Below, piece after piece: positions 1 to 64,000 of a stretch of DNA of 64,000 bases. The stretch is taken from contig JASIAM010000290.1 of the NCBI GenBank assembly GCA_030041985.1, positions 1 to 64,000 of the forward strand, given 5' to 3'. The DNA comes from Bryobacteraceae bacterium. GTDB taxonomy: Bacteria > Acidobacteriota > Terriglobia > Bryobacterales > Bryobacteraceae. A model generated the notes under the pieces. It made no database searches. It was given only the letters and a program-made list of their open reading frames with translations, and was not told the DNA's origin. The translations under genes and the position numbers were made by a program. Position 1 is the first letter of the stretch, and each line of letters starts with the position of its first letter.

Positions 1-77
1 TTCTTGCGTTTCGGTTTGCTGATCAGGAAGGTGCCGCTGCCTAAGTACTCTGCCTTATAAACTTTTTCGTCTGCCAA
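1..77 (-). CDS. 5' end of an unidentified gene running off the left edge
   Basis: An open frame on the minus strand starts with TTG at 77 and runs off the window after 25 codons. An AGGAA-type ribosome binding site lies about 8 bases upstream. The visible peptide (ADEKVYKAEYLGSG...) has protein-like composition and no stop, but too little remains to identify a family. It would be divergent from the MFS gene that follows. The non-ATG start and short length leave real doubt; the alternative is non-coding leader sequence. Confidence 0.35.
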   Translation of the reverse strand, partial: MADEKVYKAEYLGSGTFLISKPKRK

Positions 78-97
78 AATCAGTTTCCTCTGCGAAG

Positions 98-1459
98 TTG
101 AATTTGATCTCTCATTGTAGCGCGCCGTATCCTGAAGTATTGGACTCCACACCACCGGCAGCCGGAATCATCCCCGAGGAAGCCCCACCATCCGGCCAGG
201 AATTGCACATCCCGCGCGCCGCTGTAAAGCCGGCACGAAACACCTCTGCCGGCGGATTGGCATATAGTTTTCGCGCCCTTCGTCACCGCAACTATCAGTA
301 CTTCATCGGAGGGCAAGTCATCTCGCTCAGCGGCACGTGGATGCAAACCGTGGCGCAGAGCTGGCTGGTCTACCGCCTCACGCATTCGGAACTGTTGCTG
401 GGAACAGCCCTGTTTTGTTCGCAAATTGCCGTCTTCGCTCTGGGACCACTCGGCGGTCTGGCGGCTGACCGTTTTTCCCGTCACAAACTGGTCGTAACCA
501 CCCAGACTTTAATGATGTTCCAGGGGTTTGCGTTAGCCTGGCTCACCCTTTCCGGCCGCGTGCGCGTCTGGGAAATCCTCACATTAGCCGTTCTGCTAGG
601 AACTATTAACGCTTTTGATATTCCCGGCCGGCAATCGCTGCTGATTCAGATGACCAGCAAGGAAGATCTGCTAAGCGCCATTTCCCTCAATTCCGCGGTA
701 TTTAACACAGCCCGCGGCGTGGGACCCGCTTTAGCCGGAATCCTGGTGGCGGCCTTGGGCGAAGGAATTTGCTTTCTGCTGAATGGTGTCAGTTTTTTGG
801 CAGTAATCGGCGGGCTGCTGGCGATGAAGCTGCCGCCTGTCGAGCGCCGGACACCGGTGTCTCCCTGGCGGCACCTGGTGGATGGGTTTCAATATGTCTG
901 GCGCCGCAAAGCCGTGCGGCGGATTCTGGCGGCGTTGGGTGCGGCCACCCTCTCCAGCGCGCCCATCCTGGTGCTGGCGCCCGTGTTTGCCGATCAGATC
1001 TTTCATCGCGGCTCGCGGGGCCTCGGTTTTTTGATGGCAGCCATGGGTGTCGGAGCTGTAATCGGCGCTATGGGATTGGCGCGACGCACCAATGTAGCCG
1101 GATTACCCAATGTCGTGATGTACAGTGCCATGGTGCTGGGAGCGGCGAATCTGGCCTTCTCAGTCTCTCCCAATTTTTATCTCTCGCTCGCCTGCACGTT
1201 GCTGATCGGTTACGGTCTGATGCGCCAACTGGCCGCCGCTAACACTACCATTCAAACCATGATTCCCGATGAATACCGCGGACGCATCATGTCGCTGTAC
1301 AGCATGTGCGTGGTCGGTATGGGACCATTTGGCAGCCTCGCCGCGGGCGCCATCGCCGGCCGCTTTGGCGCGCGCACCACCATGGCTTTGGGCGGCATGC
1401 TTTCTTTGGCCGCCGGGGCCGCTTTTGGTTGGACGCTGCGGAGGGAACACCATGACTAA
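98..1459 (+). CDS. MFS exporter, EntS/MFS_3-like
   Basis: Integral membrane transporter of the major facilitator superfamily, subgroup MFS_3 (enterobactin-exporter EntS and macrolide-efflux relatives). It probably exports a small hydrophobic compound by proton antiport; the substrate cannot be told. The family hallmark is FRALRHRNYQYF followed by the first membrane helix with SGTWMQTVAQSW, then the cytoplasmic loop ADRFSRHK between helices 2 and 3. About twelve hydrophobic segments are visible over 453 residues. The open frame begins at a TTG (98) and its first 55 or so residues are proline-rich and not membrane-like, so the true start may be further downstream, for example the TTG at 257. 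The end overlaps the next gene by 8 bases, implying co-transcription. Confidence 0.8.
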   Translation: MNLISHCSAPYPEVLDSTPPAAGIIPEEAPPSGQELHIPRAAVKPARNTSAGGLAYSFRALRHRNYQYFIGGQVISLSGTWMQTVAQSWLVYRLTHSELLLGTALFCSQIAVFALGPLGGLAADRFSRHKLVVTTQTLMMFQGFALAWLTLSGRVRVWEILTLAVLLGTINAFDIPGRQSLLIQMTSKEDLLSAISLNSAVFNTARGVGPALAGILVAALGEGICFLLNGVSFLAVIGGLLAMKLPPVERRTPVSPWRHLVDGFQYVWRRKAVRRILAALGAATLSSAPILVLAPVFADQIFHRGSRGLGFLMAAMGVGAVIGAMGLARRTNVAGLPNVVMYSAMVLGAANLAFSVSPNFYLSLACTLLIGYGLMRQLAAANTTIQTMIPDEYRGRIMSLYSMCVVGMGPFGSLAAGAIAGRFGARTTMALGGMLSLAAGAAFGWTLRREHHD

Positions 1460-2699
1460 GCCGCGATCACGGCAATCGGCTTGGCGAGTTTTTCTTGCCT
1501 TGCTGCTGACCGCTGCCGCGGCATACGCGGAGTCTAACCGCGCCGCCGAGCTCTGCGGCCAGGCCGGAAAAATCGCCGCCGAGCTGGCCGATATTTCCGG
1601 GCTCAAGCTGCACCATCCGGTGCCGTGCGATTTTATCTCGAAAGAAAAGGTCAACGAGTTTCTAAAAAAGAGAGTCAAGGACGTCGCCAGCCCCGAAGAG
1701 TTGCGGGCCGAGGAACTCACTTTAAAAAAATTCGGCCTGGTGCCGCCGGATTTCAAGCTTGCCGATACCACGGTCGATCTGCTGACCGAACAGGCTGCCG
1801 CCTTCTACGATTACGACAAAAAGAAACTCTTCATCACCGAAAGCACCTCCGCCGACAGCCAGGAGCCGATACTCGCGCACGAGCTCTCACACGCCATCGC
1901 CGATCAGAATTTCAATCTCGCGAAATATATTCGCCACGGCCAAAAAAGTGACGACGGCGCCACCGCGCGGCTGGCCGTCATGGAAGGCCAAGCCACCTGG
2001 CTGATGTCGGAGTATATGGCGCGCAGGCTCGGCAAGTCGCTCAGAACCTCGCCCGACTTGGTGGAAATGATGAGCCGCGTCAGTGACACGTCGGGCCAGT
2101 TCCCGGTGTTTGATCAGTCGCCGCTCTATTTGCGGACTACACTCGTGTTTCCTTATACGGAGGGCATGCTGTTTCAGAACGCAGTCATTCAACGCTATGG
2201 CGACCAGGGGTTCGCCGAGGTCTTCCGCCGCGCTCCGCTCACCACTCAGCAGATCATTCACCCCGAAAAATATTTCGAAAATGTCACTCCCACTTCCCCC
2301 ACATTGCCGGACCCGCATTTACCGCCAGCCTACAAGTCTCTGGTAGGCGGCACTCTGGGCGAACTCGATCACGAAGTACTCATCGAGCAGTTTGCCGGCA
2401 AGCCCTCTTCCGAGAATATCGCGCCCCACTGGCGCGGATCGAATTTCGAGCTGCGGGAAAACAAGAAAGCCGCGCGCGTCGTCCTGCTGTACACCGTGGA
2501 ATGGGACAGCGAACAGGCGGCGCGCGATTACTTCGCAGTCTATCGCCAGGCGATGGCCAAGAAATGGAAAACCATGCAGGTCGCCTCCGAAAACCCGGAT
2601 TGCCTCATGGGCACTGGTGATGACGGCCGCTTTGAATTGCGCCGCAAAGGGGCGACGGTGACTAGTGTAGAAGGTTTGCCCCCGGCCGCGTCCGAATAG
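1452..2699 (+). CDS. secreted zinc metallopeptidase-like protein (HELSH)
   Basis: A 415-residue exported protein with a cleavable-looking signal peptide (residues 1-26, ending AAAAYAES). It contains the zinc-binding helix HELSH (H143, E144, H147) and, about 31 residues later, the EGQAT motif whose E178 is a plausible third ligand, as in gluzincin-type peptidases. No complete named family is recognised; similar secreted proteins with HELxH...EGxA are frequent in Acidobacteriota. The ATG at 1452 is chosen over an upstream in-frame start at 1269 because it directly precedes the signal peptide and gives a short overlap with the MFS gene. The C-terminal third (after about residue 300) carries no known motif. 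Peptidase activity is inference from the motif. Confidence 0.65.
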   Translation: MTKPRSRQSAWRVFLALLLTAAAAYAESNRAAELCGQAGKIAAELADISGLKLHHPVPCDFISKEKVNEFLKKRVKDVASPEELRAEELTLKKFGLVPPDFKLADTTVDLLTEQAAAFYDYDKKKLFITESTSADSQEPILAHELSHAIADQNFNLAKYIRHGQKSDDGATARLAVMEGQATWLMSEYMARRLGKSLRTSPDLVEMMSRVSDTSGQFPVFDQSPLYLRTTLVFPYTEGMLFQNAVIQRYGDQGFAEVFRRAPLTTQQIIHPEKYFENVTPTSPTLPDPHLPPAYKSLVGGTLGELDHEVLIEQFAGKPSSENIAPHWRGSNFELRENKKAARVVLLYTVEWDSEQAARDYFAVYRQAMAKKWKTMQVASENPDCLMGTGDDGRFELRRKGATVTSVEGLPPAASE

Positions 2700-2739
2700 C
2701 GGGAACCTCGTATACTGGGTAATTCGAACGGGAGATCCC

Positions 2740-3057
2740 ATGAAAAAGATACTGCCCCTCATCTGCGCCTGGAGCGGCCTGATGTTCGGCGCTACCTTCA
2801 CCGGCACCATTACCGATAGCGAATGCGCCAAGGGTGATCACCGCGCCATGAATATGGGCAGCAACAATGAGGAGTGCGTTAAGGCCTGTGTCGAAGTGCA
2901 CGGCGCCCGCTACGTACTCTGGGACGGCGCCAAGACGTATGACTTGACCGACCAGAAAACGCCCGAACAGTTCGCCGCCAAAAAAGTGATCGTCACTGGC
3001 ACGCTCGACCCGAAGACCAGCACCATTACCGTCTCATCCATAAAGGCAGCCAAGTAG
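2740..3057 (+). CDS. small exported protein, DUF5818-like
   Basis: A 105-residue protein with a short N-terminal hydrophobic segment (residues 3-17) that looks like a signal peptide. The mature part begins TFTGTITDSECAKGDH, the kind of GxIxDxxC start seen in small periplasmic proteins of Acidobacteriota (DUF5818-type). Two conserved-looking cysteines, C46 and C50, sit in EECVKACVE. The second half resembles a small beta-rich OB-like fold (VIVTGTLDPKTSTITV). A ribosome binding site (GGGAG) lies 6-10 bases before the ATG, and TATACT at 2711-2716 may be a -10 element. The function is unknown. Confidence 0.6.
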   Translation: MKKILPLICAWSGLMFGATFTGTITDSECAKGDHRAMNMGSNNEECVKACVEVHGARYVLWDGAKTYDLTDQKTPEQFAAKKVIVTGTLDPKTSTITVSSIKAAK

Positions 3058-3064
3058 CCGCGTT

Positions 3065-3217
3065 ATGCCGGAACCGGAGCGAGCCGCCGTCGAATTCTAC
3101 TGCCCTCACTGCGCCCGGGCGGTGCCCGATCCGCTCGTCTGTGGAGATTGCCACGCCCTGATCTGCCGCGTGTGTGGCACGCCGCTCGAACAGATCGATG
3201 AATTGGGCATTGGGTGA
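3065..3217 (+). CDS. small zinc-ribbon protein
   Basis: A 50-codon frame immediately after the preceding gene. It encodes three CxxC pairs (CPHC, CGDC, CRVC) in a 50-residue peptide that ends DELGIG, which is typical of zinc-ribbon or rubredoxin-like knuckles. Such small proteins bind zinc and often mediate protein or RNA contacts; nothing here tells the partner. It stops at TGA 3215-3217. The same reading frame then stays open with protein-like codons through to the phosphoketolase ATG (see findings). It is too short for many gene callers, but the cysteine spacing argues for a real gene. Confidence 0.55.
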   Translation: MPEPERAAVEFYCPHCARAVPDPLVCGDCHALICRVCGTPLEQIDELGIG

Positions 3218-3316
3218 GCCGGCCGTTTCGAAGCGAACGAATTCTTCCAAGTCCGTAACGCACTCGTAAATGAATGGGAAGGCCGTCATGGGAAACTGGT
3301 AAAGCGCGGAGGATTC

Positions 3317-5710
3317 ATGGCGCAGACACTCACCCCGATTTCTACCGATCGCCCGGCATTTCTTTCCCCGGAAGAATATCGCCTCATCAACGCCTGGTGG
3401 CGGGCGGCTAATTATCTTTCCGTAGGCCAGATTTACCTCTATGCCAACCCTTTGCTGACGGAACCACTGCGGCTGGAGCATATCAAGCCCCGCCTTTTAG
3501 GGCATTGGGGAACCACGCCTGGCTTGAATTTCATCTATGTCCACTGCAACCGGGTGATTCGCAAATACGATCTCAACATGATCTATATCTGCGGCCCTGG
3601 GCATGGCGGCCCCGGAATGGTGGCCAACACGTGGCTCGAAGGGACCTATAGCGAAATCTATCCGAATATCGGCCAGGACGTGGAAGGCATACGCCGGCTG
3701 TTCACCCAGTTCTCTTTCCCCGGCGGCATTCCCAGCCATGCATCGCCGGAGACACCGGGCTCGATTCATGAAGGCGGTGAGCTTGGGTATTCGTTGCTGC
3801 ACGCTTATGGCTCCGTGCTCGATAATCCCACGCTGATTGCCTGTTGTGTGGTGGGGGATGGCGAAGCCGAAACCGGGCCGCTGGCCACAAGCTGGCATTC
3901 CAACAAGTTCCTCAATCCGGCCCACGATGGCGCCGTGCTTCCCATCTTGCATTTGAACGGCTACAAAATCGCCGGGCCGACCATGCTGGCACGGATTCCG
4001 CAGCAGGAACTGACGCAGTTGCTCGAAGGTTACGGATACCATCCCTACTTTGTCGAAGGATCGGATCCTGAGCCGATGCACCAGGCGATGGCCGCCACCA
4101 TGGACACGGTGGTCGAAGAGATTCAGGCCATTCAAAGAGACGCCCGCACGCATGGTTTCCACGAGCGCCCACGCTGGCCGATGATCGTACTCAAATCTCC
4201 CAAAGGCTGGACCGGTCCGGACAAAGTAGATGGTGTGCAAATCCAAGGCACGTTCCGCGCGCACCAGGTCCCTGTCGATAATTTTGCAGCCCACCCCAAT
4301 CATCTCCGGATACTCGAACAATGGATGAAGAGTTACCGGCCCGAAGATCTGTTTGATGAGAAGGGCGCGCCTGTGGCGGAAATCCGCAGCCTTGCTCCCG
4401 CGGGCGAGCGGCGCATGGGCGCGAACCCCAATGCGAACGGCGGTCTCTTGCTGAAGCCGTTGCGTCTGCCGGATTTCCGGGACTATGCGGTTGCCGTAGC
4501 CGCTCCGGGCACCGTCCATGCCGAAGCCACGCGCGTGCTCGGCGCGATGCTGCGCGACGTATTGAAGTGCAACCAGGACCGCAACAATTTCCGTATCTTC
4601 GGCCCCGACGAAACTGCATCCAATCGCCTGGGCGCCGCATTCGACATCACTGGACGCACTTTCGTGGGCGAGATCCTGCCCTCCGATGACCACGTCTCTC
4701 CCGATGGCCGCGTAATGGAGATCCTTAGCGAGCATATGTGCCAAGGCTGGCTCGAAGGGTACCTGCTCACCGGCAGACACGGCATCTTTTCGTGTTACGA
4801 GGCCTTCATCCATATCGTGGATTCCATGTTCAACCAACATGCCAAATGGCTGGAGAGCACGCGCAAAATCCAGTGGAGACGGCCCATCGCCTCGTTTAAT
4901 CTTCTCCTCACCTCACACGTCTGGCGGCAGGACCACAACGGCTTCAGTCATCAGGACCCCGGCTTCATCGATTTCGTGATGAACAAAAAGGCCAGCATTG
5001 TCCGGGTCTATTTGCCGCCGGACACCAACTGCCTGCTCTCGGTGGCCGATCATTGCCTGCGCAGCAAGAATTACATCAACGTGATCGTGGCCGGCAAACA
5101 GCCCGCGCTGCAGTGGCTCGATATGGACGCGGCCGTCAAACACTGTACTGCCGGAATCGGTATCTGGCCTTGGGCCAGCAACGATCAGGGCGGCGAACCA
5201 GACGTGGTGATGGCGTGCGCTGGTGATGTGCCCACCATGGAAACGCTCGCCGCGGTGGATTTCTTGCGCACACACATTCCGCATTTGAAAATTCGTGTGG
5301 TGAACGTGGTGGATCTGATGACGCTGCAGCCCTCCACGGAACATCCGCACGGACTTGGGGACCGCGAGTTCGATTCCATTTTTACCAGCAGTAAACCGGT
5401 GGTCTTCGCTTATCACGGCTATCCGTGGTTGATTCACCGGCTCACCTACCGGCGCACCAATCACCACAATTTTCACGTGCGCGGATATAAAGAAGAAGGC
5501 ACGACCACCACGCCTTTGGATATGGCCGTGCTAAACGATCTCGATCGTTTCCATCTCGCCGGCGACGTGATCGATCGAGTGCCCGGCCTGGGGGCGACGG
5601 CCGCGCATCAGCGCCAGATCTTGCGGGATAAGCTAATCGAGCACCGCCTCTATGTCGATAGCCACGGAGACGACCTGCCCGAAGTGAAAGAATGGCAGTG
5701 GCCGGGATAA
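3317..5710 (+). CDS. xfp: xylulose-5-phosphate/fructose-6-phosphate phosphoketolase
   Basis: A thiamine-diphosphate enzyme that cleaves xylulose 5-phosphate or fructose 6-phosphate with phosphate to acetyl phosphate plus glyceraldehyde 3-phosphate or erythrose 4-phosphate. Its 797 residues match the family length. The N-terminus carries the signature [21 protein letters not shown]. ThDP/Mg binding is marked by [20 protein letters not shown], and the substrate region by GPGHGGP. The C-terminal third has the [12 protein letters not shown] segment typical of phosphoketolase. GGAGG precedes the ATG at the right distance. It offers a carbon-efficient route to acetyl phosphate; no ackA or pta is adjacent. 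The frame is open upstream to 3218, but homologues start at this methionine region. Confidence 0.93.
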
Positions 5711-5723
5711 ATGGGACGGCTAC

Positions 5724-6962
5724 CTACGCCGCGGCCGTAGATTCGAGCTTGGCCGTGCGCCAGCGCCGCGCGTAGAAACGCGCGAACAGCACTAGCAACA
5801 GGCCGCCAGCGCCATTGGCCAATGCCTCCACGCCAAGCAGTCCCCGCGCTCCTGTGTGCTTATAGCCAACACCATCGAGCCACGTCATGTAGCTTACCGG
5901 CAGGTTGCCAAATGATCCCAGCACCGAGAAACCGGTTGCTGCGGCGCGGCGCCCTTGCCCCAGGATATCCAGAACCATGGCTGTAAACGCGGCGTAGGCA
6001 AACCCGGTGAAGAGGGCGTAACCGGCGTAGCCCGCACCATAGAGAAATGGTGTGTGCGATCCCAGCGCCATCCACAGCGCCACCACTCCGGCAAAGATGC
6101 CAAATAATCCGTAAGCCGTCCGGCTGTCGATGCGATCGCAAATGTGGCCACCCAACAGGCTGCCGATTCCCAGAAGCAATCCTCCGCCGAGCCCGGTTAT
6201 CCAGGCCACTTCGCTGCTGGGTGCATGAAAGTCCGGCGCGAGGCTCGAGATCAGGTTGGTCAGCGCCCCTGCGCCCACCGGGGAACAAAGGATCACCACT
6301 CCCGCCAAGGCGCGCCAGGACCAGAGCACATCCCGCACATCGCGCGCCAACGCGCGAAATAAGGCCAGCGCCGGCAGGTGAGGGTGCGGCCTCTCCACAA
6401 TCCGGAAGGCAGCGAGCGCGGGAAGAAAAACCGCGGCAGCTACGGCCAGTGATAAAGGCCCGGTTCCGAGCGCGCCCGCGAGTGAAATCGAAGCGCCCCC
6501 GCCAATAGCGCCGGCCCCGAGATTGCCCAATTGATAGCAGCCGCTGGAGCGTCCGCGAACCTCGGCCGGCACAGTAGTCAAAACCGCTCCGATCGTGGAT
6601 CCCCCCAGCGAGGAGAGCACGTTTCCCGCAACCAGCAGCACGGTTAACACTTCGAGTGATCCCGAGGCCTCCCATACGGCCACACCGAAACACACTGCGG
6701 CCAGCCCGTTGGTGAACAGAATCCAGGTGCGCCGCTTTCCTCCCAAATCCGCCACCGGAGACCACAAAAAGGACCATGCGTTGGGAATGGTTGCCACCGC
6801 CGAAACAGCGGCGATCCGATCCACACTCACGCCGTGTTTGCGTAACAGAAACGGGATCAGGAGGCCGGCGATTCCCCAGGACGCGATTCCACCGGGAGCC
6901 GCCAGCGCCACAAACAGCCAGGTCGGATTTTCAGATACTCCGCTTTTCGCAGCCTGGCTCAT
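5724..6962 (-). CDS. MFS permease, AmpG/acetyl-CoA-transporter-like
   Basis: A 412-residue polytopic membrane protein with about twelve hydrophobic segments. The pattern GIAGLLIPFLLRKHGVS...FLWSPVADLGGKRRTW resembles the PAT branch of the major facilitator superfamily, which includes the muropeptide permease AmpG. Identity at the subfamily level is inference. The start is the ATG at 6962, 8 bases after the lysozyme stop; a longer in-frame opening upstream lies inside the lysozyme gene and is an artefact. It is the last gene of the feoA-feoB-lysozyme run. Pairing a muramidase with an AmpG-like importer would make sense for cell-wall fragment recycling, but a sugar or siderophore substrate is equally possible. 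Confidence 0.65.
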   Translation of the reverse strand: MSQAAKSGVSENPTWLFVALAAPGGIASWGIAGLLIPFLLRKHGVSVDRIAAVSAVATIPNAWSFLWSPVADLGGKRRTWILFTNGLAAVCFGVAVWEASGSLEVLTVLLVAGNVLSSLGGSTIGAVLTTVPAEVRGRSSGCYQLGNLGAGAIGGGASISLAGALGTGPLSLAVAAAVFLPALAAFRIVERPHPHLPALALFRALARDVRDVLWSWRALAGVVILCSPVGAGALTNLISSLAPDFHAPSSEVAWITGLGGGLLLGIGSLLGGHICDRIDSRTAYGLFGIFAGVVALWMALGSHTPFLYGAGYAGYALFTGFAYAAFTAMVLDILGQGRRAAATGFSVLGSFGNLPVSYMTWLDGVGYKHTGARGLLGVEALANGAGGLLLVLFARFYARRWRTAKLESTAAA

Positions 6963-6970
6963 GGACAGCG

Positions 6971-7531
6971 CTAGGTCTGCGGCGAACCGGTTCCGGCCTG
7001 CCGCAGGAGCGCGGCAATCTCCTGGTTGCGCGCGTCCGCAATCCCCTTGCGTTCGGACTCCGCGGCAGCAGTTGCCCAATTTCTGGCCTCGACCGCTGCC
7101 ATGAATTTCGGGAATTTGCTTCGCAAACCCGGGACCCCCAGATTGAACGCCATATCGAAGATCGCCTCCTGGGCCGGCTCCGGATAGGAATCCCAGGCGG
7201 GGAATGTTTTTCGCAACTCGGCTTCGAAGGCCGCGATATCCGCGGTGGCCACCCGCGTCACATCGCCGGCGGTGAGGCGGCACTGCGTCAATGGCTCATA
7301 ATGCGCAGCGGGCATTCCCAAAGGCTCCGCGGCAACCTTGCCGAAATCAGCACTGACCTCCGCGGAGGAAGCCGCGCGCCCGTTGACTTGCCAATTTAAT
7401 TTGATAGCGTCGGCCGCGCCGGGCATCGCATGACCTACACCGGCAGTGACTTCACCGCCCGTGCAGCGATACATATAAACGATGAAACCTTCGAAACCCT
7501 GGAGACGGGCCAGTACGCGCTGTTCATCCAT
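6971..7531 (-). CDS. GH24 lysozyme (phage-type muramidase)
   Basis: A 186-residue protein of glycoside hydrolase family 24, which cleaves the beta-1,4 bond between N-acetylmuramic acid and N-acetylglucosamine. The catalytic triad is spaced exactly as in phage lysozymes: E14, eight residues, C23, five residues, then T29 in the segment EGFIVYMYRCTGGEVTAGVGH. The middle position is Cys rather than the Asp of T4 lysozyme, as in many GH24 endolysins. The C-terminal domain has AIFDMAFNLGVPGLRSKF, matching the usual N-(L/V)G motif. There is no signal peptide or SAR helix. The gene starts 3 bases after the feoB stop, so it is translated with the iron-uptake genes. No other phage genes are nearby. Confidence 0.8.
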   Translation of the reverse strand: MDEQRVLARLQGFEGFIVYMYRCTGGEVTAGVGHAMPGAADAIKLNWQVNGRAASSAEVSADFGKVAAEPLGMPAAHYEPLTQCRLTAGDVTRVATADIAAFEAELRKTFPAWDSYPEPAQEAIFDMAFNLGVPGLRSKFPKFMAAVEARNWATAAAESERKGIADARNQEIAALLRQAGTGSPQT

Positions 7532-7534
7532 GAT

Positions 7535-9448
7535 TTAACGAATCAGATGATTGGCCACAAATGCGCCCACATACGCCAACGCGCCCATGTACGTAAATTG
7601 CAACAAGGGCCATTTCCAGCCGCCGGTTTCTCTGCGCACCACGGCAATCGTAGAGATGCATTGCATCGCGAATGCAAAGAAGATGAGCAGCGCCGCGGCC
7701 CCTCCCGGTGTGAGATCGTGCTGCAAAACCTGCTGCAAGCCGGCCTGGTTCGATTCGCCATCCATACCATAAATGGCGCCCAGCGTGGCGATGATGGTTT
7801 CCCTGGCAGCGAGCGAGGTGATCAAACCAATGCCGATTTTCCAGTCAAAACCCAGCGGTTTAATAACCGGCTCGATCGTGTGGCCCAGCGTTCCGGCCAA
7901 GCTTTCCCCGATGGGCGGCATGTGCCCGTTATGGGTGGGCAAGTGCGCCGCGACCCAGAGAATCACCGTGACCAGCAGGATTACCGTGCCGGCGCGGTAC
8001 AAGAAAATTTTGGACCTATCCAGCAGCCGCAATCCGAGGGACTGCAGAGTCGGCCAGCGGTAGGAAGGCATTTCCAGAAGAAATGGCGTACGGCCGCTTT
8101 TTAAGACGGACGATTTCAGAAGGCGGGCGGTAGCGACCGCCGCCAGAAATCCCAGCACATACAGCCCTAGCATGGCGGCCGCCTGTGTGTTGAGCAGAAA
8201 TCCAAGCACCGGGCGATTGGGGATAAAAGCGGCGATGAGCAAAGTATAAACCGGTAACCGCGCCGAGCAGGTCATGAACGGTGCGATCAGTATGGTGGCC
8301 ATGCGGTCGCGTTTATTCTCGATGGTACGTGTCGCCATAATGGCGGGCACGGCGCAGGCATAAGCGGAAAGCAGCGGTATAAACGATTTTCCTTGCAGCC
8401 CCACGCGCGCCATGGTGCGGTCGGCAATGAGGGCGGCACGCGCCAGGTAACCGGAATCCTCCAGAATGCCGATGAACAGAAACAGAAATAGCACCTGGGG
8501 CAGAAACACGATTACCGATCCCACTCCTTTCCACACGCCATCGAGCAGCAGGGACTTGAAAACCGAATCGGGAAGCACAGATGCAACCCAGTTGCCCGAA
8601 GTTCCAATGAGCCAATCCACCGCATCTTGGGCCGGACCGGCGATGCTGAAAATCGTCTGGAAAACGGCAATCACCAGCACGCCAAAGATAAGAGGGCCGG
8701 CGGCTTTGTGAAGAAAAATGGCATCCAGGCGGCGCGTCCAGATGGGCGGAGCGGGCGGGCGGTACTTCGCCTGGCTGCCGACACGCCCCGCCCACTCCCG
8801 GCACTTGGGCACATCCTGCAGGACAGGCAGTTGCAGCAACGGAGCCGGCTTGGGCATGGCGCCGGCGAGAAAATCGTGTACGCGATCGAGGCCTTCGCCC
8901 TGCCGCGCGCTGACCAAAGCTACCGGAGCCCCAAGCTGCGCCGAGAGCGCATCCAGATCCAAGTGGCCGCCGCGATGGCGCAGATCGTCGGCCATGTTCA
9001 GAATCACCAGCGTAGGAAGACCAAGGGCGAGAATGGGAGCGGCCAGCATCAGGTGACGGGCCAGGTTGGTGGAATCGAGAACCAGCAAAACCGCCTGAGG
9101 CTTGGGCGTATCGGGGCGGTTCCCGGTGAGCACATCGTAGGCGATTTGCTCGTCTTCGGAGCGAGGGTTCAAGCTGTAGACGCCCGGCAAATCGATGATC
9201 CAGGCCTCGTGCCCGTCCGGAAGAACCGCTAAACCGGTATGCTGCTCGACGGTCACTCCGGGAAAATTGGCTACTTTTTGCCGCAGGCCCGTGATGCGGT
9301 TAAACAGGGTGGTCTTGCCACTGTTGGGAGGTCCGATCACCGCGACGCGCAAGGGCGGGCTGCCAACCTTCAGCCCTCCCTTCAAACCATGCGCCGGCAA
9401 TTCCGCGACCGAGGCGCCCGCGGCGCTGCACCCGTGGCAATCGCTCAT
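7535..9448 (-). CDS. feoB: ferrous iron transporter FeoB
   Basis: A GTP-dependent Fe(II) permease of the inner membrane. The N-terminal G domain has G1 GPPNSGKT (residues 39-46), the FeoB switch region NFPGVTVEQHTG, G3 DLPGVYSL and G4 NMAD. The membrane part contains the two gate segments and the highly conserved stretch from YACAVPAIMATRTI to MTCSARLPVYTLL, whose cysteines are implicated in metal passage. At 637 residues it is shorter than the E. coli protein (about 770), with a reduced helical spacer. The N-terminus carries an extra CHGC motif at residues 4-7. Its start codon overlaps the feoA stop by one base (TGATG), so translation is coupled. It is followed by the lysozyme gene. Confidence 0.93.
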   Translation of the reverse strand: MSDCHGCSAAGASVAELPAHGLKGGLKVGSPPLRVAVIGPPNSGKTTLFNRITGLRQKVANFPGVTVEQHTGLAVLPDGHEAWIIDLPGVYSLNPRSEDEQIAYDVLTGNRPDTPKPQAVLLVLDSTNLARHLMLAAPILALGLPTLVILNMADDLRHRGGHLDLDALSAQLGAPVALVSARQGEGLDRVHDFLAGAMPKPAPLLQLPVLQDVPKCREWAGRVGSQAKYRPPAPPIWTRRLDAIFLHKAAGPLIFGVLVIAVFQTIFSIAGPAQDAVDWLIGTSGNWVASVLPDSVFKSLLLDGVWKGVGSVIVFLPQVLFLFLFIGILEDSGYLARAALIADRTMARVGLQGKSFIPLLSAYACAVPAIMATRTIENKRDRMATILIAPFMTCSARLPVYTLLIAAFIPNRPVLGFLLNTQAAAMLGLYVLGFLAAVATARLLKSSVLKSGRTPFLLEMPSYRWPTLQSLGLRLLDRSKIFLYRAGTVILLVTVILWVAAHLPTHNGHMPPIGESLAGTLGHTIEPVIKPLGFDWKIGIGLITSLAARETIIATLGAIYGMDGESNQAGLQQVLQHDLTPGGAAALLIFFAFAMQCISTIAVVRRETGGWKWPLLQFTYMGALAYVGAFVANHLIR

Positions 9449-9750
9449 CAGCTTCTCTTCTTCTGGGAAATCCGGACCTTCAGTTGGCGGGCAGTTTCGC
9501 GGCGCAGAGCAATTTCCGAGCCATCGACCTGAAACACGCGCGGATCCCCGCCCGGGGCGCTCAACCCCGCGGTAATCCGGACGCCAGGCAGGAACCCGAG
9601 TTCCATCAACCGGCGCGCATCCTCACCCGGCAAATCGATGCAATCCAGAACGGCGGTATCGCCCCGGCCCAAATCGACCAGGGTGCCAGCCAGCGGGCCG
9701 TTTTTGGGGAGGTCTGGCGGTTGGGGGTTGTTGCTACCCACTTGCAACAT
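9448..9750 (-). CDS. feoA: FeoA-family SH3-like protein
   Basis: A small cytosolic partner of FeoB with an SH3-like fold that is needed for Fe(II) uptake. The 100-residue product has the family pattern ...CIDLPGEDARRLMELGFLPGVRI and the closing EIALRRETARQLKV. The ATG at 9750 is chosen because the preceding in-frame codons up to 9840 are not conserved-looking; the resulting N-terminus of about 20 residues is a flexible, proline-containing leader. It is the first gene of the minus-strand iron operon, divergent from the acetyltransferase at 9873 across a 122-base intergenic region. I could not identify a convincing Fur box there. Confidence 0.88.
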   Translation of the reverse strand: MLQVGSNNPQPPDLPKNGPLAGTLVDLGRGDTAVLDCIDLPGEDARRLMELGFLPGVRITAGLSAPGGDPRVFQVDGSEIALRRETARQLKVRISQKKRS

Positions 9751-9872
9751 GCTCGTCTTAGTATGCCTTTGGCCCGGTGGCTTGTCAATGGGCCGGGAGG
9801 GCTGGGAGTGGTTTTGCGGCGCATCACGATGGCATCTCAACTGATGCAGAATAAAGCATATACGAGGAGCTC

Positions 9873-10325
9873 ATGCGATCGCAATACAGGATTCGCCGCG
9901 CGGCCGCGCGAGACCTGGACCGGATCGGGGAGATCGAAACCGCCAGTTTCGGCCGCGAAGCCTATGATCGCAAGCTGTTTGCAGATTACCGCCGAACCTG
10001 CGGCGCCCTGTTCCTGGTGGCCGAACGGCGGGGGAAAATTTGCGCCTATCTGTTAAGTTGCCTGCGCGGCGCGGCGGCAGAGCTGGTTTCCGTGGCAGTA
10101 GCCCCGGAAGACCGCGGCAAAGGCGCTGCTTCGGCGCTGCTCGACAGCCTGCTGCGGCGCTTGCGCCGGCGCGGTGCGCGCCGCCTGCACCTGATCGTAA
10201 GGGTGAGAAACCGGGCCGCGCGCGAGCTCTACGAAAAATTCGGATTCCGCCGCGTGCGCAGAGTGCCCGGTTACTATGAGGATGGCGGCGACGGAATTGC
10301 CATGTCGCGGCCAGTGGACGTTTAG
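9873..10325 (+). CDS. GNAT acetyltransferase, RimI-like
   Basis: A 150-residue N-acetyltransferase of the GNAT superfamily. Motif A, which binds acetyl-CoA, is visible as VAVAPEDRGKGAASALL, and motif B as VRVRNRAARELYEKFGFRRV. The C-terminal YYEDGGDGIAM matches the end of RimI-type ribosomal-protein or peptide N-alpha-acetyltransferases. It resembles RimI in length and layout, but no rimI neighbours (tsaB, tsaD) are present, so the substrate is open. A good ribosome binding site (GAGGAG) precedes the ATG. It is divergent from feoA. Confidence 0.8.
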   Translation: MRSQYRIRRAAARDLDRIGEIETASFGREAYDRKLFADYRRTCGALFLVAERRGKICAYLLSCLRGAAAELVSVAVAPEDRGKGAASALLDSLLRRLRRRGARRLHLIVRVRNRAARELYEKFGFRRVRRVPGYYEDGGDGIAMSRPVDV

Positions 10326-10426
10326 CGGCCAATTACCATGTTCGGCCTTCCACTGTTTTTGTGCCGGCTTTCACCAGGCGTGGGACCTGGCGACGGAATT
10401 GCTCATAACATTGCGAGAGGTTTTCC

Positions 10427-10588
10427 ATGCTTCATTACGCATGGATATTCCTGATCCTGGCGATTATTGCGGCGATCTTCGGCTTCGGAGGCATCGCCGC
10501 CGCTGCGGCCGGAATAGCCAAGGTGTTGTTCTTTATCTTCATAGTCATCTTCATCATTGGCTTAATAGCAGGCCGAAGGGCGATCTGA
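10427..10588 (+). CDS. UPF0391/DUF1328 small membrane protein
   Basis: A 53-residue hydrophobic protein with two transmembrane segments separated by a glycine/alanine-rich turn. The sequence [19 protein letters not shown] is the signature of the UPF0391 (DUF1328, YtjA) family, whose members are small inner-membrane peptides of unknown role, often stress-induced. The ATG is preceded by GAGAGG. It lies about 100 bases after the acetyltransferase and is followed by a hairpin at 10618-10638. Confidence 0.88.
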
Positions 10589-10617
10589 CAGGCAGGGCAT
10601 CCTTTTATCAGGCCAGA

Positions 10618-10638
10618 GCCGGGAGCATCACTCCCGGC
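10618..10638. terminator. GC-rich hairpin between convergent genes
   Basis: A perfect 8-bp inverted repeat, GCCGGGAG-CATCA-CTCCCGGC, lies between the stop of the UPF0391 gene (10588) and the stop of the minus-strand gene at 10651. The position suits a shared terminator. The tract after it on the plus strand (CCTTCCCC) is only weakly T-rich and there is none on the minus strand, so intrinsic termination is uncertain. Confidence 0.5.
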
Positions 10639-10650
10639 CCTTCCCCGTGC

Positions 10651-11463
10651 TTAGCGAACGCCTTGCGCGGGTCCCACGATGTGCGACGGGTCCTGATTGT
10701 CTTCCTGGCAGATATATTCCATGAGTTCCCCTTTCGGATCGAGATGATTGTGGGCGATCAAAGTAAAGGGTTTCTCATAGGCTCCGGGATCATCTATGGT
10801 GATTTCTTCCACGAGATTGCCAAGATCGGGCCGGGTGAATCGTTCGACGACGTGAAGTTTTTCGGTGTGGGGATGGCCGGCAAAATCAAACCAGAACAGG
10901 TCGTTGAATCCGATGGTATCGACCACTAGCGTGTCGCCTTCCCAGTGGCCGATGGATTCGCCAAACCAGGTAGGATCGGGGTCTTTAGAATGCTTGCGTC
11001 CGTCCATAAAGATCTGGCGGTAGCTGTGAATGTTGCCTTCAAACAGGAAGAACAGCTTTCCCGGCGCTGTGGCGATGGTCCAAGGATAAGGAGCCATACG
11101 GGGAACGCCGGTAGGCAAGCAATTCGCCTCGGGGTCCTGATTGGCCTTCCGGCTCTTCATGATGTCTTGGTACTTGGGTTCGAGGATAATCTGATCGCCC
11201 GGTTTGAGGATGCGGGAAATGTCGCCCACCAAGCCGTTATCGGGGCGCCAAACGCCGGAAAAATCGGGCTTGCCATCGGGCAGGCGGGGCGCTGGCCCTT
11301 GTGGCACTTGGGGGCCGCGGCCCCGGCCAGCACGTCCGCCGCGGGCGGGCCCATCGCTCTGAATGCTGCCGCCCGGAGGGGGCAAGGCTCCCGGCGCACT
11401 GGCCGTAGGGGCCTGCGCCCACAACGGCGCGGTCAACAGTAAACTCGCGAAAACCTTAGTCAC
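10651..11463 (-). CDS. exported protein of unknown function, Solibacter-type
   Basis: A 270-residue exported protein starting with GTG (11463) after a GGAG ribosome binding site about 11 bases upstream. Residues 1-17 form a signal peptide (LLLTAPLWAQ). A low-complexity Gly/Pro/Arg linker (about residues 22-58) precedes a conserved domain that opens with LPDGKPDFSGVW. It contains HWEGDTLVVDTIGFND, a pattern found in many secreted paralogues of unknown function in Acidobacteriota. No catalytic motif is evident. It follows the catabolic cassette on the same strand, separated by a 76-base gap with an inverted repeat. Confidence 0.65.
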   Translation of the reverse strand: MTKVFASLLLTAPLWAQAPTASAPGALPPPGGSIQSDGPARGGRAGRGRGPQVPQGPAPRLPDGKPDFSGVWRPDNGLVGDISRILKPGDQIILEPKYQDIMKSRKANQDPEANCLPTGVPRMAPYPWTIATAPGKLFFLFEGNIHSYRQIFMDGRKHSKDPDPTWFGESIGHWEGDTLVVDTIGFNDLFWFDFAGHPHTEKLHVVERFTRPDLGNLVEEITIDDPGAYEKPFTLIAHNHLDPKGELMEYICQEDNQDPSHIVGPAQGVR

Positions 11464-11479
11464 TTAAGAATTCTCCTTC

Positions 11480-11523
11480 CACCCGGTTCGCATCTTGCAG
11501 AGGCGAGTGCTGCGGACCGGGTG
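11480..11523 (-). repeat. inverted repeat between rraA-type gene and the exported-protein gene
   Basis: CACCCGGT at 11480-11487 pairs with ACCGGGTG at 11516-11523, and adjacent GC bases extend the stem. It sits between the stop at 11540 and the GTG at 11463. It may terminate the catabolic operon or fold in the leader of the following gene. There is no U-run, so the role is open. Confidence 0.4.
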
Positions 11524-11539
11524 GTTACACCATTCTTTC

Positions 11540-12208
11540 TTACGATCGCTTGGTTTGCAACCGGTGATAACCGATCTGCCGGCGGGCCTCGGCTAACGTC
11601 ATGCCTTCCTGCACAGCACGCCGAATCTGCTCTTCCTTGGCGTCGATCTCTTCGGCGGCCGAAAGCACTGCGCTTTCGTGCTCCCGCGGGATGACCACCA
11701 CGCCATCAGAATCGCCGCGGATGATATCACCCGGATTCACCCGCGCATCTCCGATATTGATCGGGCCATTGACCCCTTCCAACTGAACGCGATCCTTACC
11801 GGTGCGCATGGAGTAACTGCGGCTGAAGATGGGATAACCAAGCGAAAGCGAGAGATGGGTGTCGCGGCATGCGCCATCGATCACCGTCCCGGCGAGGCCG
11901 CGGCGATGCGCCACCATGGTCATGATGTCGCCCCAAACCGTGGCGTTTTCACGGCCGCCGTTATCGATCACCACCACCGCGCCGGCAGGGATGTCGTCGA
12001 TAAAATCACCCACAGTGCCGGGGGGCTTGGCTGCCGGACCATACAAAATGGTGAAGGCCCGGCCAGTGGCACGAAAGCTGTGGTCGAGCGGCTTGATACC
12101 GAGACACTGGCCGGGAATATCCAACCGGTCTAATGCATCACTCAACGCAGTGGTGTCGAGTTTGCGGGCGCGTTCTAAATTTTCATCACCTGGCATGTGG
12201 CTCGTCAC
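11540..12208 (-). CDS. RraA/HMG-CHA aldolase-family protein (second copy)
   Basis: A 222-residue member of the RraA-like fold, which includes class II 4-hydroxy-4-methyl-2-oxoglutarate / 4-carboxy-4-hydroxy-2-oxoadipate (HMG/CHA) aldolases as well as the RNase E inhibitor RraA. The active-site signature of the aldolases is present as GTVIDGACRDTH (arginine and metal-binding aspartate), with the upstream loop VWGDIMTMVA matching G-x-GD-type residues. The start is GTG at 12208, which overlaps the stop of the upstream paralogue as GTGA; an ATG at 12196 is an alternative. In this neighbourhood (LigJ-like hydratase, ABC importer) an aldolase giving pyruvate plus oxaloacetate is more likely than an RNase regulator. 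Confidence 0.78.
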   Translation of the reverse strand: MTSHMPGDENLERARKLDTTALSDALDRLDIPGQCLGIKPLDHSFRATGRAFTILYGPAAKPPGTVGDFIDDIPAGAVVVIDNGGRENATVWGDIMTMVAHRRGLAGTVIDGACRDTHLSLSLGYPIFSRSYSMRTGKDRVQLEGVNGPINIGDARVNPGDIIRGDSDGVVVIPREHESAVLSAAEEIDAKEEQIRRAVQEGMTLAEARRQIGYHRLQTKRS

Positions 12209-12894
12209 TTGGCGTGTGGCTCCAGCAGGTGTTCGTAGCTGGCTCCCATGACCTCACTCATCCTTTGGCCCTGCTCGAGAGCTTCCACCATGGCGGCTTC
12301 ACGGCGGGCGATCAACTCTGCGGTCTCGAGCACGCGCCCGATTTCGTTTTGCGCCACGAATACTACGGCGCTCCCATCGGCGATCACGTAGTCGCCGGGC
12401 GTAACCGGCACATCGCCCACCATGATGGGGATGTTGGTTCCTAATTCTACGATGCGTCCGCGGGAGGTACGGCAGGTATGGTCGCGGGCGAATACGGGAA
12501 AATCGACTTGGCGGCTCTCGTCGATATCGCGCGCCGGGCCTTCGCAGATGACACCCGCGATAGAGCGCCGCTTGGCGCCTCGCGAGAGAACTCCCCCCCA
12601 GGCGGCGGCATCTACGCCACTGCGCTGCTCCACCACGATGATGTCGCCCGGGTGGGCAGCTTCCACGGCGGCGGTGGAAAGGTGGCGGGTGGCAGTGTTG
12701 GGGCCTTCAGAGAATCCCAGCTTGACCGTGAGAACGCGGCCCGCGATCTTGCGGTCACTGGAGAGGCGGTGAATACCGGTCACAGCACCGGGGAGGCCGA
12801 GTTTATCGAGAGCGTCCGAAACGGCGCAGGCATCCAGGCGAATGAGGCGGGTAACGGCATCAGATTCGGTTTTGAGTGCGTCCGGCGTAGTCAA
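12205..12894 (-). CDS. RraA/HMG-CHA aldolase-family protein (first copy)
   Basis: A 229-residue paralogue of the downstream gene and same fold. Conserved elements are CAVSDALDKLGLPG near the N-terminus, AAWGGVLSRGAKRRSIAGV in the middle, the catalytic EGPARDIDE (Arg-Asp pair), and a C-terminal DGSAVVFVAQNEI. The two copies differ clearly, so they may form a heteromer or act on different substrates. It follows the ABC permease on the same strand after a 316-base region, and its last codons overlap the next gene (GTGA). The region 12895-13210 upstream holds only a doubtful small frame. Confidence 0.78.
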   Translation of the reverse strand: MTTPDALKTESDAVTRLIRLDACAVSDALDKLGLPGAVTGIHRLSSDRKIAGRVLTVKLGFSEGPNTATRHLSTAAVEAAHPGDIIVVEQRSGVDAAAWGGVLSRGAKRRSIAGVICEGPARDIDESRQVDFPVFARDHTCRTSRGRIVELGTNIPIMVGDVPVTPGDYVIADGSAVVFVAQNEIGRVLETAELIARREAAMVEALEQGQRMSEVMGASYEHLLEPHAK

Positions 12895-12976
12895 AGTCTC
12901 ACCATGGTGCGGCCAGTCGTCCCTTGGCCCACTGCTACTTATTCTATCGTCGAACAGTTTGCTTTTATGTCAACTA

Positions 12977-13099
12977 TCAAAATTTTCCCGGCGGCCTTGG
13001 CACGAGAAGCCGGCGCAAATCCACGTCCGTCAGCTCGGCATCGGGAACATCCGCCAGCTTCTCGGCCGTCTTGTCTATTCGCTCCTTGAGGCGGAGCAC
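12977..13099 (-). CDS. possible 40-residue peptide or gene remnant
   Basis: Between the permease stop (13211) and the RraA copy, the frame that continues directly after the permease TGA stays open for about 77 codons and ends at TGA 12977-12979. The part after a GTG at 13099 reads as a charged helical peptide (VLRLKERIDKTAEKLADV...) with protein-like codon use. No ATG is available and no ribosome binding site is obvious. It could be a small protein or the tail of a decayed gene. I do not recognise it. Confidence 0.25.
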   Translation of the reverse strand: MLRLKERIDKTAEKLADVPDAELTDVDLRRLLVPRPPGKF

Positions 13100-13210
13100 C
13101 AACTGCGTTCGCTCCTCTCCAGTTGGTGAGGAGCACGTTCCCCATAATGTTTCTGCCGCTTTGATTTTAGCAATCCGATCGTTTCGGTTTGGATCCCGAT
13201 TGAAGCGTTG

Positions 13211-14050
13211 TCACCGTTCCGGGCGCCATCGCGAGAAGCGATGCTCCAGCTTCTCGGCCAGCGCGGTCAGCAGGACTCCGGCGAAGGCGATGATGAGTAC
13301 GCCCACGAAGAGCGTGTCTGTGGCAAAGGTTTGGCCGCCGTAAGCCACCATAAAGCCCACGCCCTGGCTTCCGCCGAACATTTCGCCCACTACCACGCCG
13401 ATCAGCCCGAGGGCGACACCCTGCCGGACACCGGTCAGAATGAAGGGTACTGAACCGGGGATGGCCACCGTCTTGAAAATTTGCCAATCGGAAGCGCAAA
13501 AGGCGCGGGCGGCGCGGACCAGATCAGGATCCACCGAACGAATGCCTCCGGCAGTATTGATCAATACCGGAAAGACTGCGGTGATATAGACAATGAAAAC
13601 TTTCGACCACATGCCCACGCCGAACCAGATGATGATCATGGGAACCATGGCGATACGGGGCGTAGCATAGAGCGCGTTCAGGAAAGGATCAAACAGCAGC
13701 CGCGCCGCGCGATACCAGCCGATGATGACACCGAGCACCACACCGGTCACCAGCGCAAGGCCGAAACCAATGATGAAATTGAGGCCGCTAAAACGCATGT
13801 CGGCGAGCAGGGTGCCATGGAGAAGCGCTTGCCAGAATTGCTTGACAATAGCCGAGGGGCCGCTGAGGAACAACGGCGAGATCTTCCCGGCAGACCAGAA
13901 AGCCTGCCAGATGGCCAGCGCCAACACGACCGCGCTGCCCCCGAGAATCATCGACTCGTGGCGTCGATAGAAGCTCTGGCGCGGCCGGCGCAGCGGCTTG
14001 GTTTTGACTGCCGGACGGGTAAGCGTTTCGGTTTTAGTTGCCATCGCCAA
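13211..14050 (-). CDS. ABC transporter permease, SsuC/TauC type
   Basis: A 279-residue inner-membrane permease of the nitrate/sulfonate/taurine importer family (BPD_transp_1 fold), with about six hydrophobic segments after a basic, cytoplasmic N-terminus of about 30 residues. The EAA-type coupling loop is visible as RAARAFCASDWQIFKTVAIPGSVPFILTG, with the conserved glycine before the hydrophobic stretch. It begins 3 bases after the ATPase stop, so the two are co-translated. Homologues often carry sulfonates or pyrimidine precursors; in this operon an aromatic or carboxylic acid is the better guess. It is the last transporter component before the two aldolase-family genes. Confidence 0.88.
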   Translation of the reverse strand: MAMATKTETLTRPAVKTKPLRRPRQSFYRRHESMILGGSAVVLALAIWQAFWSAGKISPLFLSGPSAIVKQFWQALLHGTLLADMRFSGLNFIIGFGLALVTGVVLGVIIGWYRAARLLFDPFLNALYATPRIAMVPMIIIWFGVGMWSKVFIVYITAVFPVLINTAGGIRSVDPDLVRAARAFCASDWQIFKTVAIPGSVPFILTGVRQGVALGLIGVVVGEMFGGSQGVGFMVAYGGQTFATDTLFVGVLIIAFAGVLLTALAEKLEHRFSRWRPER

Positions 14051-14053
14051 TCG

Positions 14054-14890
14054 TTATTGAGGCGGCCAGACGGTAGGTTCCCCTACCGCCGCCTCGTTCT
14101 CCGCAATCACCACGCCGATGCGGTCCGCTTCCTCTTCGATCAGTTGCCAGATAGCGTCTTCGATTTCGAGAAAACGCGGGTCACGTTTTAAGTGTAGCTT
14201 GCGGGGGCGGTCGAAGGGAACGCGGAACACGCGTTTCAGGCGGCCGGGCCGGGCACTCAGCACGGCTACGCGATCGGCTAGATAAACCGCCTCGTTGATC
14301 TGATGCGTGATGAACAGCACCGTCTTGGCCGCTTGGGCCCAGATCTTCAGCAATTCGGCCTGCATGAATTCGCGCGTTTGGGCGTCGAGCGCGGCAAACG
14401 GCTCGTCCATAAGCAAGACTACCGGATCGGCTGCCAACGCACGGGCGAGATTGGCGCGCTGTTGCATGCCGCCGGAAAGCTCGGAAGGATAATGATTGCC
14501 GAACCCGGAAAGGCCCACCAATTTCAGCAAATAATCGGCGCGTTGGCGCATGGTAGACTCATCGAAGCGCCGCTGCATTTCCATTCCATAGCGGACATTG
14601 CCGAGGATACTGCGCCACGGCAGGAGGCTCGCATGTTGAAACACCACGGCGCGGTCGTTGCCGGGGCCGTGCACCTGCTTCCCATCAATGCGCACCGTGC
14701 CTTCTTCGTAGGGAAGCAGGCCAGCGGCGATGTTCAGCAGCGTGGTTTTTCCGCAGCCGCTCGGGCCGACGATCGCCAGAAATTCACCATCGGCAACGGA
14801 AAGGCAAATATCGTCTAACGCCAGCACCTCGCGCTCGTAGCGCTCTAGCCAATAGCGTTTGGTCAGGTGCTCAATTTCTAGTTTCTGCAT
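14054..14890 (-). CDS. ABC transporter ATP-binding protein, SsuB/TauB type
   Basis: A 278-residue cytosolic ATPase that drives the importer. Walker A is GPSGCGKTT near residue 40, the Q-loop follows as VVFQHASLLPW, the signature is LSGGMQQR and Walker B is VVLLMDEPFAALD, with the switch His in FITHQ. The C-terminal extension of about 50 residues (after RVPFDRPRK) is typical for the nitrate/sulfonate/taurine subfamily. The gene lies 21 bases after the binding-protein gene and 3 bases before the permease gene. Confidence 0.92.
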   Translation of the reverse strand: MQKLEIEHLTKRYWLERYEREVLALDDICLSVADGEFLAIVGPSGCGKTTLLNIAAGLLPYEEGTVRIDGKQVHGPGNDRAVVFQHASLLPWRSILGNVRYGMEMQRRFDESTMRQRADYLLKLVGLSGFGNHYPSELSGGMQQRANLARALAADPVVLLMDEPFAALDAQTREFMQAELLKIWAQAAKTVLFITHQINEAVYLADRVAVLSARPGRLKRVFRVPFDRPRKLHLKRDPRFLEIEDAIWQLIEEEADRIGVVIAENEAAVGEPTVWPPQ

Positions 14891-14911
14891 TCCTCCGCCC
14901 AGTCCCAGCTT

Positions 14912-15955
14912 TTACCGGTACGCCTCTTTCGCCTTGCGTTCCTCCTCGGCCTTGATGCCAGGCCCGAACACCTTTTCAAAATATCCTTCTTTGACCAGGC
15001 GGTCGACCAGGCTGTTGTCTATAACGGCATGAAAATCGTAATTGCGGATACGCGTGGAAGCTTCCGAATCAGCCTGATTGAGGACGGACTTCACGGCGTC
15101 GGCCAAGACATAGGGCACCCGCTCCATGAGGTTGCCCTTGGCCTGAATATCGTAAACCCGTTCGACATCCGCCTGGCTGGCCATGGGGTCGTACACCCTG
15201 TACGCTTTGACGGCCGCAGGCTTGTCATCGTAGAAGCGTTTGATGGCCTCGGTATGCGCCTTGATCAGGTCTTCCGCCAGCTTGGGATGAGAAGCCAGGG
15301 TGGCCTTCTTGAACAGGTATACGGTGGAGGCGTACACATCGTTGTAGTCGGCCATGTTGGCCAGCACTTTGTAGCCGGCTTCTTCCACCTTGAAATATTG
15401 CGGCGCGGTGAGCAGAGTGGCGTCAGCGCGGCCGCCGATCAGAGCCGCGGCGCGCCCGGACGCGTCCGTCCCCACGGGTATCCACTGCACATCGCGGGAG
15501 TTCAAGCCAAAATGGGCGAGCAGAGCGATGGCGTAGTTGTAAGGCGCGTCGCCAATCTGGCTGACGGCGAAGCGCTTGCCTTTGAGATCCGAACCTTTGG
15601 CGATGTTCTTGGCGGCCATCAGCGCGAATGCGCCCTTGTTCAGTGAGCTGCCCATCATCACCAGCGAGCCATCTTTGGAGGCGGCCTGCAGGGCCTGTTC
15701 CATGGAGTAATTGGTCATGGCGATTTCGCCGCTCACCAACCCCGCGATGCCCGACGGATGGGCGCCGAAAGAGAGCGTTACGTCGTAGCCGTATTTCTGG
15801 TAATAGCCGCCTTCCTTGGCCAGATACATAGGCCAGGAAGCGGCGCTGCGAGTGGGATAGTTGATGGTGATTTTCTGTAGGCCCTGAGCGGACGCGGTAA
15901 GGCCGAAGGCGCCGAGAAGAGCCGCCACCATAAATAGCCGCCGTTGCGGTCTCAC
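14912..15955 (-). CDS. ABC transporter substrate-binding protein, NMT1/SsuA-like
   Basis: A 347-residue periplasmic solute-binding protein. A signal peptide spans residues 1-23 (MVAALLGAFGLTASAQ). The mature part has the NMT1/SsuA pattern: KITINYPTRSAASWPMYLAKEGGYY, then GEIAMTNYSMEQALQAAS and KGKRFAVSQIG. Proteins of this type bind taurine, sulfonates, thiamine pyrimidine or aromatic acids. Here the ligand is inferred to be a substrate of the downstream LigJ/RraA-type enzymes. The GTG start overlaps the hydratase stop as GTGA. Confidence 0.88.
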   Translation of the reverse strand: MRPQRRLFMVAALLGAFGLTASAQGLQKITINYPTRSAASWPMYLAKEGGYYQKYGYDVTLSFGAHPSGIAGLVSGEIAMTNYSMEQALQAASKDGSLVMMGSSLNKGAFALMAAKNIAKGSDLKGKRFAVSQIGDAPYNYAIALLAHFGLNSRDVQWIPVGTDASGRAAALIGGRADATLLTAPQYFKVEEAGYKVLANMADYNDVYASTVYLFKKATLASHPKLAEDLIKAHTEAIKRFYDDKPAAVKAYRVYDPMASQADVERVYDIQAKGNLMERVPYVLADAVKSVLNQADSEASTRIRNYDFHAVIDNSLVDRLVKEGYFEKVFGPGIKAEEERKAKEAYR

Positions 15956-16983
15956 GACGTAGCTCCTTTCGTCGCCTCCGCCCCAACGTCCAGCTTGAAA
16001 ACTTTCTTCGCGTTGTCTTCGAAGATCATTTTTTTCTCAGCGGCGCTGAGCCAGTCGAAGGCTTCGATCAGGTGGCGGGTTTCGTCGAGCCACTTTCCGG
16101 TTTTGGGATCCTTAACGGTTCCTACGCCCGGCCGCTCTGTGCCGAACAGGCAGCGGTCCGCGCCTACAGTTTTGATCAGCAGGGCAAGTGAGTCGGCGGA
16201 ATAGAGGACGGTATCGTAATAAAGGTTGCGCAGGCGGCCGGAGAAACGCGGCCCGCCGCCGCGGAGGGATGAGGCTTCCCAGCGCGCCCATTGGTAGGGA
16301 ACAGCGCCGCCGCCATGGGAAACCACGATGCGCAACGAGGGAAAGTCCGTGAATACGGTTGAGTTCAACAGAGAGACCACCGAGATCGTCTCTTCGTTGA
16401 TGAAGTGAGTGGAGTACGTGAGCCTTTCCGAGCGGCAGCCGGCGGAGTGAATGTGGCCGGCAATATCGAGTTCCACCATCTTCTCGTAGAGCGGATACCA
16501 AAAGCGGTCGCCCAGGGGAGGAGTTTCCACACCGTTCGCTTCGCCCGGATCCGGATTCAGCAGCAATCCCACGAAACCGTCCTGTTTGACGCATTTTTCG
16601 AGATACGCGAGCACGGCCGCGGGACTGACGCCGGGAGTAAGCGGCAAACCACAAACCCCGCGAAATGTTTGGGGGAACAACTTCACCTCTCGCGCAATGA
16701 TGTTGTTGGTTTCTTCGGTGAACCAAGCCACCAGCTTGGGGCTTTCGCTGGTCATCATTTGATAAGGGCGTGGGGAAATGATCTGCATGTCGGTGCCCGC
16801 CTCTTTGAGCTGGGCCAAATGGGAAGAGCCGCCGAACACGGGGGAATTCAAAGCCTTCACAATGGCGTCGTCTGTGGCGTTGACGGCGCCGCGGCCATGC
16901 CCGCCGCGATGGGCCAGGATCTGTGCCTTATAAACGTAGAGGCTGTCCGGCGCCGTCACGTGCGCATGCGCGTCAATTACCAT
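15952..16983 (-). CDS. ligJ: LigJ-like 4-oxalomesaconate hydratase (amidohydrolase superfamily)
   Basis: A 343-residue amidohydrolase-superfamily enzyme (COG2159). Its nearest remembered relative is LigJ, which hydrates 4-oxalomesaconate to 4-carboxy-4-hydroxy-2-oxoadipate in the protocatechuate 4,5-cleavage pathway. Shared blocks include LFPQTFRGVCGLP, LLLNPDPG, DRFWYPLYEKMVELD and SHGGGAVPYQWAR. Metal ligands are HAH near the N-terminus, the His of GHIHSAG and E283 in FGTERPG; the glutamate replaces the usual superfamily aspartate, as in LigJ near residue 284. The ATG at 16983 is preferred over 17016 because AGGAGG lies 6 bases upstream. It leads an operon with the ABC importer and two CHA-aldolase-fold proteins. 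Confidence 0.8.
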   Translation of the reverse strand: MVIDAHAHVTAPDSLYVYKAQILAHRGGHGRGAVNATDDAIVKALNSPVFGGSSHLAQLKEAGTDMQIISPRPYQMMTSESPKLVAWFTEETNNIIAREVKLFPQTFRGVCGLPLTPGVSPAAVLAYLEKCVKQDGFVGLLLNPDPGEANGVETPPLGDRFWYPLYEKMVELDIAGHIHSAGCRSERLTYSTHFINEETISVVSLLNSTVFTDFPSLRIVVSHGGGAVPYQWARWEASSLRGGGPRFSGRLRNLYYDTVLYSADSLALLIKTVGADRCLFGTERPGVGTVKDPKTGKWLDETRHLIEAFDWLSAAEKKMIFEDNAKKVFKLDVGAEATKGATS

Positions 16984-17000
16984 TCCTACCTCCTGAGATC

Positions 17001-17047
17001 GTGCCTCGATGGGCACAATTCTGGGCTACGCGTGATTCTATCACGCG
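17001..17047. promoter_or_regulatory. two inverted repeats in the divergent ligJ-pel intergenic region
   Basis: CGCGTGATTCTATCACGCG (17029-17047) is a palindrome with perfect 7-bp arms and a 5-bp spacer. A shorter one, GTGCC-N6-GGCAC, lies at 17001-17016, close to the hydratase start at 16983. Both sit between divergent operons, where a repressor or activator site is expected. The regulator is unknown; no regulator gene is adjacent. Confidence 0.45.
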
Positions 17048-17154
17048 CTCCCTCGCCGCCGCTGTAACACCACCCTTCCGCGCTTCCGCGGGCGGCTTTG
17101 CAAAGGCCCCTACAGTGGCGCGGCTGTTCTGCCGATCAGCGTAATTGTAGGGTC

Positions 17155-18000
17155 ATGTTACGGCCTTGCACCGTCTCTATGCGATTATCCCTGGTGTCCT
17201 TTACCGCCCTTCTGGTTGCCGGCTCAGCCGGGGCGGCGTTTCCGTGGGCGGTATGTTATTCGGGCAATACTTTGCCCGCAGAGTTTCACAAATTCCATCT
17301 GGTTGTGCTGGATAGCAACACTCACCCTCCCCTGGATTTGCTGCGGGGGCGTGAGAGGGAGCTGCTGGGTTATCTAAGCCTGGGAGAAATCGAGAGCCAT
17401 CGTTCCTATTTCAAGGCCGCCCAAGCAGAAGGCCTTCTGCTGCGCGAAAACCCGGCCTGGCGCGGCAGCTTTTACGTGGATTTTCGGGATTCGCGGTGGC
17501 AGCGGCAGGTCACCGAGCAGCTCGTTCCCGGCATTCTGGCCTCCGGCTTCAATGGCATTTTTCTCGACACCCTGGACGATGCGGCGGAACTCGAGCGCAC
17601 CGATCCTCAAAAATACCGGGGAATGATCGCGGCTGCCGCCGGTCTCGTTCGCGGTTTGCGGCGGGAATTCCCGCAAACCACCATTATGGTCAACCGCGGA
17701 TACGACCTTTTGCCTCAGATCGCGCCATTCATCGACATCATCCTGGGCGAGTCCGTGTACACCACGTACAACCCCCAGCACAAAGGTTACGTTCGCGTCC
17801 CGGCTCCCGAATATCACGAGCAAGTCCGTTTGATGCGGCAAGCCCTGCGCTGGAACCCCAAGCTGAAGATCTGTTCGCTGGACTATTGGGACCCCTCCGA
17901 TACAAAGGAAATCCGGCACATTTATCAGGTGGAACGGGCCAATGGATTTGCGCCCTACGTGGCCACACCTGAGTTGGATCGAATCGTGCGCGCGCCATGA
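17155..18000 (+). CDS. pelA: Pel polysaccharide hydrolase, stand-alone PelA N-terminal domain (GH114-like)
   Basis: A 281-residue exported TIM-barrel protein matching the endo-alpha-1,4-polygalactosaminidase domain that forms the N-terminal part of PelA. A signal peptide is followed by the barrel: YLSLGEIESHR, FYVDFRDSRWQRQV, GFNGIFLDTLDDA (a conserved Asp) and ILGESVYTTYNP (a candidate catalytic Glu). In Pseudomonas PelA this domain is fused to a deacetylase; here it is a separate gene, the first of the operon. The start is ATG 17155 or ATG 17179, the latter giving a cleaner signal peptide; neither has a strong ribosome binding site. The last codon overlaps the next gene as ATGA. Confidence 0.85.
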   Translation: MLRPCTVSMRLSLVSFTALLVAGSAGAAFPWAVCYSGNTLPAEFHKFHLVVLDSNTHPPLDLLRGRERELLGYLSLGEIESHRSYFKAAQAEGLLLRENPAWRGSFYVDFRDSRWQRQVTEQLVPGILASGFNGIFLDTLDDAAELERTDPQKYRGMIAAAAGLVRGLRREFPQTTIMVNRGYDLLPQIAPFIDIILGESVYTTYNPQHKGYVRVPAPEYHEQVRLMRQALRWNPKLKICSLDYWDPSDTKEIRHIYQVERANGFAPYVATPELDRIVRAP

Positions 18001-20309
18001 AACTGCAACGGCTCGTACTGGTAATGCTCGCGACCCTCTGGTCTACCAGGCCTATCGCCGCCGCAGAGCGGCTGCCCCGGGTAGTCCCTCGGGTGATTCT
18101 GGCAATCTACGACAGCCGGTATCAGAACGATATCAGAGATACCAAGATTCACCGGCTGCTGGAGATGCCTTTGAATCATCTGGGGCTGGTCGTCCGGTAT
18201 CAGGATCTCAACGCCGGACTTCCAACGCTGGAGCAGTTGCAGGATGTGCGCGGCATAGTGACGTGGTTCCAGTCGGATGCCATGCAAAATCCAGTGGGGT
18301 TCCTCGCCTGGGCCGAAGCAGCCATTGATGCCGGTAAGCGTTTCGTTGTCCTCGGCGATCTCAGTGTGACCAGGAACCTCCAGGGTCAGGCAACCCAAAC
18401 CGCGCTTATTAACCGGTTTCTGGCAAAACTGGGGCTTCGCGCCGACGACTGGGTGCCGGTTACTTATAACTTGCGAATCGTCTACAAAGACCCGCGAATG
18501 ATGGATTTCGAGCGCTCGTTGCCAGCCATTCTGCCGTCGTTTGACGCCGTCAAAGTGATCGATCGCAGCGTCCGCGTGCATTTAATGGCGGGGAAGGCCA
18601 ACGACGCGCGAACCGGCAGTGCACTCATAGTCACAGGCCCTCACGGCGGCTACGCGGCGAGCGGCTACACCCATTTCGCAACATACGCTCCTCCAGACGC
18701 AAATTCTCGAACTGCCGAGGTCCACCTGCAGTGGTACTTGAACCCGTTCGAGTTTTTTCGGTTGGCTTTTGCCGCCGATGAGGTTCCGAAGCCGGACACG
18801 ACGACAGTTTCCGGCCGCAGGATCTACTACAGCCATATCGACGGCGATGGCTGGAGGAACTTAACCGAAGTCGCACGTTACCGGGGAGAGCGGATCTCCT
18901 CTGCCGAAGTGATTTTGCGGGAAACCATCAGGCCATTTCCGGATCTGCCGGTTACGGTGGGACCCATCGCCGGCGATCTGGACCCGCACTGGTTCGGAAA
19001 CCAGGAATCGTTGCGCGTTGCCCGCGAGATCCTGTCGATTTCATGGGTTGAGGCGGGCAGTCATACCTACAGCCATCCTCTGGATTGGGAAACTCTCTCG
19101 CTCGAGGCCAAAGATGCCACCGCTAGTCAAAAAGGCCTCCGGAGCTGGTGGGAACAGACCTGGTGGCCGCTGTGGGAAAGAGTCGCCGAGCCGTGGTCGG
19201 ATAAGGACACGAGTGAAGATAAGCCGTCCGATCACCAACCGAAATTTCGCCGCGGCCAATCGCGGCTCCGCAGTTATGACCTCTACCCGTTCGACGTCAA
19301 TCAGGAGATCGGCGGCTCCATTGACTTTATCAATCACCTGTTGCCCGCCGGCAAACGCGTCCAACTGCTGCAATGGTCGGGCACCACGCTCGAATCTCAG
19401 TCGGTCATGGAAGCGACGCGGAGAGCTGGCGTGCGCAACATCAACGGTGGCGATACCCGTTTCGATCCGGAGTTCGACTCTTACGCATGGGTGGCGCCGC
19501 TGGGGCGGCAAGTCGGCCGTTACCGGCAGATTTATAGTTCGGAAAGCAACGAGAATACCTACACGAACCTCTGGAACGAGCGATATTTCGGTTTCCGCTA
19601 CCTGATCCAAACCTTGCGCAACACGGAATCGCCTATCCGCGTAAAACCGTTCAATCTGTACTACCACATGTTCTCTGGTGAAAAGGATCCCGGTCTTCAG
19701 GCAGTTCTCGGCAATCTGGCCTATGCGCGGTCCCAGGAACTGGCTCCCATCACGGCTAGTCAATACGCGGCCATTGCCGATGGCTTCTTTTCGGCGACTT
19801 TCACCGAGATCGCGAATCATCGCTGGCGTGTCGAGAATCGCGATGGCCTGAACACCGTACGTTTCGACCATGCCGAAAAGCAAGCGGTGGACTGGGCAAA
19901 CTCGCGGGATGTGATCGGGCAACGGCACTATCAAGGCAGTCTCTACGTGGCGCTCGACCCGGCCGGCGAGGCGCCTATCGTGGCCCTCCGAGATACGAAC
20001 GTCAGCGTCCCAAAGAGCGGGGACAGAGCCTATTTGATCCAGAGCCGCTGGCTGATATCTCATCTCCAAATTGATGCCGGCGGATTCTCATTCACCGCCC
20101 ATGGATTCGGACCGGGAGAAATGGAGTGGCACGCCCGGCCCGCAGCCCGGTACACCATTGAAGTCTCTTGCCGCAATGTTCCACCTCGCCAAATCGAGGT
20201 CGCTGCCGGCCTCGACGGGACACTGCGATTCACCCTACCCGATGGACAACCCGCGGGGGCCCCGATCCCCGAGGAGGTCACCGTGAAAGAGACGGTGAAC
20301 AAACTATGA
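17997..20309 (+). CDS. pelA: Pel polysaccharide deacetylase, stand-alone PelA C-terminal part
   Basis: A 770-residue exported protein corresponding to the rest of PelA. After a signal peptide (residues 1-23) comes a Rossmann-like region (about 30-260), then the polysaccharide deacetylase domain. Its metal and catalytic residues are visible in HIDGDGW (Asp) and GSHTYSHP (the HxxxH pair), matching the PelA deacetylase motifs. A C-terminal beta-rich domain follows. The enzyme partially deacetylates the GalNAc-rich polymer in the periplasm, giving the cationic Pel that is exported. The ATGA overlaps at both ends tie it to the hydrolase gene and to pelB. Confidence 0.85.
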   Translation: MKLQRLVLVMLATLWSTRPIAAAERLPRVVPRVILAIYDSRYQNDIRDTKIHRLLEMPLNHLGLVVRYQDLNAGLPTLEQLQDVRGIVTWFQSDAMQNPVGFLAWAEAAIDAGKRFVVLGDLSVTRNLQGQATQTALINRFLAKLGLRADDWVPVTYNLRIVYKDPRMMDFERSLPAILPSFDAVKVIDRSVRVHLMAGKANDARTGSALIVTGPHGGYAASGYTHFATYAPPDANSRTAEVHLQWYLNPFEFFRLAFAADEVPKPDTTTVSGRRIYYSHIDGDGWRNLTEVARYRGERISSAEVILRETIRPFPDLPVTVGPIAGDLDPHWFGNQESLRVAREILSISWVEAGSHTYSHPLDWETLSLEAKDATASQKGLRSWWEQTWWPLWERVAEPWSDKDTSEDKPSDHQPKFRRGQSRLRSYDLYPFDVNQEIGGSIDFINHLLPAGKRVQLLQWSGTTLESQSVMEATRRAGVRNINGGDTRFDPEFDSYAWVAPLGRQVGRYRQIYSSESNENTYTNLWNERYFGFRYLIQTLRNTESPIRVKPFNLYYHMFSGEKDPGLQAVLGNLAYARSQELAPITASQYAAIADGFFSATFTEIANHRWRVENRDGLNTVRFDHAEKQAVDWANSRDVIGQRHYQGSLYVALDPAGEAPIVALRDTNVSVPKSGDRAYLIQSRWLISHLQIDAGGFSFTAHGFGPGEMEWHARPAARYTIEVSCRNVPPRQIEVAAGLDGTLRFTLPDGQPAGAPIPEEVTVKETVNKL

Positions 20310-23300
20310 AGCGGCTTCACTACGCGGTGTTCCTCTGCCTGCTGACCCTCGGTTTCGGTGCAAGCCTGCTGCTCGTGCCCGGCCGCGATGAACTGGGCCT
20401 GCTGTATTTCAAAGCCCGCAAGAATAACGAGGCACAGTCCATCCTCGAGCAACGGCTTCGGGCCGGTGAGCACTCTATCGACATAGTCATCCCACTCGCC
20501 GACCTGTATATCCAGTCCGGCGACGTGGACCGCGCCTTGGCACTGCTCAGACGCTTTCCGGCCCGGCCCGGCCAACGCATTGCCTTAGCCGAAAGAATCG
20601 GACAATTCGAACGGTACGGACAGCTTACCCGCGAATACCTGCATACCTTGGAACAGATCAACCGCATGAAAAGGTCCGCGGAAACCTTGCGTGAGTTAGC
20701 AGGCTTTTACCGGTACTTCAACGAGGTGGGGCCGCTCGCAGCAACATTAGAGGAATTGAACCGGCATTACTCTGCCACTCCCGGCGAGCTGATGGAACTG
20801 GCGAATCTCGAAGCGATCGGCGGACAATTTGCCCGGGCCGCATCCACACTGGAACTGTTGGAAAAGCGCTATCCCAAGGCAATCACGGGTGACACCGTGG
20901 AGTTTCTGATCAGTGTGTTGCTCGATGCCGGGGAAGGCGGCCGGGCATTAGAGCGAGCTACCCGGTGGCTTGGTCAGCACTCCACACCCAACGAAGCAGT
21001 CCGGCTCGCGGGCCTGTTGGATTCGCGCGGCAAACCCGCTCTCGGTTTGCGGCTCCTGGAGCCATTGGCCGCAATCACCGACTCCAACCCTTTACTGCTT
21101 TCGGAGTGGGTCCATCTGCAGATTGCTACGGGAGCTTCCGATACCGTTTTTGAGCACCTGAACGGCTTGCGGGCCGCGAAGCGGCTTCCTGAGGAGATGA
21201 CGGAGACCTTTTTCGAATTGGCATTCGCCCGCCACGATACGGAGTTGGCGATCCGGGCAGCAGAAGAACGAGGTTTTGCGCGGCTACCGGGCTGGCTGCT
21301 GACGAATCTGGCGGAAGCCGCTATGGCGGAAAAGCGCGAGGACCTGGTGCGGCAACTGGGCGCCAGTCTGAAGCCGGATTTTCTACGAACCAAGCCGCTT
21401 CTGGCGGCCAGGCTCGCGATGGCACGCGGAGATCATGCCGATGCCGAAAACTGGCTGCGGCAGGCTGCGGCCGATCCCCGCCTTCCCGATGGCGACCGTC
21501 TCGCGCTTGCGGAAAATTATCTACAAGCCGGCCATCAGGGCGATGCACTCGATCAGGTCTCGCAGGTGCGCCTGGAAAACCTCCCAGCGGACGGGGTGAT
21601 GGAGGCGGCGCGCATTTATCAGAACCTCGGGAAGGCCAGCGAAGCCGTCGGGCGCTTTGTATCGTTTCGGGCGCGCGGCACAGAGGCTGCCGCCGCATGG
21701 GCATTGCTCGCGGCAAGTTCGGGGCGCGGCCGCGAGGCCGCGACATGGCTTGACTCGTTGTCCGGACCAGTAGTTTCCGAGGGCCTTCTCAAGGAGCTGT
21801 ATTACGCGGCAAGCGATCACAAGGACGCTCAGCTTGCGCTGGTATGCGCCCAGCGGCTATATCAGCAGCACCCGGCCGATCCCAATCGCCTGCTCCTCGC
21901 AACGGCCTTAACCGATTCCGGCAAACCGGGGGAGGCTCTGCCGCATTTGCGAGCCTTGCTTGCGCGGCCGGTACAAACGGGTGTGCCACAGGCCACATTG
22001 GAGGAAACCTATACCACTGCGCTGCGCGCCGCCGCAAGGAAGTCCGGGCCGGCGACGACGCCTCAGCTCCGCGCTGAGCTTCGCGAGTTTTGGACCGCGA
22101 AATTGAAGCATCCGGGCGTCGACGAAAAGCAACGGCTTGATTTGATCTACGGCCTTTTGGAGATTCAGGCTTGGAACGAGGCTCTCCCGCCGCTGGCAGA
22201 TTTGGCGCGCAAGCGCCCCGAGCTGACGCCACTGTACATCGAAAGCGCTGCCGAAGCCGGGCGCAAGCAGGAAGCGGTCACCTTTCTCAAGGCGCAACTT
22301 GACCGGCCCGATCTCACGGCTGCCAATCGCGAGGCGTTTCTGTACGCCCTGATGGAACACGGCGGTTACGAAGTATCCTTGCCGTACATCCGCCAGTTGG
22401 CTTGGGCTTCTGTAGGCCCGTGGGTCGCGGCCTACGAAGACGCTCTTCGGAAACTCAACCGAACCTCCGAGCTGGCTGCATCTTGGAAACACCGCGCGGC
22501 ACTGCCGGGCGCATCGGTCGAAGAGAGACGATCGCTCGCCTTCAACCTGATCGAGACCGGCCGCAAGGAATGGGCTTTGGCGATTTTTCGAGATTTGGCC
22601 CAAACTGCCAAACCCGACTCTACAGATGTTGCCAACCTGCTGTTTTTGTGGGGGCCCAAACCGGGAGCCGATGCGGTCGCGTGGCTGGAACAGCGCGCCC
22701 GGGAGTCCACCGGCTCGGAGCGCGCCGCTTGGTGGAGTCACCTGTTGGAACTGGGCGCCGCGGATCGTGTGGCCGCCATGGCACAAGGTAATCTGCCGCC
22801 TTCCGGGCAGGGCGGCGTACTCCTTGGGGCCTACCTTCGTGCCCTGATCCAGCTTGGCCAAAGCCGGCCTTTTGCAGACGCAATCGCGCGTGAGATGCCC
22901 GCTCTGCAGGATTCGGATAAGGCCCGCGAATTGGCTCGCTTGGCCCGCGATTCCGGTATCGATCGAGCCGCCGAATATGCCTACTCTCGCCTGTGGACAC
23001 TCGAGCCGCAGGACCCCGAAGCCCTCCACTGGCTGGGAACCTACGCATTCTCCCGCGCCAATTACTCCACAGCGGAAGAGCGATTGCGGGTGTTGCTCAG
23101 CGTGACCGAAGGCGCTTACGACGACAATTTTTATTACGCTGAAATCTTGTGGCGCAAAGGCGATCGCTCCGCCGCGCGCATCTACTACGCCCGCGCTTTG
23201 CGGGCCATCGAGCGTATTCCCGACGCACCGCCCGGCGCTCTCGCGGAGCATGCCCAAGCGCTGGCGCGTTGCGGGTTTATCGAGCGATCCCTAAAGGAAT

Positions 23301-24565
23301 TCCGTGCCTTGCTTGCCGCCTGGCCCGACAAGCAAAATCTGAGGGCTGATTTCGTGGCCCTGCTGCTCGAAAACGAGCGGTATGGCGAAGCGCGGAGCGT
23401 GCTGAACGCCGCTGGCAGCGCGGATGGGAGCCGCCTGACCGAATTGCGCGCTCAATTGTTGGCCGACACGGCTCAAAAGAAGGAAGCACTAGATTTGCTT
23501 TCGGACTTCACGGATGCTCATCCCGATGCTGCGAGCGCCTTATCCAGCCTGGCGCTCCTCGATGAAGGCGTAACGCGCAACCGCCAGGCGCAGGCGCTAC
23601 TGGCTCAGGCAGCGGCTCTCGAGCCGCTGAACGAAGATTTCCACAAAGCGCTCCAGGACCTCGAGCAGGAGCAAGCGCCGCAGGCCGATACCGGCGTCAC
23701 GCGCCGCACTATCCAAGGCCAGCAGAGCGAAGATTTGATGCGCGTGATCGGCAATGAAGTTCTCGGCGGCGCTTTTCATCTGCACCTGGAGTATGACCAG
23801 GATGCCGTTTCGGTGAACAGTGTTACCACGCCGAATAGAGTCGTAGGACCGTTCCGCGGAGTGCTACATCAGGGCGAAGCTAGCGTTCAATACGAAACCG
23901 AAAACGGACTGCGCGTGGAAGGCGATGCTTACGCGAGCGATGCCGGACCAGGAGCCGGAGCTGCAGTCGTGGTCCCTGATTCGCAGGGAACGACCACCGT
24001 GCGCCTGGATCTGAACCGCCCCTATTGGGAATTTGCCCAGTCGCTGGCCGATGGCGGCACCCGCAGCCGCGTCGAGGTCACCCGTGAGACGGTTCTCAGC
24101 CCCCGATTATCCGCCAGCTTGACGGCTGCGCTAAACCGTTACAGTCTGCGACAGGTTTCCGATGCCGCGTCCAGTGCGGCGGCTCAGGGTCGTGTCACCT
24201 ACCGCCTTCTGCCGCATCCGCAACTGAGCCTTGAGTACAACCTCGATGCCGAATACAAGCTATCAGTAGCCACGCTCCCTGCCGTGAATGGACCCCAATT
24301 CCACCCTCTGCCCCTGCTGAACCGCGAAGTCCATTCCGCGGGCGTGATGATAGCCGGGCAACCCGTGCGCCATCTGCAGGCCACCGTGGCAGCCGGATAC
24401 GCCGTCGATCGCCTGGGCGGGCGCGCTCCCTTCGTGAGCGCGAATCTCAACTACAAGGACTGTGGCCGGTTCGGCGCCGGAATCGATTTCGACCGCAGAC
24501 TCTATTTCCTCAACACCGCCCAAACGGTAACTACCTTCGGAGGCCACTTTTCATTCCGTTTTTGA
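20306..24565 (+). CDS. pelB: Pel export protein PelB, TPR scaffold plus outer-membrane barrel
   Basis: A 1419-residue protein with an N-terminal membrane anchor (about residues 5-22), a very long run of TPR-like helical repeats (about 30-1110), and a C-terminal beta-barrel (about 1150-1419) ending in phenylalanine (HFSFRF), the usual outer-membrane insertion signal. This matches PelB, which holds the PelA deacetylase in the periplasm and forms the outer-membrane export pore. The ATG at 20306 is chosen because it overlaps the preceding stop (ATGA) and precedes the membrane anchor; an upstream in-frame start at 20168 lies inside the deacetylase gene. There is no pelC gene after it: pelD starts 9 bases later. 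Confidence 0.88.
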   Translation: MKRLHYAVFLCLLTLGFGASLLLVPGRDELGLLYFKARKNNEAQSILEQRLRAGEHSIDIVIPLADLYIQSGDVDRALALLRRFPARPGQRIALAERIGQFERYGQLTREYLHTLEQINRMKRSAETLRELAGFYRYFNEVGPLAATLEELNRHYSATPGELMELANLEAIGGQFARAASTLELLEKRYPKAITGDTVEFLISVLLDAGEGGRALERATRWLGQHSTPNEAVRLAGLLDSRGKPALGLRLLEPLAAITDSNPLLLSEWVHLQIATGASDTVFEHLNGLRAAKRLPEEMTETFFELAFARHDTELAIRAAEERGFARLPGWLLTNLAEAAMAEKREDLVRQLGASLKPDFLRTKPLLAARLAMARGDHADAENWLRQAAADPRLPDGDRLALAENYLQAGHQGDALDQVSQVRLENLPADGVMEAARIYQNLGKASEAVGRFVSFRARGTEAAAAWALLAASSGRGREAATWLDSLSGPVVSEGLLKELYYAASDHKDAQLALVCAQRLYQQHPADPNRLLLATALTDSGKPGEALPHLRALLARPVQTGVPQATLEETYTTALRAAARKSGPATTPQLRAELREFWTAKLKHPGVDEKQRLDLIYGLLEIQAWNEALPPLADLARKRPELTPLYIESAAEAGRKQEAVTFLKAQLDRPDLTAANREAFLYALMEHGGYEVSLPYIRQLAWASVGPWVAAYEDALRKLNRTSELAASWKHRAALPGASVEERRSLAFNLIETGRKEWALAIFRDLAQTAKPDSTDVANLLFLWGPKPGADAVAWLEQRARESTGSERAAWWSHLLELGAADRVAAMAQGNLPPSGQGGVLLGAYLRALIQLGQSRPFADAIAREMPALQDSDKARELARLARDSGIDRAAEYAYSRLWTLEPQDPEALHWLGTYAFSRANYSTAEERLRVLLSVTEGAYDDNFYYAEILWRKGDRSAARIYYARALRAIERIPDAPPGALAEHAQALARCGFIERSLKEFRALLAAWPDKQNLRADFVALLLENERYGEARSVLNAAGSADGSRLTELRAQLLADTAQKKEALDLLSDFTDAHPDAASALSSLALLDEGVTRNRQAQALLAQAAALEPLNEDFHKALQDLEQEQAPQADTGVTRRTIQGQQSEDLMRVIGNEVLGGAFHLHLEYDQDAVSVNSVTTPNRVVGPFRGVLHQGEASVQYETENGLRVEGDAYASDAGPGAGAAVVVPDSQGTTTVRLDLNRPYWEFAQSLADGGTRSRVEVTRETVLSPRLSASLTAALNRYSLRQVSDAASSAAAQGRVTYRLLPHPQLSLEYNLDAEYKLSVATLPAVNGPQFHPLPLLNREVHSAGVMIAGQPVRHLQATVAAGYAVDRLGGRAPFVSANLNYKDCGRFGAGIDFDRRLYFLNTAQTVTTFGGHFSFRF

Positions 24566-24574
24566 GAGCTCGTT

Positions 24575-26014
24575 ATGAACACACCTGAACCCAAACCCGC
24601 CTCCCGCAGCCTGCTCCGCGGCAGCATTTTCGGCCTGCGTTATACGGCGCTATTCGAAATCGGCCTGTTGCTTGGCTTAACACTGGCGGTGGACCGGTTA
24701 TTTTTCGACGGCACGCGCTTTCGTTCACTCGCGCTACACCCGTTTTGGATTCCCGTGCTGCTGCTGAGCGCTCAATATGGGACCAATACCGGATTGCTCG
24801 CGGCGATCGCCTCAACGATCGCGCTGTTGGCCGGAAATCTTCCGCCGCAGGGCCTTCTGGAGGATCGCTTTACCTGGCTCTTCGAAACTACTCGTGTGCC
24901 GATGCTGTGGTTTCTCGCAAGTGTCGTGCTGGGGGAACTCCGTACCCGCCAGCTTCGGGAGGCGGATAAGATCCGTGGCGATCTCGGCGAAGCATGCCGG
25001 CGCGAAAACGTCCTGGTGGACGCTTATAAGCGCCTGGAAACAGCCAAGGAAGCCTTGGAAACCCGCGTGGCGGGGCAATTGCGAACGGCCCTGGCGCTAT
25101 ACGAAGCGGCGAGAGGAATCGAGAAGCTCGAACCCTCCGAAGTGCTCCTGGGAGTGTCCACTCTGGTGCGCTCCGTGATGAATCCCGAGCGGTTTTCGCT
25201 CTACCTGCTGCAGAACGGCGCCCTGGAACTGGTCCTCGCAGAGGGCGGGACGCCCGAGGATGTTCTTCCCCGGTTCTACTATCCGGAAACGCGGCTTTTT
25301 CAGGAAACGATTGGCCGCCAGCGGATCTTGTCGGTTGCGAACCCCGAAGATGAGGACGTGCTCGCGGGGGTTGGCATGATTGCGGCGCCGCTGGTCGCAA
25401 CGGCTTCGGGACGGATTGTGGGCATGCTGAAGATCGAGAAGTTGGGATTCCTCGATTTGAATTTCAGCAACGTGCAGACATTTCAGGTGCTGTGCCGATG
25501 GATCGGGGCGGCTTATGAAAATGCGCTTCGCTATCAGGCGGCGCGTGCTGATGCCGTCGTGAATTCCGAAACCGAGCTGTTCGCTTATGGTTTCCTGGCG
25601 CGCCAATTGGCCATGCTCGAGTTGCTGGCCAGACGCATCGGATTCGACGTGACCATGATCGTGATGCGGCTGGAAAACCCCGAGGATTTGACGGCGGAGC
25701 AGCAAGCCCGCGTCCCGGTGGCGCTCAGCCGCACCGTCAAAATAGTCCTGCGGCGCAGTGATCTGGCCTTCGACTATCGCCGCACCGGCCAGGAGTTCGC
25801 ACTGGTGCTGCCCGCGACGCGCGTGGAAGGTGCCAGGATCGTGATCGGAAAACTCGAAGAGGCCCTTGGCGAAGAGCTCAAAACTGAAGCACCGCAAGCG
25901 CGATTCTCGTTCGGTGCACAGGCGATTCACGATACCAGGGACAACTCAGGCGAGGCGCTCGAGTCCGGTCCCTCCGCGCAAGAGTTACCCAGTGGCGAGT
26001 TGCAACATGTCTGA
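24575..26014 (+). CDS. pelD: PelD, c-di-GMP receptor of Pel synthesis
   Basis: A 479-residue inner-membrane protein with four transmembrane helices (about residues 20-125), a short coiled-coil (about 130-165), a GAF domain (about 175-325) and a degenerate GGDEF domain (about 335-455) without a GGDEF motif. The inhibitory-site motif RxxD is kept as R393-R394-S395-D396, equivalent to the RxxD that binds cyclic di-GMP in Pseudomonas PelD. R416 or R421 could supply the second arginine. Binding the second messenger is known to switch on polymerisation by PelDEFG, so this gene predicts post-translational control by c-di-GMP here. Its end overlaps pelE by 8 bases. Confidence 0.88.
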   Translation: MNTPEPKPASRSLLRGSIFGLRYTALFEIGLLLGLTLAVDRLFFDGTRFRSLALHPFWIPVLLLSAQYGTNTGLLAAIASTIALLAGNLPPQGLLEDRFTWLFETTRVPMLWFLASVVLGELRTRQLREADKIRGDLGEACRRENVLVDAYKRLETAKEALETRVAGQLRTALALYEAARGIEKLEPSEVLLGVSTLVRSVMNPERFSLYLLQNGALELVLAEGGTPEDVLPRFYYPETRLFQETIGRQRILSVANPEDEDVLAGVGMIAAPLVATASGRIVGMLKIEKLGFLDLNFSNVQTFQVLCRWIGAAYENALRYQAARADAVVNSETELFAYGFLARQLAMLELLARRIGFDVTMIVMRLENPEDLTAEQQARVPVALSRTVKIVLRRSDLAFDYRRTGQEFALVLPATRVEGARIVIGKLEEALGEELKTEAPQARFSFGAQAIHDTRDNSGEALESGPSAQELPSGELQHV

Positions 26015-27101
26015 AGGACGGGTTTTTGCCAATGCCGCTAAAGTAGCAGCGGTCACCGCGGCGTCTGCGGCCCTGGAATGTTCCCTTGCGTATCTGTGGC
26101 TCACAGCACAAGTGCATACGCCAGTTGCCATCGCGGCTCATAGCTTGGTAGTCGCAGCCATCGCGCTGGCGACACGGTGCCCGCGAGCATTGTGGCCGGT
26201 CCCCTTAGCGAAGGCCTCTCAGGACATTCGACTGCCAATCCTGGTGACGGTCAGCACGGCGGCGCTCGGCCCGATCGGCGCCCTGGGGAGCTTGTTCACA
26301 CTGCTTCTGGCGCGGCAATACATGCGCCGCGCCTTACCGTTCGAAGAATGGTACCGCTCGTTATTTCCGGATACGCAGGATACCGAAAACCGCAAAGTGG
26401 TCGATCAGATCGCCGCGGCCGACGGGAGAGAAACTGACGCCGTAACCGCCTTCTCAGATGTGCTTTCGTTTGGCAGTTTGCAGCAGAAGCAGGACTTGAT
26501 CGCGCTGGTTAGCAGCCAGTTCCGCCCCGCATTCGGTCCGGTTCTGAAACGTGCCTTGCATGATGATCACAGCGCCATCCGGGTGCAAGCCGCTACCGCC
26601 ATGAGCAAGCTGGAAAACACCATCCTCCAACGAACCATGGAGTTGACTCGCCAGGTTCGCGCCAATCCAGGGGATACGGAAGCGCTGCGGGCTCTCGCCC
26701 AACATTACGACGGTTGCCTTTTCTGCGGCATCCTCGATACACGGCGCGAAGAGGATTTTCTCACCGAGGCATTGGCCGTCTATCGGGAATGCCTCGCCCG
26801 CGAGCCTGGCGATCTTTCCACCAGGCTTGCCGCGGGGCGCCTGCTCTTGCGCAGTAAACGCTTCCGCGAAGCCGCCGAGTGTTTTCAACAAGCCGCTGCT
26901 CCGGATTCGGAAAAACCCCAGGCGGCGCTGTGGTACATGGAAAGCCTCTTCCAATTAGGCCGATTTGCGGAAATCCGCCGCCTGGCCCGCGACTGGGAGT
27001 CCCGGCACGCATCGTCCGCCGAGTATCCTCCCGAAGCCCTGCAAGCGGTACGGCTGTGGGCGGGGGTTCGTGCGGCGGATGCCCCCGCGGAGGCATCATG
27101 A
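26007..27101 (+). CDS. pelE: PelE, membrane TPR protein of the Pel synthase
   Basis: A 364-residue protein with two or three hydrophobic N-terminal segments (about residues 8-100) and a cytosolic TPR domain (about 200-340; repeats such as EALAVYRECLAREPGDLSTRLAAG). This is the layout of PelE, which with PelD, PelF and PelG forms the inner-membrane synthase complex. The ATG at 26007 overlaps the pelD stop; the longer opening from 25866 is inside pelD. A HEAT-like stretch (HDDHSAIRVQAATAMSKL) lies before the TPRs. The stop overlaps the pelF start as ATGA. Confidence 0.82.
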   Translation: MSEGRVFANAAKVAAVTAASAALECSLAYLWLTAQVHTPVAIAAHSLVVAAIALATRCPRALWPVPLAKASQDIRLPILVTVSTAALGPIGALGSLFTLLLARQYMRRALPFEEWYRSLFPDTQDTENRKVVDQIAAADGRETDAVTAFSDVLSFGSLQQKQDLIALVSSQFRPAFGPVLKRALHDDHSAIRVQAATAMSKLENTILQRTMELTRQVRANPGDTEALRALAQHYDGCLFCGILDTRREEDFLTEALAVYRECLAREPGDLSTRLAAGRLLLRSKRFREAAECFQQAAAPDSEKPQAALWYMESLFQLGRFAEIRRLARDWESRHASSAEYPPEALQAVRLWAGVRAADAPAEAS

Positions 27102-28639
27102 ACGAGAGCCGTCAAGCCGATGTCTGCCTGATACTCGAGGGGACCTATCCTTATGTCGCCGGCGGCGTCTCCATCTGGACCCATCACCTCATTCAGGCGC
27201 AATCTCACCTGTCGTTCGAGTTGGTTTGCCTCGTCCCGGAGCGTGCGGAACTGGAGCCGCGCTACCAAGTGCCACCCAATGTTACCGGAATCACCAATGT
27301 GCGTGTTGGCTCGCTTCCGCCCGGAGCGCAACCGCGCGGTTTGAATGGCCTGTGCGAACGCCTGGAGGGACCGCTCCTGCGCCTCGAAGCAGGCGGCGGT
27401 TTGGCGGAAATCGAGTCCATCCTGAGCGAGCTTTTGCCGTATGGTTCCAGCCTCGGGCGCCGCGCGCTGCTGAACTCGCCCGAAGCCTGGCAACTGATTC
27501 TGCGCATGTATCAGGCGACCCATCCGGAAAGCCCATTCCTGGATTATTTCTGGAGCTGGCGGGCGATTCTGGGAGGCATCTTTTCGATATTGCTCGCTCC
27601 CCTGCCCTCCGCCCGCATGTATCACCCGGTGTCTACTGGCTATGCCGGGCTTTACGCCGCGCGGGCGCATCTCCAAACCGGGCGGCCCGTCCTACTCACC
27701 GAACACGGCATCTATACCAACGAGCGGCGCATCGAGATCGCCATGGCCGACTGGCTGTACCGGCCTGCGGAAAGCGGCTTGACGCTGCGGAAATCAGCAC
27801 GCGATTTACGGCTCATGTGGTTTCATGCGTTCGCTGGTTATTCGCGCGCCTGTTATGAGGCAGCCGCCCGCATCATCACGCTCCATTCCGGCAATCAGTA
27901 CTTTCAGCTCGCCGACGGAGCGCCAAAAGAGAAGCTCGCCATCATTCCCAATGGAGTCGATTACCACCGCTTCTCGGCGTTAGCGGACCGGCGTGCGAAT
28001 CATCCGCCGGCCATCGCCCTGATCGGCAGGGTAGTTCCGATTAAGGACGTAAAGACCTTTATCCGGGCGGCTGCCATCGTGCGCGAGCTCGTGCCTGAGA
28101 TCCGGATATGGGTGCTCGGGCCGGCCGACGAGGATCCGCAATATTTTGCGGAGTGCCAGGCTTTGGTCGCTTACCTGGGCCTGGAGGACTGCGTCGAATT
28201 TACCGGTCCGGTGTCCGTGCCTGACTACCTGCCGCGGTTGGATGTGCTGGTATTGACCAGTATCAGCGAAGCGCAGCCGCTGGTGATGCTGGAAGCGGGT
28301 GCGGCGGGGGTTCCTAGCGTCGCCACAGATGTCGGCGCCTGTCGGGAAATGATCTATGGCGGCCGCGATGAAGAGTCACCTTTAGGACCTGCCGGCGCCG
28401 TGACACCGCTTGCCAATCCGACCGCCACCGCGCATGCGGTAGCCCGCCTGCTACTCGAACCGGACGAATGGCAGCGGGCCAGCCGGGCCGCCCGTGAGCG
28501 TGTCCGGCGCTATTACGACACGCCCTCGCTCGACCGTTCCTATCGCGAACTTTACGAGTACTGGTGCTCCGTGCCGGATCGCGCGGCGCCTGCGGGCCTT
28601 ATCGGAGCCGAGTCTATCTCCGGAAAGGATGCAGCCTGA
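27098..28639 (+). CDS. pelF: PelF, glycosyltransferase (GT4) polymerising Pel
   Basis: A 513-residue cytosolic glycosyltransferase of family GT4. The start VCLILEGTYPYVAGGVSIWTH is the PelF hallmark. The second Rossmann domain shows AIIPNGVDYHRF, IALIGRVVPIKDVKTF and the nucleotide-sugar-binding pair in SEAQPLVMLEAGAAGVPSVA (the E-x7-E motif). PelF uses UDP-sugars, UDP-GalNAc in the characterised systems. The operon has no epimerase gene for that precursor, though galT lies 1.5 kb downstream on the other strand. The start and stop overlap the neighbours (ATGA and TGATG). Confidence 0.92.
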   Translation: MNESRQADVCLILEGTYPYVAGGVSIWTHHLIQAQSHLSFELVCLVPERAELEPRYQVPPNVTGITNVRVGSLPPGAQPRGLNGLCERLEGPLLRLEAGGGLAEIESILSELLPYGSSLGRRALLNSPEAWQLILRMYQATHPESPFLDYFWSWRAILGGIFSILLAPLPSARMYHPVSTGYAGLYAARAHLQTGRPVLLTEHGIYTNERRIEIAMADWLYRPAESGLTLRKSARDLRLMWFHAFAGYSRACYEAAARIITLHSGNQYFQLADGAPKEKLAIIPNGVDYHRFSALADRRANHPPAIALIGRVVPIKDVKTFIRAAAIVRELVPEIRIWVLGPADEDPQYFAECQALVAYLGLEDCVEFTGPVSVPDYLPRLDVLVLTSISEAQPLVMLEAGAAGVPSVATDVGACREMIYGGRDEESPLGPAGAVTPLANPTATAHAVARLLLEPDEWQRASRAARERVRRYYDTPSLDRSYRELYEYWCSVPDRAAPAGLIGAESISGKDAA

Positions 28640-30021
28640 TGGCGGGAATCGGCTTTGAACTGCGCAAGCTTCTCGCGCGCGAAGATCTTATCGGTATTGC
28701 CGAAGGATATGGCTATGCAGCGATCGCAACCAGTGGCCCATGGCTATTCACCATCGTGGCGCTTAGCGCTATTTTGCTGCTAGGGGCTCCTACTGCGCTG
28801 CCTTCCGATCTCGCGGCTTTCCGCCTGATCATCGTCTACAATTTCTCCTTTTCGCTGGTGTTGACCGCCCCGGTGGCCATCGTGATGACCCGCTATCTGG
28901 CGGATTCCATCCATGCCAAAAACGTCGAACAGGCCCCGGCAGCGCTTCTGGGCGGATTGCTGATCACATATGCCGCCGCGGCCCCGGTCGCCGGCGCGCT
29001 TTATGCATGGTACGCCCACCTCGATCGCATGGCGCGTTTCGCCGCCTTCGTGGATTTTCTGCTGATCGCGGGTATCTGGACGGTTAGCGTGTTTCTAACG
29101 GCCCTCAAGGACTATCGGGCTCTGGTGCTGTCATTTGGTTTTGGCATGGCGGTGGGTATCGTCTGCGCCGCTTTCCTCGCCGGGTCGTGGGGAGCGCCGG
29201 GCATGCTACAGGGTTTCAATATCGGTCTGGTGGTTACCCTTTTCAGCCTGATTGCCCGCATTTTTGCGGAATATCCCACGCGGGCCAGCCAGCCGTTCGT
29301 CTTTCTGCCATATTTCCGCAAATACTGGGACTTGGCCTTGGCCGCGCTCGCCTACAGCGTTGCCATTTGGGTTGATAAATGGCTTATGTGGCTGGCGCCC
29401 GAACACCAGATTCTCCCCATTGGATTTGTCTCGTTCCCTGAGTACGAGAGCGCCATGTTTCTGGCATACCTTTCCGTAGTGCCCTCGCTTGCAGCCTTCA
29501 CTTTGACCATCGAAACCGGCTTCTTCGAAAAGTACACGCGGTTCTACGACGACATCCTGCGCCATGTGAGTTACGGCAAAATCGACGCGAACCACCGGGA
29601 CCTGATCCAATCGCTGATGCAAGGCGCACGTAATTTCGTGATCCTCGAGGGTTCAGTCTCATTTATCGGAATCCTGCTAGCGCCGCAGATCTTTGATTTT
29701 CTGGGAATCAGTTACCTCGAGCTCGGTATCTTCCGCCTGGGCCTGCTGGGGGCCTTTTTCCATAGCGGATTGCTGTTTCTGCTGATCGTGCTGAGTTATT
29801 TCGATCTCCGCCGCGTCACCTTAGCAATTTCCAGTCTGTTTCTGGTCGCGAATTGCCTGTTCACTCTGGCAACTCTAAAGTTAGGATTTGCGTACTACGG
29901 CTATGGATATGGCCTCTCCGCGCTGGTGGCATTCGCCGCCGCGTTCCTCGCGACGGCACATTTCCTCGATCGATTGCCCTACCAGGCTTTCGTCCGCAAC
30001 AATTCCTCGGTAGCGCAATAG
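28639..30021 (+). CDS. pelG: PelG, polytopic membrane subunit of the Pel synthase
   Basis: A 460-residue inner-membrane protein with about twelve hydrophobic segments. The start MAGIGFELRKLLAREDL is the family signature, followed by GYGYAAIATSGPWLF. PelG is distantly related to polysaccharide flippases and works with PelD, PelE and PelF to extrude the nascent polymer across the inner membrane. The ATG overlaps the pelF stop by one base. It is the last gene of the operon and ends 6 bases from a convergent permease gene, so no dedicated terminator fits between them. Confidence 0.92.
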   Translation: MAGIGFELRKLLAREDLIGIAEGYGYAAIATSGPWLFTIVALSAILLLGAPTALPSDLAAFRLIIVYNFSFSLVLTAPVAIVMTRYLADSIHAKNVEQAPAALLGGLLITYAAAAPVAGALYAWYAHLDRMARFAAFVDFLLIAGIWTVSVFLTALKDYRALVLSFGFGMAVGIVCAAFLAGSWGAPGMLQGFNIGLVVTLFSLIARIFAEYPTRASQPFVFLPYFRKYWDLALAALAYSVAIWVDKWLMWLAPEHQILPIGFVSFPEYESAMFLAYLSVVPSLAAFTLTIETGFFEKYTRFYDDILRHVSYGKIDANHRDLIQSLMQGARNFVILEGSVSFIGILLAPQIFDFLGISYLELGIFRLGLLGAFFHSGLLFLLIVLSYFDLRRVTLAISSLFLVANCLFTLATLKLGFAYYGYGYGLSALVAFAAAFLATAHFLDRLPYQAFVRNNSSVAQ

Positions 30022-30027
30022 AGCCGG

Positions 30028-31443
30028 CTACGTGCGCGGCTTTACGCCGAACCGGTACACCAGGCTCCCGGCGGCCACTGTGCCGAAGGCTGTCAGCGAC
30101 GCCACGGGATGCAGGAATACGCCGTAGCCCATCATGATGAGTCCCACCACAATATATGCCGCCGGAATTAGAGGCCATGCAAAATCCACCTGGCGGAGCC
30201 GCTGCCAGCCGGGACGCGTCCGCCTGAAGACAAACAGCGATCCTACCGACAGCACGGAAAACAGAGTAAGACTCATACCGATATAGACCAACAGTTCGAG
30301 AAATGGCGTGACCGTCAACACCATGGCGCACAAGCCCTGGCTTAGGATGGCGACAATCGGTGTATGCCAGCGCGGGTGCACCTCCGCGGCGGTGCTGAAA
30401 AACGCGCGGTTCTTCGCCATGGCGTAATACACCCGCGGCCCGATAGTTACCTCGGCGCTTACCGTGGCCACGATGGAAAGGGCCATCAGAGCGGAAAACA
30501 GCCCTGCGATGCCGGGACCGAACAGGTTGGATGCGGCGAGCGAGCCCACCGCGATCACCGGCCGGCGCTCCCCATCCGGCAATGTCTGTAGCATGCCCGC
30601 CAGTGGGGTCGCGTAGATGAAAAGAAGATTCAATCCCAGGTACAAAGCCGCCACAATGGCTGTGCCTGTGGCCAATGCCGCGGGCAAAATGCGCTCGGGA
30701 CGCCGGATCTCTTCGGCCACGTAGGTGGCGGCATTCCAGCCGCTATATCCCACCATCACGTACAGCAGGCTGACCACGAATTGCGCGGGCAGGCTCACGG
30801 TAGAGGTCCGCGCGGCCGGCTCGGAAAAGTGCGCCCAACTGCCTGTTCCCGCGCTGAAACCCGCCACTACGAAAACTATAATTACCAGTAACTTGGTGGC
30901 CGTAAGTGCATTTTGCACTTTAGCTACCCGCGCGACTCCAAAGCAATTGAGGATAGTAAATATTAAGATCAATCCCGAAGCCAGCAACTGCCCGTCGCCC
31001 AGCCGTAACCCCCACGTCCCGGAGCCGATCACCACTGAAGCGTTCGCCTGCTTAAGACGGGGATCGAAATAGCCCAGGTAATCGGAAAAGGCCAGGGCCG
31101 CGGTGGCAATCGGCGCGGAAAATCCCGCGAAGAACGAAACCCACCCCGTCATAAAGCCCCACTCCGGACCATAGGCATGGGTCAGATATACATATTCGCC
31201 GCCGGAGCTGGGAAAATTGATTCCCAGTTCCGAATAGCTCAATGCGCCGGCCAGGGCGAACAACGCGCCCGCACCCCAACACAGTAGAACCAAGCCGGCG
31301 TTTCCCAGGTCCCCGGCCATGAAGCCTGTGGTGGCGAAGATGCCCGTGCCCACCATGTTGGAAATCACCAGGGCCGTAGCGCTGAAGTAGCCGAGTTGGC
31401 GGAGCAGTTCGGCCCGGGGCGTCTGGATACGCGTGCTAGGCAT
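30028..31443 (-). CDS. APC-superfamily amino acid permease
   Basis: A 471-residue transporter with about twelve hydrophobic segments. The first helix carries SNMVGTGIFATTG, the helix-1 break (GxG) typical of amino acid/polyamine/organocation permeases, and helix 6 has VMVGYSGWNAATYVAEEI. It resembles the LAT/YfnA-like group, which takes up neutral or cationic amino acids. The substrate cannot be assigned. The ATG is at 31443; the gene is convergent to pelG and follows galT on the same strand. Confidence 0.85.
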   Translation of the reverse strand: MPSTRIQTPRAELLRQLGYFSATALVISNMVGTGIFATTGFMAGDLGNAGLVLLCWGAGALFALAGALSYSELGINFPSSGGEYVYLTHAYGPEWGFMTGWVSFFAGFSAPIATAALAFSDYLGYFDPRLKQANASVVIGSGTWGLRLGDGQLLASGLILIFTILNCFGVARVAKVQNALTATKLLVIIVFVVAGFSAGTGSWAHFSEPAARTSTVSLPAQFVVSLLYVMVGYSGWNAATYVAEEIRRPERILPAALATGTAIVAALYLGLNLLFIYATPLAGMLQTLPDGERRPVIAVGSLAASNLFGPGIAGLFSALMALSIVATVSAEVTIGPRVYYAMAKNRAFFSTAAEVHPRWHTPIVAILSQGLCAMVLTVTPFLELLVYIGMSLTLFSVLSVGSLFVFRRTRPGWQRLRQVDFAWPLIPAAYIVVGLIMMGYGVFLHPVASLTAFGTVAAGSLVYRFGVKPRT

Positions 31444-31477
31444 CCGGGAAGGGCCTGATGGTCAAGTGAGCCTATCG

Positions 31478-32464
31478 CTATTGTATGTCACGCGGCTCGG
31501 TTTCCCGCAGTTCGCGCGCGGTCGTTTCCGGCACCGTGTCATTCAGGAAAGTTCCCGCCCCGCTCTCTACCCCCGCCAGGTATTTCAACTTGGTGGCGCT
31601 CCTTTGGACCGGATAGAAGTCAATATGGAAATGAAAGTACGGATGCTCCCCTTTGACCGGTGGGTGGCGCAAAATCATCATCAACGGCATGGGAAAGCCA
31701 AATAGATTGTCGTACTTCATACGCACAGTTTTGATGATGGCCGCGAGGCCCGCTGCTTCCGTTTCCGTCAGCTCCGGCAAGCCGGATAAGTGGCGCCGCG
31801 TACAGATCTGTACTTCTGCCGGAAAGCGCGCGGCATAGGGCACGTACGCCACAAAGCAGTCGTTGCGGGTCACAATGCGCGTGCCGTCGGCGAGTGCCTG
31901 CCGCAGCAGTTCGCAGTAGATGCACCGGCTGTCGCGGCGGAAATACGCAGATGCGGATTCCAGTTCGCGTTCCATGAGCGGGGGAACGAAAGGGAAAGCA
32001 TATATCTGACCGTGCGGATGCGGCATGGTTACGCCAATTGCTGCACCGGTGTTTTCGAAAATGTAAATGTAGCGAATATCAGGATTGGCGGCCAGTTCCC
32101 GATACCGCGCACTCCAGACGTGGATCACCTTCAGCCAGTGAGCCGTCGAAAGTTGCGCGGGCGTAATGTGATGGTTCGAGTGATACAGCACCACATCGGT
32201 TGTTCCGCGCGCCCCGGTCGAAGCGAACAGGCCTGCGCCGGCGCCGTCCGCGGCGGGGTCGCGTGACGAAAACTCAAAAGGTGGATTATCTAACCGGAAG
32301 GCCGCGAAATCGTTGGGATACAGATACACATCGTACTGGCCGGGCACGCGGCCGGACCCCGGGCAGAAGGGACACCAATCCCCCGGCATTTGCGGCCGGC
32401 CCTGACGCTCGTCCGCAATCACCACCCACTCCCGCAACAGCGGGTGCCAACGCAGTTCGTTCAC
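31478..32464 (-). CDS. galT: galactose-1-phosphate uridylyltransferase
   Basis: A 328-residue enzyme exchanging UMP between UDP-glucose and galactose 1-phosphate (Leloir pathway). The zinc pair CPFC is near residue 31 and the active-site motif HPHGQ spans 149-153, with H151 as the expected nucleophile. The C-terminal HFHIDFYP segment is also family-typical. The start is GTG at 32464. No galK or galE is adjacent. Supplying UDP-galactose-type precursors to nearby Pel synthesis is possible but unsupported. Confidence 0.88.
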   Translation of the reverse strand: MNELRWHPLLREWVVIADERQGRPQMPGDWCPFCPGSGRVPGQYDVYLYPNDFAAFRLDNPPFEFSSRDPAADGAGAGLFASTGARGTTDVVLYHSNHHITPAQLSTAHWLKVIHVWSARYRELAANPDIRYIYIFENTGAAIGVTMPHPHGQIYAFPFVPPLMERELESASAYFRRDSRCIYCELLRQALADGTRIVTRNDCFVAYVPYAARFPAEVQICTRRHLSGLPELTETEAAGLAAIIKTVRMKYDNLFGFPMPLMMILRHPPVKGEHPYFHFHIDFYPVQRSATKLKYLAGVESGAGTFLNDTVPETTARELRETEPRDIQ

Positions 32465-32618
32465 GTTTTCATTCTACGGAGTGAAGCATTTATTTCGGCG
32501 GCGACAAATACCGCTTGGCGCGCATCTAATCCCCCGTGGCGAGCGAACGGATTTGCACTGTGGACAACCACTTGCCCGACGGTAATTCGCCTTTTAATTC
32601 GGTAGACTTGGGAGACCC

Positions 32619-33785
32619 ATGCGCAACGCTCAAAAACACCACCTCGACCTGGAACTCAAGGCGGCGCGCCGCCAAACGGATGAGTTGTTCCAAATTGTGC
32701 GGCCCGATTCGCTTTACGAGCGGCCCATTCCGGAGCGGCACCGCATCATCTTCTACCTGGGGCACATGGAGGCGTTCGACTGGAATCTGATGGCGCGCCG
32801 TGCGCTCGATGAGGCCTCCTTTCACCCCACATTCGACCACCTGTTCGCGTTTGGCATCGATCCACCGGCAGGCCAATTGCCGCAGGACGCTGCCTCTGAA
32901 TGGCCGGGCGTGGAAGAAATCGAGCGTTATAACCGGCGCACGCGCGATGCGATCGACGAATCTCTCGCCAAGGTTCCCGAAGAGATGGTGCATGCAGCCA
33001 TCGAACATCGGCTCATGCATGCTGAGACGCTGGCCTACATTTTGCACCAGCTCCCCTATGACCGCAAATTGCCGCGGTCCACGGCCGATGACCCACCTCG
33101 CGCTTCGATTCCCCGCACCACATTCTTAGAAATTCCCGAGGGCATGGCCCGGCTCGGGAATAGTCCTGATAACGGTTTCGGCTGGGATAACGAGTATCAG
33201 CCGCTGGCCGAAAACGTCCCGGCGTTTTCCATCGGCCGGCACAAAGTGACGAACGCGGAATACCTGGAGTTTGTCCGCCAGGGCGGTTCGCCGCCGTTAT
33301 TTTGGATCGAGCGCGCAGGCGCTTGGTTCTACCGCGGCATGTTCGCAGAAATGCCTTTGCCGATGGATTGTCCGGTTTACGCCACCAAGTGCCAGGCTGA
33401 AGATTATGCCCGCTGGCGAGGCGCTTCTCTACCTAGCGAGGCGCAATTTCATCGGGCCGCGGACAGCGCTGTGCCTTCCCGCAACACCGATTTTCGCTAC
33501 TGGGACCCGATTCCTGTAACTGCCGACGACACAACGGAAGATATTCCGGCGCAGATGATCGGCAATGGCTGGGAATGGACCAGCAGTCTTTTCGCTCCCT
33601 TTCCGGGTTTCGAATCGCGCGCGTATTACCCCAACTATTCGGAGCCGTTCTTCGATGGATCCCACTACGTTCTCAAAGGCGGATCGCCCCGCACTGCGGC
33701 CCGCTTACTGCGGCCTTCGTTCCGCAACTGGTTCCGGCCGTCCTATCCATATATCTACGCCACGTTCCGGCTGGTTCATTCGTGA
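32619..33785 (+). CDS. egtB: ergothioneine sulfoxide synthase EgtB
   Basis: A 388-residue non-haem iron enzyme that joins hercynine with a thiol donor and oxygen. The N-terminal DinB-like domain has GHMEAFDWN and the iron-binding HxxxHxE as H130-x3-H134-x-E136. The C-terminal formylglycine-generating-enzyme-like domain has FSIGRHKVTNAEYLEF and ends GNGWEWTSSLF...FRPSYPYIYATFRLV. The donor may be gamma-glutamylcysteine or cysteine; egtA is not in the window. GGGAG precedes the ATG. The stop overlaps the egtD start (TGATG). Confidence 0.9.
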   Translation: MRNAQKHHLDLELKAARRQTDELFQIVRPDSLYERPIPERHRIIFYLGHMEAFDWNLMARRALDEASFHPTFDHLFAFGIDPPAGQLPQDAASEWPGVEEIERYNRRTRDAIDESLAKVPEEMVHAAIEHRLMHAETLAYILHQLPYDRKLPRSTADDPPRASIPRTTFLEIPEGMARLGNSPDNGFGWDNEYQPLAENVPAFSIGRHKVTNAEYLEFVRQGGSPPLFWIERAGAWFYRGMFAEMPLPMDCPVYATKCQAEDYARWRGASLPSEAQFHRAADSAVPSRNTDFRYWDPIPVTADDTTEDIPAQMIGNGWEWTSSLFAPFPGFESRAYYPNYSEPFFDGSHYVLKGGSPRTAARLLRPSFRNWFRPSYPYIYATFRLVHS

Positions 33786-34747
33786 TGTACGCGCAGGCTC
33801 CGGAGAATGAGTTCGCGCGCGATGTGCGAGAGGGCCTGGCGCGCGACGGCCAAAAGACGCTCTCTTGCCGCTATTTGTACGATCCCGTCGGCTCGGCCCT
33901 GTTTGATGCGATCACGTGCCTTGCCGAGTATGGCCTTACGCGCGCCGATGCGCGCCTCGTCGAGTGCCACGCAGCCGAAATCATTGCCCGCATTCCTGGC
34001 CATATCCTGCTGGCGGAACTCGGCAGCGGCAGCGGCGCCAAGACGCGGCCCATTATGCTGCGTCTGGGCGAGCGGCTGGGCCGGCGTCGCAAAGTCATTT
34101 ACTACCCGATCGACGTTTCGGGCGCCGCTCTGGAGCGCTGCGCACGCGAGCTCGCTTCGCTCGGCACAATCGTTCCCCTGGAAACGGACTATCTGGAGGG
34201 ATTGGAGCGTGTCGCCGAACAACGCTCGCCGGGCGAAACCCTGCTGGTGCTCTTTCTCGGCAGCACCATCGGAAATTTTGAGCCGGAAGAGGCAGCCGAT
34301 TTTCTGGCGGCCGTGCGCTCGCGTCTCTCACCGGGAGATGCGCTGCTACTGGGCACCGACCTGGTGAAGCCTGCCGCGCAAATGCTGCTCGCCTATGATG
34401 ACCCTGCGGGCGTTACCGCAGCCTTCAATTTGAACCTGCTCGGCCGCATTAACCGCGAACTGGATGGCGACTTCGACCTCCGCCAGTTTGAGCATGTAGC
34501 CCGTTACGATGGCGCGGCGCAGCGCATCGAAATGCACCTGCGCTCCCGCTCGGATCAGGTGGTAACGATTGGCAAGGCCGCGCTGGTTATAGAATTTGCT
34601 GCGGGCGAAACCATCTGGACAGAATCCAGCCACAAGTTCCGCCCTGAACAAATCGTCGCGCTGGCCTGCGCGGCCGGCTTCCGGCTGGAGAGGCAGTGGA
34701 TCGATTGCGAATGGCCTTTCGCGGAGAGCCTGCTGCGAGCCCAGTAG
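33785..34747 (+). CDS. egtD: L-histidine N-alpha-methyltransferase EgtD
   Basis: A 320-residue S-adenosylmethionine-dependent enzyme that trimethylates histidine to hercynine, the substrate of EgtB. Family blocks are YLYDPVGSALFDAITCLAEYGLTR, the SAM loop LAELGSGSGAKT, YYPIDVSGAALE and LFLGSTIGNFEPEEA. The ATG at 33785 is used; a GTG one codon earlier is possible. It is translationally coupled to egtB, and together they make ergothioneine sulfoxide. No egtC, egtE or egtA is visible. It converges on the ADOP permease gene 3 bases away. Confidence 0.9.
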   Translation: MYAQAPENEFARDVREGLARDGQKTLSCRYLYDPVGSALFDAITCLAEYGLTRADARLVECHAAEIIARIPGHILLAELGSGSGAKTRPIMLRLGERLGRRRKVIYYPIDVSGAALERCARELASLGTIVPLETDYLEGLERVAEQRSPGETLLVLFLGSTIGNFEPEEAADFLAAVRSRLSPGDALLLGTDLVKPAAQMLLAYDDPAGVTAAFNLNLLGRINRELDGDFDLRQFEHVARYDGAAQRIEMHLRSRSDQVVTIGKAALVIEFAAGETIWTESSHKFRPEQIVALACAAGFRLERQWIDCEWPFAESLLRAQ

Positions 34748-34750
34748 GCG

Positions 34751-37393
34751 CTACTCAGTGCGCAGGGCCTCCATCGGGTCAAGGCGGGCTGCGCGGCGCG
34801 CCGGCAGAAATGAGGCGACCAGACCGATGGCCGCCAGTAGCAGAGGCACTGCACCAAAGGTCGCGGGATCGTGCGGACTAATTTCAAATAAGAGGCTCTT
34901 TAACAGCCCCGCCAAGCCAAATGCTCCCGCAACTCCGATTGCGAGGCCGCCGGCCACGGGGCGCGCTCCGCTTTTGAGCACTAACGCAATGATGCGGCCG
35001 GAATCTGCGCCCAGTGCCGCCCGCACGCCGAATTCGCGTGTTCGTGCGGTAACCGAGTAGGCCAATACGCCGTAGATGCCAATACCGGCCAATATCAGTG
35101 CTACCGCGGCGAAGCCCGCAAGCAGCCAGGCACTGAACCGCTGGCGCGCGAAGTTTTCGCCCATCACGTCCTCCATGGTCCGCACGGCGGCCAGCGGCTC
35201 TGCCGCATCGAGCCGCTGAATCACACGGCGCGCCGGCTCAGCCAAAGCCAGGGGCTTCGAGTCTGTGCGAACCAGGAAAAACATGCGGGGGTAACTGAGG
35301 TGAGAGTGAATGTAATAAACCGTCGGTGTTGGCGCGCGATCGAGCGATAACTCGCGCGCATCCGCCGCCACGCCGATGATTTCTGCAAAGGGATTATTTT
35401 GCACGTCCATCCACACGCTGATCCGTTTGCCCAGCGGTTGCTCGCCGCGCATGTATCGCCGCGCGAACGCCTGGTTCACGATGAAGCGATAGGGCGCCGT
35501 ATCGCTGTTATCGAACTCATTGAAGTCGCGGCCGCTCACGAGCGGAATGCCGAGCGTATGGAAATACCCGGGCATGACGGTCTCGATAGAAACGGAGATC
35601 TCTTCACCCGGTTTGGCTGGCGGGCGGCCTTCGATGTTTACCGAAGTGCCCGCGCAGCCGCCGCTAAAGGGCACACAGCTTGCCGCGCTCACCGAACGGA
35701 CTCCCGGCAGACGCGCGAGTTGCTCGATCGCTCGCGCAAAGAATTGCGTGCGCAAACGCGGCGTGGCATAGCGGGCGGGGGAAAGCGCAACGTGGAATGT
35801 GAGCAAGCCGGAGGGTTGGAAACCGGGATTCACCGTTTCGAGTCCTACCAGGCTGCGAAAAAGCAGCAGAGCACCGGCAACGAGAATCACGGACATGGCT
35901 ACTTCTGCACCGACCAGCCACGAGCGCAGACCAACACCCCCGGATCCCGCGCGGCTGTCACCGCGCAACGCGCTCATCAGATCGAGCCGCGAGGTAACCA
36001 GCGCGGGCGCTATCCCAAACAGCAGGCCTGTAAATGCCGAAAGAGCGATGGCGCAAATCACAATTCGGAAATCGACGTGGATCCCCGCCGATTTGGCGAG
36101 ATCCTTCGGCGCAAGAATCACCAAACCTCTCACGGCCCAGCGCGCGAGCGTGACGCCAAAGATGCCGCCGGCTGCCCCGAGCAGAAGACTCTCGGTAAGC
36201 AACTGGCGGATCACCCGCCAGCGGCCCGCTCCGAGCGATGCGCGCACCGCAATTTCCCGGCTGCGCGCGCTGTAGCGGGCGAGCAGCAGGTTGGCGACAT
36301 TGGCGCACGCCACGGTCAGTAGCATAACGACCGCCGCCAGCAATACCAGCAGCGGCGTCTTGGCATCCTGAAAAAGGGCGTCGCGCAAAGGCTCGATGTT
36401 TACTGTCCAATTCGTATCGAATGCCGGATATGCTTGTTCGAGCCGCTTGGCGAGCGCGGTCATGTGCGCTTGTGCCTGGCCGATCTTCACGCGCGGCCGC
36501 AGACGCCCGACAGACAGCATCCAGCGCCCTGAAGTCTTGCGGTAGTCCTGCGCCGGATCGAGACCGAGAGGCCCCCAGATATCGGTTTCCCGGTCTAGGA
36601 AATAGAAATTGGGAGGCAGAACTCCGATGATGGTGTAGGGAAACGAATTCATCTGCACTTTGCGGCCGATAATGTGCTCGTCGCCGCCGAACCAGTTTTG
36701 CCAAAGGCGGTAGCTGATGAGAGTGACCCCTCCCGGACTCCGATCCTCTTGTTTGGTAAATAGCCGCCCACGCACGGGTTCGACACCGAGGAGCGGGAAG
36801 AAGTCACTCGTAACAGCCACCGCTCCGAACTCTTCGGCGCGGCCGTTGTCTGTGAGCACGGCTGAACGCAACTGCGTGAAGCCGGCCATACCTTCGAAGA
36901 CGCCGTTCTGCGCTTTCCAGTCCAGGTAATTGGCGGGAGAGACTACGTTGTGTTCGGCGTTGATCTTCGGGTCGGACTCCCAAACCATAACCAGCCGCGA
37001 CGCATCGAAGTAAGGCAGCGGCCGCACCAGCAGATTGTCGGCAACCGTAAACACGGCGAGGCTCGCGCCTAAACCGAGAGTGAGTGACAGAATCGTAGCA
37101 ACGGCAAAACCCGGGCTGCGGGCCATGCCGCGCAGGGCATAGCGGACATCGCGCAAAATGGTTTCGAGCCACGCCAGGCTAGCCTGGTCCCGCAGCGACT
37201 CTTTCACCGATTCGACGCCGCCAAATTTGAGGAGCGCCTCGCGCCGCGCCTGGTCCGGGCTCATGCCGGCGCGCAGGTTGTCTTCGATGTGCAATTCGAG
37301 ATGCGCCGCGAGTTCCGCGCTCCATTCGCGTTCCCGCCGCGCCCGGCCGAACCAACCTCCCAGGCGGAGGAACAGACCGCGCAACGTTTTCAT
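34751..37393 (-). CDS. ADOP-family duplicated ABC permease (MacB/FtsX type)
   Basis: An 880-residue permease of the acidobacterial duplicated orphan permease family. A short cytosolic N-terminal domain (EWSAELAAHLELHIEDNLRAGMSPDQARREALLKFGG) precedes a MacB-type periplasmic domain (about residues 95-310), an FtsX permease unit (about 320-440), a second, degenerate periplasmic domain and a final FtsX unit ending RRAARLDPMEALRTE. Such proteins lack an own ATPase gene and are very numerous in Solibacter-like genomes; their substrates are unknown. The start overlaps the PadR stop (ATGA), so PadR and permease form one transcript. Confidence 0.9.
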   Translation of the reverse strand: MKTLRGLFLRLGGWFGRARREREWSAELAAHLELHIEDNLRAGMSPDQARREALLKFGGVESVKESLRDQASLAWLETILRDVRYALRGMARSPGFAVATILSLTLGLGASLAVFTVADNLLVRPLPYFDASRLVMVWESDPKINAEHNVVSPANYLDWKAQNGVFEGMAGFTQLRSAVLTDNGRAEEFGAVAVTSDFFPLLGVEPVRGRLFTKQEDRSPGGVTLISYRLWQNWFGGDEHIIGRKVQMNSFPYTIIGVLPPNFYFLDRETDIWGPLGLDPAQDYRKTSGRWMLSVGRLRPRVKIGQAQAHMTALAKRLEQAYPAFDTNWTVNIEPLRDALFQDAKTPLLVLLAAVVMLLTVACANVANLLLARYSARSREIAVRASLGAGRWRVIRQLLTESLLLGAAGGIFGVTLARWAVRGLVILAPKDLAKSAGIHVDFRIVICAIALSAFTGLLFGIAPALVTSRLDLMSALRGDSRAGSGGVGLRSWLVGAEVAMSVILVAGALLLFRSLVGLETVNPGFQPSGLLTFHVALSPARYATPRLRTQFFARAIEQLARLPGVRSVSAASCVPFSGGCAGTSVNIEGRPPAKPGEEISVSIETVMPGYFHTLGIPLVSGRDFNEFDNSDTAPYRFIVNQAFARRYMRGEQPLGKRISVWMDVQNNPFAEIIGVAADARELSLDRAPTPTVYYIHSHLSYPRMFFLVRTDSKPLALAEPARRVIQRLDAAEPLAAVRTMEDVMGENFARQRFSAWLLAGFAAVALILAGIGIYGVLAYSVTARTREFGVRAALGADSGRIIALVLKSGARPVAGGLAIGVAGAFGLAGLLKSLLFEISPHDPATFGAVPLLLAAIGLVASFLPARRAARLDPMEALRTE

Positions 37394-37734
37394 GACGCAG
37401 ACTCTCCCGGGTTGAGGAAACGGGCGATGATCGCCGCGGTCTGGGCCCAGTCCCGCTCTTCCTTCTTCAACTGGCCGCGGCCCGCGCGCGTCAAGCGATA
37501 GTATTTGGCTTTGCGATTATTTTCGGAAATGCCCCATTCCGATGCGATCGATCCTTCCTGCTCCAGCTTCAGTAGAGCGGGATAAATCGTGCCATAGTTG
37601 AGCGCCAGCCGGTTGCCGCTTACCTGCTCGATGCGGCGCGCAATCCCGTAACCATGCAAGGGGCCAAGTGCCTCCAGAGTCTTGAGAACCATCAACGCCA
37701 GAGTGCCCTGCCGCACGTCCGCTTTCTCCGCCAC
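37390..37734 (-). CDS. PadR-family transcriptional repressor
   Basis: A 114-residue winged-helix regulator. The PadR core LALMVLKTLEALGPLHGYGIARRIEQVS and LNYGTIYPALLKLEQEGSI (recognition helix and wing), then KYYRLTRAGRGQLK, is complete. PadR-ADOP pairs are a regular arrangement in Acidobacteriota, and the regulator probably represses its own operon. The start is GTG at 37734 with AGGAGG a few bases upstream. The promoter 27 to 54 bases upstream carries two copies of a repeat that would suit a PadR dimer. Confidence 0.9.
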   Translation of the reverse strand: MAEKADVRQGTLALMVLKTLEALGPLHGYGIARRIEQVSGNRLALNYGTIYPALLKLEQEGSIASEWGISENNRKAKYYRLTRAGRGQLKKEERDWAQTAAIIARFLNPGESAS

Positions 37735-37740
37735 GGAACC

Positions 37741-37788
37741 TCCTATGGGAAACCTATATCAGAATAGCAGGTTCCTATGGGAATGCAA
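37741..37788 (-). promoter_or_regulatory. PadR-ADOP promoter with paired operator-like repeats
   Basis: On the minus strand TTGCAT (37783-37788) and TATTCT (37761-37766) are separated by 16 bp and make a plausible sigma-70 promoter. TCCTATGGGAA occurs twice, at 37741-37751 and 37773-37783, 32 bp apart (about three helical turns). Each copy has TTCC/GGAA-like dyad symmetry. One copy lies in the spacer and the other just past the predicted start of transcription, an arrangement suited to autorepression. Confidence 0.5.
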
Positions 37789-37844
37789 TATGGCTCGCCG
37801 GGCGGAAGCGCCAGCGGCTTCGTTATCAACGCCAGCGGCTTGGT

Positions 37845-37874
37845 TTGACTTGCCTTTCCGCACTCGGCTATGCT
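37845..37874 (+). promoter_or_regulatory. sigma-70 promoter of the lysine/DAP operon
   Basis: TTGACT (37845-37850) and TATGCT (37869-37874) are 18 bp apart, close to consensus. The predicted start of transcription near 37881 coincides with the first base of the lysine riboswitch. A direct repeat GCCAGCGGCTT (37810-37820 and 37831-37841), 21 bp apart, lies immediately upstream of the -35 box. Confidence 0.65.
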
Positions 37875-37881
37875 GAAGCTT

Positions 37882-38104
37882 CGCGGTAGAGGTGCGGCGG
37901 CCATCAGTAGCCGGGCGGTCATTCCGACTGCGCGCCGGAGCTTGGTGAAAGGGGCCGGGGGCGCCCGTTGGGGCCTTCCGCCGAAACCGCGGGCGGATCG
38001 CGCAGGCCGTCCGGTTGGGGAGTCTGGTTAATACCGGCTCACTGTCACCCGTTGTGCGGAATGTCCTAACAATTTGGCTTCCGCCGGGGTGGAGCGCTAT
38101 CGGG
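37882..38104 (+). ncRNA. lysine riboswitch (L box)
   Basis: The leader of the DAP operon carries the conserved landmarks of the lysine riboswitch in order: GGTAGAGGTGCG (37885-37896), AGTA (37906-37909), GAAAGGGG (37947-37954), GCCGAA (37980-37985), CACTGTCACCC (38040-38050) and GGTGGAGCGCTA (38088-38099). P1 forms from CGCGGTAG (37882-37889) with CTATCGGG (38097-38104), and P5 from CACCC with GGGGTG. The aptamer is about 223 nt, and 62 nt separate it from the first start codon. No obvious terminator stem with a U-run follows, so control of translation initiation is likely. The call rests on memory of the consensus; a covariance search would settle it. Confidence 0.85.
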
Positions 38105-38166
38105 AACGTAGAACGCCTTCTGCGCGGCTGCCTCCCCTTTGCCTCCTCTCCCTTTTACGAGTACTT

Positions 38167-39186
38167 ATGAGCGTTCTAGCATTGACACGCGCGCTAGTGG
38201 ATATTGAGTCGATTACCGGCAACGAGCAGTCGATCGGCAATTATCTCTGTGAGTATCTGTCACGCCTCGCGCAGCGGACCGGCGGGCGCGTCGAGCAGAT
38301 GGAGGTAGAACCGAAGCGGCACAACGTGTTCGCGCAATGGGGCGAGCGGCCGGCCGTGACACTTTCCACGCATATGGACACGGTGCCTCCGTTTTTCGCG
38401 TCGCGCGAGGATGAGACCACCATCTGGGGCCGCGGGGCTTGCGATACCAAAGGCATTATCGCGGCTATGATCCAGGCGGTGAAAGATCTGCTCGAAGAAG
38501 GGGAACGCAATTTCGGATTGCTGTTTGTGGTGGGAGAAGAGCGCAATAGCGCAGGCGCGTATCACGCCTCCGAACATCCACGCGGCTCATCCTATCTGAT
38601 CAATGGCGAGCCTACGGGGAATCGTTTGGCTCTCGGTTCGAAAGGTGCTTTGCGCTACGAAGTAGTGGCTTCCGGTAAGATGGCGCATTCTGCTTATCCC
38701 GAACTCGGTGATTCAGCGATCCACAAACTGGTCGACGCGCTGGCGGATATCCGGCGCATTCCCTTGCCGGTGGATCCGCTGCTGGGAGCCAGCACACTCA
38801 ATATCGGCACCATCAACGGAGGCTGCGCGCCTAACGTAATTGCCGATTCAGCCTCGGCGGAGATTCTCATTCGCCTGGTGGGCGATTCCACCGCGACTAA
38901 AGAGGCGCTGGCGCGCGCCGTAGAAGGCCGCGCCGAGCTTTTGGCTATCCTGGAGATCCCCGCGATGCGGCTCGGCTCTCTCGAGGGCATGGATACTACC
39001 GTCGTGGCTTTTACTACCGACATTCCCGCTTTCGGCGGCAACTGGGGAGAGCCGTTCCTCATCGGTCCGGGCAGTATTCACGTGGCTCACACGCTCGAAG
39101 AACACGTGCCGAAAAGCGATCTGCTGGATGCCGTAGGAATTTATCGCACAATGGTGAAACAGCTATGCAAACGCGCATCGAAGTAG
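38167..39186 (+). CDS. dapE: M20-family deacylase, DapE-like
   Basis: A 339-residue zinc aminoacylase of peptidase family M20. Metal and catalytic residues are visible: STHMDTVPP (His and Asp), GRGACDTKG (bridging Asp), VVGEERNS (catalytic Glu and ligand Glu) and the C-terminal EEHVPKSDL (His). Its place as first gene of a DAP operon that ends with dapD (a succinyltransferase) points to N-succinyl-diaminopimelate desuccinylase; an ArgE- or LysK-type enzyme cannot be excluded from sequence alone. The ATG at 38167 is chosen because the upstream open frame from 38074 lies inside the riboswitch. The ribosome binding site is weak. It overlaps asd by 22 bases. Confidence 0.72.
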   Translation: MSVLALTRALVDIESITGNEQSIGNYLCEYLSRLAQRTGGRVEQMEVEPKRHNVFAQWGERPAVTLSTHMDTVPPFFASREDETTIWGRGACDTKGIIAAMIQAVKDLLEEGERNFGLLFVVGEERNSAGAYHASEHPRGSSYLINGEPTGNRLALGSKGALRYEVVASGKMAHSAYPELGDSAIHKLVDALADIRRIPLPVDPLLGASTLNIGTINGGCAPNVIADSASAEILIRLVGDSTATKEALARAVEGRAELLAILEIPAMRLGSLEGMDTTVVAFTTDIPAFGGNWGEPFLIGPGSIHVAHTLEEHVPKSDLLDAVGIYRTMVKQLCKRASK

Positions 39187-40214
39187 GTATTTTGGGAGCC
39201 ACCGGAATGGTAGGCCAGCACTTCATCCGCTTCCTCGAAGGCCATCCGTGGTTCGACTTGCGATGGCTGGGAGCGAGTGATCGTTCCGCCGGCAAGAAGT
39301 ACCGCGATGCCGCGGTGTGGCATCTGGGCGGCGCAGCCCCTGCCGGCGTGGCGGAGCTTACCGTTGAAGATTCGAAACCGGGGAATGCCCCGCGTCTGCT
39401 GTTCTCCGCCATGGATGCCTCGGTGGCTACCGAAATCGAGCAAGCCTTCGCGCAGGCCGGACACATCGTGGTCTCCAATTCGCGCAATCATCGCATGGAC
39501 CGCGACGTGCCGCTGCTCGTGCCGGAAATCAACCCCGATCATTTGAAGCTGGTGCCGCTGCAGCAGTGCCTGCGGGGGTGGAAGGGGCAGATTGTGACCA
39601 ATCCGAATTGCTCTACCGTGGTGCTCACCATGGGCTTGGTCCCACTAAGGGCCTTCGGCATTACCAAAGTGATCGCGACCACGCTGCAGGCTATTTCCGG
39701 CGCTGGATATCCTGGGGTCGCGTCCATGGACATCGTCGGGAATGTGGTCCCTTTCATTGGCGGCGAAGAAGAAAAAATGCAGCAGGAGACGCAGAAGATT
39801 CTGGGCGAATTTCGCGGGGACCATATCGAACCGCTGGCCGCGGGTGTGAGCGCGCATTGCAATCGCGTGCCGGTGGTTGATGGACACACCGTGACCGTTT
39901 CGGTAGAACTCGCCACCAAGCCGTCGCTGGCCGAAATGCACGCGGCCTATGACAACTTTCGCGGTGTGCCGCAGGAGCGCGAACTTCCCAGCGCGCCGCC
40001 GCGCCCCGTCATTTATCTGCACGAGGCCAACCGGCCGCAACCGCGGAAGGATGCAGAACGCGAACGCGGCATGGCGGCGTTCGTGGGCCGTCTGCGCGCC
40101 TGCACGGTTCTGGATTACAAGTTCGTCGCGCTGGGCCACAACACCATTCGCGGCGCGGCCGGCGCGGCCGTGCTGAATGCCGAGTTGATGCACTCCGAAG
40201 GGATGCTGGACTGA
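39165..40214 (+). CDS. asd: aspartate-semialdehyde dehydrogenase
   Basis: A 349-residue NADP-dependent enzyme reducing aspartyl phosphate to aspartate semialdehyde, the branch point to lysine, threonine and methionine. The dinucleotide loop GILGATGMVGQHF is at the N-terminus, the catalytic C149 lies in NPNCST, and the C-terminal domain has AHCNRVPVVDGHT. The sequence resembles the archaeal/fungal-type Asd rather than the E. coli type. It overlaps the DapE-like gene and is separated from lysC by 85 bases holding a double hairpin. Confidence 0.92.
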   Translation: MQTRIEVGILGATGMVGQHFIRFLEGHPWFDLRWLGASDRSAGKKYRDAAVWHLGGAAPAGVAELTVEDSKPGNAPRLLFSAMDASVATEIEQAFAQAGHIVVSNSRNHRMDRDVPLLVPEINPDHLKLVPLQQCLRGWKGQIVTNPNCSTVVLTMGLVPLRAFGITKVIATTLQAISGAGYPGVASMDIVGNVVPFIGGEEEKMQQETQKILGEFRGDHIEPLAAGVSAHCNRVPVVDGHTVTVSVELATKPSLAEMHAAYDNFRGVPQERELPSAPPRPVIYLHEANRPQPRKDAERERGMAAFVGRLRACTVLDYKFVALGHNTIRGAAGAAVLNAELMHSEGMLD

Positions 40215-40231
40215 TGGAAGCAACTTGGCGG

Positions 40232-40268
40232 GGCAGGCTTTCAGCCTGCCACCGGGCTTCTGCCCGGT
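40232..40268. repeat. tandem double hairpin (REP-like) between asd and lysC
   Basis: Two adjacent perfect inverted repeats: GGCAGGCTTTCAGCCTGCC (40232-40250) and ACCGGGC-TTCT-GCCCGGT (40251-40268). They lie in the only sizeable intergenic gap within the operon. No T-run follows, and the genes on both sides are co-directional. An interspersed REP-like element or an mRNA-processing/stability hairpin is more likely than a terminator. Confidence 0.6.
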
Positions 40269-40299
40269 GCTCGGGCGGCCACACTTTAGAGGTGGACTG

Positions 40300-41700
40300 A
40301 TGATCGTCATGAAATTCGGCGGCACCTCGGTGGAATCGGCCGCCGCTATCGAGAGAGTTGCCGGAATCGTCAAAGCGCGCCTGGCGTACGCCCCGGTGGT
40401 GGTGGTGTCCGCCATGGGCAAGACCACCAACAAGCTGTTAGCCATCGCTTCTGCCGCCATCCAAGGCGACCGCCACGAATACATCCGCCAGATTTACGAC
40501 TTGCGCGATTTTCATTCGCGCGAAAGCCGCCAGGTTGTGCCGCTCGCCGAACGCGCCGCTCTCGACCGCATGCTCGATGAGCACTTTCAGGAACTCACCG
40601 AGCTGGTAAAGGGCTTGGCCGTGCTGGGCGAGCTTACGCCGCGCTCCATTGACGCCATTTCGAGCTACGGCGAGCGCCTTTCGAGCCGCATCGTATCGCT
40701 GGCCTTCGAGCATTACGGTATGAAGAGCGCGCACATCGATGCCCGCCAGTTCATCATCACGGACGCGCGCCACACCCAAGCCGCGCCCCAATACGCGGCC
40801 ACGTATGCGCGCCTGGCGGCTCTCGCCAAACGGACCGCTGGCGCTGTCCCGGTGATGGGTGGCTTCATCGCATCCACGGAAAACGGCGCCACCACCACGC
40901 TGGGCCGCGGCGGCTCCGATTTTACGGCCGCCATTGTGGGCGCGGGGATCGGCGCCGATGAGATCCAGATCTGGACGGATGTGGATGGCATGCTGACGGC
41001 CGATCCCACCATCATGCCGGGCGGACACCGCGTGAAGACCATTTCGTTCGCTGAAGCCGCGGAACTGGCCTACTTCGGCGCAAAAGTGCTTCATCCCGCG
41101 ACGCTGGTGCCCGCCATGGAAAAAAATATTCCGGTGCTGATTCTCAATTCGCGGCGTCCCGACACGCCGGGAACACGCATTGTGCCGGAAAGCGTGGCCT
41201 GCGGGAATGTGGTCAAATCGATCGCCTGCAAACGCCAGATTTTTGTGCTCAACATACATTCCACGCGCATGCTGATGGCTCACGGATTTTTGCGGCGCAT
41301 TTTCGAGGTGTTCGACCGCTTCGAAACGCCGGTGGATATGGTGGCTACCTCCGAGGTGAGCGTTTCGCTGACTATCGATAACACGCGGCGCCTGGAGGAA
41401 ATCGTGAGCGAGCTGCGGCAATTCGCGGAAGTGGATAGCGAGCGCGATCAGGCCATCGTATGTCTGGTCGGGGATAATATCCGTTACACCCCCGGCGTGG
41501 CTAAGCGGGTATTTGGCGCGCTCAATGGCATTAACATCCGCATGATTTCGCAGGGCGCATCATTACTCAATCTGAGCTTTGTGGTGGCGGAGAAGGATAT
41601 AAGGCGCACTGTGGAAGCGCTGCACGAAGAATTCTTCGCGGAGCTGGACCCCGCGGTGTTCGATCGAGGTGTGCCGGCGGGTCCCGCGGTCCATGCCTAA
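40300..41700 (+). CDS. lysC: aspartate kinase
   Basis: A 466-residue enzyme that phosphorylates aspartate, the first step of the aspartate family. The kinase domain begins MKFGGTSVESAAAIERVAG and contains VVVVSAMGKTTN, TTTLGRGGSDFTAA and the DVDGMLTADP loop. Two ACT domains occupy roughly residues 310-460, which predicts feedback inhibition by an amino acid, most likely lysine given the operon. It is monofunctional: no homoserine dehydrogenase follows. The ATG at 40300 has AGAGGTGG upstream; ATG 40309 is an alternative. The stop overlaps the dapB start by 8 bases. Confidence 0.93.
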   Translation: MIVMKFGGTSVESAAAIERVAGIVKARLAYAPVVVVSAMGKTTNKLLAIASAAIQGDRHEYIRQIYDLRDFHSRESRQVVPLAERAALDRMLDEHFQELTELVKGLAVLGELTPRSIDAISSYGERLSSRIVSLAFEHYGMKSAHIDARQFIITDARHTQAAPQYAATYARLAALAKRTAGAVPVMGGFIASTENGATTTLGRGGSDFTAAIVGAGIGADEIQIWTDVDGMLTADPTIMPGGHRVKTISFAEAAELAYFGAKVLHPATLVPAMEKNIPVLILNSRRPDTPGTRIVPESVACGNVVKSIACKRQIFVLNIHSTRMLMAHGFLRRIFEVFDRFETPVDMVATSEVSVSLTIDNTRRLEEIVSELRQFAEVDSERDQAIVCLVGDNIRYTPGVAKRVFGALNGINIRMISQGASLLNLSFVVAEKDIRRTVEALHEEFFAELDPAVFDRGVPAGPAVHA

Positions 41701-42379
41701 TCTCGCCATCATCGGCTACGGCAAAATGGGACGGCTGATCGAGCAGCTTGCCCCCGAATACGGTTTCTCGGTCGCCTTGAAGTATGACCCGCTGCTCGGG
41801 CCCGCTCCTCTGCTTCCAGCGGACTTCGAGACCGTGGATGTAGCCGTAGATTTCACGGTCCCCGAAGCGGTTGTGCCCACGGTGGAAACCATCGCGCCAT
41901 TGGGCGTGAACCTGGTGGTCGGCACCACCGGCTGGCTCGAACATCGAGAGGCGGTGGAGCGCGCGGTGCGCGCCAACGGCATCGGCCTGGTTTGGAGCCC
42001 CAATTTTTCCGTTGGTGTAAACGTCTTTTTCCGGCTGGTCTCGGAAGCGGCCCGCCTGTTGGCCGCACAAGCCGAATACGGCGCATGGGCCTGGGAGATT
42101 CATCACGCGGCCAAAAAAGACGCGCCTTCCGGTACACTACGGAAGCTGGTGGAAGACATGAAGAAGGCCGGCTACACACGATCGATTGACGTCAGCGCCA
42201 ACCGCGCGGGCATGGTGCCCGGCATCCACGAAATCGGTTTCGACTCCACGGCCGACACCATCACTTTGCGGCACACCGCGCGCAGCCGCGAGGGTTTCGC
42301 CCGGGGCGCTTTGAAAGCCGCACAATGGGTCATTGGCAAGAAGGGCTTTTACGAATTTGCAGACATCGTCTTTAGCTGA
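41693..42379 (+). CDS. dapB: 4-hydroxy-tetrahydrodipicolinate reductase
   Basis: A 228-residue NAD(P)H-dependent reductase of the lysine pathway. The N-terminal nucleotide loop is IIGYGKMGRL and VVGTTGW follows; the substrate motif is present as EIHHAAKKDAPSGT (catalytic His and Lys). It is shorter than the E. coli enzyme (about 273), mainly because of a reduced loop after the first strands, as is common in this phylum. The ATG at 41693 is favoured over 41669 because it gives the nucleotide loop at the usual distance and a short overlap with lysC. Confidence 0.92.
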   Translation: MPNLAIIGYGKMGRLIEQLAPEYGFSVALKYDPLLGPAPLLPADFETVDVAVDFTVPEAVVPTVETIAPLGVNLVVGTTGWLEHREAVERAVRANGIGLVWSPNFSVGVNVFFRLVSEAARLLAAQAEYGAWAWEIHHAAKKDAPSGTLRKLVEDMKKAGYTRSIDVSANRAGMVPGIHEIGFDSTADTITLRHTARSREGFARGALKAAQWVIGKKGFYEFADIVFS

Positions 42380-42413
42380 AAGCTGAAAGCTGACAGCTTC
42401 TTGGAGGTGGCAC

Positions 42414-43325
42414 ATGTTTACAGGAAACAAATTTACCGGCTGCGGCACGGCGCTGGTCACTCCGTTTCGAGCCGATCAATCGTTGGACGAAGAGACTCTG
42501 CGCCGGCTGGTACGGCGGCAGATCGATGCGGGCATCAATTTTCTGGTTCCTTGCGGAACCACCGGCGAGAGTCCTACGCTCACACACGCGGAACACCTCC
42601 GGGTAATCGAGATCGCGCTGGAAGAAGCCGCGGGGCATGTGCCGGTGCTCGCCGGCGCGGGAGGATATAACACCCGAGAAGTAGTAGAATTGGCCCGCGA
42701 ACTCGAAGACATGGGCGTGGATGGAATTTTGTCCGTCACTCCGTATTACAACAAGCCCACGCCAGAGGGGCTTTACCAGCATTATCAGGCGATCGCCGCC
42801 GCCATTGACCTGCCGATCATTGTGTACAGCATTCAGGGCCGCACGGGCATCAACGTGGACCCCGCTACGCTGGCGCGCCTCGCGCAAATCGAAAATATTG
42901 CCGGGGTGAAGGAAGCGTCGGGCAACATCGGACAGATGGCTAGCATCATTGACGTGGCGCCCCCCGATTTCGTGGTGCTGTGCGGCGATGACCCCATCAC
43001 CATCGCTCTCATGGCGCTGGGAGGGCGCGGAGTCGTTTCGGTGGCTTCGAATCAGATTCCCGCCGAAATGACGCAGCTCGCCCAATCCTGTCTGAAAGGC
43101 GATTTCGAAACGGCGCGGCAAATCCAAAAACAATTTCTTCCTTTAATGAACGTCAATTTTGTCGAGTCTAATCCGATTCCCGTCAAAGAAGGCATGGCGC
43201 TGATGGGGCTGCTCGAACCGGTGTACCGCTTGCCGCTCTGCCGGGCAAGCGAGGCCAACCGCGCGCGCATCAAAAAAGTTTTGGAATCCGTGGGCCTGCT
43301 CCGGGGAGTGCGCGTTGCAAGCTGA
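42414..43325 (+). CDS. dapA: 4-hydroxy-tetrahydrodipicolinate synthase
   Basis: A 303-residue class I aldolase that condenses pyruvate with aspartate semialdehyde. Family markers are FTGCGTALVTPF, PCGTTGESPTL, the tyrosine in TPYYNKPT and the Schiff-base lysine in GVKEASGN. GGAGG lies 7 bases before the ATG. The 34-base gap after dapB carries AGCTGAAAGCTGACAGCT, a small imperfect hairpin. The end overlaps dapD by 11 bases. Confidence 0.95.
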   Translation: MFTGNKFTGCGTALVTPFRADQSLDEETLRRLVRRQIDAGINFLVPCGTTGESPTLTHAEHLRVIEIALEEAAGHVPVLAGAGGYNTREVVELARELEDMGVDGILSVTPYYNKPTPEGLYQHYQAIAAAIDLPIIVYSIQGRTGINVDPATLARLAQIENIAGVKEASGNIGQMASIIDVAPPDFVVLCGDDPITIALMALGGRGVVSVASNQIPAEMTQLAQSCLKGDFETARQIQKQFLPLMNVNFVESNPIPVKEGMALMGLLEPVYRLPLCRASEANRARIKKVLESVGLLRGVRVAS

Positions 43326-44151
43326 AATCGAGCGTCTCTTCGACCACAGTCCGTCATCTTTCCGAAGCGAGGATTTTGAGCTTTTTGCGGCCTTCAAAGC
43401 CGAGTTGAACGCGGGCCGCATCCGCGCCGCGGAACCGTGCCCTTCCGCAAGCACCGGCTGGCGGGTGAATGCTTGGGTAAAGAAAGGAATCCTGCTCGGG
43501 CTGCGCATGGGAAGGATCGTCGATATGTCGATCGATGCGGTTCGCCAGCCGTTTTTCGATAAACACACGGTTCCGGTGAAGCAGTTCAGCGAGACGAGCG
43601 GCGTGCGCCTCGTGCCCGGTGGATCGAGCATTCGCGATGGTAGTTACGTCGGCCGCGGCGTAATTTGCATGCCACCGATGTACATCAATGTGGGCGCCTG
43701 GGTGGACGATGGCACCATGATCGATTCCCATGCCCTGGTGGGAAGCTGCGCGCAGGTGGGGAAAAACTGCCATATCTCGGCCGCGAGCCAGTTGGGCGGT
43801 GTAATCGAGCCTATTGGCGCCATGCCGGTAATCGTTGAGGATGATGTGCTGGTAGGCGGCAACTGCGGGATATATGAAGGAACCGTAGTGAAGCGCCGCG
43901 CGGTGCTCGGCACCGGCACTATTCTCAATCGGTCTACGCCGGTCTACGATGTCGTGCGGAACGAAGTGCACAAAGCGAGCGACGACGAGCCGCTGATCAT
44001 TCCGGAAGATGCGGTAGTCGTGCCCGGCTCGCGCGCCATCACCCGCGGCCCCGGCAAGGATTGGGGACTATCGGTTTATACGCCCATCATTTTGAAATAC
44101 CGGGACAGTAAGACCGGCACCAAGATTCAGCTTGAAGATTTGTTGCGGTAG
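43315..44151 (+). CDS. dapD: tetrahydrodipicolinate N-succinyltransferase
   Basis: A 278-residue left-handed beta-helix acyltransferase that succinylates tetrahydrodipicolinate. The hexapeptide repeats begin around residue 100 (GSSIRDGSYVGRGVICMPPMYINVG) and continue through SHALVGSCAQVGKNCHISAASQLGGVIEP, as in E. coli DapD. The start is TTG at 43315, preceded by GGGGAG, within the dapA 3' end; no ATG is available before conserved sequence. It fixes the operon as the succinylase branch of the DAP pathway. The aminotransferase, epimerase (dapF) and decarboxylase (lysA) are not in the window. Confidence 0.92.
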   Translation: MQAEIERLFDHSPSSFRSEDFELFAAFKAELNAGRIRAAEPCPSASTGWRVNAWVKKGILLGLRMGRIVDMSIDAVRQPFFDKHTVPVKQFSETSGVRLVPGGSSIRDGSYVGRGVICMPPMYINVGAWVDDGTMIDSHALVGSCAQVGKNCHISAASQLGGVIEPIGAMPVIVEDDVLVGGNCGIYEGTVVKRRAVLGTGTILNRSTPVYDVVRNEVHKASDDEPLIIPEDAVVVPGSRAITRGPGKDWGLSVYTPIILKYRDSKTGTKIQLEDLLR

Positions 44152-44164
44152 GAGAAGATAGTTG

Positions 44165-44238
44165 GCCGCGGATGAACGCTGATGAACGCGGATGGAAAAC
44201 GGGGAGCTTATCAGCGTTCATCTGTGTTTATCTGCGGC
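44165..44238. repeat. imperfect inverted repeat, MITE/REP-like
   Basis: The 29-bp arms 44165-44193 and 44210-44238 are imperfect reverse complements (about 23 of 29 positions), both beginning GCCGC(G/A)GAT when read inward from each end. They flank a 16-bp centre. Each arm also contains internal GATGAACGC-type direct repeats. It lies just after dapD and before a truncated DinB gene. Such GATGAACGCTGAT elements are interspersed repeats in several soil bacteria; it may also act as the operon terminator. Confidence 0.65.
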
Positions 44239-44264
44239 TCAGATCGGTTCCTTCAAACACGTGA

Positions 44265-44495
44265 ATGACAACCAAGCAAATATTCCGGGTCGTGCTGGCC
44301 TTCCCCGGGGACGTCCAGAGGGAAATGCCTTGGCTGCTGGCACGCGTCAGCATACGCGAGGCAATGATGCAGGTGGTGATGCACAGCCAGCATCACCGCG
44401 GCCAGTGCGCGTCGCGGCTGCGAGTTTTTGGCGGCACACCGCCCACGCTCGATTTCATTGTTTGGCTGAAGGACCGGCCAGCCGCCTGGAGTTGA
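44265..44495 (+). pseudogene. N-terminally truncated DinB-family protein
   Basis: A 76-codon frame whose second half matches the C-terminal part of DinB/YfiT-type four-helix proteins: MQVVMHSQHHRGQ (a metal-ligand His of the family) followed by PPTLDFIVWLKDRP. A complete DinB protein has about 150-170 residues and two earlier ligand histidines, which are missing here. The 44165-44238 inverted repeat lies immediately upstream, at the point where the missing part would be. It is most likely a relic, though a short expressed product cannot be excluded. Confidence 0.6.
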
Positions 44496-44496
44496 A

Positions 44497-44841
44497 ATGG
44501 GTTTCTGGCGCAAAGAAGTGATCGAATTCGCACTCAATCGCGAAACGTTCCATCACATACAAGAGCAGCTTGCGTGGATTGAGCGCGAGCCGGAGAACCC
44601 GCACCCGTACAAAAACCTGGCGCAGCTTTACCGCATCGAGGGCCGGCAGGAGGAGGCCCTGGGGTTGCTGCTCCAAGCGGTGCGCCTCGATAGCGCGTTT
44701 GCCGAAGCTCATGTAGAACTGGCGGAAATCTATGCCATTCGCGGGGATTCCGGCGCGGCCTGGCGCCATGCGCGCGCGGCCGAAACCGCGGGCAACCGCA
44801 GTGCGATCGAGTTACTGGGGCGGCATCGGGTGCCGGAATGA
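44497..44841 (+). CDS. small TPR protein
   Basis: A 114-residue soluble protein with two to three tetratricopeptide repeats: PYKNLAQLYRIEGRQEEALGLLLQAVRLD and AEAHVELAEIYAIRGDSGAAWRHARAAE. The N-terminal 35 residues form a charged helix (KEVIEFALNRETFHHI). It begins 1 base after the stop of the DinB remnant. The function is not recognisable beyond protein-protein contact. Confidence 0.7.
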   Translation: MGFWRKEVIEFALNRETFHHIQEQLAWIEREPENPHPYKNLAQLYRIEGRQEEALGLLLQAVRLDSAFAEAHVELAEIYAIRGDSGAAWRHARAAETAGNRSAIELLGRHRVPE

Positions 44842-44863
44842 CACCTCCTCACTGTGCACGCAC

Positions 44864-44892
44864 TTGCAAATAGAAACCGCGATCAGTATAGT
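44864..44892 (+). promoter_or_regulatory. sigma-70 promoter of the receiver-like gene
   Basis: TTGCAA (44864-44869) and TATAGT (44887-44892) are 17 bp apart. The predicted transcript starts near 44899 and has a leader of about 115 nt before the ATG at 45015. Confidence 0.6.
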
Positions 44893-44955
44893 TTTGAACT
44901 TCACCATTTTTCTACTACGGTTTTTTCCTTGTGCCGCCGGAGTGCCTCCTTGTAA

Positions 44956-44970
44956 GCTTGAACTTCAAGC
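44956..44970. promoter_or_regulatory. perfect 15-bp palindrome in the leader of the receiver-like gene
   Basis: GCTTGAA-C-TTCAAGC is fully symmetric around one central base. The arms are too close for an RNA hairpin, so a protein-binding operator is the natural reading. It lies about 57 bp downstream of the predicted transcription start and 45 bp before the ATG. Confidence 0.4.
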
Positions 44971-45014
44971 CGCCTTTTCCCAGCACATGCGGGAAACGGA
45001 AGGAGTGTATTCAT

Positions 45015-45449
45015 ATGAAGAACCGCGAGGATTTTCTCTGTGCGCTCCTGTTGGGCGAGTTCGATGAGAGCCGGTTGCTGATCCACGAGATTTTCCAGGA
45101 TGCCGGCTGGACACTGCTGGAGGCCCCGGGGAGGAAAGAAGCGTTGCAGCGTCTGGAGCGGGATGCGGTCCACGTGGTGATTACGCGTTCCGAGTTTTCC
45201 GGCTGGAATTGGAAGAAGCTGCTGCACAATCTGCGGCGGCGGAAACGGCCGCCCCAGTTGATTGTCACTTCGCGCACCGCCGATGAACATCTCTGGTCCG
45301 AAGTATTGAATTGCGGCGGTTATGATGTCTTGCCGGAACCCTTGCGCCGCGATGAAGTGGAACGGGTGGTTGCCGCGGCACGGCGTCATTGTGAGCCGTA
45401 CCAGGTCCGCACCCCACGCGGACGGGTGAGGCAGCCTTCGATTGCGTGA
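45015..45449 (+). CDS. degenerate response-regulator receiver protein
   Basis: A 144-residue stand-alone protein with the alpha/beta layout of a CheY-like receiver: ALLLGEFDESRLLIHEIFQDAGW at the N-terminus, VHVVITRSEFSG where the phosphorylated Asp normally sits, LIVTSRTADEHLWSEVLNCGGYDVLPEPL and a final helix. The acceptor Asp is replaced by Thr/Arg and the conserved Lys of KP by Glu, so phosphorylation is not expected. It may be a pseudo-receiver acting by protein contact. The ATG at 45015 has GGAAGGAG upstream. It is convergent to two RHH-like genes. Confidence 0.65.
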   Translation: MKNREDFLCALLLGEFDESRLLIHEIFQDAGWTLLEAPGRKEALQRLERDAVHVVITRSEFSGWNWKKLLHNLRRRKRPPQLIVTSRTADEHLWSEVLNCGGYDVLPEPLRRDEVERVVAAARRHCEPYQVRTPRGRVRQPSIA

Positions 45450-45504
45450 GGCCGGGGCCGGCCGGATTCCGAAACTAGAGCCTTGGGTATGAAGTTGTAG
45501 CACA

Positions 45505-45702
45505 TTAACCGAGTTGCTGCAGGTATTCGTACACCGCTTCCCGCAAAATATCCGACAGAAGTTGGTTCGGTTCGCCGGCGATTTTCCGGCGAGCGGACTC
45601 GCGCACGAGACGCTCGTAGATCTCAGGCGGCACCGTAACCGCCAGTTTTCGAAATGCCCCCTTTTTGCCACGAGGAGTGATGGCAGGAAACGAGGCCTTC
45701 AT
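45505..45702 (-). CDS. ribbon-helix-helix-like small protein (copy 1)
   Basis: A 65-residue basic protein: a short N-terminal arm, a strand FRKLAVTVPPEIYERL followed by two helices (VRESARRKIAGEPNQLLSD, ILREAVYEYLQQL). This is the layout of MetJ/Arc-type ribbon-helix-helix DNA-binding proteins. It is about 60% identical over the core to the neighbouring gene at 45725-45976, so the two arose by tandem duplication. No toxin partner gene is adjacent. Target and role are unknown. Confidence 0.6.
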   Translation of the reverse strand: MKASFPAITPRGKKGAFRKLAVTVPPEIYERLVRESARRKIAGEPNQLLSDILREAVYEYLQQLG

Positions 45703-45724
45703 CGTGCCTCATACTTCTGAACAC

Positions 45725-45976
45725 TCACAATGCCAACTCGCCCTGGCCACCGTTTCCGAGGAAGGATAAATATAACGTCACCGCCTCACGAAGCAAAGCG
45801 GAAAGAAGTTGGTTGGGCTCGCCTGCGAGTTTTCTCCGCACTGACTCGTGGATAAGCTTCTCGTAAGATTCCGGTGGGAGTGTCAAAGTAACTTTTCGAA
45901 AACTTCCTTTCTCTCCGTATGGCGGATTCGGGTCCCGTCTCTTAACTTCCCGGCGCTGCGTTGTTTCCTCTACCAC
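45725..45976 (-). CDS. ribbon-helix-helix-like small protein (copy 2)
   Basis: An 83-residue paralogue of the preceding gene with the same core: FRKVTLTLPPESYEKL, then HESVRRKLAGEPNQLLSALLREAV. It has a longer basic N-terminal arm (about 25 residues) and a C-terminal tail. The GTG at 45976 is chosen because GGAGGGG lies directly upstream; the longer opening to 46033 adds residues without a ribosome binding site. It is 66 bases after the amt stop on the same strand, so it may share that transcript. Confidence 0.58.
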   Translation of the reverse strand: MVEETTQRREVKRRDPNPPYGEKGSFRKVTLTLPPESYEKLIHESVRRKLAGEPNQLLSALLREAVTLYLSFLGNGGQGELAL

Positions 45977-46042
45977 GATCCCCTCCTGAGTGGAATGGGT
46001 CCGGATGCCACCCAAGTGGCCCCAGACCCACATTGCCAGATA

Positions 46043-47662
46043 TCAACCGACGGCAGTGCCCGGTGTCGTACTGATTGCCTTTATCGGAAGGCTGGATTGT
46101 GTGGCAAGCCTGCCAGATGGCTCCAAAACGGCTGCTGCCGGATTTACGACCAGCGAATGGACGTACTCCGGATATGCGGAGATACCGTGTTCGTGCAAGT
46201 CCAACCCAAGAGTTTCACCTTCTGGGGAGACACGCAGGATTCCCATTGCATTAACGGCCCACATAACAATCATTGCAACGACAAAGGTTGAGAGAGTAAC
46301 GGTGGCGCTACCGATTGCCTGCGCAGTCAATAGAGTCGTACCGCCGCCATAGAACAGTCCCTTCAGCGGGGCGGAATTATCAGCGCCAAAAGGTCCGGTC
46401 GCTCCGTATGTGCCGGCGGCGAAAAAGCCCAGCGACAGTGTCCCCCAAATTCCGCACAATCCATGCACGGGGACGGCGCCAATCGGGTCGTCAATGCGAA
46501 GCCATTCCAATACTTCAACTCCGTAAACGACCACAACGCCCGCAATGCCACCGAGTAGAATCGCTCCGGTTGGAGTTACCCAATAACACGGACAGGTAAT
46601 TGCCACCAAACCGGCGAGAAAACCATTTATCGTAAAGCTGACGTCCCATTTCTTGCTCATCATATAAGCCACTAACATGGCGATGAGCCCGGCGGAGCAC
46701 GCTGCCAACGTCGTATTCGCCGCCACCCTGCCGATGCCCTCAAAGTCCAGAGCGGAAAGCGTACTGCCGGGATTAAACCCGTACCAGCCAAACCAGAGGA
46801 GGAGTCCACCAGAGGCAGCAATGGTGAGGTCATGCGGCACCATAGGTCCGCCGCCATCACGCTTAAACCGGCGTCCGAGGCGCGGCCCGAGAACGATAGA
46901 GCCAGCCAGAGCGATAAAGCCACCGATGGTATGAACAACGGTTGAGCCGGCGAAATCATGGAAGCTTTGCCCGAGTGATGGCAAAAAGTTGCCAGCGCTA
47001 CCCATGGTTGCAAGAAAACCATCCGGCCCCCAAGCCCAGTGACCAATGATCGGATAGATGAAGCCAGACACAGCGACGCTATATAGCAGGTCCCCCACAA
47101 ATCCAGTGCGTCCGATCATGGCGCCTGAGGTGATGGTGGAGCATGTGTCGGCGAAAGCGAACTGGAATATCCAGACTGCGAGAAACGCGACACCAGTCGT
47201 CTCATAAGTAGCCGGCGCGCCCTGCAGGAAAAACCAGTGATAGCCGATCAGCCCGTTTCCGTGGCTGAACATGAATGCGAAGCCCCAGGCATAGAACAGG
47301 ATGCCGCAAAGGCACGTGTCCACAATGCACTCCATCAAGACATTAACTGTTTCCCGCGACCGGCAGAATCCCGCTTCCAGCATCGTGAATCCGACCTGCA
47401 TGCCGAACACTAAGAATGCCGCCACGAGTGTCCAAACCGTATTGATCGGATTAACGATGTCGTTCCCCTTCAAGTTCGGATCGGCAGCGAATGTGCGAAA
47501 GCCGATTAGACCTGGATTGAGAATGATGGCCGCGACCAACAAGAGGCCGATGGCGGTGAACTTTCCAGTGAGTAAAATGGCCCCGTATCGGCGCCACTCC
47601 GGGTCTCTTAGCCGCGTGCGTAATCGGTTCAGCTTCCCGGCGAAGGTCAGTTTTCTTGTCAT
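46043..47662 (-). CDS. amt: ammonium transporter (Amt/MEP/Rh family)
   Basis: A 539-residue inner-membrane ammonium channel. The N-terminal segment has one hydrophobic stretch (about residues 28-50), then the Amt core: NTVWTLVAAFLVFGMQVGFTMLEAGF and ADTCSTITSGAM. The two pore histidines are in STVVHTIGG and PVHGLCGIWG. The C-terminal tail after the last helix contains ETLGLDLHEHGISAYPEY, the usual Amt tail motif, plus about 40 extra residues. No glnK/PII gene is adjacent. The ATG at 47662 follows GAGGAG; an upstream opening from 47713 is not supported. It is divergent from the two-component pair. Confidence 0.92.
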   Translation of the reverse strand: MTRKLTFAGKLNRLRTRLRDPEWRRYGAILLTGKFTAIGLLLVAAIILNPGLIGFRTFAADPNLKGNDIVNPINTVWTLVAAFLVFGMQVGFTMLEAGFCRSRETVNVLMECIVDTCLCGILFYAWGFAFMFSHGNGLIGYHWFFLQGAPATYETTGVAFLAVWIFQFAFADTCSTITSGAMIGRTGFVGDLLYSVAVSGFIYPIIGHWAWGPDGFLATMGSAGNFLPSLGQSFHDFAGSTVVHTIGGFIALAGSIVLGPRLGRRFKRDGGGPMVPHDLTIAASGGLLLWFGWYGFNPGSTLSALDFEGIGRVAANTTLAACSAGLIAMLVAYMMSKKWDVSFTINGFLAGLVAITCPCYWVTPTGAILLGGIAGVVVVYGVEVLEWLRIDDPIGAVPVHGLCGIWGTLSLGFFAAGTYGATGPFGADNSAPLKGLFYGGGTTLLTAQAIGSATVTLSTFVVAMIVMWAVNAMGILRVSPEGETLGLDLHEHGISAYPEYVHSLVVNPAAAVLEPSGRLATQSSLPIKAISTTPGTAVG

Positions 47663-47818
47663 AAATAGATCACTCCTCGTATGTGTGGATTCCGATCGAG
47701 TGACTCCACACATTGATTCTGTTGTTTGGAATAGCGGCAGCTTAGTTCACAACTTCAGACCGGCAAAGTCGTTTGCGGCTGGCAGGACGGGGCGAGCAGC
47801 AGTTGCCGTTGAGAGCTC

Positions 47819-47847
47819 AGTCTACGATTCGCATTCCTGCAAGTCAA
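47819..47847 (-). promoter_or_regulatory. sigma-70 promoter of amt
   Basis: On the minus strand TTGACT (47842-47847) and TAGACT (47819-47824) are 17 bp apart. The predicted leader to the ATG at 47662 is about 150 nt. No sigma-54 element (TGGCAC-N5-TTGC) is visible, which is unusual for an ammonium transporter in Proteobacteria. Confidence 0.5.
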
Positions 47848-47927
47848 ATCAATAATTTGTATTCCCGCTGAAAGTGTTTCGGATTTCGATAGCCGGAAGA
47901 TAGAAGCGAGGTACAGTCAGAGATCCC

Positions 47928-47940
47928 AAGATAGCTATCG
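47928..47940. promoter_or_regulatory. GATAGCTATC palindrome upstream of the histidine kinase gene
   Basis: AAGATAGCTATCG contains a perfect 10-bp palindrome and lies 43 bases before the kinase start. A nearly identical copy (AAGATAGCCATCG, 49992-50004) lies before the APC permease gene. A further GATAGC half-site is at 47888-47893. A candidate binding site for the NarL-type regulator encoded here. Confidence 0.45.
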
Positions 47941-47983
47941 CTTAGTCAGATCGTTCCAGTCTGGCTGTCGTAATCTGTTAGAT

Positions 47984-49306
47984 ATGATCGCTATGTTTTT
48001 GCGAGCCGGTAAGGTCAGAACGCTGGCGGTAGTGGCCGCTATGATCGGTCTGATCGCGATCTGCGATTGGCACGCGGGTAACAAGTTCTCTTTGGGCTTG
48101 CTGTACATGCTTCCGATGATGCTCGCGGCTACGGCTCTTGCTCCCTGGCAGACGGCCGGCCTGGCCGTCATCTGCTCTCTATTGCGTTTGTGGTTTGATC
48201 TTCCGAGCCCCCAGATAGAAGTGGTCTTGCGTTTCATTTTTGCGTGCCTCGCGTACACCGGCGCCGGGATGTTTGTGGCGGCGCTCATTCGTAACCGGGA
48301 GCTGGAGGAGCAATTGAGAACCCTGGTCGACAGCAGTCCCGCCGCGATCATCACCGCCGACAGTGCGGGAATTGTGCTGGCGGCCAATTACGCCGCTGAT
48401 GCTCTCTTTCTGATACCGGCGGGACAAACTCTAAAAGGCCGCAACATGAAGGATCATGTTCCATTGCTGTACGACGCACTGGCCCTTGCTTCACGGCCCG
48501 AACGCTTTCGGACGGCCGCTCAATGCCAGGGCCGTAGAGACAACGGAGAAATCTTCCTGGCACATGTTTGGTTCTCATCTTATTTAACTCCTCAGGGACC
48601 ACGCCTGGCAGCGATCATTGTGGATTCCTCCGAGGAGATGCGCGACCGTGAGGAGGTTAGCCTGAAGCAGTTGATCACCAACAATCGTATTGCTGCGGCG
48701 GGGCTCTGTCATGAGGTTCGCAATCTGTGTAGCGCGATTTCGATGCGGTGTGCCGGAATTAGGGCTAAGAGCGGTTTCAGTCTCGACGAAGACGTGCAAG
48801 GCTTGAGCACGCTCGTCGCTGGATTGGAACATCTCGCTGCGTGGGAATTGCAGAATCGAGTTCAGAATGCAGTTGAGGAAGTCATGCTACAGGAAGTCCT
48901 GGACGACCTTCGCATCGTTATTGAACCCGAATGGCACGACATCGACGGCAAAATAGTGTGGGCGGTTCCGCAACAGATTCCGGTCGTGCTGGCTGAACGG
49001 CATGGGCTCTTTCAGGCCTTTCTGAACCTCTCGAAGAATAGTCACCGCGCCGTCTACGATTGTGCGGAGCGAGAACTGTGGATTACCGTTACGGTAGAAG
49101 ACAAGGCAGCGAGGGTTTTTTTTCAGGACACAGGGCCGGGCATCCCGGATCCTGACCGTCTCTTCGCACCATTCCAACCGGGGGCGGATGGTTCCGGTCT
49201 GGGACTTTACCTTTCCCGCGCGATGGTAAGGAGTTACGGTGGGGAATTGCGCTATGAGCGCAGCTCTCACGGTGCTTGCTTCTCCATCGAAATTCCGCTA
49301 GCGTAG
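47984..49306 (+). CDS. membrane histidine kinase with PAS domain
   Basis: A 440-residue sensor kinase. Three or four N-terminal transmembrane segments (about residues 10-105) lead to a PAS domain (about 115-230), the phosphoacceptor region with H243 in GLCHEVRN, and an ATPase domain with the N box NLSKNSHRAV, G1 DTGPGIP and G2 GSGLGLYLS. There is no periplasmic loop of size, so the signal is probably sensed in the membrane or cytosol. A second ATG at 47993 is an alternative. The regulator gene follows 13 bases later. It is divergent from amt across a 321-base region. Confidence 0.88.
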   Translation: MIAMFLRAGKVRTLAVVAAMIGLIAICDWHAGNKFSLGLLYMLPMMLAATALAPWQTAGLAVICSLLRLWFDLPSPQIEVVLRFIFACLAYTGAGMFVAALIRNRELEEQLRTLVDSSPAAIITADSAGIVLAANYAADALFLIPAGQTLKGRNMKDHVPLLYDALALASRPERFRTAAQCQGRRDNGEIFLAHVWFSSYLTPQGPRLAAIIVDSSEEMRDREEVSLKQLITNNRIAAAGLCHEVRNLCSAISMRCAGIRAKSGFSLDEDVQGLSTLVAGLEHLAAWELQNRVQNAVEEVMLQEVLDDLRIVIEPEWHDIDGKIVWAVPQQIPVVLAERHGLFQAFLNLSKNSHRAVYDCAERELWITVTVEDKAARVFFQDTGPGIPDPDRLFAPFQPGADGSGLGLYLSRAMVRSYGGELRYERSSHGACFSIEIPLA

Positions 49307-49319
49307 TGCCATCAACGTA

Positions 49320-49973
49320 ATGGGCGAACCGGGTACCAAGACCATACACCTGATGATTGTCGATGACCACGCGATGTTCCGGGAAGGACTAACGCGGATA
49401 CTAGAAAGGGAGTCTGACCTGACAATTGTTGGGGAATACGCTTCAGCTACTGATGCGTTGAGTTCCTTGAGGGGGTTGGATGTCGATATCGTTTTGCTCG
49501 ACGTCGACCTTGCGTCCGAACGGGCAATGGATTTTGTCATCGCGGCCAGGCGTGAGGGCTTCGAAGGGAAAGTTCTGATTGTTACCGCGGGTATCAGTGA
49601 CCAGGAAGCGGTGCAATTGGTTCAAGCCGGCGTGGCCGGTATCCTGCACAAACAGAATCCTACAGAGGTACTCTGCAATACGATCCGTCAAATCGCGAGT
49701 GGCGAAGTTTGCCTGGAAAAGCAGTATTTAGGTCCGTTGTTCCGATCGGTGGCGCGTTCGCCGAGTGGCCGGCCTGCCAAGCTTACCGAGAGAGATAAGG
49801 CGGTCCTCCGCTTCACATTACAAGGACTGACGAACAGGGAGATCGCTCAGCAACTGGGCCTTTCCGAAGCCGCCGTGAAAGCATCAGTACGTACCGTATT
49901 CGCTAAATTGAACGTCCGGACCAGGGCACAAGCTGTGAAGGTAGCGCTCGAACAATACCGCGATCAGCTTTGA
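49320..49973 (+). CDS. response regulator, NarL/LuxR type
   Basis: A 217-residue regulator, partner of the kinase. The receiver domain has the acidic pair D15-D16, phosphoacceptor D61 in DIVLLDVDL, the conserved Thr in LIVTAG and Lys in GILHKQNP. The C-terminal LuxR-type helix-turn-helix is LTERDKAVLRFTLQGLTNREIAQQLGLSEAAVKASV. It probably binds the GATAGCYATC sites before the kinase and before the APC permease; this is inference from position. Confidence 0.9.
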   Translation: MGEPGTKTIHLMIVDDHAMFREGLTRILERESDLTIVGEYASATDALSSLRGLDVDIVLLDVDLASERAMDFVIAARREGFEGKVLIVTAGISDQEAVQLVQAGVAGILHKQNPTEVLCNTIRQIASGEVCLEKQYLGPLFRSVARSPSGRPAKLTERDKAVLRFTLQGLTNREIAQQLGLSEAAVKASVRTVFAKLNVRTRAQAVKVALEQYRDQL

Positions 49974-49991
49974 ACCGAGCCACGCACCACT

Positions 49992-50027
49992 AAGATAGCC
50001 ATCGTTAGATCCTGTCTAGCCTATCTT
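49992..50027. promoter_or_regulatory. second GATAGCYATC site with downstream inverted half-site
   Basis: AAGATAGCCATCG (49992-50004) differs by one base from the site before the kinase gene. CTATCTT at 50021-50027 is the inverse of AAGATAG, giving a larger dyad. It lies in the 88-base gap between the response regulator and the APC permease gene. Confidence 0.4.
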
Positions 50028-50061
50028 TGGGTTACCCGGATCGGAAATTATTAGCGGCTGC

Positions 50062-52392
50062 TTGCGAATTATTGATTGGACACAATTCAGAGCGGGCGCT
50101 AGACTTGGCTCTGAATTGTCAAGTCCGTTCGCCCCGTACCGATCTCCGCAGGAAGGCAATCAGCCAGGCACATCCGAGGGGTCTCCATTCCCGGCAGCTC
50201 CCAAGGTGGTTGTCGCAACGACCGTAGCACTCGCATTTATCTCCTTTTGGCGTGCCGCTGCGGTGGTATTGAGTGATCTGGCTTCGTCAGCTTTCTACGC
50301 CGGGGGAATTGCGGAGCACGCTATCGGACGCAGCGCGCCCTGGTTTGTTCTCGGCGTAATGCTTTTCAGCTTTGCGGTCCGCTCCGTTTACCTGGAATCG
50401 TGCAGCATGTACGTGCGGGGCGGCGTATATGTGGTCGTGCGCGACGCCATGAATCACTTCATGGCGCGCCTTTCGGTTTCCGCGCTTATCTTCGACTACA
50501 TACTTACCGGACCTATTAGTGTCGTAAGCGCAGGACACTATCTGAGCAGTCTGTTAAATGAAATCTCCGGGCTAATACATGCCGGCCACGCATTCAGTAC
50601 CAATTTCTTCTCGATGTTGTTCGGTATGGCCGTAACGCTCTACTTCTGGTGGAACAACGTCAAAGGTATTCATGAGTCGAGCGGAAAAGCTCTGCGGATC
50701 ATGCAGATTACTACCGTAATGGTGGTCGGCTTTCTCATATGGTGTCCGCTCACTTTGTTTCTCCGCGGACCTGCGCAAATCCCGCCGTCTCCTTTGCCGC
50801 AGCATCTCCAGTTCAGCCCGGATGCGCTCGGCTGGCTGCGGGGAACCTTTTGGCCGCAAATCGGCGCCATCGGCATCATCATTGCGTTCGGACACTCGCT
50901 GTTGTCGATGAGCGGTTTCGAAACCCTGGCCCAGGTGTACCGCGAAATCGCTCACCCCAAGCTACGGAACTTGAAATACACCGGGAATATTGTTTGCGTC
51001 TACGCTGTGTTTTGCACCGGTATCGTCACGCTATTTGCCGGGATGATCATCCCCGATTCTGTCCGTGGGGCATACGTCGACAACCTGCTGGGCGGCCTGA
51101 CCAGCCACCTGGCGGGACCGGCTCTGTTGCGCGTGCTGTTCCATATTTTCGTGGTGGCTGTCGGTGTTCTGATTCTAGCCGGGGCTGTAAACACCTCGAT
51201 TATTGGCGCCAACGGAGTAATGAACCGCCTGGCCGAAGACAGGGTTTTGTTGGATTGGTTTCGACGCCCTCATAAGCGCTATGGCACCACGCACCGCATT
51301 ATCAACCTCATTACACTCCTGCAACTCGGCACCATTTTGATGAGTGGCGGCGATGTCAATTTGCTTGGAGAAGCCTATGCCTTCGGAGTGGTGTGGAGTT
51401 TTTTCCTCAAGTCGCTGGGTGTGCTCGTGCTTCGTTTCAAACGCCATGACCAGGAGTACAAGACACCACTGAACCTGCGGATCGGGCAATTGGAAATTCC
51501 GGCTGGGTTGATCGCAACCACCCTCGTGCTCGCCCTGGTAGCGATCGCCAACTTGTTTACCAAGCAAATCGCGACGATCTACGGCGTCAGTTTTACCATT
51601 GCGCTATTCGTGGTCTTCACGATATCGGAAACCGTAAACAAGCGCAAAATCGAAGCGAAGCAGGCCGGCCTTGAAGAGTTCAACCTAGACATGCGGCCCG
51701 ATGTCAATGCGGAGGCGGTGCACGCCAGGACAGGATGCATTTTGGTGGCTGTTCGTGACTACAACCGCATGGAACATCTCTTGCATGTGCTGAAGAAGAC
51801 CAACGTGCGGCGGCACGATATTGTGGTGATGACCGTGCGGCCTGTGTCCGCAGGGGCGGGTGAATACGCGCTATCAGATCGCCAGCTCTTTTCGGATTAT
51901 GAACGCGAATTGCTTACGCGAGTAGTGTCCATGGCAGAGCGGGAGGGAAAAACGGCCGACCTGCTGGTGGTGCCGGGCATTGATCCATTCGATGCCGTGG
52001 TACAAACTGCCGCCAAACTGCACGCCTCGCGGCTGGTCACCGGTGTTTCCGCCCGCATGGATTCGGAGGAACTGGCGCGGCGCATCGGCCTCGCCTGGGA
52101 AAATCTTCCGGAGCCGCGGCATTCGTTTTCGCTGGAAATCATCAGTCCCGGTCGTCCTTCTGTTTATGTCAATTTAGGCCCGCATCCGCCGCGCCTGTGG
52201 CCCCAGGACATCGACCGCGCCCACGACTTGTGGTTACGACTCCAGGGGAAATTCGGTTCGAGGCTGCACCACCGCGATGTAGTGGGCCTTGCTCTACGGC
52301 GTCTGGAGAAGGATCTCGCGGGCGAGCAGGCGCTCGACGTCATCAAAGATTTGGAACATGAGTTGGGAAAAAACGGAGCCGAGAGCGCCTGA
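50062..52392 (+). CDS. APC permease with a large cytoplasmic C-terminal domain
   Basis: A 776-residue protein. Residues about 50-540 form an APC-superfamily transporter with twelve or more helices (SDLASSAFYAGGIAEHAIG in helix 1, DYILTGPISVVSAGHYL in helix 3, LSMSGFETLAQVYREIAHP in helix 6). Residues about 565-776 form a soluble domain: GCILVAVRDYNRMEHLLHVL and ADLLVVPGIDPFDAVVQTAAKLHASRLVTGVSA recall a universal-stress-protein-like fold. Such tails usually regulate transport. The start given is TTG at 50062; the first 45 residues look non-conserved and the true start could be later. It lies in the two-component neighbourhood; the substrate is unknown. Confidence 0.8.
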   Translation: MRIIDWTQFRAGARLGSELSSPFAPYRSPQEGNQPGTSEGSPFPAAPKVVVATTVALAFISFWRAAAVVLSDLASSAFYAGGIAEHAIGRSAPWFVLGVMLFSFAVRSVYLESCSMYVRGGVYVVVRDAMNHFMARLSVSALIFDYILTGPISVVSAGHYLSSLLNEISGLIHAGHAFSTNFFSMLFGMAVTLYFWWNNVKGIHESSGKALRIMQITTVMVVGFLIWCPLTLFLRGPAQIPPSPLPQHLQFSPDALGWLRGTFWPQIGAIGIIIAFGHSLLSMSGFETLAQVYREIAHPKLRNLKYTGNIVCVYAVFCTGIVTLFAGMIIPDSVRGAYVDNLLGGLTSHLAGPALLRVLFHIFVVAVGVLILAGAVNTSIIGANGVMNRLAEDRVLLDWFRRPHKRYGTTHRIINLITLLQLGTILMSGGDVNLLGEAYAFGVVWSFFLKSLGVLVLRFKRHDQEYKTPLNLRIGQLEIPAGLIATTLVLALVAIANLFTKQIATIYGVSFTIALFVVFTISETVNKRKIEAKQAGLEEFNLDMRPDVNAEAVHARTGCILVAVRDYNRMEHLLHVLKKTNVRRHDIVVMTVRPVSAGAGEYALSDRQLFSDYERELLTRVVSMAEREGKTADLLVVPGIDPFDAVVQTAAKLHASRLVTGVSARMDSEELARRIGLAWENLPEPRHSFSLEIISPGRPSVYVNLGPHPPRLWPQDIDRAHDLWLRLQGKFGSRLHHRDVVGLALRRLEKDLAGEQALDVIKDLEHELGKNGAESA

Positions 52393-52546
52393 GAGCCAAC
52401 CGAACGCCGTTGGCGGACTCCGGACGGCTGCCCCGAAACTGTATCCTCCACACCCTGCATATAGATAAAGTTCTTGACGTTATACTAGATCTTGGGGCAT
52501 GATTACGAAGTCGCTTCTCTCACGGGAGAGGCGGCAGGAGGAATCC

Positions 52547-55399
52547 ATGGGCCAAATATCCGTCGATCTGAGTGCGAAAATGGAGGCGTTGAGCACCAGA
52601 ATCACTACTAAATTCAAAACAGGGATTACCTTTCCCCGCTTCTTCACCGCCCGGCTGGAGGCCGGCAAAACTCCCTATGACGATGTTCAATGGGAGACCC
52701 GTACCGCATCGATCGGCAACGATAAGGGCGCAGTCATCTTCGAGCAACGGGATGTCGAAACGCCGGCCGGCTGGTCGCAGACGGCCACCAATATTGTGGC
52801 CAGCAAATATTTTCACGGCAAACTCGGCTCACCGGAGCGGGAGACGAGCGTGGCGCAATTGGTGGAGCGGGTAGTCGACACCATCACGGGGTGGGGGCGC
52901 AACGACGGCTATTTTCAAGGCCCGCAGGATGCGGAAAACTTCCAAAACGAACTGGCGCACCTGATGCTCACGCAGAAGGCCTGTTTCAACTCGCCCGTCT
53001 GGTTCAACGTGGGCACCAAAGAAACGCGCGGCTATGGCTGGATTTACGATGAAGCGGCCGGGCGCATCGCCAAGCTCGAATCGGGCGCCGACGCCCGCCC
53101 GCAATGCTCCGCCTGTTTCATCGTTTCGGTGAAGGACTCGCTCGAATCCATCCTCGATTTGGCGAAAACCGAGGGCATGCTTTTCAAATGGGGCTCGGGC
53201 ACCGGCACCAACCTCTCGGCGCTGCGCGAAGAGGACGCCATTCTCTCGGGCGGCGGCCGCGCTTCCGGACCCCTCTCGTTCATGAAGGGCTTTGACGCCT
53301 TTGCCGGCGTGATCAAGTCCGGCGGCAAGACGCGGCGCGCGGCCAAAATGGTCATTCTCAATGCCGATCACCCCGATATCGAGCAGTTCATCTGGTGCAA
53401 AGCTAAAGAAGAGAAGAAGGCTTATGCTCTGGTCGAAGCCGGCTACGATGCCTCGCTCGATGGCGAAGCCTACAGCTCCATCTTTTTCCAGAACGCCAAC
53501 AACTCCGTGCGCGTCACCGGCGATTTCATGGAAGCAGTGGAACGCGATGGGGAGTGGTGGACCAGGTCGGTAGTGAGTGGCCAGCCTGTGAAACGCCACA
53601 AGGCGCGCGATCTGATGCACCAGATTGCAGAAGCAACGCACCAGTGCGGCGATCCGGGCATGCAGTTCGATACCAACGTCAACCGCTGGAATCCCTGCAA
53701 AAATACCGCCCGCATCAATGCTTCCAACCCCTGCTCCGAATACATGTTTCTGGACGATTCGGCCTGCAACCTCTCCTCGTTGAACCTGATGAAGTTCCTG
53801 GGTCCTGATGGCTATTTCGACGTGGAAGCCTTCCGCCACGCGGTGGCCACCATGATTCTGGCGCAGGAAATTATCGTGGACAACGCCAGCTATCCCACGC
53901 AAAAAATCGGCGAGAACTCGCATAATTTCCGTCCGCTGGGCTTGGGTTTCGCGAACCTGGGAGCGCTGCTCATGTCCCTGGGCATTCCCTACGATAGCGA
54001 GCAGGGGCGGGACTACGCGGGCGCAATCACCGCCATCATGTGCGGGCAGGCATATCTCACCAGCGCGCGCATTGCTGAATCCACCGGCCCTTTCCCCGGC
54101 TATGCGGCCAACGAGCAGCCGTTCCTGGAAGTGATCCGCATGCACCGCGATGCCGCCGCGCGTCTCAATCGCAACAACCTGCCGACAGCCATGTACCAGG
54201 GCGCGCAGCAGTGCTGGGAAGATGCGTATGAATCGGGGCGGCGCTACGGATACCGCAACGCGCAGGTAACGGTGATCGCGCCCACCGGCACCATCGGTTT
54301 CATGATGGATTGCGACACCACCGGAATCGAGCCCGACCTGGCGCTGGTGAAATACAAGAAGCTGGTCGGCGGCGGCGTGCTGAAGATCGTCAACAACACC
54401 GTGCCGCAGGCGCTCATCAAGCTGGGCTATTCGCCGGACCAGGTGGAAAGCATCGTCTCGCACATCGATTCTACGGGCACTATCGAAGGCGCGCCGCACA
54501 TCAAGCCCGAGCACCTGGCGGTGTTCGACTGCAGCTTCCGCCCCCAGAACGGAACGCGAGCCATCCACTACATGGGCCACATCCGCATGATGGCCGCGGT
54601 GCAGCCCTTCATCTCCGGCGCGATTTCCAAAACCATCAACATGCCGGAAGAATCCACCGTCGAAGAAATCATGAGCGCTTACACCGAAAGCTGGAAGCTA
54701 GGGCTGAAGGCAGTGGCCATCTACCGCGACAATTCGAAAAAGGTGCAGCCGCTCAGCTCCGGCTCGGGCAAGGGCGAGAAGAAGGCCTCATCTCCAGCGG
54801 CCTCCGCGCTGGCAGAAAAAACGACGCTCGAAAAAGCCGCGCCGGTGGAAAAAGTGGTCTACCGCCCCGTGCGCCACAAGCTGCCCGATGAGCGCCGCTC
54901 CCTCACCCACAAATTCTCCATTGGCGGCCACGAAGGCTATATCACCGTGGGCATGTATGACGATGGCTCACCCGGCGAAATTTTTATCACCATGGCCAAG
55001 GAAGGCTCCACCATTTCCGGCCTCATGGATTCGTTCGCCACCGCCATCAGCTTCAACCTGCAATACGGCGCGCCGCTCAAATTCCTGGTGGACAAATTTG
55101 CGCATGTGCGCTTCGAACCCAGCGGATGGACCGGGAACCCGCAGATCCCCTACGCCAAATCCATCATGGATTACATCTTCCGCTGGCTGGGCGCGAAATT
55201 CCTCGGCCCCGAATACGCCATCACGGAAGCTGGCGAGGCGCCTGTGCTGCGGCCCACCGAAGCCGAAGCGCAGCAGGCCCTGCCCTTCGCCCCGGTGGTT
55301 ACCGACGCTCCTTTATGCGCCGAGTGCGGCTCCATCATGACCCGCAACGGAAGCTGCTATAAGTGCGGGAATTGCGGCGGAACGAGCGGGTGCAGTTGA
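52547..55399 (+). CDS. nrdJ: adenosylcobalamin-dependent ribonucleotide reductase (class II)
   Basis: A 950-residue enzyme that makes deoxyribonucleotides without oxygen dependence, using vitamin B12. Visible are the first redox cysteine in QKACFNSPVWFNVG, the QCSACFIVSV segment, the thiyl and Glu site in NPCSEYMFLDDSACNLSSLNL, and PTGTIGFMMDCDTTGIEPDLA. The C-terminus ends in a cysteine-rich ribbon (CAECGS...CYKCGNCGG) that re-reduces the active site. The ATG at 52547 is chosen for its AGGAGG six bases upstream; an in-frame ATG at 52499 lacks one. I found no cobalamin riboswitch upstream. The end overlaps the methylase gene. Confidence 0.95.
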   Translation: MGQISVDLSAKMEALSTRITTKFKTGITFPRFFTARLEAGKTPYDDVQWETRTASIGNDKGAVIFEQRDVETPAGWSQTATNIVASKYFHGKLGSPERETSVAQLVERVVDTITGWGRNDGYFQGPQDAENFQNELAHLMLTQKACFNSPVWFNVGTKETRGYGWIYDEAAGRIAKLESGADARPQCSACFIVSVKDSLESILDLAKTEGMLFKWGSGTGTNLSALREEDAILSGGGRASGPLSFMKGFDAFAGVIKSGGKTRRAAKMVILNADHPDIEQFIWCKAKEEKKAYALVEAGYDASLDGEAYSSIFFQNANNSVRVTGDFMEAVERDGEWWTRSVVSGQPVKRHKARDLMHQIAEATHQCGDPGMQFDTNVNRWNPCKNTARINASNPCSEYMFLDDSACNLSSLNLMKFLGPDGYFDVEAFRHAVATMILAQEIIVDNASYPTQKIGENSHNFRPLGLGFANLGALLMSLGIPYDSEQGRDYAGAITAIMCGQAYLTSARIAESTGPFPGYAANEQPFLEVIRMHRDAAARLNRNNLPTAMYQGAQQCWEDAYESGRRYGYRNAQVTVIAPTGTIGFMMDCDTTGIEPDLALVKYKKLVGGGVLKIVNNTVPQALIKLGYSPDQVESIVSHIDSTGTIEGAPHIKPEHLAVFDCSFRPQNGTRAIHYMGHIRMMAAVQPFISGAISKTINMPEESTVEEIMSAYTESWKLGLKAVAIYRDNSKKVQPLSSGSGKGEKKASSPAASALAEKTTLEKAAPVEKVVYRPVRHKLPDERRSLTHKFSIGGHEGYITVGMYDDGSPGEIFITMAKEGSTISGLMDSFATAISFNLQYGAPLKFLVDKFAHVRFEPSGWTGNPQIPYAKSIMDYIFRWLGAKFLGPEYAITEAGEAPVLRPTEAEAQQALPFAPVVTDAPLCAECGSIMTRNGSCYKCGNCGGTSGCS

Positions 55400-56259
55400 G
55401 CGGCCGCGCCCCGTCCCCTATCGTCAGCCCGGTACCCAGCGCGTCCGCGCGCCGCAATTCGAAGCTGATCGCCTTCGGCTGGTATGGCGGCAAGTTCAGC
55501 CACTTGAATTGGCTGCTGCCGCTCTTACCCGCCTGTCATCATTACTGCGAGCCGTTTGCCGGTTCAGCGGCGGTGCTGCTGAACCGTGAACCTTCTCCTG
55601 TCGAAACGTACAACGATATCGATGGCGACGTGGCGAATTTCTTCCGCGTCCTCCGAGACCGCCGGGACGAGCTGACCGAAGCCATCGCTCTCACGCCATT
55701 CTCGCGGGAAGAGTTTTACCTGGCCGTCACCACGCGTGAGGGCGTTTCCGAACTGGAGCGCGCACGGAGGTTCTTCGTCCGCGCGCGCCAGGCCAGAACC
55801 GGCCTCGCGCAAACAGCTTCTCTCGGGCGCTGGGCCAATTGCAAAAACACCAGCCGCGCCGGAATGTCGGGGGTCGTATCGCGTTGGCTGGGCAGCGTGC
55901 AGGATCTTCCCGAAATCGCGCTGCGCCTGCTTCGTGTGCAAATTGAGAATCGCCCGGCCGTCGAAGTGATTCGCCTCTACGACGATCCCGGTACTCTGTT
56001 TTACTGCGATCCTCCCTACGTTCACCGCACGCGCGGCGACCCCAATGCCTATGGTTTCGAAATGGACGACACTGCGCACCGGGAGCTTGCGCGCGCGCTC
56101 CGCCAGGTGAAAGCCAAGGTTGCCGTCTCCGGGTACCGCTGCGAGCTGATGGACACACTCTATGCCGGCTGGACTTGCATCGAGGCGTCACCCAAGCATT
56201 GCCACTCGATCAAAAAGTTGCGGCAAGAGGCACTGTGGATGAACTACGCCGCCCACTGA
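55390..56259 (+). CDS. DNA adenine N6-methyltransferase, D12 (Dam) class, orphan
   Basis: An approximately 289-residue methyltransferase of the MethyltransfD12 family. The SAM-binding motif appears as FGWYGGKFSHLNWLLPLLP and HYCEPFAGSAAVLLN; the catalytic motif is D207-P-P-Y210 in LFYCDPPYVH. No restriction endonuclease gene is adjacent, so it is probably a solitary methylase with a regulatory or replication-linked role, or a cargo gene. The start is GTG 55390 or TTG 55396 (TTGA overlap with the nrdJ stop); both lie inside nrdJ, so expression depends on it. The target sequence cannot be read from the protein. Confidence 0.85.
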   Translation: MQLSGRAPSPIVSPVPSASARRNSKLIAFGWYGGKFSHLNWLLPLLPACHHYCEPFAGSAAVLLNREPSPVETYNDIDGDVANFFRVLRDRRDELTEAIALTPFSREEFYLAVTTREGVSELERARRFFVRARQARTGLAQTASLGRWANCKNTSRAGMSGVVSRWLGSVQDLPEIALRLLRVQIENRPAVEVIRLYDDPGTLFYCDPPYVHRTRGDPNAYGFEMDDTAHRELARALRQVKAKVAVSGYRCELMDTLYAGWTCIEASPKHCHSIKKLRQEALWMNYAAH

Positions 56260-56309
56260 AAACCGCGCCGCTGGTCTATACTTCATAAACAGGACCGAAA
56301 GGAGCGCCT

Positions 56310-57092
56310 ATGACCCTGCCTTCCCGCCGCGAGTTCCTGCTGATCGGAGGCGCAGCCGCATGCGCCCCCTTGGTCCGCGCCAATGACCGTGTGCTGGGCA
56401 TGATTTTTCCGCCCGCCAATTACCCGGTCCCTCCCGAAGCCCGGCTTCTCTATCCCGCCGGCGTGAAGTTCCTCGCCGAGGGCGTGGGCTTGGAGCGCAT
56501 GACGCCCGAAGAATACGACCGCGTCTTCGACCGCATTCTACCCGCCGCCATCAAACAGGCCAAACAAGGCGCTAACGCCATCGACGTCATGGGCACCTCG
56601 CTCACGTTCTATAAAGGCGCGGCCTTCAACCAGCGTCTCATCGACACCATCAAGAAAGAGACTAGCCTGCCCGCCACCACCATGAGCACCGGCATTGTAG
56701 ACGGCCTTCACGACATGGGGAGCCGGCGCGTCGCCGTCGCCACCGCCTATAACGACGAAGTCAATCGCCGGCTGGGTGTCTTCCTCCAGGAGTCCGGTTT
56801 TGAGGTCCTCACCGTGAAAGGTCTCGGCATCGTGCGCTTCGAAGATTCCGCGCCGGTCACCCAGGAGCACTTGCTCGAATTCAGCGCGAGCGTTTGGAAA
56901 TCGGCGCCCAAAGCCGACGCCCTGGTGATTTCCTGCGGCGCTCTGAAGACTTTGGACCTGCTCGTTCCTCTCGAGAAACGCTGCAAAGTTCCGGTGATTT
57001 CGAGCACCCCACACGCCCTGCGGGCCGGCGTGCGCCTCCTCGGCCTCAGCGGTCGTGCGCCCGGTTACGGTTCGCTGCTCGAGAAAGGGTGA
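56310..57092 (+). CDS. arylmalonate decarboxylase/Asp-Glu racemase-like protein with Tat signal
   Basis: A 260-residue protein with a twin-arginine signal (SRREFLLIGGAAACAPL) followed by a domain close to arylmalonate decarboxylase (AMDase) of Bordetella. Shared features are NDRVLGMIFPPANYPVPPEA, MGTSLTFYKGAAFN (dioxyanion-hole loop, G95) and ISCGALKTLDLL with C209 as candidate catalytic Cys. The second Cys of true racemases is Gly here, as in AMDase. Known AMDases are cytosolic; an exported one is odd. AAAGGAG precedes the ATG. The family could also be a maleate-isomerase relative. Substrate unknown. Confidence 0.78.
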   Translation: MTLPSRREFLLIGGAAACAPLVRANDRVLGMIFPPANYPVPPEARLLYPAGVKFLAEGVGLERMTPEEYDRVFDRILPAAIKQAKQGANAIDVMGTSLTFYKGAAFNQRLIDTIKKETSLPATTMSTGIVDGLHDMGSRRVAVATAYNDEVNRRLGVFLQESGFEVLTVKGLGIVRFEDSAPVTQEHLLEFSASVWKSAPKADALVISCGALKTLDLLVPLEKRCKVPVISSTPHALRAGVRLLGLSGRAPGYGSLLEKG

Positions 57093-57160
57093 TTTCTTTC
57101 AATTCTTCCCCACAGCGCCGCACTATTGAGCCCGGAAAGCGAGGTTAGTATCATCGCCAT

Positions 57161-59047
57161 ATGGCGGCTCATTTAACGAAGAAGCGTCCAGCCCGCCGCA
57201 AGCGAGCGCGCAAATCCGCGCCCGTCATCCACGAAGGCCCCGCGCCAGCCCAAACGCTCGACGGGATAGCGGGCGTTCGGGACGCGGCACTCTGGGTGAT
57301 CCTCTTCTGCGCGACTCTGGTGGCTTATTGGCCCGCGGTCCACGGAAGCTTGCTTTGGGATGACGCCAACCACGTTACCCGCCCTGCCCTTCAGTCCCTC
57401 CATGGGCTTTGGCGAATCTGGTTCGAGCCGCGCGCAACGCAGCAATATTATCCGCTCCTCTACAGCTCGTTCTGGTTAGAACATCGGCTCTGGGGAGACG
57501 CGGTTACTGGCTATCATCTGACCAACATCACCTTGCATGCACTTTCGGCCGGCCTGGTCGTGCTGATTGCACGGCGGCTTTCGCTAGCGGGCTCGTGGCT
57601 CGCGGGTTTCCTCTTCGCCCTTCATCCTGTCTTGGTGGAAGGCGTAGCCTGGATCTCGGAGCAGAAGAGCACGCTCTCGGGATTTTTCTGCCTTGCCGCC
57701 GCCCTCGCGTACCTGCATTTCGACGAGAAACGGAGGGCGTCAATTTACGTTCTGGCAACCGGCCTGTTCACGATGGCGCTGCTCAGCAAGTCGGTGACGG
57801 CCATGCTCCCCCCCGCTTTACTGGTGGTCCTTTGGTGGAAACGCGGCCGGCTGGAACTCCGTCGCGATGCACTGCCGCTCTTACCATGGCTGACGATGGG
57901 CGCATCCATGGGGATCTTCACGGCATGGTTTGAAAGGACGATCGTCAAGGCGCAAGGCGCGGGCTTCGACGACCTGACCCTGATCGGGCGTGTGCTAGTG
58001 GCGGGCCGCGCAATCTTCTTTTACTTGAGTAAGCTCATTTGGCTCATCAATCTTACTTTCAATTACCCCCGCTGGCATATCAACCCAGCCGTTTGGTGGC
58101 AATATCTGTTTCCGGCTGGCGTGGTAGCGGTAGGAGTCGTGCTACTACGAATCTCTTCGCGTAAGCGCGGCCCGCTGGCCACGTTTTTGATTTTCATCGG
58201 CGTGCTGTTTCCCGCGCTTGGCTTCCTGAATGTTTATCCGTTCCGCTATTCGTGGGTCGCCGATCACTTCCAGTATCTGGCGAGCCTCGCCATCATCTTA
58301 CCTGCGGCCTCTTTGCTGACCCGTGCAATCGAGCGATTCCTTCCGGGAAAATTCCCGGCAATCGCCGCTCCTGCCGCGCTGATAGCCGCGCTGGGGGTAT
58401 TGAGCTGGCGGCAGACCCCAATGTACCGCGACGACTACACTCTGTTCAGCGAGACCGCCGCGCGGAATCCGGACAGTTGGCTTGCGCACAATTGGCTCGG
58501 AAATATGTTTTTTCGGATGCCCGGCCGAGAAAGCGATGCAATCGCCGAGTATGAGCGCGCGGTGCGGCTGGAACCGGATTATGCTGAAGCCTACACGGAT
58601 CTGGGAGAAGCGTTGAAGCGCTTCCCGAATCGCCTGACGGAAGCGATCCCGGTACAGCGGGCCGCGGTTCGGCTGCGTCCCGATCTCCCGGAAACCCACG
58701 CCAATTTGGGAAGCACACTGGCGCAGATTCCGGCCCGTTTGCCGGAGGCCATCGGCGAATTCGAGGCCGCGCTCAGGCTCGATCCGAGCCTTCCGCAACT
58801 CCACTACGATCTGGGGATCGCGTTCCTCAACACGCCAAACCGGCTGCCGGACGGCATCCGCGAGCTCGAAGCCGCGATCAAGATCGCGCCCACTTATACG
58901 CAGGCGCACTACGGCCTCGCAAACGCGCTCAGTCACACTCCCGGTCGCATAGCGGACGCGATTGCAGAATACGAAACCGTGCTGCGGATCAGACCGGATT
59001 TCCAGCCTGCGGAGCAGGCGCTCGAACGCTTACAAGGGACGCGATAG
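57161..59047 (+). CDS. TMTC-like membrane protein with C-terminal TPR array
   Basis: A 628-residue protein with a basic N-terminal arm (RRKRARK), ten or so transmembrane helices (about residues 45-415) and five TPR units (442-616). The first extracytoplasmic loop has LLWDDANHV, followed by GYHLTNITLHALSAG and HPVLVEGVAWISEQKSTLSG, the block seen in TMTC-type, GT-C-fold proteins. The TPR units are 35 residues long instead of 34, each with a PxR turn (PGRESDAI, PNRLTEAI, PARLPEAI, PNRLPDGI, PGRIADAI). Lipid-linked-sugar glycosyl transfer is possible but unproven in bacteria. Confidence 0.8.
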   Translation: MAAHLTKKRPARRKRARKSAPVIHEGPAPAQTLDGIAGVRDAALWVILFCATLVAYWPAVHGSLLWDDANHVTRPALQSLHGLWRIWFEPRATQQYYPLLYSSFWLEHRLWGDAVTGYHLTNITLHALSAGLVVLIARRLSLAGSWLAGFLFALHPVLVEGVAWISEQKSTLSGFFCLAAALAYLHFDEKRRASIYVLATGLFTMALLSKSVTAMLPPALLVVLWWKRGRLELRRDALPLLPWLTMGASMGIFTAWFERTIVKAQGAGFDDLTLIGRVLVAGRAIFFYLSKLIWLINLTFNYPRWHINPAVWWQYLFPAGVVAVGVVLLRISSRKRGPLATFLIFIGVLFPALGFLNVYPFRYSWVADHFQYLASLAIILPAASLLTRAIERFLPGKFPAIAAPAALIAALGVLSWRQTPMYRDDYTLFSETAARNPDSWLAHNWLGNMFFRMPGRESDAIAEYERAVRLEPDYAEAYTDLGEALKRFPNRLTEAIPVQRAAVRLRPDLPETHANLGSTLAQIPARLPEAIGEFEAALRLDPSLPQLHYDLGIAFLNTPNRLPDGIRELEAAIKIAPTYTQAHYGLANALSHTPGRIADAIAEYETVLRIRPDFQPAEQALERLQGTR

Positions 59048-59110
59048 CCAAGCCGGGCCTAGTAACAGCGGGCTTTGCCTCGGCAGTGACCTCTTACACA
59101 AATCACTCTC

Positions 59111-59138
59111 TTCATCTGAACTCAACCGGATGTACAAT
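59111..59138 (+). promoter_or_regulatory. weak candidate promoter of the enoyl-CoA hydratase gene
   Basis: TTCATC (59111-59116) and TACAAT (59133-59138), 16 bp apart, lie in the 155-base gap before the ATG at 59203. The -10 is good, the -35 poor. Confidence 0.3.
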
Positions 59139-59202
59139 AGTTTTAATGCGACGCTGCTCCGTGCGCCGCACCGATGGCCCTACCTGCCTGCGGAGTGATT
59201 TC

Positions 59203-59979
59203 ATGTCCGAAAGCCTCGAAACCAGCCGCGATGGCCGTGTTTTGCGCGTGGTCTTGAACCGGCCCGAAAAGCGCAACGCCCTCAACGCCCAACTCTGCCG
59301 CGACCTCGTGCGCACCTTCGAAGATGCCTTCCGTGATGACGCGGCCGGGGCCATTCTGCTCGCGGGTAACGGCAAACATTTCTGCGCCGGAATGGATTTG
59401 AGCGAAGTCTCCGCCGCCACCGCACCTGAGATCAGCGCGGCCCAGGAACAACTGTTTACCATCGGCGCCCGCGCGGATAAACCCATCGTGGCAGCCGTGG
59501 CCGGTGCTTCACTCGGCGGTGGCATGGGCTTGGTGGGCAACTGCCATATCGTCGTCGCTCATCCGGAAGCTACGTTCGGTCTCACGGAAATCCGCATCGG
59601 CCTCTGGCCCTTTCTCGTGTTTCGCGCGCTCGCCGCGGGCTTGGGCGAACGCAGGGTGCTGGAGTTGGCCCTCACCGGCCGCATCTTCCCCGCTAGTCAG
59701 GCCAAAGAAATGGGCTTGGTGCAGGAATTGGCCGCCGATCCGCAAATGCGCGCTGCGGAAATTGCCCGTTCGCTCGCCGATTCCTCTCCAACCACCATCC
59801 GCAGCGGCTTGGCATTTGCCCGCGAGGTCCGCGGGCGCGACTGGATCACGGCCGGTGAAATCGCCCGCCGCGCGCGCGACGCAGTCTTCGAAAGCGCCGA
59901 TTTCGCCGAGGGCCTTGCGTCATTTCGCGAAAAGCGCTCCCCGCGCTGGCCCTCGCTCAGTCAGGAGGAGCCACACTAG
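59203..59979 (+). CDS. enoyl-CoA hydratase/isomerase family protein
   Basis: A 258-residue crotonase-fold enzyme acting on an acyl-CoA. Conserved parts are VVLNRPEKRNALN, GNGKHFCAGMDLSEV (first oxyanion-hole loop), AGASLGGGMGLVGNCHIVVAHPEATFGLTEIRIGLWP (second). The Glu pair of true hydratases is only partly kept, so the reaction could be isomerisation, hydrolysis or hydration. The ATG at 59203 is chosen over the longer opening at 59086 because it directly precedes the conserved N-terminus. No beta-oxidation partner is adjacent. Confidence 0.85.
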   Translation: MSESLETSRDGRVLRVVLNRPEKRNALNAQLCRDLVRTFEDAFRDDAAGAILLAGNGKHFCAGMDLSEVSAATAPEISAAQEQLFTIGARADKPIVAAVAGASLGGGMGLVGNCHIVVAHPEATFGLTEIRIGLWPFLVFRALAAGLGERRVLELALTGRIFPASQAKEMGLVQELAADPQMRAAEIARSLADSSPTTIRSGLAFAREVRGRDWITAGEIARRARDAVFESADFAEGLASFREKRSPRWPSLSQEEPH

Positions 59980-60027
59980 ATGTGGTATTCCTTTGTCAAT
60001 TGGTCCAAAATAATGGGGTAGGCATGC

Positions 60028-60056
60028 TTTACTTTTTCCGAGATGGCATTTAGTAT
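60028..60056 (+). promoter_or_regulatory. sigma-70 promoter of smc
   Basis: TTTACT (60028-60033) and TAGTAT (60051-60056) are 17 bp apart; the predicted start near 60063 leaves a leader of about 30 nt before the TTG at 60094. Confidence 0.5.
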
Positions 60057-60093
60057 GGTTACAACTCCCCCCAAAAACGCTTGAGGTATCCTC

Positions 60094-63000
60094 TTGCTCA
60101 GACTGAAACGGATCGAGATACAAGGTTTTAAATCGTTCTGCGACCGCACCGAACTGCGCTTCCACGGCGAAGGCATCGCGGCCATCGTCGGACCCAACGG
60201 CTGCGGCAAGTCCAATATCAGCGACGCCATCAGTTGGGTTTTGGGCGAGCAGTCCATCAAAACTTTGCGCGGCACCCGCATGGAAGACGTCATCTTCGCC
60301 GGCACGCACGAGCGCAAACCCGTCGGCCTGGCATATGTCACTATGACCCTAGTCGATCCCGAAGCCAGCCATTCGCACAAAATCCAGGTAGTGGAAAACG
60401 GGCAGCCCGCGGCGCACGCCCAGCCCGGAGAAGTCACCATCACCCGCCGCCTGTATCGCTCCGGGGAAAGCGAATACCTCATCGACGGCCATGCCGCGCG
60501 CCTGCGCGATATCCAGGACCTTTTCATGGGCACCGGTCTTGGCCCGGAAAGTTACGCCATTATCGAGCAGGGCCGCATCGGGCAGATTCTCAGTTCCAAG
60601 CCGCAAGACCGCCGCGCCATCGTCGAAGAGGCCGCGGGCATCGGCCGGTTCAAAACCAAAAAGCGCCTGGCTGAGGCCAAGCTGGAAAGCGCCAAGCAAA
60701 ACCTCGCGCGTGTCTACGACATTCTGGAGGAAGTCACGCGGCAAGTTAATTCGCTCAAGCGGCAGGCCGCGAAGGCACGGCGCTACACCGAGCTGAAAGC
60801 CGATTTCGAGAGCCGCCTGCGGGTGGTGCTTTCCGGCAAATACCGCCTCTTGGAGCGCGATGCCGCCAAGACGGCGATTGACCTCAACCTGGCCGCCGCC
60901 GAACTGAAATCCCTCGCACAGCAGGTCTCCGAAAAGGAGCAGGCGCACGAACAGGAGCAATCCGCCTGCTACAAGCTGGAACAGGAACTCACCGCCGCGC
61001 GCCAGCAGCTTTCCGAGTCCAGTGTGGATGCCGAACGCACGCGCGGCCGGCTGGCGGCCCAGGTGCGCGAAAGCGGCGCGATGGAAGAGCGCATCGCCCA
61101 GGCCGAAAAGGAATCGCAGGAACTCGATGGCCGCCTCGATACACTCAACCAGGAAACCGCTCTGAACCAGCAGAACCTGGCCGCTCTCGAAAACCAGATC
61201 GGGCAGGCGCGCGGCCGCATGACCGAAATCAATCAGCAGCGCGAAGCTTTGCAGACCGAGGTGCGGCAGAAGGAGCAGGCCATCGAAGCCGGCCGGCAAG
61301 TGGTGCTGCGCCTGCTCGGCGAGGCCTCCACGCTCACCAACCAACTCGCGCAGGTCGAAGAGTACCTGGCTGCCATTGAGCGCGAAACCGCCCGCTCCCA
61401 AAGGGAAGAGCAGATGGCCGCCGCGGAAATGGAGCGGCTGGAAACGGCCAGCCGCAATCTTTCCGAGACAGTGCGCGAGCGCCAGCTCGAACTCCAATCC
61501 GTGACCGCGGAAAAGCAGCAGACCGAAGCAGACCTCGTTGCCCGGCGGCGCGCGGCCACCGAAGCGCGGCAGCAAATCGACACCCTCAAAAGCGAAGTTT
61601 CGGCCATGCGCGCGCGCAAGGAATCGCTCGAACAGGTACTCGCGCACCGCACCTATACCACCGAGTCAGTGAAGCGCCTCTTTGCGTCGCTGGAGAAGAC
61701 AGCGGCCCCCGGCCAGCAGCAGGAATTGCAGCTCATGGGCGTGCTCGCCGACTACGTCGAAGTTGACCCACAGTTTGAAAAGCCGGCCGAAGAATTCCTG
61801 CACGAAGAACTCGAATACGTAGTCGTCGAAAACTGGAGCCAGGCCGAGCGCGGCCTGGATTTTCTGCGCGCGCGCGCCGACGGGCGGGCCACCTTCCTGG
61901 TGCATCCGGAATCGAATGGCAACGGGCATCACCAGTTACCCGAACCACCCATCGGTCCCGAGGCCGGAGTAGCGGCGCGTTTGAGCGATGCGCTGCGGCT
62001 TACCAATGGTTTTCGCGACCGCGCCACCGATCTGCTGCCGCGTGTTTCTCAATGTTTCCTGGCCGAAGACCGCGCAGCGGCGCAGCGCCTCGCTGGCGAA
62101 TATCCGCATCTCTATTTTCTGCTGCCGGATGGCGCGTGCTACCACGGCTGCACCCTCACCGGCGGCCGCAAGACGGGGGTCGGCCCCCTGGCCATGAAGC
62201 GCGAAGCTCGCGAACTGGCGGCGGCGCTGGCGTCCCGCCAGGCGGCCCTCGATTCCCAGGTGGCCGATCTCGAAGCATTGAACCGCGAAATCGCCGCTAT
62301 TGAAGGGGAACTCGAACGGCTGCGAGGATTACAGCAGAGCCGCGAAAAAGACCGTGTTGCGCTCGAACACGAAATGCGCAAGCTCGGTGACGACCTGTCT
62401 CGCGCCAATTCCCGCATTTCGGTGGCGCGCCTCGAACTGGAGAGATTGCGCCGCGATGCCGCCAAATCGGTCGAGCAGCGCGAGAAGAACCAGGCCGCTG
62501 TGGAGGAAAAAGAGCGCCTGCGCGCCCAGCGGGAGCAGGCTTTGGAGAGCGACCGGCAGACCCTCGACCAGATGCAGGCGCGCGCTTCCCACATCGGCGA
62601 AGAGCACGCCGCCGTGCGCGCGGAGCTGGCAGGCTTTGAGGAGCGCCACCGTGCCGGGCGCGCAACGCTCGCGCGGCTGGAGCAGCAGTTCCGCGAGATT
62701 ACGGCGCGCCGCAAAGGTATCGGCGCCGAAATCGATCGTCTCGGCGAACAGCGCGCGCGCCTGCTCGCCGATAACGTAGATCTCGACCGCAAAGCCGCCG
62801 CGCTCGCCGACCAGATTCTCGCGCTGGAGGTGCGGGTCAACGAGATGGCTACCGCCGATGCCGCCAGACGCGAAGCTCTGCGCTCCAGTGAAGAGGAGCT
62901 AAAACTGCTGCGCGCCGGTGTCGAGGAGCGGCACGCCCGCCGCTCCGAGATCGAAGTGGAACTCGTCCGCAAACAGGCCGAACTAAAATTTCTCGATGAG

Positions 63001-63741
63001 ACCAGCCGCAAGGAGCTGAACTCTCCCGTCGAGGCACTGGCCCCCGCGGACGGTCCGGTTCCCGAGCCGGAAATAATTGCTGAAGCCGAGCAGTCCGCGC
63101 TCGAAGTGCGCAACCGCATCGAAGCCTTGGGCGCGGTCAATCCCGCGGCCATGGAGGAGTTCCAGGAAGCGCAGCAGCGCCACGACTTCCTCAGCGCGCA
63201 GCGGCAGGACCTCATCGACTCCATTCGCGACACCGAAAAAGCCATCCAGGAGATCGACCAGGTTTCGCGTAACCGCTTCGCCGAAGCCTTCGAAGCCATC
63301 AATACTAATTTCCGCGCGGCCTGCCAGACGCTGTTCGGTGGCGGTTCCGGCGAAATGCGGCTCACCGATCAGGAAAACCTGGCGGAATCGGGAATCGATA
63401 TCATCTGTTCCCCGCCCGGAAAGCGGTTGCAGAACGTGCTGCTGCTCTCCGGTGGCGAGAAGGCGCTGGCGGCGGTGGCATTGTTGATGGCCATTTTCAA
63501 ATATCAGCCCAGCCCCTTCTGCGTAATGGACGAAGTGGATGCGCCGCTCGATGAAACCAACATCGGCCGCCTCGCCAGCATGATTCAGGAGATGTCGCGC
63601 GAGACCCAGTTCGTCATGATCACCCATTCCAAGCGCACCATGGAAGCGGCCCAGGCGCTCTACGGAGTCACCATGCAGGAACCCGGCGTTTCGCGCCTGG
63701 TTTCGGTGCGCTTCGGAGCAGCAGCCGGAGCAGCAGCATAA
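60094..63741 (+). CDS. smc: chromosome segregation ATPase SMC
   Basis: A 1215-residue SMC protein, the core of bacterial condensin (with ScpA/ScpB, not in the window). The N-terminus has LKRIEIQGFKSF and Walker A GPNGCGKSN (residues 33-41). Long coiled coils (about 165-500 and 690-1010) flank the hinge domain (about 530-680). The C-terminal head has the signature LLSGGEKALAAVALL and Walker B CVMDEVDAPLDETN. The start is TTG at 60094, with GAGGT upstream; no ATG is available before the conserved IQGFKSF. Length is typical. Confidence 0.93.
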   Translation: MLRLKRIEIQGFKSFCDRTELRFHGEGIAAIVGPNGCGKSNISDAISWVLGEQSIKTLRGTRMEDVIFAGTHERKPVGLAYVTMTLVDPEASHSHKIQVVENGQPAAHAQPGEVTITRRLYRSGESEYLIDGHAARLRDIQDLFMGTGLGPESYAIIEQGRIGQILSSKPQDRRAIVEEAAGIGRFKTKKRLAEAKLESAKQNLARVYDILEEVTRQVNSLKRQAAKARRYTELKADFESRLRVVLSGKYRLLERDAAKTAIDLNLAAAELKSLAQQVSEKEQAHEQEQSACYKLEQELTAARQQLSESSVDAERTRGRLAAQVRESGAMEERIAQAEKESQELDGRLDTLNQETALNQQNLAALENQIGQARGRMTEINQQREALQTEVRQKEQAIEAGRQVVLRLLGEASTLTNQLAQVEEYLAAIERETARSQREEQMAAAEMERLETASRNLSETVRERQLELQSVTAEKQQTEADLVARRRAATEARQQIDTLKSEVSAMRARKESLEQVLAHRTYTTESVKRLFASLEKTAAPGQQQELQLMGVLADYVEVDPQFEKPAEEFLHEELEYVVVENWSQAERGLDFLRARADGRATFLVHPESNGNGHHQLPEPPIGPEAGVAARLSDALRLTNGFRDRATDLLPRVSQCFLAEDRAAAQRLAGEYPHLYFLLPDGACYHGCTLTGGRKTGVGPLAMKREARELAAALASRQAALDSQVADLEALNREIAAIEGELERLRGLQQSREKDRVALEHEMRKLGDDLSRANSRISVARLELERLRRDAAKSVEQREKNQAAVEEKERLRAQREQALESDRQTLDQMQARASHIGEEHAAVRAELAGFEERHRAGRATLARLEQQFREITARRKGIGAEIDRLGEQRARLLADNVDLDRKAAALADQILALEVRVNEMATADAARREALRSSEEELKLLRAGVEERHARRSEIEVELVRKQAELKFLDETSRKELNSPVEALAPADGPVPEPEIIAEAEQSALEVRNRIEALGAVNPAAMEEFQEAQQRHDFLSAQRQDLIDSIRDTEKAIQEIDQVSRNRFAEAFEAINTNFRAACQTLFGGGSGEMRLTDQENLAESGIDIICSPPGKRLQNVLLLSGGEKALAAVALLMAIFKYQPSPFCVMDEVDAPLDETNIGRLASMIQEMSRETQFVMITHSKRTMEAAQALYGVTMQEPGVSRLVSVRFGAAAGAAA

Positions 63742-63747
63742 GCTGTA

Positions 63748-64000
63748 GTGGTGAGGAAATGGCGCGAGGCCGGTCTGTACCCAGCGGTCATCCTCGCTGT
63801 CAACATTCTGATTGCCCGCAAGCTGTTCGGGCTTGAGTACTCGGCGAATCTGGCATCGAACGAGGGCGAGTTCATCGCGATCGCGCGGCAGGTGGCCGCG
63901 CACCTCACGAGGCCAGGCGATCTGCTGTGGTGGCCGGTGTGGGATTGTGGCCTGCCCTTTCAGAATACCTACCTGCCGCTGTTGCCCGTGCTCGCCGGCT
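63748..64000 (+). CDS. N-terminus of a polytopic membrane protein, cut by the window end
   Basis: A frame beginning with GTG at 63748, 6 bases after the smc stop, open to the window edge (84 codons). It encodes a basic start (VRKWREAG), a hydrophobic helix, the loop GLEYSANLASNEGEFIAIARQV, and WWPVWDCGLPFQNTYLPLLP. The loop pattern recalls GT-C-type or YfhO-like membrane glycosyltransferases, but too little is present to assign it. Confidence 0.6.
   Translation, partial: MVRKWREAGLYPAVILAVNILIARKLFGLEYSANLASNEGEFIAIARQVAAHLTRPGDLLWWPVWDCGLPFQNTYLPLLPVLAG

Follow-up and report, generated by a model that had tools for sequence, protein, structure and literature searches.

A Pel-type exopolysaccharide operon with PelA divided between two genes and without pelC in a Bryobacteraceae genome

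The stretch of Bryobacteraceae DNA analysed here (the window, 64,000 nucleotides) holds at 17155-30021, on the plus strand, seven tightly coupled genes, all with open frames, that probably encode a functional, c-di-GMP-responsive, synthase-dependent exopolysaccharide system of the Pel type, exporting its product through the PelB barrel without PelC. The observed basis is the gene content, the homology of the products, their catalytic and inhibitory-site motifs, the lack of any PelC in the assembly and the recurrence of PelC-less operons among relatives. The barrel fold of PelB is that of a structural model. From the gene products we infer that the polymer would be a Pel (GalNAc/GalN) matrix and, by analogy with other exporters, that PelB alone would suffice at the outer membrane. 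PelC is essential in Pseudomonas and regarded as a hallmark of Gram-negative Pel, its exact role being unclear (PMC12141448). The ring is missing from most of the related operons described below, so PelC may not be common to all Pel export systems.

Gene content and layout of the operon

The genes follow the order hydrolase, deacetylase, pelB, pelD, pelE, pelF and pelG. The first, pelA-H (17155 or 17179 to 18000), encodes a hydrolase of the endo-alpha-1,4-polygalactosaminidase type with a signal peptide and a GH114 fold, equivalent to domain 1 of PelA. The second, pelA-DA (17997-20309), encodes a stand-alone part of PelA, again with a signal peptide, in which a mixed alpha/beta region, a CE21-type deacetylase and beta-rich regions are predicted. 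The pelB gene (20306-24565) specifies 1419 residues with an uncleaved hydrophobic anchor at the N-terminus, a long TPR scaffold and a predicted 16-strand outer-membrane barrel at the C-terminus. Downstream lie pelD (24575-26014; transmembrane helices, a long helix, a GAF domain and a degenerate GGDEF domain), pelE (26007-27101; an inner-membrane segment and TPRs), pelF (27098-28639; a GT4 glycosyltransferase/polymerase) and pelG (28639-30021; an inner-membrane exporter), all on the plus strand. From 5' to 3', the junctions are overlaps of 4 and 4 bases, a gap of 9 bases between pelB and pelD, and overlaps of 8, 4 and 1 bases. The pelB start at 20306 is the ATG within an ATGA overlap, and 26007, 27098 and 28639 are the true starts of pelE, pelF and pelG. 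The gap (24566-24574), the only positive one between operon genes, occupies the position of pelC in canonical operons and is too short for a gene. A spacing of 9 bases had been given in an earlier, sequence-only reading of this DNA, and the coordinates 24565 and 24575 agree with it.

The same reading took the operon to be of the Pel type, and the profile searches bear this out. PelF scored 458 bits against NF038011 (cut-off 100) and PelG 404.5 bits against PF16933 (cut-off 29), both far over the curated cut-offs, and the two PelA halves match PelA structure 9cgy. Judged by these scores, the Pel-family matches are far beyond chance. Against the relative L020, changes at third codon positions outnumber those at second positions by a factor of two to four, a pattern indicative of purifying selection in every operon gene tested. 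Like Pseudomonas aeruginosa pelABCDEFG, the window has the order PelB, D, E, F, G, both PelA activities, a TPR-barrel PelB and a degenerate-GGDEF PelD with an RxxD motif. It differs in that PelA is two proteins instead of one and in lacking the PelC ring. Reference structures from Pseudomonas were PelA 9cgy (P. thermotolerans), PelBC 9h80 and PelD 4dn0.

PelA has been described as a full-length protein across phyla (PMC12022489). Instead of one four-domain protein, the window has two genes overlapping by ATGA. The hydrolase matched GH114 (PF03537) at E 7e-18 with 65 bits (cut-off 27) and aligned with PelA 5tcb/9cgy from residue 11 to about 247-268, and the pelA-DA product aligned with residues 254-826 of 9cgy (E 7.5e-55). 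Since the halves map to separate stretches of 9cgy, with the break between 247 and 254, the cut falls at a domain boundary and not inside a domain, and the division of PelA in two that had been proposed holds. The columns of the hydrolase catalytic Asp (FLDTLD) and Glu (LGES) are invariant in the alignment, and the deacetylase keeps the metal and catalytic motifs HIDGDG and SHTYSH. It had also been suggested that a separate hydrolase could be regulated or lost independently. Independent loss is seen among the relatives; the ATGA overlap of pelA-H and pelA-DA argues against separate regulation in the window.

PelD matched GAF_3 (PF13492) at E 7e-12. Its GGDEF domain is degenerate (RTGQEF) and carries RRSD at the inhibitory site (residues 393-396); of 40 relatives, 31 retain RxxD. 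The AlphaFold2 model (pLDDT 87, pTM 0.55) matches diguanylate cyclases, and PelD itself (4etx and 4dn0) at E 2e-8 to 4e-8. PF16963 (PelD_GGDEF) found no match in the window's own genome, and the controls were without a match too. With the layout of transmembrane segment, helix, GAF and GGDEF, the degenerate GGDEF, the RRSD motif and the model match taken together, control of the operon by c-di-GMP is likely. PelD of L064 (7703-8704) and L035 (7669-8658) lacks the C-terminal GGDEF-like domain and so, by sequence, a c-di-GMP site. PelE was assigned from TPR_19 (E 1.5e-7), an N-terminal hydrophobic stretch and its place between pelD and pelF. TPR families were over cut-off, but no PelE-specific curated family matched; a PelE-seeded profile gave matches in 88 loci.

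The operon is isolated, with unrelated genes to either side. Upstream are amidohydrolase and ABC transporter genes and downstream an amino acid permease gene and galT, all on the minus strand. The galT gene (galactose-1-phosphate uridylyltransferase, 31478-32464), two genes downstream of pelG, has a possible tie to UDP-hexose supply. A GalE over cut-off is encoded in the genome and could supply UDP-GalNAc. No c-di-GMP riboswitch or other RNA was found upstream of the operon; a lysine riboswitch lies at 37879-38107 on the plus strand of the window (53.8 bits).

The PelB barrel and the search for PelC

Pfam detected only TPRs and a weak porin match in PelB, and the barrel therefore called for a separate test. 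The barrel region covers about residues 1126-1418. A barrel profile of the lineage (253 columns) matched the window's PelB at E 8e-78 and 54 other loci. The last 539 residues of PelB, modelled by AlphaFold2 with 34 relatives, gave a pLDDT of 94.2 and a pTM of 0.87, with 14 TPR helices followed by 16 strands. In a Foldseek search the best PDB match of the model was 9h80 (PelB of the PelBC complex, E 7e-14), followed by BcsC, with PgaA also high. The model is thus in keeping with the outer-membrane barrel formerly assigned to the PelB C-terminus, and its closest PDB structure is PelB. When the lineage barrel was compared with three canonical barrels by hhalign, no more than 81 columns could be aligned (E 1e-5), so the likeness to PelB rests on the structural match. 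BcsC and PgaA, which rank below PelB in the structure search and serve the cellulose and PNAG synthases, likewise combine a TPR scaffold with a 16-strand barrel and have no lipoprotein ring.

Summed over the whole barrel, the charge of the Acidobacteriota copies runs from about neutral to positive (+1 to +13). In this they differ from the anionic barrel of P. aeruginosa, and the polymer could be less cationic. For a link between the net charge of the barrel and PelC, a plain test gave a borderline p of 0.051 and correction for kinship left nothing. A conserved domain of about 100 residues (B2N) precedes the TPR-barrel, as in L009 at 9235-10815. It occurs in split PelB proteins and in some single ones. 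We rejected it as a stand-in for PelC: it occurs in PelC-bearing and PelC-less loci alike, and the window's PelB has no such domain.

A PelC profile was built from 13 PelC proteins of canonical and split-lineage operons. It matched the solved PelC structures (9h80, 5t11, 5t10 and 5t0z) at E 4e-36 to 7e-45 and is therefore a valid PelC detector. Run over 14 whole genomes, it gave 236-260 bits in the two PelC-bearing genomes, while the other 12, that of the window among them, stayed at about 32 bits or below. The best match in the window's genome, an assembly of 355 contigs that is 98.17% complete, had 28 bits. Matches of 28 and 20 bits were TolB_N-like domains of winged-helix-type regulators, one of them broken; the pseudogene behind the false match (G000 C271:3685-3999, L104) encodes a winged-helix-type regulator with a TolB-like domain and has in-frame stops. 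The LpoB and CsgG families, searched as disguised forms of PelC, had no matches in the window's genome. A lipobox scan of the whole window found no lipoprotein; as a control, the scan found the PelC genes of L009, L023 and L027 and missed that of L012. The absence of PelC from the operon, as the sequence-only reading had it, is confirmed by the 9-base junction and the lack of a lipobox protein in the window, and the genome-wide search that it called for found no distant pelC, within the limits of a 98% complete assembly. PelC-less genomes besides that of the window include G223, L020 and L021 and the isolates Azospirillum oleiclasticum L031 and Paracraurococcus L042.

Relatives with divided PelA

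We collected about 90 operons by tblastn in plasmids and a PelF-alignment scan of 84,980 genomes and annotated them with profiles; gene calling in the relatives was mechanical. The sample is made up of the operons whose PelF best matches that of the window, and the counts accordingly apply to the split lineage and not to Pel operons at large. In the PelF+PelG tree of 54 operons, fused and divided PelA are separated by one change. The presence of PelC on the same tree is patchy and takes at least five changes. The split lineage spans Acidobacteriota and Proteobacteria; divided PelA, by this tree, marks a large pel lineage and is not peculiar to the window or to Acidobacteriota. A PelB-type barrel and pelD without PelC were found in 39 loci, the window included, and in 37 of these the gap between barrel gene and pelD is 144 bases or less. 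Sixteen split-lineage loci have PelC, most of them from Azospirillum. Within the lineage as sampled, absence of PelC is the commoner state. PelB, too, is two proteins in most of the lineage, one with an anchor and TPRs and the other with TPRs and the barrel; in the Acidobacteriota copies it remains one long protein.

Within Acidobacteriota pel is rare, with a strong PelG in 2 of 396 genomes; further Acidobacteriota MAGs that carry pel are L020, L021, L022 and L052. An AU test of all Acidobacteriota copies, including G223, as one clade gave p 0.395, which neither rejects nor proves the grouping. The window's architecture recurs in several genomes. The nearest operon is that of the Terriglobia MAG CP_BM_RX_50 (L020/L109), which has the identical gene order, divided PelA, a single PelB, no PelC and a PelF 71% identical to that of the window. 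Its flanking genes differ, and the window and L020 have no flanks in common beyond the operon. The occurrence of the window's operon in another neighbourhood in L109 (G396 C64) indicates that the operon is mobile as a unit or that the flanks were rearranged. Azospirillum pel operons on plasmids (L009, L010) share the divided PelA and the PelF/PelG lineage (about 54% PelF identity), but their PelB is split into TPR and TPR-barrel proteins and PelC, annotated as GNA1162 family, is present. Existing annotation names only pelF and pelG as Pel in L009, and L010 is unannotated.

Are both PelA activities always retained once they are encoded apart? In seven split-lineage genomes (L049, L050, L042, L034, L028, L065 and L033) no deacetylase half was found anywhere, and six of them have the hydrolase gene in the operon. 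For L049 and L050 the absence counts for less, as these MAGs are small (1.8 Mb). All seven operons also lack PelC. Loss of the CE21-type deacetylase from a genome would predict a fully acetylated polymer. The deacetylase protein of the Bryobacterales MAG SJ270 (L052:1429-2988) aligns with its profile in two stretches only, 22-269 and 551-752, which means that the catalytic core is missing. No PelA-type hydrolase was found in that genome beyond a 21-bit match. By these matches the L052 pel operon, from the same phylum as the window, has neither PelA modification activity, and the PelA halves have been lost separately among the relatives and, once, both together. In Methylobacterium planeticum (L071:4097-6490) the deacetylase active site is degenerate, with HIDGDG changed to HVESEG and SHTYSH to ASYTRP, in an operon with a Wza-like exporter.

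Bundalovic-Torma et al. found that pel operons can undergo fission of pelB, loss of loci and rearrangement (PMC7112194), and Whitfield et al. described Gram-positives with a separate hydrolase and deacetylase and no PelC (PMC7112168). In Bacillus cereus pelDEADAFG, as in the window, the deacetylase has no hydrolase domain, the hydrolase has its own gene and there is no PelC (PMC7112168, PMC13254593). B. cereus differs in having no outer membrane and no PelB, in a membrane-anchored deacetylase encoded between pelE and pelF, and in a divergently transcribed hydrolase gene (PMC7112168, PMC13254593). While pelB fission and the divided activities of Gram-positives without PelC are already known, we found no description in the open-access literature of a lineage of Gram-negative pel loci that has the PelB barrel but lacks PelC. 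Operons without PelC could not have come up in an earlier survey, whose query was PelC itself (PMC7112168).

Proposed export route and rival explanations

In the mechanism that we propose, PelF would polymerise UDP-GalNAc and the chain would pass through the PelD-PelE-PelG inner-membrane complex once c-di-GMP occupies the RRSD site of PelD. Along the TPR scaffold of PelB, the stand-alone periplasmic deacetylase would partly deacetylate the chain and the stand-alone hydrolase would trim it. The 16-strand PelB barrel would then export the chain directly, with no PelC ring, comparable to BcsC with cellulose and PgaA with PNAG.

A lipoprotein or periplasmic protein encoded elsewhere, with no recognisable homology to PelC, might take over its role. 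The superfamily to which PelC belongs (LpoB, GNA1162, CsgG-like) is loose and diverges fast, and high divergence of PelC itself has been reported (PMC7112194). On the other hand, the gulf between about 32 bits at most in the 12 PelC-less genomes and 236-260 in the controls, the silence of the LpoB and CsgG families and the lack of a lipobox protein in the window make such a substitute unlikely. Alternatively, the operon could make a related but different polymer, for example a fully acetylated one or one of another sugar, that needs no PelC ring. Several PelC-less genomes without any deacetylase, L052 without hydrolase and deacetylase core, and the non-anionic Acidobacteriota barrels are in line with this. 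We nevertheless consider a different polymer a doubtful explanation, as the window keeps the catalytic motifs of both PelA activities, those members of the hydrolase family that have been characterised cleave chains of alpha-1,4-galactosamine (PMC7112168), and the link to charge is gone after kinship correction.

That PelC is present but lies within an assembly gap is conceivable for a genome in 355 contigs, yet very improbable: the pelB-pelD junction is continuous in the sequence, and PelC is equally absent from the independent G223, L020 and L021 and from the isolates L031 and L042. Decay of the operon into a non-functional state, suggested by the loss of pelC, which the model system cannot do without, is barely credible in view of seven open frames with overlapping starts and stops, preserved catalytic motifs, the purifying codon pattern in the tested genes and the same architecture in several genomes. 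Export through the PelB barrel without PelC remains our preferred reading for the window. Its wider form we regard as evenly balanced between true and false: that a large Gram-negative pel lineage exports through a PelB-type barrel without the PelC ring, that PelC came or went there at least five times as an accessory, that some members have also dispensed with the deacetylase or with both PelA activities, and that PelB export is accordingly independent of the cationic, PelC-guided route of Pseudomonas.

Naturally occurring PelB exporters, some having PelC and some lacking it, are similar enough to be exchanged for one another, which allows a direct test of what the ring does. The divided PelA offers ready-made enzymes of a single activity, and the genomes without one or both halves point to the modification steps that may be dispensable for export. 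The outer-membrane part of the operon varies further among the relatives. A Wza-type polysaccharide export protein replaces the PelB barrel in L011, L013, L017, L095, L099 and L028 (Rhodobacterales, Microvirga), and two tandem pelC paralogues lie between pelB and pelD in Chromatiales-type MAGs (L023:5859-7144, L027:6182-7404 and L032:6109-7376).
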